Notes under the pieces: generated by a model | Databases searched by the model: none | What the model was told of the DNA's origin: nothing | What the model saw: only the letters and a program-made list of their open reading frames with translations | DNA from: Opitutia bacterium | GTDB lineage: Bacteria > Verrucomicrobiota > Verrucomicrobiia > Opitutales > Opitutaceae | Direction of reading: 5' to 3' | Length of the DNA stretch: 45,834 bases | NCBI GenBank assembly: GCA_947467625.1 | Contig: CANIJN010000009.1 | Location: forward strand, 1 to 45,834 | Part shown: piece by piece, positions 1 to 45,834 of the stretch | How positions within the stretch are numbered: the stretch's first letter is position 1 | Layout of the letters: the number at the start of each line of letters is the position of its first letter | Translations under genes and position numbers: made by a program

Positions 1-1
1 C

Positions 2-1522
2 CGCCTCAGCGTGGCCGGCGATTACGGTCAATCCCGCCGCTGGTTCGGCCGCCATCGCGTCGCCGTGCTCGCCGAGGCCTCCATGCAGGATCGCCTCCGC
101 CGTTGGCGCGACGAGATCCTCGTGGACGAGCGGAATATCCCGATCGTCAATGCCACGACGGCCGAGAACGCGCAGAATCAACTCACGCGCCGCAATTACA
201 TCACCGAAGGCGACTACACCACCTACTACGGTGCCGACCCCACGTTGCCCGTCGCGCCCTTCGTTTACAACGGCCGCACCTACACGAGCACCTATGCCTC
301 CCGCGCGCGGGCGAACACGCAAACGGTGAAGGACATCACGAGCTTCATGTTCGCCGCGCAGAGTTTCTTTCTGAAAGACCGCCTCGTGACCACGGTCGGT
401 GCGCGCCGCGACACCATCAAGTTCAAGAACGCGCAAGAGGAGCGCGTTAACGATCCCAATGACCCTCGCGTGACCTCGAAGCTCATTGCCGCCGGCGAGT
501 GGTATTTCGACGGGAACTACGTGCGCCACCGCTACGAGCCCACGACGTTCACCGCTGGCGGCGTGCTCCACGCGACTAAGCGCCTCTCGCTCTTCTATAA
601 TATGTCGCGCAATAACGGCCAGCCCCGCTTCGACCGCACGGTGCTCCCGAACGGTGAAGTGCCCGAGCCCACTGAAGGCCGCGGCCGCGACTTCGGCGTC
701 ATGCTCGATGTGCTCGGCGACGACCGCCTCTTCATCCGCACGACGTGGTTCGAGACGCAGCAGCTCAACGACTCGCCGATTCTCCCCGGGAGCAACGCGC
801 TCGGCGTGGATAACCTCACGACGATGCTCACGCAGCTCCGCAACACCGGGAAAATCTCGCAAGCCGACTACGACCGCCAGGCCGTCACCTGGACCTCTGC
901 GTCCATCGACATTTTTACCAAGGGCCTCGAAGTCGAGGTGGTGGCCAACCCCACGAAGAGCCTTACGCTCCGCGCCAGCTACTCGCACTCGGAGCGCCGC
1001 CGGGAGAATTTCTTTACCGAGGTCTTCGACTTTTTCGGTACCCGGGTGCCGCAGTGGCGCGCGCTGCTGAAGAATAATCCGACGGAACTCGCCGCGTTTG
1101 AAACCGCGGTGAGCGAACTCTACAGCGAGCTGGATTACCAAGTGGACCGGCAGAATTCCCCCTTCGGATCGCGCCCGCACAAGCTTAACGGCACCGCCCG
1201 CTATGCCTTCCGCGAAGGCGCGCTGCGCGGGGCGTTCGTCGGAGGTTCTGTGCGCTACAACGGCAAGAATTTTATGAGCTGGGACAAGGCGACCGGCTAT
1301 ATCTACTGGGGGAACGAGTCGCTGCTGGGCGACGCGTTCGCCGGCTATCGTTTCCGCCTGCCGCAGACGAAAATCAACGCGACCGTGCAGCTCAACGTGA
1401 AGAACGTCGGCAACCACTACCTCGCGAACGTCGGTCGCTACAACGACAACTACACGGGCGTCCGCCGCGTGTATCTGAACGAGCCGCGCAGCTTCCGTCT
1501 GACGACGACGTTGGAGTTTTGA
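2..1522 (+). CDS. TonB-dependent receptor, C-terminal part (5' end outside window)
   Basis: The frame is open from the first bases of the window and ends at TGA 1520-1522, so only the C-terminal ~506 residues are seen. They consist of alternating aromatic/polar beta-strand segments with long loops, and the protein ends in the terminal phenylalanine (TLEF) typical of outer-membrane beta-barrels that use the BAM machinery. Segments such as NVGNHYLANVGRYND and EPRSFRLTT match the last strands of Opitutaceae-type TonB-dependent receptors, which import scarce nutrients across the outer membrane using TonB/ExbBD energy. Signal peptide, TonB box and plug lie upstream of the window. The substrate cannot be told. 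No hairpin plus T-run follows; the next gene begins 24 bases after the stop on the same strand. Confidence 0.85.
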   Translation, partial: RLSVAGDYGQSRRWFGRHRVAVLAEASMQDRLRRWRDEILVDERNIPIVNATTAENAQNQLTRRNYITEGDYTTYYGADPTLPVAPFVYNGRTYTSTYASRARANTQTVKDITSFMFAAQSFFLKDRLVTTVGARRDTIKFKNAQEERVNDPNDPRVTSKLIAAGEWYFDGNYVRHRYEPTTFTAGGVLHATKRLSLFYNMSRNNGQPRFDRTVLPNGEVPEPTEGRGRDFGVMLDVLGDDRLFIRTTWFETQQLNDSPILPGSNALGVDNLTTMLTQLRNTGKISQADYDRQAVTWTSASIDIFTKGLEVEVVANPTKSLTLRASYSHSERRRENFFTEVFDFFGTRVPQWRALLKNNPTELAAFETAVSELYSELDYQVDRQNSPFGSRPHKLNGTARYAFREGALRGAFVGGSVRYNGKNFMSWDKATGYIYWGNESLLGDAFAGYRFRLPQTKINATVQLNVKNVGNHYLANVGRYNDNYTGVRRVYLNEPRSFRLTTTLEF

Positions 1523-1546
1523 GGCGGACCCGCGCCGTTGCACAGA

Positions 1547-1924
1547 ATGAAACCGACGGTCCCGACGATCCCTGCCAACTGCCTCCGCTGCGGAGTGTGT
1601 TGTTTTTCTGAATCGGCGGAATACGTCTGGATCCGTGGTGATGATTGGTCGCGCCTGGGCGACGAGGCGGACCGCCTCGCGCACTTCATCGGACACCGCG
1701 CGTTTATGCGGATGCGCGATGGACATTGCGCGGCGCTCGATGTGCGGGTGACGGCTGACGGCGCGAAGGAGTTTTTTTGTACAATCTACGAGCGTCGCCC
1801 GGAAATCTGCCGCGACCTCGGCCGCGGCTCGCCCGAGTGTGAGGCGGAACTCGAGCTGAAAAGTTGCATCACGAAGGGTCGACCGTCGCCCCGAGACGCC
1901 ACGACCGAGCCATTTGTCACTTAA
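1547..1924 (+). CDS. YkgJ-family cysteine-cluster protein
   Basis: This is a 125-residue protein starting at ATG 1547; a TTG nine bases upstream is in frame but less likely. Near the N-terminus it carries the cluster C12-x2-C15-x2-C18-C19, and further cysteines follow in FFCTIYERRPEIC and in SPEC. This spacing and the ERRPxxCRDL segment are typical of the YkgJ/UPF0153 family (CxxCxxCC), small cytoplasmic proteins thought to bind zinc or an iron-sulfur cluster; their function is not established. The family is usually 100-250 residues, so this is a short, complete member. The stop codon lies inside a 27-base palindrome (1911-1937). It may be cotranscribed with the upstream receptor, but nothing proves it. 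Confidence 0.85.
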   Translation: MKPTVPTIPANCLRCGVCCFSESAEYVWIRGDDWSRLGDEADRLAHFIGHRAFMRMRDGHCAALDVRVTADGAKEFFCTIYERRPEICRDLGRGSPECEAELELKSCITKGRPSPRDATTEPFVT

Positions 1925-1937
1925 TAAGTGACAAATG
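1911..1937. repeat. Perfect palindrome, family GTCACnTA-n-TAnGTGAC, copy 1
   Basis: Two 13-base arms (CATTTGTCACTTA and its exact complement) surround a single central base. It overlaps the stop of the YkgJ-type gene. Related palindromes occur at 11860-11882 and 18558-18578 with the core TGTCACGTA. The T to G change in one arm is matched by A to C in the other, so dyad symmetry is kept. There is no T-run after it, so a rho-independent terminator is unlikely on the plus strand. Confidence 0.8.
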
Positions 1938-2005
1938 GATGCGGCGTCTTTCCGGGTTTTATTCCACGCTCGCCAGAGCGGACGGGCGGTTTACGTTTCC
2001 GCGCC

Positions 2006-3247
2006 ATGGCATGGCGCATCGACGAGAGCGTAATCCGGGGTGAAATCGACAACCGCACGCGCGACCGCGTGACGGGGCGCATCTGGTTTGAGGGCCGCGC
2101 AGAGCCGGTGGAACTTAATCTCACGGGCAACGCGTGGCGTGATCTCGCGGGGCGGCGCTTGGAGTTTGTGAACCCGGTGGCGGTGAAAAAACCATTGTCG
2201 GCGGATGACATCGGCGGTTTTGCGACGCGACAGACCGGTGCGATTGGCGACTGCACGGCGTCGCGCAAAGTGAAGGTGCCGGAGGTGACGATGGACGAGT
2301 TGATGGAGCTGTTTAAGCAGCGGAAACCGTTTCCCTGGCATTGGGGCAACAGTCTCTACCTCGAGTGGTTCAGCGAGACGAACGGGCGGGTCGTAATCGA
2401 GTCGGCGAGCTACTTGCTCACGGTGTCGCCGGACATGACGTGGGACATGACGGCGGACGAGGAAGCGGCGCAGCAACGCACGAATGCCGGGGCGATGGGC
2501 GGATTCATGCAGCAGCTCGGCGAGGCGGTGGCGAGCGAAGAGGGCGGGGCGCTGGGCGAGGACAAGGGGTGGAACGAGGGTGCGCCGCAGAGCGAAGCGG
2601 AGGCGGAGAAAATGCAGAACGACAGCGACCGGCTTGCCGATCGCATCAATGCGCGGCTGCAGCGAGAGGGTCCGGACGCGGACTACGAAAAAATCCTCGA
2701 GGAAGAACGTGAGCGTGGCGCACGGGAGCGCGGTGAGAAGCCACTCACGCCGGAGGAGGCAGCGCAGCGCGCGGAGTGGGTCGCTGAGATGAACGCGGCG
2801 GCGGCGGCGGCGCTGGCCAATCCCGATCCGGAGATCGCCGCGGAGATTCGACAGAAGCATCCGCTCGCTGAACAGCTGTTTGCACTGTCACTGCGTTTGA
2901 TGAAGGAACCCGAGGCGCGGGGTTGGGTGCCGGCCGACGCAGGCGAAGAGCATCCGCTGATCGAGTTGGGGGCTTCGGCCGCGAAGGCCGGGGCTAAGTT
3001 GGCGGGCGGGCTCAATGGCCGCGAGTGGCCGCCGACCGTCGATTTGTGCGGTGGTGTGATTGTCCAGCTGAAGCGCGCGCGCGAATTTTTGGACGATGCG
3101 CTCCGGGCCGCCGAGGCGTGCACGGAAGAAGGTTGGGGTGAGATGGCGTGGCTCGCGGCGGTGTGTGCGGAACTGGAGCAAATCGCGCGGGAGTGTGACG
3201 GGTTGATTGCCGAGCTGCGCGCGAAGCTGGAGCGTGGGTGCGATTGA
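2006..3247 (+). CDS. Conserved-looking hypothetical protein
   Basis: This is a 413-residue protein if it starts at ATG 2006. An in-frame GTG at 1928 would put the start inside the 1911-1937 palindrome and add an unconvincing leader. The first ~150 residues look like a compact domain rich in charged beta-strands (WRIDESVIRGEIDNR, VTGRIWFEG, PWHWGNSLYLEWFSE). The middle, about residues 150-280, is highly acidic/alanine-rich and probably helical or coiled-coil (EEERERGARERGEK, AAQRAEWVAEMNAAAAAA). The C-terminus is again helical. There is no signal peptide, membrane segment or catalytic motif I can name. I have the impression that the N-terminal domain recurs in Planctomycetes/Verrucomicrobia proteins of unknown function, but cannot test this here. 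It is followed by a convergent toxin-antitoxin pair. Confidence 0.75.
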   Translation: MAWRIDESVIRGEIDNRTRDRVTGRIWFEGRAEPVELNLTGNAWRDLAGRRLEFVNPVAVKKPLSADDIGGFATRQTGAIGDCTASRKVKVPEVTMDELMELFKQRKPFPWHWGNSLYLEWFSETNGRVVIESASYLLTVSPDMTWDMTADEEAAQQRTNAGAMGGFMQQLGEAVASEEGGALGEDKGWNEGAPQSEAEAEKMQNDSDRLADRINARLQREGPDADYEKILEEERERGARERGEKPLTPEEAAQRAEWVAEMNAAAAAALANPDPEIAAEIRQKHPLAEQLFALSLRLMKEPEARGWVPADAGEEHPLIELGASAAKAGAKLAGGLNGREWPPTVDLCGGVIVQLKRAREFLDDALRAAEACTEEGWGEMAWLAAVCAELEQIARECDGLIAELRAKLERGCD

Positions 3248-3272
3248 GGAACGCGCAGGTGCGGCCGATTTT

Positions 3273-3296
3273 GTAGGCCCGTTCCGGTGGCCGGGC
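3273..3296. repeat. GTAG-headed imperfect palindrome between convergent genes
   Basis: GTAG is followed by GCCCG at 3277-3281 and the complementary CGGGC at 3292-3296. A closely similar sequence (GTAGGCCCGG...CCGGGC) occurs at 43847-43869, also in the gap between two convergent genes. A GTAG head followed by a short palindrome is the known layout of bacterial REP elements; a bidirectional terminator is the alternative, although no T-run follows. Confidence 0.45.
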
Positions 3297-3359
3297 GGGG
3301 TCGCGAGGACTGACGCGGAGTCGGCCGGATCGCCGAGTTTCCCCACCAAGGCACCGAGG

Positions 3360-3755
3360 TCAGAGCAGCTTAAAACCGTGCTCGCGGAAGTGGCGGTCGA
3401 AGGCGAAGGCGTGGGTGATGGCTTCTTCACGCATGACGACGAAGCTGGTGGCGTCGACGAGGCTGAGGGCTTTGCGACCGGAACCGAGCACGTGGGTTTT
3501 AGCGACGGCGAACTGGTGCTCGGTGACGTGGTGGAGGTCGATCACGGGCAGATAATTTTCGGTGAATTTTTGGACGGCGGCGAGGCCGAGGCGATTTTGG
3601 AGCAGGGCCCACGCTTCGAGACGCACGTAGTCCGTCGAGGCAAGGGTGGCGCGACCATCCATGAGCTCGGCCCAAATCCGCGTGGCGCGCACGTGTTCGT
3701 CTTGTTCCTCGTCGAGGAGGCAAATCAACGCGGACGTATCGACGAAAACTACCAC
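3360..3755 (-). CDS. vapC: PIN-domain ribonuclease toxin (VapC-like)
   Basis: This is a 131-residue PIN-domain protein. It begins FVDTSALICLLDEEQDEH, the first PIN strand with its metal-binding Asp, and has later acidic positions in YVRLEAWAL, LSLVDATSF and HAFAFDRHF, matching the four-acid active site of VapC-type RNases that cleave tRNA or other RNA. The start is taken as GTG 3755 because it overlaps the last codons of the antitoxin gene by 7 bases (TCGTGGTAG), a normal arrangement for translationally coupled TA pairs. The frame is open further upstream, but only through antitoxin sequence. The length is usual for VapC. Toxicity would be neutralised by the product of the preceding gene. The RNA target is not predictable. 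Confidence 0.82.
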   Translation of the reverse strand: MVVFVDTSALICLLDEEQDEHVRATRIWAELMDGRATLASTDYVRLEAWALLQNRLGLAAVQKFTENYLPVIDLHHVTEHQFAVAKTHVLGSGRKALSLVDATSFVVMREEAITHAFAFDRHFREHGFKLL

Positions 3756-4000
3756 GACTTGAGTTCGCCGAGATACTTGTCGTGGTTCAACGCGAGATCT
3801 TTCACGCCGGAGCGAAATCCGCCGACGGCGAGCTTGGCGCGCTGCCATTTGTCGAGCGCCGCTTTTTTTCCGGAGGGGGCGGCGAGGTGGAGGTCGACGC
3901 TTTCGCGGACGAGCGCGGCCATGGGTTGCTTGCGGCGGCGCGATTCGGTGCGCAGCGTCTTGGCTTGGGCTTCGGTGAATTGGACGAGGAGGCGGACCAT
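3749..4000 (-). CDS. vapB: Ribbon-helix-helix antitoxin (VapB-like)
   Basis: This is an 83-residue basic protein starting at ATG 4000. The N-terminal ~40 residues (VRLLVQFTEAQAKTLR, then RKQPMAALVRESVDLHL) have the strand-helix-helix pattern of CopG/Arc-type ribbon-helix-helix DNA-binding domains. The C-terminal ~40 residues (DKWQRAKLAVGGFRS, DLALNHDKYL) are expected to wrap around the toxin. It is the first gene of a two-gene unit and overlaps the toxin start by 7 bases. Two GATATCA boxes lie just before its start codon and are a plausible operator for autorepression by the TA complex. The assignment to VapB is by partner and fold, since RHH antitoxins pair with several toxin types. Confidence 0.78.
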   Translation of the reverse strand: MVRLLVQFTEAQAKTLRTESRRRKQPMAALVRESVDLHLAAPSGKKAALDKWQRAKLAVGGFRSGVKDLALNHDKYLGELKSW

Positions 4001-4002
4001 GG

Positions 4003-4030
4003 TGATATCACTGTGGGTGGGGCGATATCA
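4003..4030 (-). promoter_or_regulatory. Candidate operator of the toxin-antitoxin pair: two GATATCA boxes
   Basis: TGATATCA (4003-4010, a perfect 8-bp palindrome) and CGATATCA (4023-4030) are 20 bp apart centre to centre, about two helical turns. They lie immediately upstream of the antitoxin start (ATG 4000, minus strand). RHH antitoxins commonly bind short palindromes repeated on one helix face and repress their own operon. Confidence 0.5.
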
Positions 4031-4104
4031 GGGTCAAGGCGGCGGAAGGAGGTGGGAAAACCGCTGGTCCCTCGGAGGGCGGGAGGCGCGGGAGGGTGGT
4101 GTGC

Positions 4105-4773
4105 TCAGGTGATCCAACGCGCATGGAAATCGTGGCGGTCGACGGGCCACGTGCGCCAGCGAGGGAGCGGGGGGTTCGCGCCGGGGAGAGACACGCGGGC
4201 GGCTTCGGCGAGGTTGTGACAGACGACGCGCAAGTCGGCTGCGCACCAGAAGTCGGCGGTGGTGGCGGGATCGGGTGCGTGGTGAGTGGCGAGGAGCGCG
4301 GCGCGGGAGAGGACGAGGCCACTCATCGGGGGGAGGGTGCAGCCTAGCGTCACGAGGACGCCTTGGAGGCGGGAGAGCACGCCCTTGCCGCCGGTGCTGT
4401 GTTCGCTGACGACGACGGCGGCGGGTTTGCCAAGCCAGAGGGCGGTGCCCTCGTGGGGCGTGGCGTCTTCGAGGAATGTTTGGAGGACGCTGCTCCACGA
4501 ATCCCAATGCGTGCCGGTGCCGAGGAGGAAGCCGTCTGCGCGGGAGAGGGCGGAAAGAAGCTCAGAGCTGAGAGCGGAGTCGCGTATAGGCTTCGCCACG
4601 CGATCTGAAGGAAGCTCAGAGCCGGAACTAGCAAGATCGGCGAGGGTGAGACTTTCGACGGTGGCGCGGCGGGCGAGGTGCCGGTGGGCGCGGGTGAGGA
4701 GGATGGCGGTGTTGCCGGTGTCGCCGGCGAGGGAGGCGTTGAGGAGGAGCAGGTGGGGGCGGCAGGCGGGCAT
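4105..4773 (-). CDS. NADPH-dependent FMN reductase / flavodoxin-fold protein
   Basis: This is a 222-residue protein starting at ATG 4773. The opening strand and loop LLLLNASLAGDTGNTAILL is the flavin-phosphate-binding loop of the NADPH-dependent FMN reductase family. It is followed by RADGFLLGTGTHWDSWSSVLQTFLED (split here for length as RADGFLLGTGTHWDSW and SSVLQTFLED), where the loop contacts the flavin ring, and by KPAAVVVSEHSTGGKGVL and LVTLGCTLPP, typical of the later Rossmann-like strands. Such proteins reduce flavins or quinones, or act as NAD(P)H-dependent oxidoreductases; the substrate is unknown. The C-terminal tail (PLPRWRTWPVDRHDFHARW) is longer than the core fold. A small membrane-protein gene ends 10 bases upstream on the same strand and is probably cotranscribed. 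Upstream in-frame codons exist but give no family-like sequence. Confidence 0.82.
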   Translation of the reverse strand: MPACRPHLLLLNASLAGDTGNTAILLTRAHRHLARRATVESLTLADLASSGSELPSDRVAKPIRDSALSSELLSALSRADGFLLGTGTHWDSWSSVLQTFLEDATPHEGTALWLGKPAAVVVSEHSTGGKGVLSRLQGVLVTLGCTLPPMSGLVLSRAALLATHHAPDPATTADFWCAADLRVVCHNLAEAARVSLPGANPPLPRWRTWPVDRHDFHARWIT

Positions 4774-4783
4774 GGATGCAGCG

Positions 4784-4966
4784 TTATTTGTCTGATTTGT
4801 GGGATTGCCGGTGACTTCGGAAGGCCACGTAGAAGGAGAGTGCTGCGATTGCGAGTGAGCCGAGCGCCGGAGTATCGCGATCTCCGAGCGCGTAGAGGCC
4901 GACAGCCAACATGAATAGGCCAAAGATAATGCTGAACCAGACTCCGAAACGGTGAAAATCACGCAT
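4784..4966 (-). CDS. Small two-helix membrane protein
   Basis: This is a 60-residue protein with two hydrophobic segments, about residues 8-27 (GVWFSIIFGLFMLAVGLYAL) and 34-50 (ALGSLAIAALSFYVAFR), separated by a short acidic turn and ending in a basic tail (RSHRQSHKSDK). This gives a helical hairpin with both ends probably cytoplasmic. The gene ends 10 bases before the FMN-reductase-like gene and begins 24 bases after the end of the Fic gene, so the three minus-strand genes may form one unit. No family is recognised. It is accepted as real because the hydrophobic pattern is coherent and it fits the gap, but it could be chance. Confidence 0.6.
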   Translation of the reverse strand: MRDFHRFGVWFSIIFGLFMLAVGLYALGDRDTPALGSLAIAALSFYVAFRSHRQSHKSDK

Positions 4967-4990
4967 AGGCTGCTACGAGGTGTGTTAAGT

Positions 4991-6142
4991 TTACTCCGTG
5001 CCCTCATTGAGCGTGCGGAGGTATTCGGTGTAGCTGAAGACGCGGTTGCGGCGGTGGCCGGTGATTTCGCGGACGATGCCTTGTTCGACCAACACGACGA
5101 GGGCGGTGTTGGCGGTGGGTGCAGTGAAACCGAATTTGGCCACTAGGCGTGTGACGGTGATTACGGGTTGTTTTTGCAGGACATCATGGAGCTTGATCGC
5201 CGAGGTGCCTTTACGGCCGAGACGGTGGAGGCGCGCGCGGTCTTGCTGGAAAACTTGGAGCAGGCGGCTGGCGGTGTCGGCGGCTTGGTTGGCGGTTTCT
5301 TCGACACCTTGGAGGAAAAAATCGAGCCACTCTTCCCAAGTGCCGTGGGTGCGGACGCTCTGGAGGAGTTCGTAGTAAGTGCTGCGGTGTTTTTTTAGAA
5401 ACAGGCTGAGGTAGAGCAGCGGTTGGGGGAGGACGCCGTCGTGGCAGAGCAGCAGCGTGACGAGGAGTCGGCCGGTGCGGCCGTTGCCATCGAGGAAGGG
5501 GTGGATGGTCTCGAATTGCGCGTGGGCGAGGCCGGCGCGGACGAGGGAGGGCACGTCGTGGTTGTGGAGAAAGAGTTCGAGCGAACCCATGCAAGCGAGG
5601 ACTTGATTGGGCGGGGGCGGCACGAAGAGGGCATTGCCGGGGCGCGAGCCGCCGATCCAGTTTTGCGAAGCGCGGAACTCGCCGGGCTGTTTCTCGCTGC
5701 CGCGGCCTTTCGCGAGGAGGACGCCATGGACTTCTTTGATGAGGCGGAGGGAAAGGGGGAATCCTTCGGCGAGGCGTTTCGTGCCATGCTCCATGGCGGC
5801 GACGTAGTTGGAGACCTCGGTGACGTCGTCGAGCGGTGCGCCGGTGGCTGCATCGTTTTCGAAGAGGAGGAGTTCAGAAAGGGAGGATTGCGTGCCCTCG
5901 ATTTGGGATGAGAGGACGGCTTCCTTGCGCACGTAGGAGTAGAGGAAGAGTTGGGGATCGGGGAGCAACCCGGTGACACCAGAGAGGCGGCCGAGCGCGA
6001 CGCCGGCACGCTGGACCATGCGATGCAGGGAACCATCCCACTGGAGGGGTGGTTTGGGCGGCAAAGCATGGGGCACGAAGGCGAAACAGGGTTCGTCGAC
6101 AAAGGAGACGGGATTTTTTGTGCCGGTGGGACCTCTTTCCAT
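4991..6142 (-). CDS. Fic-family protein (class II, self-inhibited AMPylase type) with C-terminal winged helix
   Basis: This is a 383-residue protein. The catalytic Fic motif HPFLDGNGRTGR begins at His214, with the base His, the anion-binding N/G residues and the arginines all present. The N-terminal part carries LSSQIEGT (about residues 77-84), matching the inhibitory motif [S/T]xxxE[G/N] whose Glu blocks ATP; this places it in class II, with the inhibitory helix in the same chain. The last ~70 residues (LHDVLQKQPVITVTRLVAKFGFT... EQGIVREITGHRRNRVF) look like a winged-helix DNA-binding domain. Fic enzymes usually transfer AMP to Tyr/Ser/Thr of a target protein; the target is unknown. The length fits the common ~370-residue Fic/winged-helix family. 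The start codon sits in one arm of an AT-rich repeat array that probably serves as operator, perhaps for its own winged helix. Confidence 0.92.
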   Translation of the reverse strand: MERGPTGTKNPVSFVDEPCFAFVPHALPPKPPLQWDGSLHRMVQRAGVALGRLSGVTGLLPDPQLFLYSYVRKEAVLSSQIEGTQSSLSELLLFENDAATGAPLDDVTEVSNYVAAMEHGTKRLAEGFPLSLRLIKEVHGVLLAKGRGSEKQPGEFRASQNWIGGSRPGNALFVPPPPNQVLACMGSLELFLHNHDVPSLVRAGLAHAQFETIHPFLDGNGRTGRLLVTLLLCHDGVLPQPLLYLSLFLKKHRSTYYELLQSVRTHGTWEEWLDFFLQGVEETANQAADTASRLLQVFQQDRARLHRLGRKGTSAIKLHDVLQKQPVITVTRLVAKFGFTAPTANTALVVLVEQGIVREITGHRRNRVFSYTEYLRTLNEGTE

Positions 6143-6230
6143 AATTAAACGAAACGAGGTTAGCTTAATTATGGAAAGTCTTAATTAAGGGAATCGCGTT
6201 TGGCTTAATTATAGAAATCCATAGTTAAGC
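6135..6230 (-). promoter_or_regulatory. AT-rich inverted-repeat array covering the fic start
   Basis: In otherwise very GC-rich DNA, CTTTCCATAATTAA (6135-6148) and its exact complement TTAATTATGGAAAG (6165-6178) form a 14-bp inverted repeat. They are followed by the palindrome CTTAATTAAG (6180-6189), then CTTAATTATAGAAATC (6204-6219) and CCATAGTTAAGC (6219-6230), a second and less perfect inverted pair of the same motif. The fic start codon (6140-6142) lies in the first arm. This is a strong candidate operator/promoter region for fic; which protein binds is unknown. Confidence 0.6.
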
Positions 6231-6297
6231 GGAGTCGAAACGGGGAGGCGAACGCCGGCCCTGCTACGGCACAAAACAAGGAGCGAAAAAGCCGGGC

Positions 6298-6321
6298 CAC
6301 TACGCTGGCGCTCGCAGCTAC
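6298..6321 (-). repeat. Short dispersed GC-rich repeat, GTAGCyGCGAGCGCCAGCG, copy 1
   Basis: Read on the minus strand, it begins GTAGCTGCGAGCGCCAGCG. The same 19 bases with one change (GTAGCCGCGAGCGCCAGCG) occur on the plus strand at 34906. Both copies are intergenic. The GTAG head resembles REP-type elements. Confidence 0.4.
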
Positions 6322-6350
6322 GGGAGGAGCCCCGGGACGAGGGCGCGCGC

Positions 6351-7544
6351 TCAGGGCGGCGGGAGTTTGGCGCGTAGGGCGTCGAAGCGAGGGAGATGCG
6401 ACGGGAGGTCGACGAGTAGCGGGAGGAGGTCGTCGCTCAGGATGGCGCGGGCTTCGGCGGGATCGGCGGTGAGGCGTTCCTCCGCGAGGTCGAGGAAGAG
6501 GACGAGCATGGGTTCGACGAAGGAATGCAAATCGTCGGTGGTCTGTTCGCGCCAAAAGTGGGCGAGCGTGGCGGTGTGATCGGCGGGGCCGAGATGGCTG
6601 CTGTAGAGATGGGTATTGGTATCGTTGGCGAGTTTGGCGGTGAGGGATTTGCGGCGTTGGGCGGCAAGGTGAGCGGGGTCGAGGTCCGCGAAGGCGCCGA
6701 AATGCACATAGAAAAAACCGGGGAGCGTGAGCACAGTGTAGCCGGTGCCATCGCGGCGGTGGTAGCCGCGCCAGTGGCGTTCGGTGGCCGACGGCTCGGT
6801 GGTGCGAAAGCGGGCGAGATCGGCGCGGCAGTCGGTGCAGAGCGTGGTGTTTTCGATCGACGGGCGGAAGGTGAAGAAGCGGCGGACGTTGAAAGCGACG
6901 GTCTCCCGCATGAGGCAGCCTTCGCGGATGCAGTGGCCGCGGGCGGAGTGCTCCGGGTTGCGGGCGAGGCCGAGGGCGTGGCCGGCTTCGTGGAGGAGAA
7001 TCGTCTCTTGGAGTGCGGCGGGGTAGATGAGTTTGAAGCGGGGGGAAGCGCGGTCGATGTAGATGGCGCTCGGGAAGGGGTAGTTCGTGAAGTAGGGATT
7101 CTTGGGGCGCGGGAAGAGGCCGAGGCGGCTGCTGCGGAAAAACAGGATGTAGATGAAAGCGGTATGGTCGTCGGCCGGGCCGGAGAGGTGGGCGAGCGTG
7201 AGGGCTTCGACGCTGCGGCCGGCGGCCTCGGCGCGGGGAATGGGCGGGTCGACGCGCAGCTCGATGCCCGCGGGTTTGTCGATGTGCGTGGCGAGGAATG
7301 CGCGCAGCGCGGCGAGTTCGGCGGGGGTGGGTTCGCAGCCGGCGACGGAATCGATTTCAACGAGGAGGCGCTGGTAGGGCGCGGGCGAGTTGGCGAGGCG
7401 GTGATCTTCCCAGCCGTGGGTCGAATAGGGCTTGTCGGTGGCGGACTTCGTGGCGCAGCCGGCGAAGAGGAGGACGAGCAACGCGCAGGGGGCGAGGGCG
7501 GACGCGCGAAACGGAAAGCGGCGGGGTGAGCGACGGGAGGGCAC
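6351..7544 (-). CDS. Lipoprotein with archaemetzincin-like zinc-protease motif
   Basis: This is a 397-residue protein if started at GTG 7544, which gives a textbook lipoprotein signal (RRSPRRFPF, hydrophobic ALAPCALLVLLFAGC) with lipid-accepting Cys30; the frame is open for 35 more codons upstream. The zinc site is HEAGHALG (His185, Glu186, His189, Gly192), followed by GHC (His204, Cys205), then Cys210-x-Met212 and a CTDC pair at 236-239. Archaemetzincins have HExxHxxG-x3-C-x4-C-x-M-x17-C-x2-C. Here every element is present, but the first gap is 12 instead of 3 residues and the last is 23 instead of 17. It is therefore probably a membrane-anchored zinc metallopeptidase of an archaemetzincin-like branch, exported to the periplasm or outer membrane. 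The remaining ~150 C-terminal residues are helical and unassigned. It lies downstream of a SNF2 gene on the same strand. Confidence 0.8.
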   Translation of the reverse strand: MPSRRSPRRFPFRASALAPCALLVLLFAGCATKSATDKPYSTHGWEDHRLANSPAPYQRLLVEIDSVAGCEPTPAELAALRAFLATHIDKPAGIELRVDPPIPRAEAAGRSVEALTLAHLSGPADDHTAFIYILFFRSSRLGLFPRPKNPYFTNYPFPSAIYIDRASPRFKLIYPAALQETILLHEAGHALGLARNPEHSARGHCIREGCLMRETVAFNVRRFFTFRPSIENTTLCTDCRADLARFRTTEPSATERHWRGYHRRDGTGYTVLTLPGFFYVHFGAFADLDPAHLAAQRRKSLTAKLANDTNTHLYSSHLGPADHTATLAHFWREQTTDDLHSFVEPMLVLFLDLAEERLTADPAEARAILSDDLLPLLVDLPSHLPRFDALRAKLPPP

Positions 7545-7655
7545 GCGGGGAAAAGCGAAGGGAAGAAAAGTCGCGGAGGAGAGGGGAGGCACGCTCGAAA
7601 TCGAGGTGCGTAAAGCCCCTCCCTCATTTGAAGGAGGGCGGGCGGACACCGCGCC

Positions 7656-10600
7656 CTACGCCAAGATCGCGCGGAGGCTGGCGAGGTCGAGGACGGTGGC
7701 GAGGGATTCTTCTTGGACGACGGCGGCGGCGAGGGCGGCTTTTTCTTTTTGGAGAGCGCGGATTTTTTCCTCCACGGTGTTTCGCGCGATCAGGCGGTAG
7801 GCCATCACCTGGTTTTTTTGGCCGATGCGGTGCGTGCGGTCGATGGCCTGCGCTTCGACGGCGGGATTCCACCACGGGTCGAAGAGGACGACGTAGCTCG
7901 CGGCGGTGAGGTTGAGGCCGGAGCCGGCGGCTTTTAACGAGAGGAGGAAAACGGGAATCGCGGGGTCGGTTTGGAATTTATCGACGAGGGCCTGGCGGTT
8001 TTCCGTCTGGCCGCTGAGCAGAAGGTGCGCGATGCCGCGGGCGGTGAGTTCGACGCGGATGAGTTCCAGCATCGTGACGAATTGGGAGAAGACCAAAACT
8101 TTGTGCCCCTCGGCCATGAGGGGTTCGAGGGTGTCGAGGAGCGCTTCGAGCTTCGCGCTGGGGAGCGGAAGGGAGTTGGGGGAGGCGGAAGAAAGCTGAG
8201 AGTCAGGAGCTGAAAGCTGAGCGTCGGAAGCGGCGGGGGACTTGGAGGAGGCAGAGGCCTTCTTTGATTTGGAATGTGAGAGCACAGAACCGGCCGAGGC
8301 GGATTTGGCGCCGGATTTTTTGGGCGGCGATTTGGGGAGTTCGCCGGCGCCGACGAGGCGGGGGTCGCAGCAGATCTGGCGGAGGCGGAGGAGGGATTGG
8401 AGGATGTTGAAGCGCTGGGAATCGAACTCGCGGTTGTTCTTCACGCCGAGGAGGAGGGCGCGGGTGCGTTTGAGTTCGGCGTCGTAGAGGGCGCGTTGCG
8501 GACCCTCGAGGTCGACGATGATTTCTTCCTCGATGCGGGCGGGGAGATCGCGCGCGACTTGGGATTTAGTGCGGCGTATCAGGAAATGTTTGACGCGCTG
8601 GGCGAGGCGCGTACGGGCGGCGGGGTCGGACTTGTCGTTGTAGAGGCGTTTGAACGCGGTCTGGCCGCCGAGGAGGCCGGGTTGGGCGAAGGAGAAGAGG
8701 CTCCAAAGGTCGAGGAGACGATTTTCGACGGGCGTGCCGGTGAGGACGAGGCGGTGGGCGGTGCGGAGGGCGCGGGCGGCGGCCGCGGTGGCGCTGGCGG
8801 GGTTCTTGATGTTCTGGCCTTCGTCGAGGATGACGGCGTCCCAGCTCTCGGCCGCGAAGGCGTCGGCGTAGAGGCGGAGCTGAGCGTAGTTGGCGATCAG
8901 GAGGTGAGTGCCCAGGGCGGAGAGCGGGGAGCCGGAGGAGCGCGCGGAGGGTTTGGGGTTCGGGGTCTCAGGTTTGGGGGTGATGAGGGCCGAAGTGAAC
9001 GCGGTGGTGGTGAGGCTCGGGGCGAAGCGGGCGGTCTCGAGCTGCCAGTTGACCATGACGGATTTGGGGCAGACGACGAGGACGCGGAAGGATTTCGCGG
9101 CGGAGGCGCGAGATGACGTGGGGCGTTTAAGGGCGGAGAGGTGGAGGAGCCAAGCGAGGGTTTGGAGGGTTTTGCCGAGGCCCATGTCGTCGGCGAGGAC
9201 ACCGCCGAAATTGTTTTCCGAGAGAAAGGCGAGGAAGTGAAAACCTTCTTTTTGGTAGGGGCGGAGGTCGGCGACGAGGCCGGGCGGGAGGGCCGGAGCT
9301 GGGGACGCGCGGAGGGCGGCGGAGCGTTCGCGGACTTGGGCCCAGAGTTTTTCGGGGAGGGCGTCGCGGAGGGATTCGTCGGCGAGTTGGAGGGCGTGGA
9401 AGCGGAGGGGCTCGCGGGCGGTCTCGCTGGCGGCGGTCGCGGGGTCGAGGCCGAGGCGGGCGAGTTTTTCCTGCGTGGCGGTGGAATCGTCGAGGATGAG
9501 GCGGCGCCAGCCGTGGCCGGCGAGGCGGACGAAACGGCCGCGGGCGCCGTGGAGAATCGCCAGATCGGCGGGCGTGAGGGTGGTGTCTTCGGCACGGAGG
9601 GTCACGCGGACGTCGAACCAATCGATGCCGGTTTCGTCGCCCGGCGAGAGATCGATGGCGAAGTGGGCGCGGGTCGGGGCTGAAGCGAAGGCGGCGAGCT
9701 CGGGGGCGAGTTCGATCAGGGTGTTGGGAGGGAAACCGGCGAGCCAGGTGGAGAACGTCTCAGGAAAATGGATGCCGGTGACTTCCACGTGGGAGCGCGG
9801 GCCGTCGGGGTGCCAGGCGTCGGCGGTTTGGACGAGTTGATGAAACTGCTGGGTGGCGGTGCGGGTGGGCTCGAAGTCGAGGATTAGGAAAGCCGCGTCG
9901 GGTGGCGGGGGCGGGAGGCCGGGACCGGTGCGACGCCAGGTGTCGCCGGCGAGGAGGGCGCGGGGGGTGCTGTCGGGGGCGAGGGCGGCGAGTTCAACCA
10001 GCATAACGTCATCGCTCGGGGAGTGGGTGTCGGTGCCGGCGGGGCGGCGCGGGTCGAGTCTCGCGCGGAGGCGGGGGCGGAGGGTTTCGTGGCGGAAACG
10101 GCCAGTGGTGTCATTCGGCAGAATGACGCCGGCGCGGGAGGCGAAGCGACCGGCCTCGGGGAGGGCGAGGGCGGCGCGAGGGACGGGGACGGGCGCGGCG
10201 ACATCGGCGGGGGAGGCGTGGGCCCTAGGCGGGGGCAGGCCGGTGAAGAGGGTGGCGTCGTGGAGGTAGAGGTCGGGTTGCGCGGGGAGATGGAGCAGCG
10301 GGGTGGGCGCGGGCGTGCCGTCGGCGAAGCCGAGTTGGGCGCAGGTGAGCGTGGGATCGGTGGGGTGATCGTGGAATTGCCAGACGAGGCGGCGGGGGTC
10401 GCGGGTGATGGGGCGGCCAGCTTCGTCGACGATACAGGTGCGGGCGAGCGGGTGGTTGAAGAGCCGGGCGAGAAAGGTGCAGTCGTAGGCGTCGGTGAGT
10501 TTCAGAGTGGTGCGGCCGGAGGTGGCTTGGTGGGCGCGCAGGATGGCGGCGAAGCTGGCGGAGGCGGGCTCCAAGGTGAGGGCGAAGTGTTCGGCGGCGC

Positions 10601-11609
10601 CGAGTAATTCGCGGAGTTCGGTGGCGCTGAGGGTTTCGAAGCGAGGCGGCAGAGGCGCCGAAGACGGGGAGAGTGGGGAAGACGGGGAAGGCGCGGGCGA
10701 CGGAAGCGGAGGGGGGAAAACGGGGGCGAGGGCGGAGATTTCCCAGAGGTTTTTTTTGCTGCCGAGGCGGAGGCGGAGGGAGCGGAGGGGTGGCGGCGGG
10801 GAGTCGGTGGCGGGTTGAGCTACGAACGTGTTTTCCAGCGAGGCGAAACGCGCGCGCCATTCGGCGAGCTCACGTTCGCGGAGGTAGGCGGCGACGGCGT
10901 GGCGGGCCCAGGCGAGGTCGGTGAGTTTCGCCATGAAGGCGGGGAGCGGGATATTTTTTTCCGTGAAGACGAGGGCGAGGTGCGACCAGAGTTCGAGCGG
11001 CGTGGCGGGCGGGCGGGCCCAGCGGTTATCGAAGGGATTCTGGTAGTAGTTGAAAAACAGATGCCGGTGGGAGGAGGGCAGGAGATTTTGGAGGGCCCGA
11101 TAGTCGAAGTAGCGGGCGTCGCTAAGGCTGCGGTGGAGCGCGAGGAGGTTGCGGAGAAACGTGAGTTGCTTGCGGTCGGGGTCGGCACCGGTGGCGGTGG
11201 TGAACGTGGCGACGAGGGAGGACTCGTCGATCGGTGGGGTGGATTTTGGCGGCGGGGAGGGGGCGAGCGGGATGGGTCGTTCGAAGGGTTGGATGGTGGC
11301 GGCGGCGAGTTGATTGAGGAAGGCGGTGGCGGCGGCGTAGAGGTGTTTGCATTCGTAGCCGACAGGGCAGGAGCAATTGCCGGACCACCCCTCGCCGGGG
11401 TTGTGCGTGAGCGAGCATTCGTAAATTTCGCCGCCTTGAACGGCGGCAAACACGGTCGTGGTGAGCGAATCAATGATTCGTTCGAGGGAGCCGACTTTTC
11501 CCTGAGAATAGTACGCCCGGCCCTTGGTGCGGTCGGCCATCGCGAACTCATTCAGCCAGCCCGCGAGATCGATCCGGAGTTGGGAGGGCGGGGGCGGTAG
11601 GCCGGTCAT
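7656..11609 (-). CDS. SWIM zinc-finger SNF2-family DEAD/DEAH-box ATPase
   Basis: This is a 1317-residue protein from ATG 11609; about 50 extra codons are open upstream but look non-coding. Near the N-terminus, CSCPVGYECKH (Cys79, Cys81, Cys87, His89) is a SWIM zinc finger (CxCxnCxH). A long middle region of about 650 residues is poorly conserved in sequence and proline/alanine-rich. The SNF2 motor starts near residue 780 (LRPYQKEGFHFLAFLSE). Motif I is DDMGLGKT (~807-814), motif II is DEGQ (VILDEGQNIKNP, ~927) in place of DEAQ/DEAH, and LTGTPVEN is motif III. The C-lobe has LVFSQF, GSGLNLTAA and QAIDRTHRIGQ (motif VI, ~1254-1264). A linker between the lobes is Ser/Lys/Pro-rich. Known relatives are ATP-driven DNA translocases that remodel protein-DNA complexes; the bacterial role is unclear. 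The gene is divergent from the neighbouring TBDR. Confidence 0.92.
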   Translation of the reverse strand: MTGLPPPPSQLRIDLAGWLNEFAMADRTKGRAYYSQGKVGSLERIIDSLTTTVFAAVQGGEIYECSLTHNPGEGWSGNCSCPVGYECKHLYAAATAFLNQLAAATIQPFERPIPLAPSPPPKSTPPIDESSLVATFTTATGADPDRKQLTFLRNLLALHRSLSDARYFDYRALQNLLPSSHRHLFFNYYQNPFDNRWARPPATPLELWSHLALVFTEKNIPLPAFMAKLTDLAWARHAVAAYLRERELAEWRARFASLENTFVAQPATDSPPPPLRSLRLRLGSKKNLWEISALAPVFPPPLPSPAPSPSSPLSPSSAPLPPRFETLSATELRELLGAAEHFALTLEPASASFAAILRAHQATSGRTTLKLTDAYDCTFLARLFNHPLARTCIVDEAGRPITRDPRRLVWQFHDHPTDPTLTCAQLGFADGTPAPTPLLHLPAQPDLYLHDATLFTGLPPPRAHASPADVAAPVPVPRAALALPEAGRFASRAGVILPNDTTGRFRHETLRPRLRARLDPRRPAGTDTHSPSDDVMLVELAALAPDSTPRALLAGDTWRRTGPGLPPPPPDAAFLILDFEPTRTATQQFHQLVQTADAWHPDGPRSHVEVTGIHFPETFSTWLAGFPPNTLIELAPELAAFASAPTRAHFAIDLSPGDETGIDWFDVRVTLRAEDTTLTPADLAILHGARGRFVRLAGHGWRRLILDDSTATQEKLARLGLDPATAASETAREPLRFHALQLADESLRDALPEKLWAQVRERSAALRASPAPALPPGLVADLRPYQKEGFHFLAFLSENNFGGVLADDMGLGKTLQTLAWLLHLSALKRPTSSRASAAKSFRVLVVCPKSVMVNWQLETARFAPSLTTTAFTSALITPKPETPNPKPSARSSGSPLSALGTHLLIANYAQLRLYADAFAAESWDAVILDEGQNIKNPASATAAAARALRTAHRLVLTGTPVENRLLDLWSLFSFAQPGLLGGQTAFKRLYNDKSDPAARTRLAQRVKHFLIRRTKSQVARDLPARIEEEIIVDLEGPQRALYDAELKRTRALLLGVKNNREFDSQRFNILQSLLRLRQICCDPRLVGAGELPKSPPKKSGAKSASAGSVLSHSKSKKASASSKSPAASDAQLSAPDSQLSSASPNSLPLPSAKLEALLDTLEPLMAEGHKVLVFSQFVTMLELIRVELTARGIAHLLLSGQTENRQALVDKFQTDPAIPVFLLSLKAAGSGLNLTAASYVVLFDPWWNPAVEAQAIDRTHRIGQKNQVMAYRLIARNTVEEKIRALQKEKAALAAAVVQEESLATVLDLASLRAILA

Positions 11610-11808
11610 TCGGGCAACGAAACAGGGGCGTGCGGGGGCGTCACGGCAGAAGTGGGCGGGGAATAAAAAATGCGCGGAAGCCAGACTACGGCGCGCCGGC
11701 GAGCGGTGGGCCATGATTGAGACCGTCCGCGTTGGCGCCGGCCGCGTTGGCGGCAGCGTCACCGGTTTGCATGCAAATGAAATTCGACCACGTGTTGGCG
11801 AGCTTCGG
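11610..11808. other. Left part of a 379-bp divergent intergenic region
   Basis: This lies between the start of the SWIM/SNF2 gene (minus strand) and the inverted-repeat element at 11809-11925. It probably holds the SNF2 promoter, but no convincing -35/-10 pair was identified. The open frame that continues the SNF2 gene upstream through 11762 lacks domain-like sequence and is not accepted as coding. Confidence 0.4.
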
Positions 11809-11925
11809 CTAGTATTACTCTGTTAAGTTCATTGCCAAAAAAACCGAATTCCCAGAGGGAGTGTCACGTAATACGTGACACTTTTAAGAGACGTTTTTCA
11901 GAGGAAAATAACAGAGTAATACTAG
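11809..11925. mobile_element. 117-bp element with 17-bp terminal inverted repeats (MITE-like or regulatory)
   Basis: CTAGTATTACTCTGTTA (11809-11825) and its exact complement (11909-11925) bound an 83-base interior that contains the palindrome at 11860-11882 and no reading frame. It is far more AT-rich than its surroundings. No obvious target-site duplication flanks it, although both ends finish in CTAG. It lies between a SNF2 gene and a TBDR gene that point away from each other. It could be a miniature inverted-repeat transposable element, or a large cruciform/RNA hairpin controlling the neighbours; only the symmetry itself is directly seen. Confidence 0.6.
11852..11882. repeat. Palindrome family copy 2, with CCAGAGGG lead
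   Basis: CCAGAGGG (11852-11859) is followed by a 23-base perfect palindrome (11860-11882) with arms AGTGTCACGTA around one central base. Together with copy 3 at 18549-18578, the 30-base aligned unit has the same lead and 26 of 30 identical positions. Differences within the arms occur in complementary pairs. Confidence 0.72.
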
Positions 11926-11988
11926 GGCGGACAATTGCGCTGGCCTCTGCGCGGGCTATGGCGTGATGTCCGGAAAACCCCCGTCCCC

Positions 11989-14900
11989 ATGATTACCTCG
12001 TTCCTTCGTCTGATGTCGCTTGCCTTGATCATCGTGTTTGCAGCGGCGTCCGTCGCTGCCGCCGCCACCGGCTCCATCACGGGGCGCGTGCAAAATGTCG
12101 TCACTGGTCAATATCTCAACCAGGCCCGCGTCACGCTGCGCGGCGGCGATCACGTCACGTTTACCGACAACTTCGGCACCTACCGGCTCGTCGACGTCCC
12201 CGCCGGCCCGGCGGTCGTCGAGTTTTTTTACACCGATCTCGATCCGGTCGTCGTGAATCTCACCGTGCCAGCTGGCGGCACGATCGAGCGCCACGTCGAT
12301 CTCACGAGTGCCCAGCGCTACGGGCGCGACGCGACGGCGGTGAAGCTCAACGCGTTCGTCGTCGCCTCCGACAAAGAGACCGATGCGCAGGCGATTGCGA
12401 CCAACGAGCAGCGCTTTGCGCCCAATTTGAAAAACGTGCTCTCGACCGACGCGCTCGGCGATGTGCTCGGCGGCAGCGTCGGCGAGTTCTTGAAATTCAT
12501 GCCGGGCCTCACCGCCGATTTTGACAATGCCGACATCGCGGGCGTCTCGGTACGCGGCCTCGGTGGCGCGATGACCTCCATCACCTCCGACGGCGCGCCC
12601 GCAACCAACATCTGGACCGGCGCCACGCGCACCGTCGATGTGCGCTCGATGGCGCTCAACGACATTTCGCGCATCGAGCTTTCCAAAGTCCCCACGCCCG
12701 CGAACCCCGCAGACTCGCTCGGTGGCTCCGTGAATCTTGTCAGCAAGAGCGCCTTCGAGCGCAGCGGACGGCAGCTCCGCTGGGGCGTCAATGTCGTCGG
12801 CAACCACGAGGCACTCGCGTTCGGTCGCATGCCGCACTCGCAGCGCGATCAGCTCGAGCACACGATTCTTCCCGGCGCGAATTTCGATTTCACGTGGCCC
12901 GTTACGCGCGACTTCGGCGTCGTGATCGCCGGCACCACCACGGAAATCTACAACGAGCAGCACTTCGCGCGCACGACGTGGGCGACGGCGGGCACGGGTG
13001 GCGCCCTCGCCACCGCCTCGCAGACGAATCCCTACCTCCAGTCTTTTTTGCTGATCGACGGCCCGCGCAACATCTCCCGCAATTCCTTCAGCGCGAAGGC
13101 GGACTGGCGCGTCATGCGCCACGGTGTGCTCTCCCTTGGCCACGTCCTCAACCGCTCCACCACGCGCATCGGCGCGCTCCAGCTCACGTTCAACGCCGGT
13201 GCTAACGGCACGCCGACGCCCGCCAACGCCTCGCCCAACGCCACGTGGGATTCCTCGTTTTTCCGCGGCTCCCTCGGCCGCGCGACGATCACCAACAACG
13301 GCACCGCGCAACTGGCGAATCAGAAGAGCGACAACACCAACCTCACGTTCCGCTACGACGACGGCCGCTGGCGGCTCGAGTCCGGTCTCAGCCGTTCCGA
13401 ATCGCGTTTCAAGCGCCGCTACTGGGACGGCGGTTTTTTCTACCAGACCATCGCCACCAACAGTCGTCCGATCCGGATCAACTTCCTCGACATCGCGGGC
13501 GACCACCCCGGCCGCATCGAGGTGTTCGACGCCACCAACCAGCCCTTCGACTGGCGCGACCTCTCGAACTACCGCCCGACCACGACGAACGTGGCCGACA
13601 CCAACACCATCAACCTCGCGGGCAATGGCTACGTGAACGTCCGCCGCCGTCTCGATGTTCTTCCGTTCCCCGCCGCGCTCCAAATCGGCGGAGCCCAGCG
13701 TATCCAGCGCCTCGACACGAATCCGCAGGCGATCAACTTGACGTTCAACGGCCCGGCCAACGCCACCGCCGAGCCTTATGGGATGCAGGTCTATCGCGAC
13801 ATGGATTCCCATTACGGCTACTTCGGCATCGAGTGGATGTCGCCCGTCCGCGTCTTTCAGGCCTATCAGGCCGATCCCACGCTCTACACCAAGACCGAGG
13901 CGCAGCGCTTCGCCGAGGGCAACGCCCGCGTCGATGGCTCCGAGTTCGTGCGCGAGACCGTCCGCTCCGCCTACGTGCAAGCCGACGCCGCTTTTTTCCA
14001 CAACCGCCTCCGCTTCCTCAGCGGCGTGCGTTTCGAGCACACGCACGACGAGGGCCAGGGCGGCCTCAACGACGCCGACGCCGTCTGGCAGCGTGCCGCC
14101 GACGGCTCCTACATCCGCAACGCCGCGGGCCTCCGCGTGCGCAAGCCTGAGGCCGGTGCCGCCAGCTCCTACGCGCAGTTCCTCCTTACGCGGAAGCTGC
14201 GCGCCTCCTTTTCCGACCGCACCTACAGCGGCTACTACCCGAGCGCGCACCTCACGTTCAACGTCACCGAAAATTTCGTGGCCCGCGCCGCGTGGGCGAA
14301 AACCTACGGTCGTCCCAACTTCACCGACATCATCCCCCGCACCGTGGCCACCGCCGCCGACCTCGATGACGACGATCCCGATCCCGTCACCGGCCGCGGT
14401 ACGCTCAACATCCGCAACCCCACGCTACGCCCCTGGACTGCCGACAACTTCGATCTCTCGTTCGAGTATTACACGCCGCAGGGCGGCCTCCTCAGCGCGG
14501 GAGTTTTCCGCAAGGACATCGCCAACTTTTTCGGCGACTCCGCGCGCATCGCCGACACTGCGCTGCTCAACGAACTCGGCCTCGACCCGCGCTACCTCGG
14601 CTGGAACGTCCTCACGAAATTCAACGCTGGCGACGCCCGCATCACTGGCGCGGAGTTCAATGCGCGCCACTCGCTGCGGATCCTCGGCCGATTCGGCGCG
14701 CCGTTTACGGTCTTTGCCAACGCCACCTACCTCGATCTCGACGGTGGCCCGCGCGCGGCGTTCACGAGCTTCGTCCCGAAGAGCGGCAACTGGGGTGCGA
14801 CATTTTCTAACCAGCGCGTGAGCGTGACCGCCCGCTGGAACTACCGCGGCATGGATCGCCGCGCGCCGCAGGCCGTGTTTGGCCCGGAGGGCTACGAGTA

Positions 14901-15102
14901 TTACAAGGAGCGCATCACGCTCGACGTGAACGCCACCTACCAGCTCACACGCCGCCTCTCCCTCGCCGCCAGCGTGAACAACCTCCTCAACGAGCCGCAG
15001 ACCCTCCTCCGCTACGGTCCCGAAACTCCGGCCTACGCGCGCCAATTCCAAGAGACGGAATATGGCATCCAGCTATCCCTCGGCCTGCGCGGAACATTCT
15101 GA
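11989..15102 (+). CDS. TonB-dependent receptor with N-terminal carboxypeptidase-regulatory-like domain
   Basis: This is a 1037-residue protein from ATG 11989, chosen because it gives a clean signal peptide (FLRLMSLALIIVFAAASVAAAA); an in-frame TTG at 11935 adds only a basic leader. After cleavage comes a carboxypeptidase-D-regulatory-like beta domain (GSITGRVQNVVTGQYLNQA to about residue 100). A TonB-box-like stretch (VKLNAFVVASDKETDA) follows, then the plug (LKFMPGLTADFDNADI, GVSVRGLGG, SKVPTPANPADSLGGSVN) and a ~750-residue barrel ending in GLRGTF with the terminal Phe. Such receptors bring large or scarce substrates through the outer membrane. No SusD gene is adjacent, so the carbohydrate-utilisation type of locus is not supported. 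A decayed paralogue lies 0.6 kb downstream. Confidence 0.92.
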   Translation: MITSFLRLMSLALIIVFAAASVAAAATGSITGRVQNVVTGQYLNQARVTLRGGDHVTFTDNFGTYRLVDVPAGPAVVEFFYTDLDPVVVNLTVPAGGTIERHVDLTSAQRYGRDATAVKLNAFVVASDKETDAQAIATNEQRFAPNLKNVLSTDALGDVLGGSVGEFLKFMPGLTADFDNADIAGVSVRGLGGAMTSITSDGAPATNIWTGATRTVDVRSMALNDISRIELSKVPTPANPADSLGGSVNLVSKSAFERSGRQLRWGVNVVGNHEALAFGRMPHSQRDQLEHTILPGANFDFTWPVTRDFGVVIAGTTTEIYNEQHFARTTWATAGTGGALATASQTNPYLQSFLLIDGPRNISRNSFSAKADWRVMRHGVLSLGHVLNRSTTRIGALQLTFNAGANGTPTPANASPNATWDSSFFRGSLGRATITNNGTAQLANQKSDNTNLTFRYDDGRWRLESGLSRSESRFKRRYWDGGFFYQTIATNSRPIRINFLDIAGDHPGRIEVFDATNQPFDWRDLSNYRPTTTNVADTNTINLAGNGYVNVRRRLDVLPFPAALQIGGAQRIQRLDTNPQAINLTFNGPANATAEPYGMQVYRDMDSHYGYFGIEWMSPVRVFQAYQADPTLYTKTEAQRFAEGNARVDGSEFVRETVRSAYVQADAAFFHNRLRFLSGVRFEHTHDEGQGGLNDADAVWQRAADGSYIRNAAGLRVRKPEAGAASSYAQFLLTRKLRASFSDRTYSGYYPSAHLTFNVTENFVARAAWAKTYGRPNFTDIIPRTVATAADLDDDDPDPVTGRGTLNIRNPTLRPWTADNFDLSFEYYTPQGGLLSAGVFRKDIANFFGDSARIADTALLNELGLDPRYLGWNVLTKFNAGDARITGAEFNARHSLRILGRFGAPFTVFANATYLDLDGGPRAAFTSFVPKSGNWGATFSNQRVSVTARWNYRGMDRRAPQAVFGPEGYEYYKERITLDVNATYQLTRRLSLAASVNNLLNEPQTLLRYGPETPAYARQFQETEYGIQLSLGLRGTF

Positions 15103-15677
15103 GCCGTCGCGCGCGCGCAGTGTAGACGAGGCTTCCCGCCGCGTTGCCCGGCCCGCATATTACCGAGCGAGGAAAAAAGGATCAGAGCCGAATGGCGCTT
15201 AGCAAACCCCCAGAGTTTTCTTGCTGAGTCGTGTGCGACGCTGGCTAGACCTTGTCCCAAGAATCCGCTTTTGGGAATCCGGCTGGAACCCGTTGGTCGC
15301 AGCGGCTGGCGCACCGGCAGGGTTGGCCGAATGGGGATCAAAAATGACAATAACCGCAGCCGCCACGAAGTGCGGGCCTGGCACACGCTGCCCGTGAAGC
15401 CAGAGGAAGTGTGCGTCGCCGGGGCCGCGCAGAGCCGGGTGCGCCGTGGAAGTGCCGCGCAGATCATCAGCAGGTGTCGGCGACTCGTCGTGGGCTTCGC
15501 GTGTGGGTGGCTGCGCACCGCGAAAGGCACTAAGAAAAATTGCCGCAAGACCATGCGCGATTTTCAAGACCACTTCACCGCGCGTGCAGACCTCACCGCG
15601 CGGCTTCGCGTGCGCCTTCGCGATGGTGATCGCGACGACCCCTTCCGCGCGGCTCCCCCATTAGAAAAATTAGGCCC
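15103..15677 (+). other. Intergenic stretch without a convincing gene
   Basis: Several open frames cross this segment on both strands, but none has family-like sequence, a signal peptide or a sensible start. At its 3' end (15553-15660), two adjacent frames together read HFTARADLTARLR then CAFAMVIATTPSAR. This resembles a TBDR signal peptide broken by a frameshift, and may be the lost N-terminus of the pseudogene that follows. Nothing else is recognised. Confidence 0.4.
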
Positions 15678-18433
15678 TACTATTCCGGATTGGACACGAT
15701 CACGACGCCCGCGACCATGCTGCCCAATCAGGCCACCCGGCTCGACTTCAAGCTGACCTCGCAGATCTACGCGATGGGCCAGTTCGTGGTCGCCGGCGAG
15801 CGCGAGGGCAACGCGCAGGCGGTGACGCTCCAGCGGTTGTCGTCGGGGGTTAAGAACATCGTCTCCACCGACGCGTTTGGAAACCTCGTCGGTAATCCCG
15901 CCGATCTCCTCGTGCGGCTGCCGGGCGTCGAGGGCGCGACCGTCGATGGCACGGTGCGCTACGTGCGCATCCGCGGTCTCAGTCAGAATCTCACGACGAT
16001 CGCGATGGACGGCAACCGGCTGGCGGACGCGGCCTCGGCCGGCTCCACGCGCGAGTATCAGTTTCAAACCGTGAGCGCCGACACCGTCGAGCGCATGGAA
16101 GTCGTCAAATCCCCGACGCCCGACATGGACGGCGACTCGATCGGTGGCGCGGTGAACATGGTTTCGAAGACCGGTTTTGACAGCAAGGAGCGGATGCTGC
16201 GCGGATCGTTTGGCCTGACGTCGCGGCCCCTCGACAAGCGCAACGAGGGTCTGCCCTACAATTACGCCGTGTCCTGCTCGGAGGTTTTCGGTGGCAAGCT
16301 CGCCGTCGCCGCCAACGTTGGGTACCGGACACTGTTCACCCCGCAGGACACGATCAACCAGTCTCACCAGACGCTGGCGAATGGCGTGCCCGGCGCGGCC
16401 TACACGTTCCAAACCACCTTTACCGATGAACGGCTCCTCACGTCGCGCTGGGGCGGCGGCCTGCGCCTCGACTACAAGCTCAGCGATCGCCACCGTCTCT
16501 CCACGAGTTCGACCGTGAACCGCCTCGTCGACCACGACACGGATCGTATTGTGTTTTTCACTACGCCGCAGCTGGTCGCGACCTTCGATGCGGCGGGCAA
16601 TCCCACCAACGCCGGAGGCATCCAGCCGGGATTCACCGACGAGTTTACGACCGTGCGCCCCGTGCCCAACAGCACCGTCAACGTCCAGGCCCATAACGCC
16701 TACAAGGACGCGAAGACGCTCTACCACCAATTCGGCGGAGTCCACAAACTCGATACGTGGAACCTTGACTGGAACTTCTACCAGTCGGACTCCAAATCGA
16801 ACTACTCTGGCCAGCGCAACCTCGGGTTCACCGCCCGCAACATCGGCTACACCATCGACCGCCGCACCAATACGAATTTCCCCACCGTCACCCAAACCGC
16901 CGGGCCCAGTCTCGGCGACATCGCCAGCTGCAACGACAACCGCTACCGCATCGATCGGCGTGCGGGGTGGGACGGCTACACGGGCGTCTCCCTCAACGCG
17001 CAGAAAAAATTCACGGCGCCCGTGCCGTCGACCATTAAGTTCGGCGTGCGCTCGCGCGAGCAGCAGCGCACGCTCGAGGCGACGCAGTGGAGCGGCCCCT
17101 ATGTCGGTGCTGACGGAGTGATGGGCCTCAACGCGACGACGGGCCGAAACGACGACAACCTCGTGCAGTTCGGCCTGATCGAGCGCGGTCAGCTGGACAA
17201 TAACTACGTCGTGTTTCCCACGTCCCTGCGCCCGCCTTCCCCGGCCACACCAGCAAACTGATCGACGCCGCGCTGGAGACGAATCCCAGACTCTTCGCGC
17301 CCGAAGTCGCCGCGAACCTCATTGCGCAGTTGACCGGCAACCAGAAATTCACGGAAAAAATTTCCGCCGCCTACCTGATGGGAAATATGGAGCTCGGGCG
17401 CCTCTCCGTGCTCGCCGGTGTGCGGGTGGAGGGCACGGAGACGGTAGGCACGGGTGCGCTGCAAGTGGTTACGCCGGCGGAGCGGGCCCTCCGTGCGGCG
17501 TACGTCGGCACCGTCACCAATGCCGAGACGGCGCGGCGCACGCGCGCGGAATACGGCGGCCGGCAGGTCCGCAGCGGCGATTACCAAAATGTGCTGCCCG
17601 GTGTGCATTTCAAATTCTCGCCCACGCCGAATATGGTGACCCGGCTTAGCTACGCGACCAACGTCGGCCGGCCGGGCATCGGCCAATTGATTCCCCGCAC
17701 CAACGTCAACTTCGACACCCAGACGATCGCCAGCAGCAACCCGAGCCTGAAGCCCCAGACCGCCGACAACTTCGATCTGGCGCTTGAATATTATTTCGAG
17801 CCGGCCGGCACGCTCTCGATCGGGCTCTTCCAAAAGCAAATCAAGAATTTCATCTACACCTCGGGCGGGGTGGTGGTACCGGGCGGAGCCGACAACGGCT
17901 TTAACGGCGACTACGCCGGCTACGCGTTGACGACCCAGTTCAACGGCGGCTAGGCGAAGGTGCGCGGTCTCGAGCTCAACTACAGCCAGCAGCTCCGGTT
18001 TCTTCCCGGAATCTTCAAGGGCCTCGCGGCCTATGCCAACTATACGAAGATGGAGACCGAGGGAAATTACGGTGCCGGCAACAGCATCGCGCTCGTGCCG
18101 AATCCCAAAGGCAAGGTCGCCGGCTTCAACCCCGAAACCTCGAACCTCGGCCTTTCCTATTTCCACAGCCGCGTGACCGTTCGCCTCCAATACAACCACC
18201 GCACGCGCTTTCTGACAACTTACAGCGTCAACGAATCTCAGCAGGCCTACACCATCCGGCGCGATACCGTCGATTTGAAGACGCTCTATCAGTTCTCGCG
18301 GCGCCTCAGCGTCTATCTCGACGTGAATAATATCCTGCAGGAATACGAAACCGGCACCGACATCGGAGCCCGCGCCTCCGCTCGGCGAATCCTGACGCCA
18401 GAATTTTTCTTCGGGGTGAACACACGGCTCTAG
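15678..18433 (+). pseudogene. Decayed TonB-dependent receptor (5' truncated, frameshift, internal stop)
   Basis: Homology to the receptor at 11989 begins at YYSGLDTITTPATMLP (15678), corresponding to the end of that protein's regulatory-like domain, so the signal peptide and first domain are missing. The plug is recognisable (VVAGEREGNAQAV, ADLLVRLPGVEG, KSPTPDMDGDSIGGAV). Near 17225-17245 the frame changes as if one base were lost: one frame runs to a TGA ending 17261, and the continuation reads FPGHTSKLIDAALETNP. An amber codon then interrupts it at 17951-17953 (FNGG-stop-AKVRGLELNY). The barrel continues in the same frame to TAG 18431-18433. Three independent lesions make readthrough expression very unlikely, while the well-preserved sequence points to recent loss. 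Sequencing error could explain one lesion but hardly all three. Confidence 0.87.
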
Positions 18434-18548
18434 GCACGCGAACGCGGCCTCGAATATAGCCCAAGGCCCGAGCCACCGAGGACACGGAGCCCAACCACCG
18501 GGGGCGAGGATTGCTCGGCTACTTTGCCGGCCGGAAACACCGTCGTCT

Positions 18549-18578
18549 CCAGAGGGTTTGTCACGTATTACGTGACAA
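18549..18578. repeat. Palindrome family copy 3, with CCAGAGGG lead
   Basis: CCAGAGGG (18549-18556) is followed by the 21-base perfect palindrome 18558-18578, with arms TTGTCACGTA around one base. It is in the same orientation as copy 2. It sits between the TBDR pseudogene and the second SNF2 gene, about 70 bases before the chosen SNF2 start. The in-frame GTG at 18579 directly abuts it. Confidence 0.72.
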
Positions 18579-18647
18579 GTGATCCCCGCCCGAAAATTCA
18601 CGTCGGCGCGCTTGACGGGCCCGCGTCACTCTTCTGCGATCCCCGCA

Positions 18648-21581
18648 ATGCGCGATGCGAGCAAGCCACGAAGCGATGGCGCCGGAGCGGGAAACGGAGG
18701 GAAGCTCTTTCCCTCCGCCGATTGGTGCACGGTGGCGGTGACGCTCGATGTCGCGGCGGGCTGCGTTCACTTCGAATGGTTAGAGGCGGGCACCAAACGG
18801 CACGTAGCGACTGGGCGGATCGTGCCGCAGGCCTCGGCAGAATCCGAGCAAAGTGGTCTCGAGTGCTGGATCTCTCCAGATGCACGCTTCGCGCCGGGCG
18901 CAGAACGGCTGGTCGATGGGTGCAGCAGCCACGCGACCTCCGTGCGCGCCTTGTTGAAACGGTTGCGTGAGCGCTTCCCGCTCGTGAAAGACGGGCTCCA
19001 CCTCGGGCTTCGGTCCGCGATTACGCAAGGCGCGGCCAAGGCGGGAGAGCGGCTGGCGTTGCGCCTCGCTCCGGGCGGCGATGTTTGGAAATGGCTCGGG
19101 CGCGAGGTTGCCCAGTTTGCCCTCGGGTCCCATGGACCCCGCGCGGGGCGCGACGTGGCGGAGCGCGGGCGATACGCCATGACGGTGATCGTCGGCGCCT
19201 TGCTCGGCACGCTGCGCGCACCGCCCCCGCCCCCGGCCCCAGACCCGCTGCTGGATCTTCGCGTGGAGTTCTACCCGCTCAAAGCCGCCGTGACGTTTCG
19301 CTGGACTGCGCCCAGCGCCGCCGCGCCCGTCGCTACGGGAGCGGTGCGGTGCGCGGAAGGAGGCCAGTTTCACTGGACGTTGGAGACGGGCGGGCGCGCC
19401 GAAGAGAAGTCGACCCAGCAACACCGCACGATCATCCTCGATATGCTGAGCCAGTGGTTCAAGCGCTTCGCCACGAACCCCGGCACGTTTGTCAGCGGTT
19501 TTTTCAAACCGCAGCTCGGCAGCGCCGAAGCACACTGGACGCCGCGGCCGCTCCCCCCCGAGGTGAACATTTACGATTGGATCGAGGGCAACCTGCTCGC
19601 GATGGCTGAAGAACGCCGCCTACGCGGGCGACACCCACCCGATCCGTATGCGTTCGAATCGGCGGCCGACGCTGAGCGCTACGAGCGCCGTCTCGCCCGC
19701 AAGGAGGAGAAACGCGCCGAAGAGGCCGCGCGCCGACAGGCCGTGGTCGCGCGCTTCGCCGAAGAACGTCGATTGCGCGAAGCCCGCGAGACCACCACCG
19801 AGGTCCGCCGCGCCCCGCCAGCGGCGCCCGCACCCCGCGCTCCCCAGGTCCCGAAACCGCCGCGCCCCTCCGCCCCACTGCCGCCGGTGTCGGTCGCGAT
19901 CAAGCTCCCGCCGCTCGCGTTTCAGGAAACGGCGTTGCCCCTCGCTGATCTCCGGGATTTTGCGCTGCGCGAGCGCGCGGCGTTGTGGTGGGTGTCCAAC
20001 CAGTCCGACGATCTCCTCTGTCTGCCTCACTGCCGCATTCGGCGACTCGAATATCAGGTGCGCACGGCGCTCCGGGTGCTCGGTCCGTTGCGGGGCCGCG
20101 CACTGCTCTCCGATGAAGTCGGCCTCGGCAAAACCATCGAGGCCGGGCTTGTCCTCAAAGAACTGCTCACGCGCGGCATGGTAAAAAAATTTCTCGTGCT
20201 CACGCTGCCGTCGCTCGTCGATCAGTGGGCCGAGGAATTGAACGACAAGTTTGGGGTCGCGACCGTCACCACGAACCAGCCCGGTGTGCGCGAAGAACCT
20301 GCGCGCCTCTGGCGGGAAAACCCCGGCATCGTCGCGAGTCTCCACACACTCAAGCAACCCGCGCACCTCGGGGTCGCGCGCGAGGTCCACTGGGATCTAC
20401 TGATCGTCGATGAGGCGCACTATCTGCGCAACCGCGACTCGCAGGCGTGGCAGGCCGTGAACGTTCTTCCACGCCAGTTTCTCCTCCTGCTCACGGCCAC
20501 GCCCGTGCAAAACTCCCTCGAGGAACTCTACAACCTCGTCACGTTGCTGATGCCCGGCCAGCTCCCGACACCGCGCGAATTCCGCGCGCGTTTCCTCGAT
20601 CCGAAGCGCCCCCGCCAGCCGCGCGAACCGGAAGAACTGCGCCGCCTGCTCGGCCAGGTAATGATCCGCAACACCCGTGCCAACGCCGGCGTCGATCTGC
20701 CTCCGCGCCACGCCGAGACCGTGGTTTTCGCGCCCGACGAACCCGAACGCACCTTTTGGCAGCAGTGGGAATTCGAATTTCGCGTCGCCCTCACGCGGCT
20801 CAACGCCAGTCAGTCGAGCCTCTGGGGTCGGCTCCTCCTGCGCGCCGCCGGCAGCAGCCCGGCCGCCTGGCGCTCGGCGCTCGCGAAGTTTCCCGACGCC
20901 GTCGCCGCGCGCGCGTGGCGCGACCAGTCGCCGCTCACGGACAGCTGGCGGCGCAAGTGTGCGGCCATCGTGCCGCTCGCCTGCGGTGCCGGCGGCGTAG
21001 TGGTGTTCACCGAATTTCTGGAAACGCAGGCGGCCCTCGCGGAATTTTTGCGCGGCGCCGGCATACCCGTCTTCGTCATCAACGGTGCGACGCCCGCAGC
21101 GACGCGCCAACCGATCACGGAGGAATTTCGCGCGCACGGCGGCGCGCTCGTGCTCACGCATAGCGGCACCGAGGGGCGGAACCTGCAGTTCTGCCACTGT
21201 CTCGCCAATTTCGACCTGCCGTGGAATCCGATGGAAATCGAACAGCGCATCGGTCGCTTGCACCGTCTCGGCCAGCAACACCCCGTGCGAATCTACAATT
21301 TCGTGCAGGCCGGCACGCTCCAAGAGCTCCTCCTCCAGATTCTCCAGGATAAACTCAACCTCTTCGAACTCGTCGTGGGCGAGACCGGCCTCGTGCTCGG
21401 CGAACGGTTCAGTGGCGACGAGTTTGAGGAGGAGGTTTTCCGCCGCTGGCGCGAGAGCGAAGGCCGCGTGGCCGAGGCGCTGGCTGGGCTGGGCGAAGAA
21501 CTCGCGGCGGCGCGCGACCAGTATGCCGAGGTGAAGCAACTCGATGAAACGCTCTTTGCCAAAGACTATGAATCGCTGTGA
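18648..21581 (+). CDS. RapA/HepA-like SNF2-family helicase-type ATPase
   Basis: This is a 977-residue protein from ATG 18648; a GTG at 18579 is also in frame but abuts the repeat. The first ~330 residues form an unassigned region, followed by a charged helical linker (ERRLARKEEKRAEEAARR) and a proline-rich spacer. The motor has motif I DEVGLGKT (489-496), followed by IEAGLVLKELL as in RapA; motif II DEAH (588-591, LLIVDEAHYLRN); motif III LTATPVQN; and motif VI QRIGRLHRLGQQ (866-877). RapA-type enzymes move along DNA and recycle or displace RNA polymerase or other proteins. The next gene starts 34 bases downstream on the same strand and appears to be its partner. It is distinct from the SWIM/SNF2 gene on the other side of the TBDR block, sharing only the motor fold. 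Confidence 0.92.
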   Translation: MRDASKPRSDGAGAGNGGKLFPSADWCTVAVTLDVAAGCVHFEWLEAGTKRHVATGRIVPQASAESEQSGLECWISPDARFAPGAERLVDGCSSHATSVRALLKRLRERFPLVKDGLHLGLRSAITQGAAKAGERLALRLAPGGDVWKWLGREVAQFALGSHGPRAGRDVAERGRYAMTVIVGALLGTLRAPPPPPAPDPLLDLRVEFYPLKAAVTFRWTAPSAAAPVATGAVRCAEGGQFHWTLETGGRAEEKSTQQHRTIILDMLSQWFKRFATNPGTFVSGFFKPQLGSAEAHWTPRPLPPEVNIYDWIEGNLLAMAEERRLRGRHPPDPYAFESAADAERYERRLARKEEKRAEEAARRQAVVARFAEERRLREARETTTEVRRAPPAAPAPRAPQVPKPPRPSAPLPPVSVAIKLPPLAFQETALPLADLRDFALRERAALWWVSNQSDDLLCLPHCRIRRLEYQVRTALRVLGPLRGRALLSDEVGLGKTIEAGLVLKELLTRGMVKKFLVLTLPSLVDQWAEELNDKFGVATVTTNQPGVREEPARLWRENPGIVASLHTLKQPAHLGVAREVHWDLLIVDEAHYLRNRDSQAWQAVNVLPRQFLLLLTATPVQNSLEELYNLVTLLMPGQLPTPREFRARFLDPKRPRQPREPEELRRLLGQVMIRNTRANAGVDLPPRHAETVVFAPDEPERTFWQQWEFEFRVALTRLNASQSSLWGRLLLRAAGSSPAAWRSALAKFPDAVAARAWRDQSPLTDSWRRKCAAIVPLACGAGGVVVFTEFLETQAALAEFLRGAGIPVFVINGATPAATRQPITEEFRAHGGALVLTHSGTEGRNLQFCHCLANFDLPWNPMEIEQRIGRLHRLGQQHPVRIYNFVQAGTLQELLLQILQDKLNLFELVVGETGLVLGERFSGDEFEEEVFRRWRESEGRVAEALAGLGEELAAARDQYAEVKQLDETLFAKDYESL

Positions 21582-21615
21582 ACCGTCGGCCGCCCCGCAC
21601 GCCTAATTTGCTGCG

Positions 21616-22620
21616 ATGAAACTCCCGCGTCTGCCCTACGAAACCGGTGTTGTCCTCGATTTCTACGAAGACGGGCTCACCGCGCTCGGCGCCCTGTGCG
21701 CCCGTCCGTGGCACGACCGGCTCGACGTCGTCGCCGAAGGCCGCGCGGCTACACTCTGGAATTCCGCCGGCGCGCTGCACGCTGCCGAGCTGCAGTTTAC
21801 CGCGCCGGATGCCGCGGGGATGCGCGACGCGGCGCGCGAGGTCTTTCCCGGCAGCCCGCTCACCTTTCGCCTCGCCGAAGGGCTGCGGCCGGCCGCATTG
21901 GCGCTCGAACGCGTCGTGCTCGCCGCCACCGGGCCCGCCCGCCCGCCCGACGTAGCCGTGGCGGAAAAACTCTGGCGCGTCCAGTTTGAGGATACGAAGC
22001 GCTGGCGGATCGCGGGACCGTTTACGGCCGATTTTCATGTCTCGCTGGTGGCCTTGGCGCGCTGCGAAATCCAAGCGATCGACCAGCATTGGGCGCTGCG
22101 CCGCGTCGCGATCTCGCTCCCCGACGGCTTCCTCGACGAAGGCCTCGCCCGCGAAATCGGTTTCGCCCGCGCCGCGCCTGAGCCGCCGCCGCTGTCGTGG
22201 CCGACGCCCGATCTCGCGTCCTGGAGCGCTCTCCTGCAAGGCGCTCTGCTCGGCGATCTCGCCGACGAACTCGCGGGCATCCGCGCACGCCAGGAGCAAC
22301 GCCTGCGCCGCGAGCTGGACCGCATCGACGCGTATTTCGAAACTTACGCGGCCGAGCTGAGCGCCCGCGCGAGCCGCAGCGCCACCGTTGCTGCCAAAAC
22401 GGCCGACCGCCTCGCGGCGACGAGAGCGGAGCACGCCCGGCACCGCGCGGACCAAGTCGCCCGACACGAAATCACGGTGCACCCGCACCTCGACGCTTTG
22501 CTGTTGGTGGCCGAGCCGGCGTGGTGCGCCCCGCTCCACGTCGAGCGGGCCCATCGCGCCCCGGAAACCCCCGTCGCCCGCTATGTGCCGCGCGCGCGCC
22601 GGTGGGTGCTGCCGGGATAA
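21616..22620 (+). CDS. Putative partner protein of the RapA-like ATPase
   Basis: This is a 334-residue protein starting at ATG 21616. The N-terminal ~180 residues look mixed alpha/beta (FYEDGLTALGALCARPW, AAELQFTAP, FHVSLVALARCEIQAIDQHW). Residues ~200-283 are long charged helices, probably coiled-coil (QEQRLRRELDRIDAYFET, then DRLAATRAEHARHRADQVARH). They are followed by a strand-rich end (EITVHPHLDALLLVAEPAWC). Helix-then-beta tails of this kind occur in proteins encoded beside RapA-like SNF2 genes in other bacteria; this is recollection, not a search. There is no signal peptide, membrane segment or catalytic motif. The 34-base spacing and common strand suggest one operon, and a physical partner or DNA/RNA-binding adaptor is the simplest guess. 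Function unknown. Confidence 0.8.
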   Translation: MKLPRLPYETGVVLDFYEDGLTALGALCARPWHDRLDVVAEGRAATLWNSAGALHAAELQFTAPDAAGMRDAAREVFPGSPLTFRLAEGLRPAALALERVVLAATGPARPPDVAVAEKLWRVQFEDTKRWRIAGPFTADFHVSLVALARCEIQAIDQHWALRRVAISLPDGFLDEGLAREIGFARAAPEPPPLSWPTPDLASWSALLQGALLGDLADELAGIRARQEQRLRRELDRIDAYFETYAAELSARASRSATVAAKTADRLAATRAEHARHRADQVARHEITVHPHLDALLLVAEPAWCAPLHVERAHRAPETPVARYVPRARRWVLPG

Positions 22621-22735
22621 TTTCCGCCCCGCAGGCGCCCCGGGCGCTCGGTCGCGCGCCCGCGCGTGGGCCCACGCTGTATCCATAGAGTTGAGGCACA
22701 TTTTACGAATGAACAGCCGGACCCCGATGGGTCGA
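22621..22735. other. Start of an 815-bp gene-poor region
   Basis: The gap between the SNF2 partner gene and the histidine kinase runs from 22621 to 23435. This first part holds nothing recognisable beyond GC-rich short inverted repeats directly after the stop. The remainder holds a nested hairpin (22736-22801) and a DUF486 pseudogene (22975-23112). No intact gene is supported. Confidence 0.4.
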
Positions 22736-22801
22736 GGGCCGTCGCTTGTCGCCACGCCGCATTTTTCCGTCGCGCAGCGGCGCGACGGCCAGCGACGGCC
22801 C
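22736..22801. repeat. Nested hairpin structure in non-coding DNA
   Basis: The outer arms GGGCCGTCGCT (22736-22746) and AGCGACGGCCC (22791-22801) are exact complements (11 bp). Inside, CCGTCGCGC-AGCG-GCGCGACGG (22767-22788) is a perfect 9-bp stem with a 4-base loop. No T-run follows on either strand, so it is not a typical terminator. It could be a structured RNA, a REP/BIME-like repeat or a remnant of a mobile element. Confidence 0.45.
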
Positions 22802-22974
22802 GACACTCGTGTGCATCCTTTGATTGAGGCCTGGCCGACGCGCTCATTCTCCGTGGAGTCCTGAATCTGCGGGGAAACTCGGTGATCGTTGCCTGCTCTG
22901 CATCGCCCGACGATCACGCGAAAGATGCCCACAGATTCAGGGCTCCGCAGATTTTAGAAACGGATTCGGGCAGA

Positions 22975-23112
22975 CTCAAAAAACGCGATGCCCCACGATA
23001 CGAAGATCACCATGAGGAGTGATGTGCCCTCGAGAAACTTGAACTTCAGATGGCCATACTAAGCCAACGTCATGAAGAGGATCGAGGAGGTGAGGAGGAG
23101 AATAGTTTTCAT
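22975..23112 (-). pseudogene. DUF486 (DMT-family) membrane protein fragment with stop in place of Trp18
   Basis: Read on the minus strand from ATG 23112, the codons give MKTILLLTSSILFMTLA, stop (TAG 23059-23061), then YGHLKFKFLEGTSLLM and VIFVSWGIAFFE. This is the N-terminal half of the DUF486/DMT-family protein, whose conserved segments include MTFAWYGHLKFK and SWGIAFFEY; the conserved tryptophan codon TGG has become TAG. After FFE (22975) the similarity ends abruptly and the frame stops seven codons later, so the C-terminal half (about 60 residues in the family) is missing. The intact protein is a small ~110-residue multi-helix inner-membrane protein of unknown transport role. With both a nonsense change and a truncation it is clearly non-functional, and the preserved reading frame indicates recent decay. 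Confidence 0.87.
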
Positions 23113-23435
23113 TTCGATTTGGAACACGGCGGAGCGGAGAAATCCGTACCGTTATTGTGTCCGAAATGTGGAGCTGGGCCGGGTCACCGGGCTCCGTTCA
23201 CCATGAAAATGAATACTCCCGCCGCCCCAGTCTTGATTCACCCGCGACGCGCCGTGTAAATCGACCTCGTGGATGCGCCCCAGCCTGTTTCCCTCGCTTG
23301 CTTTACCGAGGACGTGTCATGCGACGAGTCGATGGGGCGAAACGGTTTTCGGGCGCGAGTGGGTGCGCGAGCTGATCGGGGGAACGACGCGGAGGACGTT
23401 TCATTTCCGGGCGTCTCGGCGGCAAGGTGCGACGG
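23113..23435. other. Upstream region of the histidine kinase gene
   Basis: This is 323 bases between the DUF486 fragment and the kinase start. The promoter of the kinase gene should be here, but no clear -35/-10 pair is visible. TATTGTGTCCGA near 23153 resembles a half-site of the palindrome found before the response regulator, with two extra bases; it is too weak to call an operator. Confidence 0.35.
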
Positions 23436-25625
23436 ATGAAACCGTTTCTTCGCGGCCTGCTCCTCATGTCGGCCTGGCTGTGCGCGGGTTTTTATGGCGA
23501 CGTGGCCCGAGCCGCGGAACCGATCATCCGCATCGCCGAGGTCCGCGCGCTGTCGCGGGAAGCGGCGGCGCGTTCGCTGCCGGTCACGGTGCGTGGGGTG
23601 GTGACGTGGCGGTCGGGCCGCGACGAATTTGCCATTCAAGATGCATCGGGCGGCACGTGGGTTCACGTGTTCGTGGCCCGCCAGCAGCAACTTTGGAATG
23701 GCGAGGAGACCATCCTCTCCGAAATCACCGAAGGCATGGAGTTGGAGATCGACGGGGTCGCCCGTGCCGCTGGCTTTGCCCCAGTGATCGCGCCCCAAGC
23801 CATCCGCATCTTGGGCACGAAACCGCTGCCAGCAGCGCGACCCTTGGAGCGCATCGGCTTTCTCAGTGGAGCAGAGGCTGGCCAGCGGATCGAGGCTCAC
23901 GGCGTGGTCCTCGGTTTCCTCCCTCTGGATGTTGGTTGGAAACTGCGGATGCAGGCGGGCGCCGACATTGTGTGGGTGATCGTGTCCAAGGACGTGGTCC
24001 CGGACCCCCAGGCCATTCTGGACGCGGAGGTGAGGGTGCGCGGCGTTGCGGGCTCAGGCTTCAATACGCGCGGCGAATTTCTGAATGCGCGAATCTTGGT
24101 GAGCATTCCTGGGGATTTCGTGGTGGAAAAACCCGCCGCGCCGTCGCCCTTCGGCGCGCCACTCTTGCCGCTGGATCGACTGCGTGCGTTCAACCCCGAG
24201 CCGGAAAAACCGCAGCGCCTGCGTGTCGAGGGCACCGTGACGTTTGCGCTGCCGGGCCAATTTTTCTATCTGCAGGAAAACACTCGCGCGGTGCGGGTGG
24301 AGTCGCGGTCGGACGTCGCCCTCGGCGCAGGGGATCGGGTGGAGGCGGCGGGCTTCGTCGACATGACGCGCCGCGTCGGCGGGCTCGGCGGAGCGGACGT
24401 GCGCAAGATTGGCGTGGGTGATTTGCCCGCGGCGGTGGTGATCACCCCCGAGGAAATCATGGCGCTGAATATCGCCGCTGTGAACAACGGGCAGGCCGCG
24501 CAACCTCACGATTTCGACGGTCATCTCATCCGCTTTCGTGCGCAGTTGCTCGCCGTACAGTCCGCGCCGGACGGAAAGCTGCCCTGGCGCCGACTCACGC
24601 TGAAGCAGGGTAGCATGATCCTCGGAGCCATCCTTCACCAAGGCGACGCGGCGGCGCTGGATGCCATGCAGCCGGACAGCGAGCTGGAGGTGGCTGGTAT
24701 CGTGCAGCTCGAATACGCCGTGGTCGAAGGCGCGCGGGCGTTTCTGCGCCCGGTGCAGCTCGACGTCGTGTTGCGAAACGCGGCGGACGTGACGGTGGTG
24801 CGCGCGCCCTCGTGGTGGACGCCGGCGCGACTGGGGGGCGTGATTGCGATCGGGGCGTTGATGCTCGGCGGGGCTTTGCTTTGGGCCTGGCAATTGCGCC
24901 GGCAGGTGCTCCGAAAGACGCACGATCTCGCGAAGGAAATGGGCGCGCGTCGCGATGCGGCCATTGAGTTCCAAGCCACCTTGCGGGAGCGCAACCGCCT
25001 CGCGGCAAACCTACACGACACGCTGCTGCAGACGATCGGCGGCATCGGTTTCCAGCTCGAAGCCTGCGATGCGGAGGCCGCGGTCCCGAGTCAGGAGGGA
25101 AAGCTGGCCTCCCATCTGGAAGTGGCGCGACGAATGTTGGATCACGCGGCGGGTGAGTTGCGCGGCTCGGTCTGGACGTTGCGCAGTCTGCCGATGCGGG
25201 GTTTGACGCTGCCGCAAGTGTTGGCGTCGCTCGCCGAACGCGCCGGTGCGGGCCACGAGGTACGCATCGAGGTACGCACCGAGGGTGACCTGTCCCGCGT
25301 GCCGGATTTTGTGGCCGGCAATCTGCTGCTGGCGACGCAGGAAGCGCTGCACAATGCGCTCAAACACGGCCAGCCCCGGACCATCATTCTCGAGGCCCGG
25401 CCCGCGGAAAAACCGGGCTGGATCGCCCTGAGTATCCGCGACGACGGCGTGGGCTTTACGCCCGGCACGCAGGCGGGTCCGACCGCAGGACACTTTGGCC
25501 TCGAAGGAATGCGCGAACGCATGGAGCGGCTCGACGGCACGCTGCGCATCGCAAGCGTGCCGGGCGGAGGGACCACGATTTACCTCGAGGTGCCGTTGCG
25601 CGCCTATGATGAGGATGTGGCCTGA
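23436..25625 (+). CDS. Sensor histidine kinase (HisKA_3/NarX-DesK type) with large exported sensor of repeated beta modules
   Basis: This is a 729-residue protein from ATG 23436 (AAGG 9-12 bases upstream; an in-frame GTG at 23427 is the alternative). The signal peptide MKPFLRGLLLMSAWLCAG is followed by ~430 exported residues. These seem to contain four similar beta-rich modules, around VTVRGVVTWRSGRDEFAIQD, RIEAHGVVLGFL, RLRVEGTVTFALPGQFFYLQ and LIRFRAQLLAVQS, resembling OB-like barrels. A transmembrane helix (~466-484, GGVIAIGALMLGGALLWAW) and a cytoplasmic linker follow. The dimerisation/phosphoacceptor box is NRLAANLHDTLLQTIGG with His527, and the HATPase domain has QEALHNALKHG (N box) and DDGVGF (G1), then GLEGMRERM. 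It should autophosphorylate His527 and pass phosphate to Asp59 of the regulator encoded next. The ligand is unknown, probably a substrate or product of the downstream uptake operon. Confidence 0.92.
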   Translation: MKPFLRGLLLMSAWLCAGFYGDVARAAEPIIRIAEVRALSREAAARSLPVTVRGVVTWRSGRDEFAIQDASGGTWVHVFVARQQQLWNGEETILSEITEGMELEIDGVARAAGFAPVIAPQAIRILGTKPLPAARPLERIGFLSGAEAGQRIEAHGVVLGFLPLDVGWKLRMQAGADIVWVIVSKDVVPDPQAILDAEVRVRGVAGSGFNTRGEFLNARILVSIPGDFVVEKPAAPSPFGAPLLPLDRLRAFNPEPEKPQRLRVEGTVTFALPGQFFYLQENTRAVRVESRSDVALGAGDRVEAAGFVDMTRRVGGLGGADVRKIGVGDLPAAVVITPEEIMALNIAAVNNGQAAQPHDFDGHLIRFRAQLLAVQSAPDGKLPWRRLTLKQGSMILGAILHQGDAAALDAMQPDSELEVAGIVQLEYAVVEGARAFLRPVQLDVVLRNAADVTVVRAPSWWTPARLGGVIAIGALMLGGALLWAWQLRRQVLRKTHDLAKEMGARRDAAIEFQATLRERNRLAANLHDTLLQTIGGIGFQLEACDAEAAVPSQEGKLASHLEVARRMLDHAAGELRGSVWTLRSLPMRGLTLPQVLASLAERAGAGHEVRIEVRTEGDLSRVPDFVAGNLLLATQEALHNALKHGQPRTIILEARPAEKPGWIALSIRDDGVGFTPGTQAGPTAGHFGLEGMRERMERLDGTLRIASVPGGGTTIYLEVPLRAYDEDVA

Positions 25626-25633
25626 GGCCGCCC

Positions 25634-25653
25634 TATTGGTCGATCGGACAATA
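25634..25653 (+). promoter_or_regulatory. 20-bp palindromic operator 1, before the response-regulator gene
   Basis: TATTGGTCGATCGGACAATA has outer TATTG/CAATA and central CGATCG symmetry. TACTCC (25677-25682), a possible -10 element, begins 23 bases after it, placing the site centre near -45 of a likely start. It recurs with one base changed at 26349-26368. This is the position expected for an activator such as the NarL-type regulator encoded just downstream. Confidence 0.68.
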
Positions 25654-25708
25654 GCGTCCACCGCGAGCCGTGCGCATACTCCTACCGATAACGACCCACC
25701 TGCCAGTC

Positions 25709-26338
25709 ATGCCGAACATCCCGACGATCCGTCTCCTGCTGGTGGATGACCACCCGGTGCTGCGCGCCGGTTTGGCCAACGTGTTGAACTACGAACCCGG
25801 GATCACAGTGGTCGCCGAAGCCGATGATGGTGCGTCGGCCATCGCGTTGTGGCGCAGGCTCCGTCCGGACGTGATGCTGCTGGATCTCAGCATGGCGGGC
25901 ATGGACGGGATCGAGACGCTGGAGCGGTTGCGCGCCGAGTTTCCCGATGCGCGGGTGCTCATGCTCACCTCCTCCGAGGCTCCGGAGGACGTCCGGCACG
26001 CGCTCAAGGCCGGAGCCGGCGGCTACGTGACCAAGAATGTGCGCCGCGCGGAACTGGTCGCGGCGATCCGCGAGGTATGCGCCGGCGCGCGGGTCATCGG
26101 CGAATCGGTGGCCCGGCAACTCGCGGCGGGCGAGGAGAGCGGAGCTGTTTCCCGACGTGAGCTGGAGGTGTTGGGCTTGGTGCGGCAGGGTTTTACCAAC
26201 GCCGACATCGGCCGGTTGCTCGGCATCTCCGAGCGCACCGCCAAGGCGCACGTCGGCGCGTTGCTCTGCAAATTGCAGGCGGCCGACCGCGCCGAGGCCG
26301 TCGCCCGCGGTTTTGAACGTGGTTTGCTGAAGGTCTGA
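25709..26338 (+). CDS. NarL/LuxR-family response regulator
   Basis: This is a 209-residue protein from ATG 25709. An upstream in-frame GTG at 25670 would begin before the predicted transcription start, so the shorter form is preferred. The receiver domain has the acidic pair in LLLVDDHPVLRAGL, phosphoacceptor Asp59 in VMLLDLSM, the conserved Thr in VLMLTSSE and the Lys in GYVTKNV. The C-terminal ~65 residues form a LuxR-type helix-turn-helix (VSRRELEVLGLVRQGFTN, ADIGRLLGISERTAKAHVGA). It is the obvious partner of the HisKA_3 kinase encoded upstream. The kinase stop and this start are separated by an 83-base promoter region containing palindrome 1. A nearly identical palindrome stands before the next gene, so it probably activates both itself and the TBDR operon. 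Confidence 0.93.
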   Translation: MPNIPTIRLLLVDDHPVLRAGLANVLNYEPGITVVAEADDGASAIALWRRLRPDVMLLDLSMAGMDGIETLERLRAEFPDARVLMLTSSEAPEDVRHALKAGAGGYVTKNVRRAELVAAIREVCAGARVIGESVARQLAAGEESGAVSRRELEVLGLVRQGFTNADIGRLLGISERTAKAHVGALLCKLQAADRAEAVARGFERGLLKV

Positions 26339-26348
26339 ACGCGGGGTC

Positions 26349-26368
26349 TATTGGCCGATCGGACAATA
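26349..26368 (+). promoter_or_regulatory. 20-bp palindromic operator 2, before the TBDR operon
   Basis: TATTGGCCGATCGGACAATA differs from operator 1 at one base and is symmetrical except for one base pair. A possible -10, TACTCT (26391-26396), begins 22 bases after it, almost the same spacing as at operator 1. It is followed by the 98-base leader of the first TBDR gene. It begins 10 bases after the response-regulator stop. Confidence 0.7.
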
Positions 26369-26466
26369 GCGCGCGCTTGCGGCGTGGCTGTACTCTCTGT
26401 TCATCCTATGGCATCGCGGCCCGTCGCTGACGACCACGGGAAGCGCCCCACTCACACCCTACCACC

Positions 26467-29400
26467 ATGAAGCAATCCCTCACTGCGCGCCTTACCGTCG
26501 CGCTCGCCTCCTTCGCCGCTGTCGTTGCTGTCGCCTCGGCGCAGACCGCGCCGGCTCCCGCCCCGAGTTCTGCCGGGAAAGACTCGGCCATCACGCTCTC
26601 GCCTTTCGAGGTGAACACGAGCCGCGACGAGGGCTTCGTCGCCACGAGCGCGCTCGCCGGCGGACGGCTCAACACCGAACTCAAGGACACACCCGTCGCC
26701 TACTCGGTGCTCACGAAGGAATTTCTCGACGCCTTCAACATCACCGATCTCACGCAGGCGATGGAGTGGTCGGTTAACACCACCTACAACCCCGGCAACA
26801 ACGTGGACCAAGGCTTCGGTTTTTCGCCCGCCATTAACATCACGATCCGCGGCGCCGCGCCCGGCGAATCGAACTACCCGATGCGGAATTTTTTCCCGTT
26901 CAACCACAACACCGACAGCTACGCGCTCGACCGCTTCGATTTCGCGCGTGGGCCCAACGCCATTCTCTTTGGCGCCGCGCAGTTCGGCGGCACGCCGGTC
27001 TCGGTCACGAAGCAGGCGCTCACCGGAAAAACGATTCGCCAGACACAGCTGCAGCTCGGGTCGTGGAACAAGTTCCGCGCCACGATCGACGTGAACCAGC
27101 CCATCAATGACAAGGCAGCCGTGCGGGTCGCCGGCATGTGGGAGCGTGGCGACACGTACCGCGAGAACGAGTGGCGCCGGAAGAAGGCCGTCTTCATCGC
27201 GAGTACGTATCACCTTACTCAGAACACCACCCTTCGCGCCGAGGGCGAATACGCCGAGACGCAGCAGAAGACGTTTCCGACGTTTCTCACCGATCAGGTT
27301 TCCGCGTGGGATGGCCGGACAACGTACGCCGGTGCGGTCCTGCCGGGCTCGCCCGAAGTGCCGACCGCCGCGCAGCAGGCCGCCGCCGGGGTTTCCTATG
27401 GCACCAATAACGCGAACCCGCTCTTCGCCCCGCTCTGGGTGTTCGATCCCACGGCGTTCGGCACCGGCCAAGTCATGAATTTCGCGAACGTCCTCCGCAC
27501 GAAAGGAGCGACCGGCAACGGCACCGCCGCCAACCGCAATCTCATCGGCGGCCGCGCGATCACCAGCGCCAGCGTCAACTTCAGCGGGCAGCCCATGATC
27601 GACGGCTTCGAAGTGCCCGCCGGACGTTACGACACGGTCCTGGCCGGCTCGCCAGGATTCCGCATCCCCACGCAGGAAACCACGAATCTCTGGACGAGTA
27701 AAAAACCGACGCAGGCTCAGGTCGCCCGCGACGTTTCCCTCACGCTGAACCACCGCATCGGCAGCGCCCTCTTTTTCGAAATCGCCGGCGACACCAACAA
27801 GGTGACCATCGACGGCAACAACGCGATCAACCGCGGCGCCAACACCGTTTACATCGACATCTCGCAGACGCTCCCCAACGGCGCCCCGAACCCGAACTTC
27901 CGCCAGCCCTACACCGAATTCTGGAGTTACCAGAATCTGCGCGGCTACGAACTGAGCAGCGCGCGCGCCTCGGCCGCCTACATCAAGGAGACCGGGATCG
28001 GCAAACTGCAGTTCGCCCTCGGCGGCGGCGCCAACTATCAGCTCCAGTCAAAACGCAGCTATCTCTACCTGTTGCCGCTGCAAAGCATCGGACCCGACGC
28101 GCGCTATTGGTCGCAGTCGCAGGCTAGCACCGCGCTCTGGCACCGCCTCTATCTCAATCAGGGCGGCCGCGATTTCTATAATACCGAACAAGGTCCGCTC
28201 ACGTTGCGCAATCCGGACGGCACCACGACGACGGTGACTCCGCAGCACATCCTCGACGCCACGCGGAAGGACAACAGCGCGGATAACATCACGAAATTCA
28301 AACACGTGATGGCCGCGGTCAATTTCAGCCTCTTCAAAAACCGGCTCGTGCTCATCGGCGCCGCGCGCCGCGACATCACCAATCTCGAGACGAAGAACAC
28401 GCTCCTCCCCGGCGACTACGCCGCCGGCTGGACCGGCAGCAACATCATCTTCAAACCTGCCGCGCCGAAGGATTGGGCCACACTCACGTTCATCCCGAAA
28501 AACGCCGCCGGGGTCGCGACCGGTCCCGCGCAGCCGGCCGACAACCGGCCGCGTCTCACCGTGCCCGCCACCGCCACGGTCGCCGCCGGCAACATTCTTC
28601 CGCAGCCGCAATACGCCAGCGACCGTTTCCGCGACGACTACAACCCGCCCTCACTCAACGTTGCCTCCAACACCTTCTCGGTGGGCGCCACGTTCAACGC
28701 CACGAAATGGCTCGGCCTGTACAGCAACCTCGCGACTACGTTTAACCCGAATCTCCTCGTGCAGCGCCTCGACAGTTCGCTGCTCCCGCCGTCCGCCTCG
28801 CGCGGCATCGACGCCGGCATCCGTCTGACTCCGCTGGGCGGTCGCGTCTCGATGAGCCTCGGTTGGTTCACTTCGAATCAGAACCTCTCCCCGGTCAACG
28901 CGCCCGGCGGACTCATCGGCAGCTTCAACACGATCTTCAGCACGCCCGTCATCGGCGACCTCAGCCCCGGCGGGCGCAACGCGCGCAACGAAGGTCTCCT
29001 CCCCGTGGTCGTCCGCGACACGCAGACCCAGGAATCCAAGGGCCTCGAATTCGAGACCACCGCCAACCTCACGCCGTCCTGGCGCCTGCTCTTTAATATG
29101 GCCCACACCCGCGGCACCCAAAAGGAAATCGCCCCCGACAGTCGCGCGTTCATCGTCGCGAAGGACGCCGTCGCGCGCCAGATCCTCGCCGATGCCGGCG
29201 TGCTCATTAGCTCGACCAACGTCGCGACGATCAATCCCGCCGTGAACGACCCGACCCGCATCAACCAAGGCGCCGTCAACAACGCCGTGAATGCTTGGAA
29301 TACCCTCCAAACGACCACGATTCCCAACCTCGTCACCGGCGCGCAGACACTCGCGGGCGCCACCGACTACACGTCGAACCTCGGCACCGACTATTCCTTT

Positions 29401-29826
29401 CGCGAGGGGCTGCTCAAGGGGCTCTCCGCCGGCTTCGGCGTCCGCTATCGCGGCAAGATGGTCGTCGGCTACCGCGGCGCCGACACCATCGTGAATCCCG
29501 CCAACCCCGCCACCGCGATCGACGATCCTTCGGTGGATGCCTACACGCCGGTTTATTCGCGGCCGCACACGACCGCCGATGTGCGCTTCGGCTACAACTG
29601 GAAGCTGCGCAATCGCCGCACCGTGAGCTTCAACCTCAACATCCAAAACGTGCTCAATAACACGACCCCGATGTATTTCGTGAATCTCCCCGGCGGCCAG
29701 ACGAGCAACACGATCCTGCGCAACCGCAACGCCGACGTCACCTCGCCCGCAGTTTACACCGTGCCCGCCGGCTTCTCTTATCGCACGCCGATCAACTGGA
29801 CACTGACCGCGCGCCTCGACTTCTAA
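26467..29826 (+). CDS. TonB-dependent receptor, first gene of the regulated operon
   Basis: This is a 1119-residue outer-membrane receptor. The signal peptide MKQSLTARLTVALASFAAVV ends at ASAQ. The mature start is followed by ITLSPFEVNTSRDEGF, the TonB-box-like region common in this group, and the plug (GGRLNTELKDTPVAYSVL, INITIRGAAPGESNYP, DFARGPNAILFGAAQFGG). The large barrel ends in NWTLTARLDF with the terminal Phe. It has no regulatory N-terminal domain, unlike the receptor at 11989. It is preceded by operator 2, and the next receptor starts 18 bases after its stop, so the three genes to 34712 form one probable operon. Both proteins share the LSPFEVNTS-x-D-x-GFVA segment and are tandem paralogues. 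The substrate is unknown. Confidence 0.94.
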   Translation: MKQSLTARLTVALASFAAVVAVASAQTAPAPAPSSAGKDSAITLSPFEVNTSRDEGFVATSALAGGRLNTELKDTPVAYSVLTKEFLDAFNITDLTQAMEWSVNTTYNPGNNVDQGFGFSPAINITIRGAAPGESNYPMRNFFPFNHNTDSYALDRFDFARGPNAILFGAAQFGGTPVSVTKQALTGKTIRQTQLQLGSWNKFRATIDVNQPINDKAAVRVAGMWERGDTYRENEWRRKKAVFIASTYHLTQNTTLRAEGEYAETQQKTFPTFLTDQVSAWDGRTTYAGAVLPGSPEVPTAAQQAAAGVSYGTNNANPLFAPLWVFDPTAFGTGQVMNFANVLRTKGATGNGTAANRNLIGGRAITSASVNFSGQPMIDGFEVPAGRYDTVLAGSPGFRIPTQETTNLWTSKKPTQAQVARDVSLTLNHRIGSALFFEIAGDTNKVTIDGNNAINRGANTVYIDISQTLPNGAPNPNFRQPYTEFWSYQNLRGYELSSARASAAYIKETGIGKLQFALGGGANYQLQSKRSYLYLLPLQSIGPDARYWSQSQASTALWHRLYLNQGGRDFYNTEQGPLTLRNPDGTTTTVTPQHILDATRKDNSADNITKFKHVMAAVNFSLFKNRLVLIGAARRDITNLETKNTLLPGDYAAGWTGSNIIFKPAAPKDWATLTFIPKNAAGVATGPAQPADNRPRLTVPATATVAAGNILPQPQYASDRFRDDYNPPSLNVASNTFSVGATFNATKWLGLYSNLATTFNPNLLVQRLDSSLLPPSASRGIDAGIRLTPLGGRVSMSLGWFTSNQNLSPVNAPGGLIGSFNTIFSTPVIGDLSPGGRNARNEGLLPVVVRDTQTQESKGLEFETTANLTPSWRLLFNMAHTRGTQKEIAPDSRAFIVAKDAVARQILADAGVLISSTNVATINPAVNDPTRINQGAVNNAVNAWNTLQTTTIPNLVTGAQTLAGATDYTSNLGTDYSFREGLLKGLSAGFGVRYRGKMVVGYRGADTIVNPANPATAIDDPSVDAYTPVYSRPHTTADVRFGYNWKLRNRRTVSFNLNIQNVLNNTTPMYFVNLPGGQTSNTILRNRNADVTSPAVYTVPAGFSYRTPINWTLTARLDF

Positions 29827-29844
29827 TAATCATTACTCCCCATC

Positions 29845-32800
29845 GTGAACCACCCTCGTCTGATTGCTCTCTTCTTCGTCGGCCTGCTCGGTGACTCGAC
29901 CGCGACCTTCGCTCAAACCGCGCCCGCTTCGGCTGCCACGACTGAGCCCCTCGTCACGCTCTCCCCCTTCGAGGTGAACACGTCGAAGGACGTCGGCTTC
30001 GTCGCCGCCAGCTCGCTCGCCGGCGGCCGTCTCGCCACCGATCTCGTCGACACGCCGGTGGCCTACTCCGTGCAGACCCGCGAATTCCTCGACGCGCTCA
30101 ACCTGAGCGATCTCAACGAGGCCATCAATTGGACCGTCAGCGCGACGACGACGCCCGACGATGGCGGCGGCCAGCTCTTCGGCGGCACCGGCAGCAGCAC
30201 GATCCGCGGCGTCGGCTCGAATGCCGTCAACCGCAACTTCTTCACCGGCGGTTCCAATCCCTCGACCTACAACCTCGAACGCATGGACTACGCGCGCGGC
30301 CCCAACTCGATCCTCTTCGGCACAGGCACCATCAGTGGCACGTCCAACGCCGTCGTGAAAAGCGCCCGTCTCGGCCGCAACGCCACCGAGGTCCGCGCTG
30401 AGTATGGTTCGTGGGATTCCCTCCGCGCCACCGTCGATGCCAACTACGCGCTGAAAAACAAGATCGCCGCGCGCGTCGTCACCACGTGGCAGGACACCCA
30501 CACGTTTCGCGATTGGGAACGTACGCAGCGCAAAGGCGTCTCGCCCTCGTTCACCGTCGAGCCCACGCGCACCACCCGCGTTTCGCTCATCGGCGACTAT
30601 TACGAACAAAAAGTCACCGCGGGCATGAACGCTCTCAACGACTCCTTCACCGGCTGGGACGGCCGGACCGTTTACTCGGGTCTCCAGTCCGCCACGCTCC
30701 CGAGCCAGTCCGCCTTCGGTGCCTCGCGCGTCGGCACCAATAGCTGGATCGTCTCGCCGGCCTCTGGCCGCGGCTTCGACACCGCGCTCAGCTACACGGG
30801 CATGATGCAGACGACGTTTTTCGGCGGCAACCGCCCCGTCAACGGCCTCACCGCGGCCAGCGGCGGCAACCTCGGCTTCAATGGCGGACCGCTCATCGAC
30901 ACGCCCATGATCACGCCCGGCATCTACGACGCGGCGATCCAAGGCTCCGCATTCCGCGTGCCGGGCCGCTCGTTCACCAACATCGGGCCGAATCCCACCG
31001 CGATTAACCGCTTCCGCGATGCCACGATGTTCATCGACCAGCGCCTCGGCGAATCACTCAACGTCCAGCTCTCCGGCGGCGTTAACAAGCTCTTCAGCTA
31101 CGGCCTCATCGATTACTACACCAACCAGGGCTACCAAAACACGTTCATCGACATCAACCGCTTCCTCCCCGACGGCGCCGCGAACCCGAACGTCCTCCAG
31201 CCCTACAACGAATTCAGCCGCCCCGAGCGCCAGAAAGTCGACACCACCAACAAGGCTCTGCGTTTCGCCGCCGCCTACGCCAAGAGCACTCGCTGGTTCG
31301 ATGTTCGCGCCAATCTCATCGGCGCTCACGAAAACCAGCAGCTCTTCCGCTCCCGCGAATATTACATGATTCCCTTCGACGCTGATCCCCGCGCTTGGGG
31401 CCTCGTCAGCAGCACGCGCACGCAGACGCTGCGTTACCGTTACTATTGGAACCAGCGCGAACGCGAACTCACCGAGATGAAGTCCATCGCCCTCGTCGAT
31501 CCGGCCGCCGGCACTTCCCGCACCTACAATCCGCTCTGGGTTCTCGGCTCCGACCGCAACGACGCCACGGTCTTCAGCGACGCCACCACGAAATATTACC
31601 AAGCCTCCGCCAACGTTTCCTTCTGGCAAAAACGCCTCATCGTCCTCGGCGCCTTCCGCGCCGACCAAGTCGACCGCGGCCAGCGCCTCTTCCTCCGCCC
31701 GCTCGATCATCCTGCAAGCTACGGCGCGCTCACGCGCGACCACTTCATCTACCGCCCAGACGCGCCCGCCGATTATTTCAAATTCACCTACGTCCCGAAG
31801 AATACCGCCGGTGTCGCGACTGGCCCTTCGCAACTCGCACCCGCCACGCGCCCGCGCGACGCGACGACGGGCGTCGCCCTTCCGCAATACGCCAAAGACC
31901 GTTTCCAAGACGATTTCAACCCGCCGCCCACGCAGACGAAAAAACCCACCAAATCCGTCGGCGGCATCTTCAACGTCGGCCGCGGCGTTTCGGTCTGGGC
32001 GAATTTCGCGCAGACCTTCAACCCCACCGATTTCACCAAAACGACGATCGACTACGGCACGCCACCGCCCTCGGTCTCCGAGGGGAAGGACTACGGCCTC
32101 CGCGTCTCCTTCGGTCCAAAGCTCTACGTCACCCTCAGCCGCTACGAGTCGAAGGAGAACGATGCCTCCATCACGCAGCCCTCCGGTTTCAGTAATCTGC
32201 AGGCGCTCATCAACGCCAACGTCGTCGGCGATCTCAGCTCCGACGGCCGCAACCGCCGCGGCCTCGGCGATGTGCCCATCGCGTGGAACGACACGCTCGA
32301 CCGCAAGAGCCGCGGCTACGAACTCGAGACGGTCGCCAATCTCGCTGCTAACTGGCGCCTCACCCTCAACGTCGGCCTCGCTGACGCCTCACAGACCGAT
32401 GCCTACCGCCAGACGCGCGCGTGGGTCGATGCCCAGACGCCTGCCTTCAAACAGATCCTCGACGATTCCGGCGTTCAGCTCGATGCCGGCGGCCTCGCCT
32501 CCGCGAAGCCCGGCGTCACCACCGCAAATTCGCTCGACCTCAACAGCACCGTCAATGCGTGGAACAGTCTTCAAGCCAGTCGCGCGAATTGGGTCAGCGG
32601 CACGCAGCTCCTCAACCGCCTGACGAAATATACCGCCAATGCCTACTCCGATTACCGTTTTAGCCGCGGCAAACTCACCGGCCTTCGCCTCGGCTATGGC
32701 ATGCAATTCCGCGGCCCGCAAGTGATCGGCTACCGCGGCGCCGATACCATCGTGAGTGCGACCAACCCGCTCCTCGCCATCGACGATCCGAAAGTCGATG

Positions 32801-33060
32801 CTTACACGGTCGTCTGGCAAAAAGCCTACGTCCTCGGCACCGCCACCATCGGCTATCCCGTCAAGCTCTTCGGCCGCCAGAAGGTCGATCTGAACCTCTC
32901 GATCACGAATCTCTTCAACTACGACACCCCGCTCTACAACTCGATCGGCCTGCGCGCTGCCAACGGCGACCTCACCTCGTCGGCGCGCGTGAGTTACCCG
33001 CGCTACTTCAGCTACACTACGCCCCGCAGCTTCCGCCTCTCGGCCACGAGGACGTTCTGA
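29845..33060 (+). CDS. TonB-dependent receptor, second gene of the operon
   Basis: This is a 1071-residue protein starting at GTG 29845, which gives the signal peptide NHPRLIALFFVGLLGDSTAT ending at FAQ; no better ATG is available. The mature N-terminus repeats the paralogue's LSPFEVNTSKDVGFVAAS, followed by a plug (GGRLATDLVDTPVAYSVQ, STIRGVGSNAVNRNFF, DYARGPNSILFGTG) and a barrel ending SFRLSATRTF. It is clearly a diverged duplicate of the preceding gene, suggesting paired receptors with different specificity. Its stop TGA overlaps the next start by one base (TGATG), so translation is coupled to the FAD oxidoreductase. No SusD-like lipoprotein gene is present. Confidence 0.94.
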   Translation: MNHPRLIALFFVGLLGDSTATFAQTAPASAATTEPLVTLSPFEVNTSKDVGFVAASSLAGGRLATDLVDTPVAYSVQTREFLDALNLSDLNEAINWTVSATTTPDDGGGQLFGGTGSSTIRGVGSNAVNRNFFTGGSNPSTYNLERMDYARGPNSILFGTGTISGTSNAVVKSARLGRNATEVRAEYGSWDSLRATVDANYALKNKIAARVVTTWQDTHTFRDWERTQRKGVSPSFTVEPTRTTRVSLIGDYYEQKVTAGMNALNDSFTGWDGRTVYSGLQSATLPSQSAFGASRVGTNSWIVSPASGRGFDTALSYTGMMQTTFFGGNRPVNGLTAASGGNLGFNGGPLIDTPMITPGIYDAAIQGSAFRVPGRSFTNIGPNPTAINRFRDATMFIDQRLGESLNVQLSGGVNKLFSYGLIDYYTNQGYQNTFIDINRFLPDGAANPNVLQPYNEFSRPERQKVDTTNKALRFAAAYAKSTRWFDVRANLIGAHENQQLFRSREYYMIPFDADPRAWGLVSSTRTQTLRYRYYWNQRERELTEMKSIALVDPAAGTSRTYNPLWVLGSDRNDATVFSDATTKYYQASANVSFWQKRLIVLGAFRADQVDRGQRLFLRPLDHPASYGALTRDHFIYRPDAPADYFKFTYVPKNTAGVATGPSQLAPATRPRDATTGVALPQYAKDRFQDDFNPPPTQTKKPTKSVGGIFNVGRGVSVWANFAQTFNPTDFTKTTIDYGTPPPSVSEGKDYGLRVSFGPKLYVTLSRYESKENDASITQPSGFSNLQALINANVVGDLSSDGRNRRGLGDVPIAWNDTLDRKSRGYELETVANLAANWRLTLNVGLADASQTDAYRQTRAWVDAQTPAFKQILDDSGVQLDAGGLASAKPGVTTANSLDLNSTVNAWNSLQASRANWVSGTQLLNRLTKYTANAYSDYRFSRGKLTGLRLGYGMQFRGPQVIGYRGADTIVSATNPLLAIDDPKVDAYTVVWQKAYVLGTATIGYPVKLFGRQKVDLNLSITNLFNYDTPLYNSIGLRAANGDLTSSARVSYPRYFSYTTPRSFRLSATRTF

Positions 33061-34712
33061 TGGGCCCCTCGGCGCACCTGACCACGCCACCTAACCGCCG
33101 GGAATTCATCCGCCTCGGCGGCGTAGTCGCGGTGGGTGCGCTGCTGCCGCTTCGTGCTGCCGAACGTCGCGCCCTCACCGCCGATGTCTGCGTCTACGCC
33201 GGCAACGCCGCGGGGATCGCCGCCGCCGTCGCCGCCGCGCGCGAAGGCCGCCGTGTCCTCGTGATCGAGCCCAGCCGTTGGCTCGGCGGGATGACCGGTG
33301 GCGGACTCGTTCATATCGACTGGGGCCGCTCCGAGGCGGCGGGCGGCTCCGCGAAAAAAATCCTCAAAGACGGGCTCAACGATCCGCAATACCGCCGCAT
33401 GTTCGCCGACCTCGCGAAGGAGCACGGCATCGAAATCCTCTACGAACATCGGCTTGCCTCCGTCACAAAAGACGGCGCCACGATCACCTCCCTCGTCCTC
33501 GATCACGCTCCGCCCGACCGCTTCGGCTGTCCCATCGCGGAACCGAAAATCGCCGGCGCCGTCACCGTGAGCGCGCGGATGTTCATCGACTGCTCCTACG
33601 AGGGAGACCTCATGGCCAAGGCCGGCGTGAGCTACACCTACGGTCGCGAGTCGCGCGACCACTACGGCGAATCCCTCGCCGGCGTCCGGCCCCCGCTCGC
33701 CGTTTACGAACTCGATCCCTACGTGAAACCCGGCGATCCGCGCGGTGGGCTCCTGCCGCTGCTCCAGGACCACACCCCCGGCCCCATCGGCAGCGCCGAT
33801 AAACTCACGATGGGCTACGGCTTCCGCTGGAAATTTACGCTCGATAAAAACCAAATCCCCATCGAGCCGCCCGCCGACTACGACCCGTTTACGTTCGAAA
33901 TCTACCGCCGCGCCTTCACGCAAAAAATTAAGATCGAGGGACGCCGCATGAGGAAACTCGGCGTTTATGAGGAGGCCGCCGGTGGCGTCCACACCCCGGA
34001 GACCGGCAACCTCACCCGTAGCCTCGTCGCGCCCACCGTCTATGGCTGCAATGCCGCCTACCCCGACGGCGACTGGCCGACGCGCGCGCGCATCTGGAAA
34101 TTCCATCAGGATTTTATGCGCGGCATGACGCATTTTCTCCGCACCGATCCCTCCGTGCCGGAGAAACTGAAAACCAGAGCGGCCGCGGTCGGCTTCGCGC
34201 CCGGCCAGTTCGACGACACGGCCGGCTGGCCACACCAGCTTTACGTCCGCGAGGCGCGCCGCATGGTGTCGAGTTACGTCGTAACGCAAAAAGACATGGA
34301 GGGAACGACCGACCCCAGCGACTCCATCGGCCTCGCCTCCTACGGCGTTGATGACTGGCCTTACGCGATGCATCCGCTCGCTGGCAAAGTCGCGCTGCAA
34401 GGCGGCGACTACTCGATGCTCTACCTCGAAGAAACGCACCGCGGCATTTACAAAATTCCCTACCGGACAATCACGCCCCATGAGCGTGAGTGCCGCAACA
34501 TGTTCGTTCCGGTGTGCTGCTCTGCGAGCCACATCGCGATGACTTCGATCCGGATGGAGCCCGTGTGGATGACCCTCGCCGAAGCTGCCGGCGTCGCCGC
34601 CTCGATGGCGATCGCCGGCGAACGCGCCGTGCAACGCGTGGACTACGCAACGTTGCGCGCGAAGTTGTCCACGCTCGGGGCGCGGGTTGAGCGGCCGACT
34701 GCGGCCCGATAG
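33060..34712 (+). CDS. Tat-exported FAD-dependent oxidoreductase (FAD_oxidored family)
   Basis: This is a 550-residue protein. The N-terminus carries a twin-arginine signal (NRREFIRLGGVVAVGALLP), so it is exported folded with its cofactor. Then comes an FAD-binding Rossmann start (ADVCVYAGNAAGIAAAVAAA, EGRRVLVIEPSRWLGGMTGG) in which the usual GxGxxG is AGNAAG, as in the FAD-dependent-oxidoreductase (PF12831-like) group. FIDCSYEGDLMAKAGVSY and a C-terminal MTSIRMEPVWMTLAEAAG segment are also typical of that group. Its start overlaps the preceding TBDR stop by one base. Members often lie beside glycan or polyphenol uptake genes, but the substrate here cannot be inferred from sequence. Periplasmic oxidation of what the two receptors import is the simplest reading. 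A short spacer without a clear terminator follows. Confidence 0.88.
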   Translation: MGPSAHLTTPPNRREFIRLGGVVAVGALLPLRAAERRALTADVCVYAGNAAGIAAAVAAAREGRRVLVIEPSRWLGGMTGGGLVHIDWGRSEAAGGSAKKILKDGLNDPQYRRMFADLAKEHGIEILYEHRLASVTKDGATITSLVLDHAPPDRFGCPIAEPKIAGAVTVSARMFIDCSYEGDLMAKAGVSYTYGRESRDHYGESLAGVRPPLAVYELDPYVKPGDPRGGLLPLLQDHTPGPIGSADKLTMGYGFRWKFTLDKNQIPIEPPADYDPFTFEIYRRAFTQKIKIEGRRMRKLGVYEEAAGGVHTPETGNLTRSLVAPTVYGCNAAYPDGDWPTRARIWKFHQDFMRGMTHFLRTDPSVPEKLKTRAAAVGFAPGQFDDTAGWPHQLYVREARRMVSSYVVTQKDMEGTTDPSDSIGLASYGVDDWPYAMHPLAGKVALQGGDYSMLYLEETHRGIYKIPYRTITPHERECRNMFVPVCCSASHIAMTSIRMEPVWMTLAEAAGVAASMAIAGERAVQRVDYATLRAKLSTLGARVERPTAAR

Positions 34713-35047
34713 AATCTCAATGAAGCGGCGAGGGGTTTCCTGGGGTTGGTGCCGTCCGTCGTTTCGGCGGCGGTAGGTGGGCGCAACGCAGGAATGGAAT
34801 GAGCTGGGAAACGCCGGCCGAAGGCAGGGCAGTGTCAAAGTCGTTCCGCCAATCTTTCCTCTTTGTCTTTCGTCATACCCACGTGCTTTGAGTTTTTGAC
34901 TTCTGGTAGCCGCGAGCGCCAGCGAGTGGTGTTTCGACTATCGTCCAAATATCACGAGACGTTGGTATCAGATCTCCGCCTCGGAGAGGCTGGTCGGCCG
35001 GACCCTAGGGATTAGCCCGGGCCGGACGATGCTCGGAAATCTGCGAC
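34713..35047. other. 335-bp gap between convergent genes
   Basis: No gene is seen. It holds copy 2 of the GTAGCyGCGAGCGCCAGCG repeat (34906-34929) and a direct repeat GGCCGGAC near 34994-35022. No hairpin with a T-run was found, so no clear rho-independent terminator for either neighbouring gene. Confidence 0.4.
34906..34929 (+). repeat. Short dispersed GC-rich repeat, GTAGCyGCGAGCGCCAGCG, copy 2
   Basis: GTAGCCGCGAGCGCCAGCG differs at one of 19 bases from the minus-strand copy at 6298-6321. Both copies are intergenic. Confidence 0.4.
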
Positions 35048-36031
35048 CTACATTTTATAGTAGCTGCGGAACCATTCGACGAATTTGCCCAGCCCGTTCT
35101 CGAGCGAAACTTTAGGCACGAAGCCGATCGCAGCGTGGATGCGCGTGAGATCGGCGCAGGTTTCAAACATATCGCCGGTCTGCGGCGGGAGGAGTTCGAT
35201 TTGGGCGGGCTGGCCGAGCAGTTGCTCCAGCATCTTTACGAAGAGCACGGTCTCGACCGGACGGTGATGCCCGAGGTTGAAGATGCGGAACGGCGGGGAT
35301 AGGCGCTCGGTCGCCGGGTAGAGCAACACCTTCACGACGCCATCGACGATGTCGTCGATGTAGGTGAAATCGCGAAGATTTTTCCCCTCGTTGAAAAGCT
35401 TCAGTGGCTGCCCTGCGCAGATCGCGCGCGCAAAAAGCGTCGGTGCCATGTCGGGGCGACCCCACGGGCCATAGACGGTGAAAAAGCGCAGGCCAGTGAT
35501 GTTGAGGCCGTGCACGTGCGCATAACTGTGCGCGATGACCTCGTTGGCCTTCTTCGTCGCGCCGTAGAACGAGACGGGCTGGTCGGTGTTGTCGTCCTCG
35601 CGAAACGGCGCCTTCGCTCCCGCGCCGTAGACGCTGCTGCTGGAGGCGAACACGAGGTGTTTCGGCGGCGTGCGGCGGCAAGCTTCGAGCACGCTGGCGA
35701 AACCGTCGAGGTTGCTGTGCGTGTAAGCGGCGGGCTTTTCGATGCTGTAGCGCACGCCCGGCTGCGCGCCGAGGTGGACGACGTAGGCTGGTTTGAAATG
35801 CGCCACGAGCGCGGAAAATTTCTCTGCGTCGGCGAAATCTCCCTGCACAAAACGAAACTCATCCGTCGTGGTGTTCGCGGCGAGCTGATCGAGCCGCGCA
35901 CGTTTGAGTGCCGGATCATAGTAGTCGCCGATCACGTCCACGCCGAGCACTTCGCAGCGTTTGCTCTCGGCGAGGCGGCGTGCGACGTGATAACCGATGA
36001 AGCCGGCGGCGCCGGTCACGAGGACTTTCAT
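35048..36031 (-). CDS. NAD-dependent sugar-nucleotide epimerase (UDP-glucuronate 4-epimerase type)
   Basis: This is a 327-residue extended short-chain dehydrogenase from ATG 36031. The NAD-binding glycine motif is VTGAAGFIGYHVARRL (Gly7, Gly10, Gly13). The active-site triad is Ser in ASSSSVYGAG (~132), Tyr156 and Lys160 in FYGATKKANE. Segments VYGPWGRPDMAPTLFA, LFNEGKNLRDFTYIDDIV and YSIEKPAAYTHSNLDGF are characteristic of the UDP-glucuronate 4-epimerase/CapI branch, which makes UDP-galacturonate for surface polysaccharides. UDP-glucose 4-epimerase activity cannot be excluded. The length is usual. It stands alone between convergent and divergent neighbours, without other polysaccharide genes in the window, so its pathway context is not visible. 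The next eight codons upstream are open but give no family sequence. Confidence 0.9.
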   Translation of the reverse strand: MKVLVTGAAGFIGYHVARRLAESKRCEVLGVDVIGDYYDPALKRARLDQLAANTTTDEFRFVQGDFADAEKFSALVAHFKPAYVVHLGAQPGVRYSIEKPAAYTHSNLDGFASVLEACRRTPPKHLVFASSSSVYGAGAKAPFREDDNTDQPVSFYGATKKANEVIAHSYAHVHGLNITGLRFFTVYGPWGRPDMAPTLFARAICAGQPLKLFNEGKNLRDFTYIDDIVDGVVKVLLYPATERLSPPFRIFNLGHHRPVETVLFVKMLEQLLGQPAQIELLPPQTGDMFETCADLTRIHAAIGFVPKVSLENGLGKFVEWFRSYYKM

Positions 36032-36219
36032 CCTGCGCGTGATACGCGAGCGCACGTGACGCGGCTAGCGGAAACTTTTTCCGAGGTGGCGGGCGGCGGC
36101 TCGTCGGCAGCCCGCTGGCCTCGCGGGAGGCTTGGCGCAGGCGGGTCGCGGTGAGCGGGTCCGTCGAGTCACGGCCCGGCGTGCGGGTTCAATGGTGAGG
36201 GTTCCGCGTCTCGTGGCGC

Positions 36220-36239
36220 GGTTCCTATGACAAGGAACC
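36220..36239 (+). promoter_or_regulatory. Inverted repeat in the divergent epimerase/glutaredoxin spacer
   Basis: GGTTCCT (36220-36226) and its exact complement AGGAACC (36233-36239) are separated by six bases. The site lies 86 bases before the glutaredoxin start and 188 bases before the epimerase start, in the 294-bp divergent spacer that should hold both promoters. It is a candidate regulator site; a chance 7-bp repeat is possible. Confidence 0.4.
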
Positions 36240-36325
36240 TCCGAAAATATCCGAAACGCGGGCTTGATTGCCGGAAATCGCGCCCTTTACCTTGCCCCGC
36301 TTCTGTCCACGCACACGCTCACCAC

Positions 36326-36661
36326 ATGATCATCAAAGCCTACCTCAAGCCCTCCTGTGGCTGGTCCAATGGTGTCCGCGCGATTATGCGGAAGCACAGC
36401 CTGCCGTTCCAAGACATCGATATCATCAACGACCGCGCGAATTACGCCGAGATGGTGCAAAAGTCCGGTCAGCCTCTTTCCCCTTGTGTCGAGATTGACG
36501 GCGTCATGCTCGCCGACATCTCGGGCGAGGAAGTCGAAAATTACCTGCTCAGCAACGATCTCGTGAAATCCAGCGATGCCTCCGCCGGCGTGCCCACTAA
36601 CGCGGGCTGCTCCGATGAGGAGCACGCTAAAATGGCCACTAAAACGATCCGCTTTTTTTGA
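36326..36661 (+). CDS. Monothiol glutaredoxin-like protein
   Basis: This is a 111-residue protein from ATG 36326, chosen over an upstream in-frame ATG (36227) that gives a basic non-family leader. The thioredoxin-fold active site is SCGWSNGVRAIM: Cys11 is present but the usual second cysteine of CPYC is replaced by Ser (CGWS), so it is a one-cysteine glutaredoxin. The fold is otherwise complete: KAYLKPSC strand/loop, the cis-proline loop QPLSPCVEIDG, and a GVMLADISGEEVENYL end. A ~20-residue extension NAGCSDEEHAKMATKTIRFF adds a further cysteine. Roles known for monothiol glutaredoxins include deglutathionylation and Fe-S cluster handling; here the following gene encodes an Fe-S enzyme, glutamate synthase, which is suggestive but not proof. 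A strong terminator follows 35 bases after the stop. Confidence 0.85.
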   Translation: MIIKAYLKPSCGWSNGVRAIMRKHSLPFQDIDIINDRANYAEMVQKSGQPLSPCVEIDGVMLADISGEEVENYLLSNDLVKSSDASAGVPTNAGCSDEEHAKMATKTIRFF

Positions 36662-36696
36662 CCACACTGAGAGCTCACCGCACATAACGCACACCG

Positions 36697-36730
36697 GGCC
36701 GCTCTCGCACAGGACGAGACGGCCTTTTTT
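36697..36730 (+). terminator. Rho-independent terminator after the glutaredoxin gene
   Basis: The arms GGCCGCTCTCG (36697-36707) and CGAGACGGCC (36715-36724) pair over 10 bp with one bulged C. A TTTTTT run (36725-36730) follows directly. It ends the glutaredoxin transcript and lies only 69 bases before the chosen gltB start, so gltB either has its own promoter in that short gap or depends on readthrough. Confidence 0.88.
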
Positions 36731-36799
36731 ATGCGCATCCGGCACAAGACCGCCGCCGATCACCACCACCACCGACACCCGAACCCTTTTTTCAAGCCC

Positions 36800-39700
36800 G
36801 TGAATATCGACACCACCTCCTCTCCTCACTCCCTCGACGCGTCTCAGGCTCCGGCCACTCGTGCCCCGGGAAAACAGGGCCTCTACGATCCCGCGTTCGA
36901 ACACGATGCCTGCGGCGTCGGCTTCGTTGTCGATATGAAGGGTCGGAAATCGCACAAAATCGTCGCCGATGCACTCCAGGTTCTCACCAACCTCGACCAC
37001 CGTGGTGCCGCCGGGAGCGAGCCCAATACCGGTGACGGTGCGGGCATCCTCATCCAGATGCCGCACAAGTTTTTCGCCGAAGTTTCCAAGGCCGCGCGCA
37101 TCACGCTCCCTGAAGCCGGCCAGTACGGCGCGGGTCTCGTCTATCTCCCGCGGAACCGCACCATCCGCCGCAAGGTGGAAGAAGTCTTCGAGCAGGTCGT
37201 CCAATCCGAAGGGCAGCTCTTCCTCGGCTGGCGCACGGTGCCGACGGATAACAAGACCCTCGGCAACACCGCCATCTCCTGCGAGCCGTTCATGCGCCAG
37301 GTCTTCATCGGCCGCGGAGCAGACGTCACCACCGATCTCGATTTCGAGCGGAAGCTCTACGTGATCCGTAAGCGCGCCTACAACGACATCCGCACCTCCA
37401 CGATCCCCGGAGCCGAGGCATGGTATGTCGCGAGCCTCTCGATGAAGACGTTCGTTTACAAAGGCATGCTCCTCACCGAGCAGGTCGCGCAGTATTTTCC
37501 CGACCTCGTCCACCCCGCGATGGAGTCCGCCCTCGCGATCGTCCACTCGCGTTTCTCGACGAACACGTTTCCCAGCTGGGAGCGCGCGCATCCTTACCGC
37601 TACATCGCCCACAACGGCGAAATCAACACCCTCCGCGGCAACATCAATTGGATGCACGCCCGCCAAGCGCTCTTCGACAGCCCGGTCTTCGGCGACGATA
37701 TCAAGAAAATCCTGCCGATCATCAACCCGAACGGCTCCGATTCGTCGATGTTCGACAATACGCTCGAGCTCCTCGTCCTCGCCGGACGCCCGCTCGCGCA
37801 CGCCGTGATGATGATGATCCCCGAGCCTTGGTCCAACCATGAGACCATGGCCGACGATCGCCGCGCGTTTTACCAGTATCACTCCTGCCTGATGGAGCCG
37901 TGGGACGGCCCCGCCGCGATCGCGTTCACCGACGGCATCCAAATCGGCGGCGTCCTCGACCGCAACGGCCTGCGTCCTTCGCGTTACTACGTCACCAAGG
38001 ACGGTTTTGTCGTCGTCGCTTCCGAGGCCGGCGTGTTGCCGATTCCTGCTGAAGAGATCGTCGAAAAAGGCCGCGTCCAACCCGGCAAGATGTTTCTCGT
38101 GGACACTGCGCAGGGCCGGATCATCCCCGACGAAGAACTCAAGCACGAGATCTGCAACGCCCGTCCCTACCGCGAGTGGCTCAACGAGCATCTCGTGCAC
38201 CTCAGCGACCTGCCCGAGGCACCCAAGCACGACCAACCCGACCACGCCACGCTGCTCCAGCGCCAGATCGCCTTCGGTTACACCAACGAAGACGAGCGTA
38301 TCATTCTCATGCCGATGGCTAAGGACGGCGTCGAAGCCACCGGCTCGATGGGCAACGACGCCGCCCTCGCCGTGCTCTCGAACAAGCCGCGCCTGCTCTA
38401 CGATTATTTCAAACAGCTCTTCGCGCAGGTCACGAATCCGCCGATCGACTGTATTCGCGAAGAAATCGTCACTTCCTCCGAGACCCGTCTCGGTTCCGAA
38501 GGTAATCTCCTCAACCCGCAGCCGACCGCCTGCCGTCGCGTGGAGTTGAAGTATCCGATTCTCACCAACGAGGAGTTCGCCAAGATCCGCCGCACCGATT
38601 TGCCCGGTCTCAAGACCGCCGTGTTGCCCATCCTCTTCCGCGTCGCCCGCGGCGAGAGGGGCCTCGCCAAGTCGATGGAAGAATTGTGCGTGATGGCCCG
38701 CCGCCACATCGAGGAAGACGAGGCTAACGTCCTCATCCTCTCCGACCGCGGCGTGACGAAGGAATTCGCACCCGTGCCTGCGTTGCTCGCCGTCGCCGGT
38801 CTGCACCACTATCTGATCCGCGAAGGTCTCCGCACCCGCGTCTCCATCGTCGTCGAGACCGGTGACGCGCGTGAAGTGCACCACTTCTCGCTGCTCATCG
38901 GCTACGGCGCCTCGGCGATCAATCCCTACGTAGCGTTCGAGACGATCGATGACATGATCCGGGAAGCGTTGCTCACCGGCATCGATCACAAGACCGCCTG
39001 TAAGAACTTGGTGAAGGCTGCGTCCAAGGGCGTCGTCAAGGTCATGTCCAAGATGGGCATCTCCGCGATCCAGAGTTACCGCGGCGCCCAAGTGTTCGAA
39101 GCCCTCGGTCTCAATCAGTCCGTCATCGACCACTACTTCACCTGGACCGCCACGCGCGTCGGCGGCATCGGCCTCGATATCGTCGCGCAGGAAGTCCTCG
39201 CCCGCCATCGCGCCGCCTATCCCGAGCGCACCGCCAACGCGGCCGTGCTGCCCTCCGGCGGACAATACCAATGGCGCAGCGATGGTGAAGCCCACCTCTT
39301 CACGCCCGAGTCGATCCACCGCCTCCAGAAGGCGGTGCGCACCACGAGCTACGCCGCCTTCAAAGACTACTCGAAGATCGTCAACGATCAGGGTTCGAAA
39401 CTCTGCACCCTGCGCAGCTTGCTCGAGTTCAAGGCATCCACCGCGATCCCGCTCGAGGAAGTCGAGCCCGTCGAGACGATCATGAAGCGCTTCAAGACGG
39501 GAGCCATGTCCTACGGCTCCATCTCCAGCGAGGCGCACGAGACGCTCGCGATCGCCATGAACCGCATCGGCGGTCGCTCCAACACCGGGGAAGGCGGCGA
39601 AGATCCCGCGCGCTTCATCCCGATGGCCAACGGCGATTCGAAGAACTCCGCGATCAAGCAGGTCGCCTCCGGACGTTTCGGCGTCACGGCGGAATACCTC

Positions 39701-41446
39701 GCAAGCGCGAAAGAAATCCAGATCAAGATGGCCCAGGGCGCGAAGCCCGGCGAAGGCGGCCAGTTGCCCGGCACAAAAGTATATCCGCCGATTGCCAAGA
39801 CCCGCGGCACCACCGCTGGCGTCGGCCTCATCTCGCCACCGCCGCATCACGATATCTACTCCATCGAAGATCTCGCGGAGCTCATCCACGACCTCAAGAA
39901 CTCCAACCGCCATGCGCGCGTCAGCGTAAAGCTCGTCTCCGAAGTCGGCGTCGGCACCATCGCCGCCGGCGTCGCGAAGGCACACGCGGACGTTGTGTTG
40001 ATTTCCGGATACGACGGGGGCACCGGCGCTTCGCCGCAAACCTCCATCACGCACGCCGGTCTTCCGTGGGAACTCGGTCTCGCCGAAACCCACCAGACCC
40101 TCGTCTTGAATAACCTCCGCTCACGCATCGCCGTCGAGACGGACGGCCAGCTCAAGACCGGCCGCGACGTGATCATGGCCGCGCTGCTCGGTGCCGAGGA
40201 GTTTGGTTTTGCGACCGCTCCGCTCGTTGCCACCGGTTGTATCATGATGCGCGTCTGCCATCTCAACACCTGCCCCGCAGGTGTGGCCACGCAGGACCCG
40301 CGGCTCCGCGCCAAATTCGCCGGCAAGCCCGAGCACGTCGTGAATTTCATGACGTTCATCGCCACAGAAGTGCGCGAGCTCATGGCCCAACTCGGCTTCC
40401 GCACCATCGAAGAGATGGTCGGCCGCACCGACCGCCTCGAACCGCATCGCGCCGTCACTCACTGGAAAGCCAAAGGTCTCGATTTCTCGAAGATCCTTTA
40501 CTCGCCGGACGTCGGCCCCGAGGTCGGTCGCTTCTGCTCCATCAAACAGGACCACGGCCTCGACAAGTCCCTCGACATCACGACGCTTCTCGGCATCTGC
40601 GCACCCGCCATCGAGCGCGGCGAGAAGGTCATCGCCGAGCTGCCGATCAAGAACGTCAACCGCGTCACCGGCACGATCACCAGCTACGAGGTCACCAAGA
40701 AATACGGCGCGAAGGGTCTCCCGGAGGACACCATTCGCATCCGCTTTAATGGTTCGGCCGGTCAGAGCTTCGGAGCCTTTGTCACGCGCGGCATGACGCT
40801 CTCCATCGAGGGCGACGCCAACGACTACTTCGGCAAGGGCCTCTCCGGCGGCAAACTCGTCGTCCACCCACCTGCGAACGCCGGCTTCAAGGCCGAGGAT
40901 AACATCATCATCGGCAACGTCGCCATGTATGGTGCCACGGCCGGCGAGGTCTACGTCAACGGCCGCGCTGGCGAGCGCTTCGGCGTCCGCAATTCCGGCG
41001 TCACTGCCGTCGTTGAAGGCGTCGGCGACCACGGTTGCGAATATATGACTGGCGGCCGCGTCATCGTGCTGGGGCCCACCGGCCGCAACTTCGCTGCCGG
41101 GATGTCCGGTGGCGTCGCCTACGTGCTCGATGTCCAAGGCGACTTCGCCCAGCAGGCCAACGTCTCAATGGTCGGTCTCGAAAAAGTCGAGAAGCCCGCC
41201 GAGATCGCCGAGCTCCGCGCCATCATCCAACGCCACGTCGACTACACCAAGAGCGCGCGTGGCCAGCAGGTGCTGGCCAACTTCGACGCTTTTCTGCCGA
41301 AGTTTGTGAAAGTCCTCCCGAAGGACTACAAGCGGATGCTCGCCTGTATCGAGAAAGCTGAGTCGCAAGGCTTCACCGGCGAAGAAGCCATTATGGCCGC
41401 CTTCGAAGAAAACGCCCGCGACCTCTCCCGCGTCGGCGGCAACTGA
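36800..41446 (+). CDS. gltB: Glutamate synthase (NADPH/ferredoxin type), large subunit
   Basis: This is a 1548-residue protein from GTG 36800. An ATG at 36731 is in frame but directly follows the terminator T-run and would add a His-rich leader. With the GTG start, the catalytic Cys38 ([13 protein letters not shown]) has a 37-residue propeptide, close to the 36-42 known for GltB, and removing it exposes the amidotransferase nucleophile. The glutaminase domain runs to about residue 430 ([27 protein letters not shown] in the family; [15 protein letters not shown] seen). The central linker domain and the FMN/synthase domain follow ([31 protein letters not shown]), then the 3Fe-4S cysteines in [12 protein letters not shown] (Cys1147, 1153, 1158). 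The C-terminal GXGXG beta-helix ([29 protein letters not shown]) closes it. It makes glutamate from glutamine and 2-oxoglutarate with the small subunit encoded 49 bases later. Confidence 0.97.
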
Positions 41447-41495
41447 CGGTTCGCCGCTCTTCACCCTCCACTCTTAGCTCTCAACTTTTCCGACC

Positions 41496-42980
41496 ATGGG
41501 CAAACCCACCGGCTTCATCGAATATCTCCGCGAACTTCCCGTCGACCGCTCACCGCTTGAGCGCACCAAAGACTGGAAGGAATTCCATGTCCCCATGGAG
41601 GAGAAGAAACTCCGCAATCAGGGCGCACGCTGCATGAACTGCGGCGTCCCGTTCTGCCATACGGGCAAACTCATCAGTGGCATGGCCAGCGGCTGCCCGA
41701 TCAATAATCTGATCCCCGAGTGGAACGATCTCATCTATCGCGGCCTCTGGAAGGAAGCCCTCGATCGTCTGCACAAGACTAACAATTTCCCGGAGTTCAC
41801 CGGCCGCGTGTGCCCCGCCCCGTGCGAAGGCTCCTGCGTCCTCGGCATCAATAACCCGCCTGTCACGATTAAGAACATCGAGTGTGAAATCACCGACCGC
41901 GGCTGGGACGAGGGCTGGGTGCTTCCCGAGCAGCCCAAGGTGCGCACTGGCAAAAAAGTCGCCGTCATCGGCTCCGGCCCCGCCGGCCTCTCCGCCGCCG
42001 AGCAGCTCAACAAGGCCGGCCACACCGTCACGGTCTTCGAGCGCGCCGACCGTCCGGGCGGCCTCCTCATGTACGGCATCCCCAACATGAAGCTCGATAA
42101 GAAGGAAGTCGTCCTCCGCCGCATCAAGCTGATGGAAGACTCCGGCATCACCTTTATCTGCAATGCCAACGTCGGCGATAACGTGGACGCCGAGATCTTT
42201 CTCAAGGAATACGCCGCGACCGTCATCTGCACCGGTGCCACCCTGCCGCGCGATCTCCCCATCGAAGGCCGCGCCCTCAAGGGCGTGCACTTCGCGATGG
42301 AGCTCCTGACGGCCAACACCAAAGCCGTCCTCAACGGTGGTGCCGAGCACTCGCCGATCCACGCCAAGGGTAAAGACGTGATCGTGATCGGCGGCGGCGA
42401 TACCGGTACCGATTGCGTCGGCACCTCCATGCGCCACGGCTGCAAGAGCATCGTCCAAATCGAAATTCTCCCGAAGCCCCCACTCGAACGCACGGCTGAC
42501 AATCCGTGGCCCGAGTGGCCCAAGACCTACAAGATGGACTACGGCCAGGAAGAGGCCGCCGCGAAATTCGGTGCCGATCCCCGGATCTATCTCACCACGG
42601 TGAAGAAGTTCATCAGCGACGCTCACGGTAACGTGCAGTCGCTCGTGACCGTGGAGATTAAGTGGGAGAAAAACGACAAGGGTCAGTTCATTCCCAAGGA
42701 GCAACCCGGCACCGAACAGACGCGCCCCGCGCAGCTCGTCTTGCTTGCGATGGGGTTCCTCGGGCCCGAACAGGCGATCCTGAAGGACCTCAAACTCGAG
42801 ACCGATCCGCGCTCCAACATCAAAGCCGAGCACGAAAAATATCGGACGAATCTTCCGAATATCTTCGCGGCTGGCGACTGCCGCCGCGGACAGAGCCTGG
42901 TGGTCTGGGCGATCAACGAAGGTCGTGGAGCGGCGCGCGAGTGCGATCGCTTCTTGATGGGTTCGACTGATCTGCCGTAA
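41496..42980 (+). CDS. gltD: Glutamate synthase, small (beta) subunit
   Basis: This is a 494-residue protein from ATG 41496. The N-terminal part binds two 4Fe-4S clusters through cysteines in [22 protein letters not shown] and [12 protein letters not shown]. It is followed by an FAD-binding GxGxxG ([17 protein letters not shown], then [16 protein letters not shown]) and an NADPH-binding GxGxxG-like site ([15 protein letters not shown]). The C-terminal segment [22 protein letters not shown] completes the flavin site. It takes electrons from NADPH and passes them to the large subunit. It is encoded 49 bases after gltB, forming the normal gltBD operon, and is ended by a strong terminator. The length is usual (~480). 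The NADPH preference is by family. Confidence 0.97.
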
Positions 42981-43028
42981 CGGAACGGCAGGGCGGTTTC
43001 CCAGCCGCCGATTTTAAGCAATCGTCCC

Positions 43029-43058
43029 AAAGCCCGGTGCCCCACACCGGGCTTTTTT
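43029..43058 (+). terminator. Rho-independent terminator of gltBD
   Basis: AAAGCCCGGTG (43029-43039) pairs with CACCGGGCTTT (43045-43055), an 11-bp perfect stem (counting the A-T pairs) with loop CCCCA. T-residues continue to 43058. It lies 48 bases after the gltD stop and before the SGNH hydrolase gene. Confidence 0.92.
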
Positions 43059-43107
43059 CTGCGGTTGCGAAGCGCGCAGATCCCGCCGCACGCTGCACGC
43101 CACTCCC

Positions 43108-43827
43108 ATGAAATCACTTCGCTCACTGCTCCGCTTCGTGCTGGTGGTAGGATTATTGCCGTTCGTTACCGCCGCAGAAAAAAAGACTCCGGCCAAAAAG
43201 GCGCCCAATCCCGCCTACGCGCAGATCACCGATGTCGCCGGGCTACCGCGTGTCCTCTTGCTCGGCGATTCGATTTCGATCGGCTATACGCTGCCCACCC
43301 GCGCACGTTTGGCCGGCAAAGCCAACGTCCACCGTCCGGCGGAAAACTGCAGCGACTCAGGGACGGGCGTCCGCACCCTCGACAAGTGGCTCGGCGCGGG
43401 AAAGTGGGACGTGATCCATTTCAACTTCGGGCTGCACGACGTGAAGTATCTCGATGAAAAAGGTGCGTTGGTTTCACCGGAAAAAGGGAAACAAGTCGCG
43501 AGCGTGGCCGAGTATGAGAAAAATCTCCGCGCACTGGTTGCGTCGCTCAAGCAAACCGGAGCGAAACTCATTTTTGCCACGACCACCCAGGTGCCCGCCG
43601 GATCGGCCGGCCGCGTCGAACACGACGAAATCCGCTACAACGCGGCCGCGATCCGCGTGATGAACGAAAACGGCGTCGCGGTGGACGACGTGCATCGGTT
43701 CGTCGCCGCACGGCAGGATACGATTCAGCTCCCGAAAAACGTCCACTTCACTAAAGACGGCTATGAACAGCTCGCCGACACGGTGGTGGCGAGCATCGCC
43801 CCGTTGCTGCCGGCGGCGAAGCTGTGA
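43108..43827 (+). CDS. Exported SGNH/GDSL-family hydrolase
   Basis: This is a 239-residue protein with signal peptide MKSLRSLLRFVLVVGLLPFV ending around TAAE. Block I is LLLGDSISIGY, with nucleophile Ser55; the block II/III region shows ENCSDSGTG and HFNFGLHD; the block V histidine is His213 in NVHFTKDGY. The usual Asp before the His (DxxH) is not conserved as such (LPKNVHF), so the triad may use another acid. SGNH enzymes hydrolyse esters of acetylated sugars, lipids or peptidoglycan; secretion suggests a polysaccharide esterase role, but the substrate is unknown. It lies after the gltBD terminator and is therefore a separate unit. It is convergent with the GH109-like gene, with a REP-like hairpin between them. 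Confidence 0.9.
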   Translation: MKSLRSLLRFVLVVGLLPFVTAAEKKTPAKKAPNPAYAQITDVAGLPRVLLLGDSISIGYTLPTRARLAGKANVHRPAENCSDSGTGVRTLDKWLGAGKWDVIHFNFGLHDVKYLDEKGALVSPEKGKQVASVAEYEKNLRALVASLKQTGAKLIFATTTQVPAGSAGRVEHDEIRYNAAAIRVMNENGVAVDDVHRFVAARQDTIQLPKNVHFTKDGYEQLADTVVASIAPLLPAAKL

Positions 43828-43846
43828 GGCCACGCCGCGGTGATGT

Positions 43847-43869
43847 GTAGGCCCGGCCGTTGGCCGGGC
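43847..43869. repeat. GTAG-headed hairpin between convergent genes
   Basis: GTAG (43847-43850) is followed by GCCCGGCC-GTT-GGCCGGGC (43851-43869), a perfect 8-bp stem with a 3-base loop. It resembles the element at 3273-3296. A GTAG head plus hairpin is REP-like; a bidirectional terminator without a T-run is the alternative. Confidence 0.55.
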
Positions 43870-43877
43870 AGCTCGCT

Positions 43878-45245
43878 TCACGTCACGATGCCGAGCGGCG
43901 CGGTCTTTTCCCAACGACCGCGCGTGAAATCAGGTACGTCGACGGACTGGCTGCGGTGCGCGACGGACCATTCGGTCAGCGGAATCAACACCGACCAACT
44001 GGTGCCATCGTAGACGTCTTGGTCGAGCGGTTCGCCTTGGCGCAGGCACGTGATAACGCGCCAGAGCATAATAAAATCCATGCCGCCATGGCCGCCGTTG
44101 GCTGTGGCGAGATCACCGATTTTTTTCCAGAGCGGGTGTTCGTATTTCTTAAATAGGGTTTCGAGCGTAGCGCCTTCGGCCCACGCGTGAGTGCTCGGCG
44201 TCTCGCCTTCGATCACGAGTCGGCCCGGATAGCTCGCGAACGTCCCCTTGGTGCCCTGGATGAGATTGAGGCGGGAGTAGGGGCGCGGGGAGGTTTCGTC
44301 CCATTGCATCATGAGCGAACGGCCGCGCACGGTCTTGATGATGGAGGTATTGATGTCGCCGCCGACCCAGCTCGTGAGCTCGGTGTTCCAGCGATGATTC
44401 GCGGGGAATTTAGCCTTGGCGTAAAGTTCGCGGCCGCGGGCCGGCGATGAGACCGAAGACAGGTAGTCGAAACGGTCGCCGCGGTTGATACCGAGATATT
44501 GGGCGACGGGGCCGATGCCGTGGGTGGGGTAGAGGTTGCCGTTGCGTTTCGCGTAATGCGGCGTGCGCCACGAGCCAGTGCCGTGTTCGACGTTGTTCAT
44601 CTGCGAACGCAGCTCGTGGATATAGGCGCCCTCGGCGTGGAGGAGTTCACCGAGTACGCCGAGGCGGCAGAGATTGAGGCAGAGCAGCTCTTCGCGGCCG
44701 TAGCAGGTGTTTTCGAGCATCATGCAGTGGCGCTGCGTCTTCTCGGCGGTGTCCACGAGCTGCCAGTTTTCTTCGACGGTCAGCGCGATCGGCACTTCGA
44801 TGAAAACGTGTTTGCCCGCGAGCATGGTCGCGACGCCCATCGGCGCATGGAGTTCCCATGGCGTGACGACAAAGACGATGTCGAGGTCCTTGCGCTCGAG
44901 CATCCGCTTCCAGTCTTGGTCGTCTTTGCCGTAGGAAGCGGGCACCGGGCGCTTGGCTTTTTCGACGCGGGCGAAGGCCTTCGCGAGGGTCGGAGCGTGA
45001 TTGTCGCAGAGTGCGACGATCTCGACGCCGTCGAGTGTGAGCAGCGTGCTCAGATGGCCGCCGCCACGCGCGCCGAGCCCGATGATGCCGACGCGCACGC
45101 GGTCCATCGCGGGAGCGCGCAGGCCCACGGCTCCGGCGCTCGGTGCGGGTGTGCTGGCGCTGCGGGAGGAGGCGGTGAGGGCGAGGCCGGCGCCGACGCC
45201 GGCGACGGTGCGGAGGAAATCGCGGCGAGTATTGGGAGTGTTCAT
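43878..45245 (-). CDS. Tat-exported GH109-family protein (Gfo/Idh/MocA fold; N-acetylgalactosaminidase-like)
   Basis: This is a 455-residue protein from ATG 45245; a longer open frame upstream is non-coding. The twin-arginine signal NTRRDFLRTVAGVGAGLALT exports it folded. The NAD-binding Rossmann start is VRVGIIGLGARGGGHLSTLL. Several segments match GH109 closely: FVVTPWELHAPMGVAT, KHVFIEVPIALTVEENW, AEKTQRHCMMLENTCY, AKRNGNLYPTHGIGPVAQYL, NRGDRFDYLSSVSS, TSPRPYSRLNLIQGTKG, PLDQDVYDG and PDFTRGRW. GH109 enzymes use tightly bound NAD+ in an elimination/redox mechanism to remove alpha-N-acetylgalactosamine from glycans, so a role in host- or environment-derived glycan use is plausible, with specificity unproven. 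It is convergent with the SGNH hydrolase and divergent from the partial gene at 45336. Confidence 0.92.
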   Translation of the reverse strand: MNTPNTRRDFLRTVAGVGAGLALTASSRSASTPAPSAGAVGLRAPAMDRVRVGIIGLGARGGGHLSTLLTLDGVEIVALCDNHAPTLAKAFARVEKAKRPVPASYGKDDQDWKRMLERKDLDIVFVVTPWELHAPMGVATMLAGKHVFIEVPIALTVEENWQLVDTAEKTQRHCMMLENTCYGREELLCLNLCRLGVLGELLHAEGAYIHELRSQMNNVEHGTGSWRTPHYAKRNGNLYPTHGIGPVAQYLGINRGDRFDYLSSVSSPARGRELYAKAKFPANHRWNTELTSWVGGDINTSIIKTVRGRSLMMQWDETSPRPYSRLNLIQGTKGTFASYPGRLVIEGETPSTHAWAEGATLETLFKKYEHPLWKKIGDLATANGGHGGMDFIMLWRVITCLRQGEPLDQDVYDGTSWSVLIPLTEWSVAHRSQSVDVPDFTRGRWEKTAPLGIVT

Positions 45246-45335
45246 GGGGAGGGAGCGAAGAGAGCGATGCGCTGGCCCGGCGTCGAGCGCGGAAGGCGGC
45301 TTGCGAACGGCACGATTTCGCGTGCCCTCTATGCT

Positions 45336-45834
45336 GTGGCTCTCGCGCACCCAATCCCTCGGGTCTTTTTCCTGGGCCTGACCGCCGGTCTGCTCGCTTG
45401 GCCGCTCTGGGCCGCGGAACCGCCCGTCACGGCTCAGGCCATGGCGCTGGCCCGTGAGGCGGTGACGGCAGCCGACGCAGGCGACAAGGCGGGATATCTG
45501 GCGAAGATGGAAGGAGCGGTGGCGTTGCGACCGGATTTTCCGCGCATGCTCGTGAATCTCGCGGCGGCGCAGCTCGCCAATGATCGCGCGGATGACGCGA
45601 TCGCGACTCTGGAGAAACTCGCGGCGCTGGGCGCGCATTCGCCCGTGGAGAAATCGGCGGAGTTTGGGGCGTTGCACGGACAGAAAGAATTTTCGGCCGT
45701 CGTGAAAAAGCTCGCGGCGAATCTCTATCCCAAGGGCGATGGCGAGATCGCGTTTTCGTTGCCGAGCATGACCGGAGTGATCGAAGGCGTCGCGTGGCGC
45801 GAGACGACCGGCGAGTTTTTTTTCGGCGATGTGC
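45336..45834 (+). CDS. Exported TPR/propeller-like protein, 5' part (runs off window)
   Basis: The frame is open from GTG 45336 to the window end (166 codons). The first residues give a signal peptide (RVFFLGLTAGLLAWPLWAA). A TPR-like helical pair follows (ALRPDFPRMLVNLAAAQL, DDAIATLEKLAALG). The last visible part (GVIEGVAWRETTGEFFFGDV) looks like the first blade of an NHL/SMP-30-type beta-propeller, in which such PEGIAxDxxTGxFFVG segments recur. The full protein should therefore be an exported TPR plus propeller, perhaps a lactonase-like or binding protein. The start is inferred: no ATG precedes the signal in this frame. It is divergent from the GH109-like gene with 90 bases between. Confidence 0.7.
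   Translation, partial: MALAHPIPRVFFLGLTAGLLAWPLWAAEPPVTAQAMALAREAVTAADAGDKAGYLAKMEGAVALRPDFPRMLVNLAAAQLANDRADDAIATLEKLAALGAHSPVEKSAEFGALHGQKEFSAVVKKLAANLYPKGDGEIAFSLPSMTGVIEGVAWRETTGEFFFGDV

What the first reader, a model, noticed from the sequence alone, without database searches (positions are those of the whole stretch)
11809..11925. 117-bp AT-rich element with perfect 17-bp terminal inverted repeats and a central palindrome
Exact 17-bp ends around an 83-base interior with a second palindrome form a compound symmetrical element without coding capacity. It is either a MITE derived from an unknown transposon or a large cruciform/RNA structure in the divergent SNF2-TBDR promoter region.
Basis: seen in the sequence. 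Interest (0 to 1): 0.5.

Follow-up and report, generated by a model that had tools for sequence, protein, structure and literature searches.

The report
Miniature transposon carrying a shared palindrome
The 117-base element looks like a small non-coding transposon spread by an IS701-type transposase in relatives of Opitutus, and its centre is a palindrome that these bacteria also hold at many other places, some of them in frame inside genes.

Summary
The 17-bp ends read best as a 4-bp target duplication (CTAG) plus a 13-bp terminal inverted repeat (TATTACTCTGTTA). The element is multi-copy: 14 near-full-length copies at >=82% identity in the own genome and full-length copies in five congeners. 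A sister species has the empty site at this very locus, with 4 bp where the element lies here. That sister carries an IS701-family insertion sequence, read in pieces, with identical 13-bp ends. Less ordinary is the centre. The palindrome is the best conserved part of the element. It also occurs outside it, as singles, phased pairs and quartets, in Opitutia genomes. Many such sites lie at orthologous places in several species, and some sit in frame inside genes such as rlmN. Three sequence variants each occur both inside and outside such elements. What reads or moves the palindrome is not known.

The parts
11809..11812 (.). left copy of the 4-bp target duplication (CTAG)
   Evidence: empty site has 4 bp (CTGG) at this point; 44 aligned copies
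11813..11825 (+). left 13-bp terminal inverted repeat TATTACTCTGTTA
   Evidence: identical to both kinds of end of the IS701-type IS in G004
11826..11859 (+). left inner arm, partly complementary to the right arm
   Evidence: folds; 73% mean pairwise identity over 44 copies
11860..11882 (.). central 23-bp palindrome AGTGTCACGTA-A-TACGTGACACT
   Evidence: 93% mean pairwise identity, most conserved segment; 49 sites within 3 mismatches in the own genome
11883..11908 (+). right inner arm
   Evidence: 72% mean pairwise identity
11909..11921 (-). right 13-bp terminal inverted repeat
11922..11925 (.). right copy of the 4-bp target duplication (CTAG)
11989..15102 (+). TonB-dependent receptor gene next to the insertion (context, not part of the element)
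   Evidence: Pfam PF00593, PF07715
7656..11762 (-). SNF2-type helicase ORF next to the insertion (context; start codon uncertain)
   Evidence: Pfam PF00176, PF00271
18559..18577 (.). same 19-bp palindrome elsewhere in the window
1915..1933 (.). variant palindrome TGTCACTTAATAAGTGACA elsewhere in the window

Best explanation
The element is a non-autonomous miniature transposon (MITE) of IS701 type. A transposase supplied in trans acts on the 13-bp ends and inserts the element into CTAG-like sites, duplicating 4 bp. In this genome no such transposase was found, so the copies are probably immobile now; in the sister genome G004 an IS with the same ends exists. The centre of the element is a palindrome of a kind that Opitutia genomes also hold outside MITEs. 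I think the palindrome is a separate short module, kept symmetrical by selection or by hairpin-templated mutation, which the MITEs carry at their dyad centre. Shown: copies, one empty site, 4-bp duplication, ends shared with an IS701-type IS, palindrome inside and outside the element. Inferred: mobilisation in trans by that transposase, the order of events, and any role of the palindrome.
For: 14 near-full-length copies >=82% in the own genome, the window's included. Full-length copies in 5 congeners; 11 of the 38 genomes of that search, own included, have any match. Empty site at the same locus in G004, filled in G001. 44 copies: left and right 4-mers agree directly at 124 of 176 positions against 111.9 on shuffling (p about 0.001); CTAG is the commonest 4-mer on both sides, 13 and 18 of 44. 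Similarity stops at the ends: 27-28% in 30-bp flanks against 72-93% in ends, arms and palindrome. G004 has a 421-aa transposase, NCBIfam NF033540 'IS701' 344 bits (cut-off 150) and Pfam DDE_5, preceded by CTAG-TATTACTCTGTTA; two further contigs end inside the 3' end of the same IS, also bounded by TATTACTCTGTTA. IS701: 'almost all elements' duplicate exactly 4 bp (PMC2266710, passages). Two more distant IS701-type transposases in G006 are preceded, in both copies, by TTCTACTTTGTTA about 100 bp upstream, 10 of 13 bases alike.
Against: MITE and IS share only the 13-bp ends, so the MITE is not a simple internal deletion of that IS. No transposase match in the own genome at E<=1e-10. Only 11 of 44 copies have identical 4-bp flanks (6.6 expected by shuffling, p 0.02), and read as inverted repeats the same 4-mers agree at 114 of 176 positions, CTAG being its own complement. 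Only one empty site was found, and its 4 bp are CTGG, not CTAG. Left and right ends of the IS lie on different contigs, so no complete IS was read; the flanks of its two 3' ends (TTTT, CTAT) do not look like CTAG. The G006 end is a 3-mismatch match, and such matches occur elsewhere in the same loci.
Confidence: 0.9

Rival explanations
1. A regulatory cruciform or structured RNA of the divergent SNF2/TonB-receptor region.
For: Very stable fold, z about -8; palindrome most conserved; one promoter-like match at the element's left end pointing towards the SNF2 gene, 0.1 expected in the region.
Against: Multi-copy at unrelated loci; the orthologous locus in G004 lacks it with both flanks present; no Rfam match at E<=1; no terminator-like site.
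Confidence: 0.05
2. A REP/BIME-type repeat moved by a RAYT (REP-associated tyrosine transposase).
For: Short palindromes, in pairs about 45-47 bp apart and quartets outside the MITEs; PF01797 genes are present in all 9 genomes searched.
Against: 0 of the 30 PF01797 loci held (of 40 matches) have the palindrome in the stretch held, up to 1.5 kb each side; genomes without exact palindromes (G002, G005) have PF01797 genes too. For the MITE itself ends and 4-bp duplication fit a DDE transposase.
Confidence: 0.08
3. The palindrome is an operator or architectural binding site of a dedicated DNA-binding protein, with dialects, and the MITE captured it.
For: Sites at orthologous places in several species; T-dialect or mixed arms at the same places in G006; regular spacing; two-sided changes.
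Against: Copy number 0 to 67 among related genomes. Orientation of neighbouring genes is near-neutral: 13 convergent, 14 divergent, 23 tandem, 13 inside ORFs, 1 undetermined of 64 clusters, by a crude caller and with some MITE-borne sites among them. Family-A MITEs in G006 keep the G-dialect. Some orthologous places have a degenerate palindrome.
Confidence: 0.3
4. The palindrome is passive: its symmetry is kept by hairpin-templated mutation (template switching; recalled mechanism), and it spreads by duplication inside MITEs and tandem units.
For: Two-sided G-C to A-T change between the orthologous copies L034 and L057; tandem units of about 77 bp; degenerate orthologues.
Against: Does not by itself explain why so many non-MITE sites are kept at orthologous places with flanks at 68-98% identity (biased, since these loci were fetched because they hold palindromes).
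Confidence: 0.3

Closest known systems
MITEs of insertion sequences; parent family IS701
   Same: Short, non-coding, terminal inverted repeats shared with an IS701-type IS, 4-bp duplication, multi-copy, empty site
   Different: Only the 13-bp ends are shared with the IS found; a recurrent central palindrome with at least three sequence variants
Rickettsia palindromic elements
   Same: Palindromic repeat also found in frame inside protein genes
   Different: RPEs are about 150 bp (PMC10969869, passages); here the conserved word is about 19-23 bp, several times in pairs 45 bp (15 codons) apart, in Opitutia, and it also forms the centre of a MITE; no homology was tested
ERIC / RUP / Correia-type small palindromic elements (recalled, not compared)
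   Same: Roughly 100-130 bp imperfect palindromes, multi-copy, mostly intergenic
   Different: Other hosts, other ends; not compared by sequence
REP/BIME elements of RAYTs
   Same: Palindromes in regular pairs
   Different: No palindrome beside any of the 30 PF01797 loci held

Membership tests
MITE | short, no coding capacity, terminal inverted repeats | tested here: met
   (no ORF of 100 aa lies within it; the end of the mechanical ORF 11524-11826 reaches into it)
MITE | many copies at unrelated loci | tested here: met
MITE | target duplication and empty site | tested here: met
   one empty site only
IS701-derived MITE | ends identical to those of an IS701 element | tested here: met
   13 of 13 bp at both kinds of end; transposase NF033540
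IS701-derived MITE | 4-bp duplication | tested here: met
   family rule from PMC2266710 passages
IS701-derived MITE | moved in trans by the transposase | not testable with these tools
   needs a transposition assay
REP/RAYT | RAYT gene flanked by the repeat | tested here: not met
   0 of 30 loci held; 40 matches in all
Protein-coding palindromic element (RPE-like; the palindrome, not the MITE) | in frame inside unrelated genes | tested here: met
   45 of 306 distinct palindromes in frames with coding signal on both sides; rlmN residues 209-245 against 1 residue in 6fz6
Protein-coding palindromic element (RPE-like; the palindrome, not the MITE) | sequence homology to Rickettsia elements | not tested
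   -
Intrinsic terminator | G+C-rich hairpin followed by a T run | tested here: not met
   0 found in 11600-12100, 0.6 expected; neighbours not enriched for convergent genes
Known structured RNA | Rfam match | tested here: not met
   no match at E<=1 for 11300-12400

The most novel reading that the evidence does not exclude
Opitutia carry a palindrome-recognising system (a binding protein, nuclease or recombinase not yet identified) with lineage-specific dialects of its site (TGTCACGTAWTACGTGACA, TGTCACTTAWTAAGTGACA, TGTAACCTATTNGGTTACA). Its sites are kept at orthologous places, in phased pairs and quartets and even in frame inside genes such as rlmN, and IS701-type MITEs have taken up each dialect at their centre and act as vehicles that spread the sites.
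Probability: 0.3. Interest if true: 0.75.

Novelty: new variant of a known kind. Interest (0 to 1): 0.48.

Why it matters
The MITE itself is an ordinary kind of thing. The link is not: one short palindrome is the most conserved part of a transposon and also a recurrent site in many Opitutia genomes, often at the same place in several species and sometimes inside coding genes. If the palindrome has a partner protein, its dialects and its presence or absence across genomes could identify it, and the MITEs would be a natural experiment in spreading binding sites. It would also extend in-frame palindromic insertions, described for Rickettsia, to Verrucomicrobiota.

Tried and rejected
Known RNA family: none at E<=1. 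Plasmid origin: no match among 72,556 plasmid records at E<=0.01. RAYT: not favoured. A transposon with these ends inside the own genome: the 14-bp end pattern (<=2 mismatches) has 27 hits against 4 in the control; 26 are the ends of 13 family-A copies and one (C131) belongs to a related element; the transposase query had no match in G000. A second empty site was sought among the loci held and at L034: none found; L034's flanks are themselves repeats. The palindrome in G002: 400 kb read, 12 perfect 8-bp-stem/3-nt-loop palindromes, about as many as in three shuffles (10, 11, 12), none with the TAWTA centre. Literature: no paper holds both 'IS701' and 'YTAR'; two hold 'MITE', 'IS701' and 'miniature inverted-repeat' (listing only); none holds the palindrome letters or the peptides CHVIRD/CHVLRD; four hold 'palindromic', 'repeat' and 'Opitutaceae' (listing only). 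That CTAG fits a YTAR preference of IS701 is recalled, not from a call.

Caveats on my own counts. The classification printed puts two TTGTCACTTAATAAGTGACAA elements (L134, L138) into class A, lists some copies twice and admits only elements with at least 8 of 9 pairs, so I use only its pair table, which is biased towards pairing. The 44 copies were found by similarity to the window's copy, which favours copies with a well-kept palindrome. A less biased check: of 15 G006 places fetched for the end sequence (L123-L137, chosen by me from hits outside family-A copies; not all such hits) 13 have a central palindrome, at least two of them imperfect (L128, L132), and two (L131, L133) have none. Gene calls are from a crude script.

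Full report
OBSERVATION. The sequence at 11809-11925 is as described: 17-bp perfect inverted arms, 83 bases between, and a perfect 23-bp palindrome at 11860-11882. Twenty base shuffles of the whole window never gave a perfect inverted repeat longer than 12 bp at a gap of up to 120. The fold is extreme (RNA z -8.0, DNA z -7.7). G+C is 37% against 64% in the window. Neighbours are an SNF2-type helicase (minus strand) and a TonB-dependent receptor (plus strand, ATG at 11989).

COPIES. In the own genome there are 14 near-full-length copies at >=82% identity, the window's included, and a fifteenth at 74%. Of the 38 genomes of the relatives search, own included, 11 have a match. Full-length copies are listed in five congeners (G001, G003, G006, G007, G008); in G004, and in the three other genera whose matches are listed (G011, G012, G014), the listed matches cover the core or part of the element only; the query range of a weak match in G029 (8.4e-4) was not listed. 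44 copies in context have 72-93% mean pairwise identity in ends, arms and palindrome, 63-65% in the outer 4 bp and 27-28% in the flanks.

EMPTY SITE AND TARGET DUPLICATION. The orthologous locus in G004 has the right flank (475 bp, 96%) and the left flank (98 bp at 91%; further out it has an extra segment of about 100 bp), and exactly 4 bp (CTGG) where the window has CTAG-element-CTAG. G001 has the element there with CGAG/CTAG. Over 44 copies the left and right 4-mers agree directly more than chance (124 of 176; shuffled mean 111.9; p about 0.001; read as inverted repeats 114), with direct pairs such as CTAA/CTAA and CGAG/CGAG that are not inverted repeats; 11 of 44 are identical. So the outer CTAG belongs to the target, and the terminal repeat is 13 bp, TATTACTCTGTTA.

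PARENT. In G004 the 13-mer occurs four times without mismatch (the control pattern has 3 hits at up to one mismatch). One occurrence precedes a 421-aa transposase gene (CTAG-TATTACTCTGTTA, then the ORF) that scores 344 bits against NCBIfam IS701 (cut-off 150) and matches Pfam DDE_5. Two others bound the 3' end of the same IS at contig ends; the fourth (L121) gave no transposase match. 'Almost all' IS701 elements duplicate exactly four bp (PMC2266710, passages). The transposase has matches in 4 of 9 genomes of the genus and none in G000. Two distant IS701-type transposases in G006 are both preceded by TTCTACTTTGTTA. The MITE shares only its ends with the IS.

RELATED ELEMENTS. Searching by the ends gave, in G006, elements of about the same length with other interiors: family B with GTGTAACCTATTNGGTTACAC at the centre and family C with TTGTCACTTAATAAGTGACAA. 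Of the 15 G006 places fetched this way 13 have a central palindrome. Among 18 distinct central palindromes, four of nine pairs show changes on both sides, one of them in a single palindrome (elements with fewer than 8 of 9 pairs were left out by the script). In the orthologous copies L034 and L057 the same pair is G-C in one and A-T in the other. The palindrome is the most conserved segment, 93% against 79-82% for the ends and 72-73% for the arms (copies found by similarity, so somewhat biased).

THE PALINDROME OUTSIDE THE ELEMENT. In G000 49 sites match GTGTCACGTAWTACGTGACAC within 3 mismatches, MITE copies included, the reversed control 0. Counts of exact TGTCACNTAWTANGTGACA in the genus run from 0 (G002, G005) to 52 (G006); for another pattern 67 in G014, 20 in G007, 5 in G012, 0 in G011. 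Outside MITEs the sites are single, in pairs often 45-47 bp apart (also 54-58, 65, 77 and more), or in 7 of 19 G014 loci in quartets spaced about 46-55-46. Of 347 distinct palindromes in loci held, 51 lie between two TIR-like sequences, 67 have one and 229 none; random places: 13, 160 and 1592 of 1765. The B palindrome too occurs both ways, once as a 47-bp pair. Of the 20 G000 loci fetched for such sites (L099-L118, a few of them MITE-like), 16 have an orthologous place in another species held, with flanks 68-98% identical; at some the palindrome there is degenerate (L118/L338) or differs in number (L100, L101), and at the same places G006 carries T-dialect or mixed arms where G000 has the G-dialect (L104/L171, L106/L187, L109/L170). 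These loci were fetched because they hold palindromes, so losses are under-counted.

IN GENES. 45 of 306 distinct palindromes lie in a reading frame with coding signal on both sides, 38 in the frame that reads CHV[IL]RD or its T-dialect form and 7 in the next frame. The first frame is the only one free of stops on both strands, so part of this preference is stop avoidance. In rlmN of G000 and G008 a pair 45 bp apart is read in frame; G004 has one 45-bp unit fewer, still in frame. Against the solved RlmN 6fz6 the G000 protein aligns up to residue 208 and again from 246, 37 residues against one. Others sit between domains: receiver and DNA-binding domain of a response regulator (L172), exosortase and DUF3485 (L184), the two parts of a lipase maturation factor (L181). 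This resembles the in-frame insertions of Rickettsia palindromic elements (PMC10969869, passages), though the elements differ in size and no homology was tested.

MECHANISM AND LIMITS. The MITE part is well supported except for the assay. For the palindrome three readings remain: a site with a protein partner, a passive hairpin kept symmetrical by templated mutation, or an unknown mobile module. RAYTs are not favoured (0 of 30 loci), nor is a terminator or simple operator, given the near-neutral orientation of neighbours. I found no paper with these words in the library searched.

Noticed in passing
L101 (G000), L234 (G008), L328 (G004), L367 (G007): rlmN carries one or two palindromes (in frame in L101, L234 and L328; L367 seen only as an orthologous place), in L101 within a 37-residue insert against the solved RlmN 6fz6; other genes too (L100/L169 helicase-like by eye, L104/L171 glycosyltransferase, L172, L181, L184, L102, L103).
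   Followed up: partly
window 1915-1933 and 18559-18577: Two further palindromes of the same kind in this window, one of each dialect.
   Followed up: partly
L149, L154, L156, L158, L163, L164, L165 (G014): Quartets of the palindrome with spacing about 46-55-46 bp; the middle spacer has (C/A)GAGGGA in six of the seven, on one strand or the other (L163 has AGAGGGG).
   Followed up: partly
L107, L113, L335: Palindromes in what look like tandem units of about 77 bp, in G000 and G004.
   Followed up: no
L034 283-374 and 616-790: Two other abundant repeat families next to a MITE copy, with many matches in G001, G003, G004, G007 and G008.
   Followed up: no
L364 833-898 (G006): A pair of B-type palindromes 47 bp apart, same spacing as the other dialects.
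   Followed up: no
L140, L143 (G006): Distant IS701-type transposases (34-40% identity) both preceded by TTCTACTTTGTTA, from which point the two copies are alike.
   Followed up: partly

Follow-up and report, generated by a model that had tools for sequence, protein, structure and literature searches.

Why should a response regulator gene stand between two nearly identical palindromes, and which protein would bind them? The question is raised by a 45,834-nt stretch of DNA from an Opitutia bacterium of the family Opitutaceae (GCA_947467625.1, contig CANIJN010000009.1), which we call the window and whose numbering gives our coordinates. In it, a sensor kinase gene is followed by dyad 1, a gene for a NarL-type response regulator (RR), dyad 2, two genes for TonB-dependent receptors (TBDRs) and one for an FAD-dependent oxidoreductase. 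Dyad 1 (TATTGGTCGATCGGACAATA, 25634-25653) is a candidate operator upstream of the RR gene and dyad 2 (TATTGGCCGATCGGACAATA, 26349-26368) a candidate operator upstream of the uptake operon, both assigned from the sequence and from relatives. A sequence check confirmed the original prediction that these 20-mers differ at a single base, and the two-fold symmetry described there holds for 8 of 10 pairs in copy 1 and 9 of 10 in copy 2. The TACTCY hexamers said to follow the dyads at 22-23 nt were also found, as TACTCC (25677-25682) at 23 nt and TACTCT (26391-26396) at 22 nt. When the whole 5.59-Mb genome was searched for the dyad pattern with up to 3 mismatches, only these two places matched, and 100 dinucleotide-preserving shuffles of the window gave zero dyad matches.

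All genes of the locus lie on the plus strand. The kinase (732 aa, 23427-25625) carries HisKA_3 and HATPase_c domains by Pfam (PF07730, PF02518), and its annotation also drew on orthologues that share 45-62% identity with it. The RR (209 aa, 25709-26338) consists of a receiver and a GerE/LuxR helix-turn-helix (HTH) domain, with Pfam scores of 1.3e-31 for PF00072 and 4.6e-14 for PF00196, and its best solved relative is E. coli NarL (1a04, E 6e-38). Among the orthologues compared, neither the kinase phospho-acceptor H530 nor the receiver aspartate D59 varies. Judged by sequence, the pair has the marks of a NarL/FixJ two-component system, namely a receiver with a GerE HTH, a HisKA_3/HATPase kinase and the conserved His and Asp. 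Behind dyad 2 lie receptor 1 (1119 aa, 26467-29826; Plug domain by Pfam and NCBIfam), receptor 2 (1071 aa, 29845-33060; Pfam and blastp), which is 37% identical to receptor 1 by blastp, and the oxidoreductase (33060-34712; PF12831 by Pfam, with a Tat-like signal in its sequence), whose start overlaps the receptor 2 stop. With a gap of 18 nt or an overlap between neighbours, these genes read as a single operon. Pfam annotation thus agrees that the two copies precede a NarL-type regulator and a TBDR-TBDR-FAD-oxidoreductase operon.

Substrate-induced TonB-dependent uptake is a feature shared with FecI/FecR-FecA and SusCD, but the parts that define those systems are missing here, as had been proposed for this locus. 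FecIR-FecA is recognized by a TBDR signalling domain together with an ECF sigma/anti-sigma pair; neither receptor matched the STN signalling domain in Pfam or NCBIfam, both having Plug alone, and no sigma or anti-sigma match occurred among the neighbouring proteins scanned. SusCD is recognized by a SusC TBDR paired with a SusD lipoprotein, and no SusD family match was obtained in the uptake operon with Pfam or NCBIfam.

Elsewhere in the window, positions 11935-15102 encode a full TBDR with CarboxypepD_reg, upstream of a short plug ORF, and a 523-aa ORF with a TonB receptor plug at 15690-17261 is about half the usual receptor length and possibly truncated. Two SNF2-type helicases (7656-11762 and 18579-21581) resemble DpdE/ZorD and DrmD/BrxH of defence systems; no recognised defence partner set accompanies either one, and 21616-22620, adjoining the second helicase, had no match in Pfam, NCBIfam or PADLOC.

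Searches of whole genomes and genome contigs, mostly metagenome assemblies, yielded eleven RR relatives with 67-99% identity. The nearest locus, L036, is 97-99% identical and is therefore not independent. The kinase stays adjacent to the RR in the relatives and is 45-98% identical where full length. In ten of the eleven (L036-L044 and G095), a similarly built dyad lies in the interval that separates the kinase stop from the RR start, in altered form in L039, L041 and G095. The dyad after the RR is clear in seven (L036, L037, L038, L040, L042, L044 and G107). The L039 copy is degenerate, and those of L041 and G095 are altered. No clear dyad lies directly upstream of the RR in G014 (RR 81% identical), and neither dyad is present in L045, where the RR is 60% identical. 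What follows dyad 2 differs from locus to locus: L038 and L044 have a TBDR and sulfatases there, L037 has a Gfo/Idh/MocA oxidoreductase, L040 a PATR autotransporter, L042 a beta-helix protein, and G107 a TBDR with a sodium:solute symporter. Kinase, RR and dyad are thus constant across these loci and the downstream genes vary.

Scanning related genomes for the palindrome, as the original prediction had advised, showed that it tracks orthologues of the RR and is not widespread before unrelated genes. Among 150 genomes of the family, a dyad with 0-1 mismatch occurs in 3 of the 7 that have an RR orthologue and in 0 of the 143 that do not (Fisher p = 6e-5); allowing up to 2 mismatches, the counts are 4 of 7 and 3 of 143. 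Where a genome lacks the orthologue, sites with 3 mismatches were counted as background. Where the orthologue is present but a close match is not, an altered dyad mostly occupies the equivalent position, and G004 (L044), which lies outside the 150-genome sample, has both a 1-mismatch site and an RR orthologue. More distant RRs (39-48% identical) had no shared upstream and downstream dyad above the mismatched-pair null, whose maximum was 27. One such pair, L020, scored 29 and was rejected; it is GC-rich and one of its copies is only weakly symmetric. Since this comparison showed no shared dyad for RRs below about 50% identity, we claim generality only for this clade and the paralogues closest to it.

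These comparisons bear on whether the pair of dyads arose by chance, or by a recent duplication of a promoter fragment, and has no regulatory meaning. The copies are indeed almost identical and only 0.7 kb apart. However, such pairs are kept in relatives whose RRs are only 67-83% identical, and in L040 and L042 lineage-specific changes are common to both copies, so that we give this explanation next to no credence.

The DNA-recognition helix of the RR and the dyad differ together. The helix SERTAKAHVG pairs with TTGGCCGATCGG (also written TTGGCCGATCGGACAA), SERTARAHLG of L040 with three sites of the TTGGCGGATCCGCCAA type (dyad form GGCGGATCCGCC), TEHTAKAHVA of L042 with TTAGCCGATCGGCTAA-type sites, also three in number, and SEWTAKSHVQ of L039, L041 and G095 with a site that has a TCCGATCGGA core. 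A paralogous RR subfamily (52-55% identical) with the helix SEHTVKAHVK pairs with GCTCKTTCGGGY, and its own dyad pair, TATNGCTCKTTCGGGYRATW, flanks its RR in G003 and G095. Only 7 of the 150 genomes contain the TATNGCTCKTTCGGGYRATW motif, and most of the copies examined have a -10 at +20 or +21. This association covers five or six helix types, compared without phylogenetic correction. Loci of the paralogous subfamily are L075 (G003), L076 (G095), L118 (G006) and L119 (G165); in G165 one TATNGCTCKTTCGGGYRATW copy precedes a sulfatase gene.

The dyads could instead be operators of a regulator encoded elsewhere, for example a LacI/GalR- or TetR-type repressor, with the RR gene a mere target. Palindromes before TBDR genes elsewhere in bacteria are ascribed to such regulators or to Fur (PMC1790865). 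Nevertheless, the features shared by the loci that contain the site are the kinase and the RR. The joint variation of helix and dyad, and the separate dyad pair of the paralogue, also argue against a third-party regulator, and a site just upstream of a -10 without a -35 is typical of an activator. We consider a foreign regulator improbable and favour the RR itself as the protein that would bind the dyads.

How would a bound RR act on transcription? Taking each distance from the dyad in turn, we scored the likeness to a -10 element, first in 31 sites and then in a strict set of 17 whose dyad score is at least 14. In the 31-site set the best three-position window was +20 to +22, with a mean of 2.28 against a shuffle maximum of -1.49. 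The same window gave a mean of 2.63 in the strict set, where the maximum in 500 shuffles was -0.59 and the opposite side of the dyad scored at most -1.36. Fifteen of the 17 strict-set sites have a -10-like element at +20 to +22; one of the two misses, a G014 site between divergent genes, fits in the reversed orientation, with GATACT at +21 facing the GH3 gene. The -10 at the expected spacing is poor at L042-RR, L066-RR, L077-dn and G014-x3, and weak at L040-dn, L040-PATR and G014-x4. In L103 (G177) a dyad at 2160-2179 has TAGACT 42 nt downstream of it, double the usual distance of 21 nt; this may be an activator site two helical turns further off, or chance.

Because a hexamer 20-22 nt past the dyad is kept across relatives, the copy 1 hexamer is better read as CATACT (25675-25680, plus strand), the predicted -10 of the RR promoter. 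For the uptake operon the predicted -10, on the same spacing, is TACTCT (26391-26396, plus strand), with TGTACT (26389-26394) as an alternative. Transcription is predicted to start at about 25687 for the RR gene and about 26403 for the uptake operon. The -10 position places the dyad centre about 31-32 bp upstream of the -10, at a distance that is equal for RR and target promoters, and no consensus -35 was found at the dyad promoters. As read from sequence, this is the build of a class II-type activator promoter, with the activator site just upstream of the -10 and no -35. At ogt1052, a single 7-2-7 site centred at -44.5, 32 bp ahead of the -10, is enough for activation by E. coli NarL alone (PMC9314961). 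Of all our observations, this analogous geometry hints most strongly at an activator role for the dyad.

The RR might also bind the dyads yet act as a repressor, either of its own gene or of the operon. This has a precedent, in that NarL represses frdA from sites near the transcription start (PMC4549865). Here, however, the dyad would be centred near -44 with no -35, as in NarL-activated promoters, and the distance is the same at the RR and target promoters. Such negative autoregulation is, in our judgement, quite improbable.

The promoter spacing also speaks against the dyads being RNA elements, that is, terminator or processing hairpins behind the kinase and RR genes. Each dyad does lie 8-10 nt past a stop codon, that of the kinase or of the RR, and a modest hairpin is possible for copy 2 (-16 kcal/mol, z -1.28). 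But the fold of copy 1 does not use the palindrome and is no better than that of shuffles (z 0.07). Neither dyad is followed by a run of T, a -10 is conserved at a fixed distance downstream, and one of the G014 sites is placed between two divergent genes, not behind a gene. An RNA role is therefore very unlikely, and activation by the RR remains the reading that we prefer. The original proposal of dedicated sites for this regulator draws support, at the level of sequence, from the co-occurrence with the RR and from the activator-like distance to the -10.

What might the kinase sense? Its layout is a signal peptide, a sensor region (residues 32-460, window 23520-24806), one transmembrane helix at about 466-488 and a HisKA_3 core. 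The sensor region of about 430 residues had no good match to a Pfam model. Modelled alone, it forms four successive five-stranded units (pLDDT 84, pTM 0.72). Structure comparison returned OB folds, the best with Z 12.8 and an rmsd of 2.7 over 100 residues; it covers mainly units 1-2, and units 3-4 are assigned by the same strand pattern. The periplasmic sensor is thus predicted to be four tandem OB folds, an unusual sensor architecture. The OB folds that matched belong to nucleic-acid-binding proteins and tRNA synthetases, and we took the matches as evidence of fold alone, with no bearing on function or ligand.

Four sites with a correctly spaced -10 occur in the relative G014, before GH3, GH31 and two TBDR genes. 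This refines the original prediction, in that the self-contained circuit would be private in the present genome but has further candidate sites in this relative. Positions of G014 sites are 12784-12803 in L072, 2104-2123 in L099 and 2415-2434 in L101; the GH3 gene is divergent from the kinase, and the sites together would form a small glycan regulon. Linkage to glycan enzymes consists of sulfatases in L038 and L044 and of GH3 and GH31 in G014, the window operon itself having only the FAD oxidoreductase. Since GH3, GH31 and sulfatases are linked to the sites in relatives, glycans are the likely ligand class, and this analogy suggests that the kinase ligand is a glycan.

Comparative sequence provides the sites, their genome specificity, their co-occurrence with the RR, the -10 spacing and the helix-linked dyad differences; from it we infer that the RR physically binds the dyads, that it activates rather than represses, and which class the ligand belongs to. 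It is very probable that the dyads are RR operators and that the OB-fold kinase senses an imported compound, upon which the phosphorylated RR (RR~P) activates both its own gene and the uptake operon. The compound, most likely a glycan fragment, would reach the periplasm and be sensed by the inner-membrane kinase through its tandem OB folds, and the kinase would then phosphorylate the NarL-type RR. An RR~P dimer would bind each 20-bp dyad at about position -44, upstream of a -10 without a -35, and recruit RNA polymerase. The RR gene, by positive feedback, and the TBDR-TBDR-FAD-oxidoreductase operon would be switched on together, resulting in more uptake and more regulator.

Parts of such a circuit have parallels. 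E. coli NarX/NarL, at NarL-only promoters such as ogt, is alike in its HisKA_3 kinase, NarL/FixJ regulator and inverted-repeat site, but has another half-site sequence and another sensor domain and responds to nitrate rather than serving outer-membrane uptake; the candidate operators here are, in addition, local, with one on either side of the regulator gene. In Pseudomonas aeruginosa, PfeS/PfeR detects its substrate once this has been imported into the periplasm and then induces PfeA, the TonB-dependent receptor of the system (PMC8001512). The substrate there is ferric enterobactin, whereas here the regulator is NarL-type and the targets in relatives are glycan-linked. PfeR is an OmpR-type regulator. 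In the UhpB/UhpA-UhpT system of E. coli, a NarL-family regulator activates an adjacent uptake gene, but that gene encodes an inner-membrane sugar-phosphate antiporter, the activation site lies further upstream and the signal passes via UhpC. CUT loci of Xanthomonas and freshwater Verrucomicrobia combine TBDRs with glycoside hydrolases, transporters and a regulator, according to portions of two reports (PMC1790865, PMC5615132). LacI-type and Fur control are named for Xanthomonas in that portion of the former, and the corresponding portion of the latter describes no regulator or operator for the verrucomicrobial TBDR clusters. Two-component control of TBDRs and NarL-type activation from such a distance are already known. 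The literature that we searched contained nothing on this operator, on NarL-type control of verrucomicrobial TBDRs or on a tandem OB sensor, nor was two-component control of any Verrucomicrobiota TBDR found in it. The operator, the sensor and the system of this circuit appear to be undescribed.

The helix-operator pairs form a natural series for studying the DNA specificity of the NarL family, and operator searches could link receptors of unknown substrate to co-regulated enzymes. TonB-dependent receptors are numerous in Verrucomicrobiota, and for a set of them we now propose an operator, a regulator and a sensor that can be tested. More tentatively, Opitutaceae and related Verrucomicrobiota may possess portable uptake circuits, each with its own tandem-OB-fold kinase, NarL-type RR and private operator pair, in which helix and operator would change together and the genes for uptake or degradation would be swapped between genomes behind a fixed promoter cassette.
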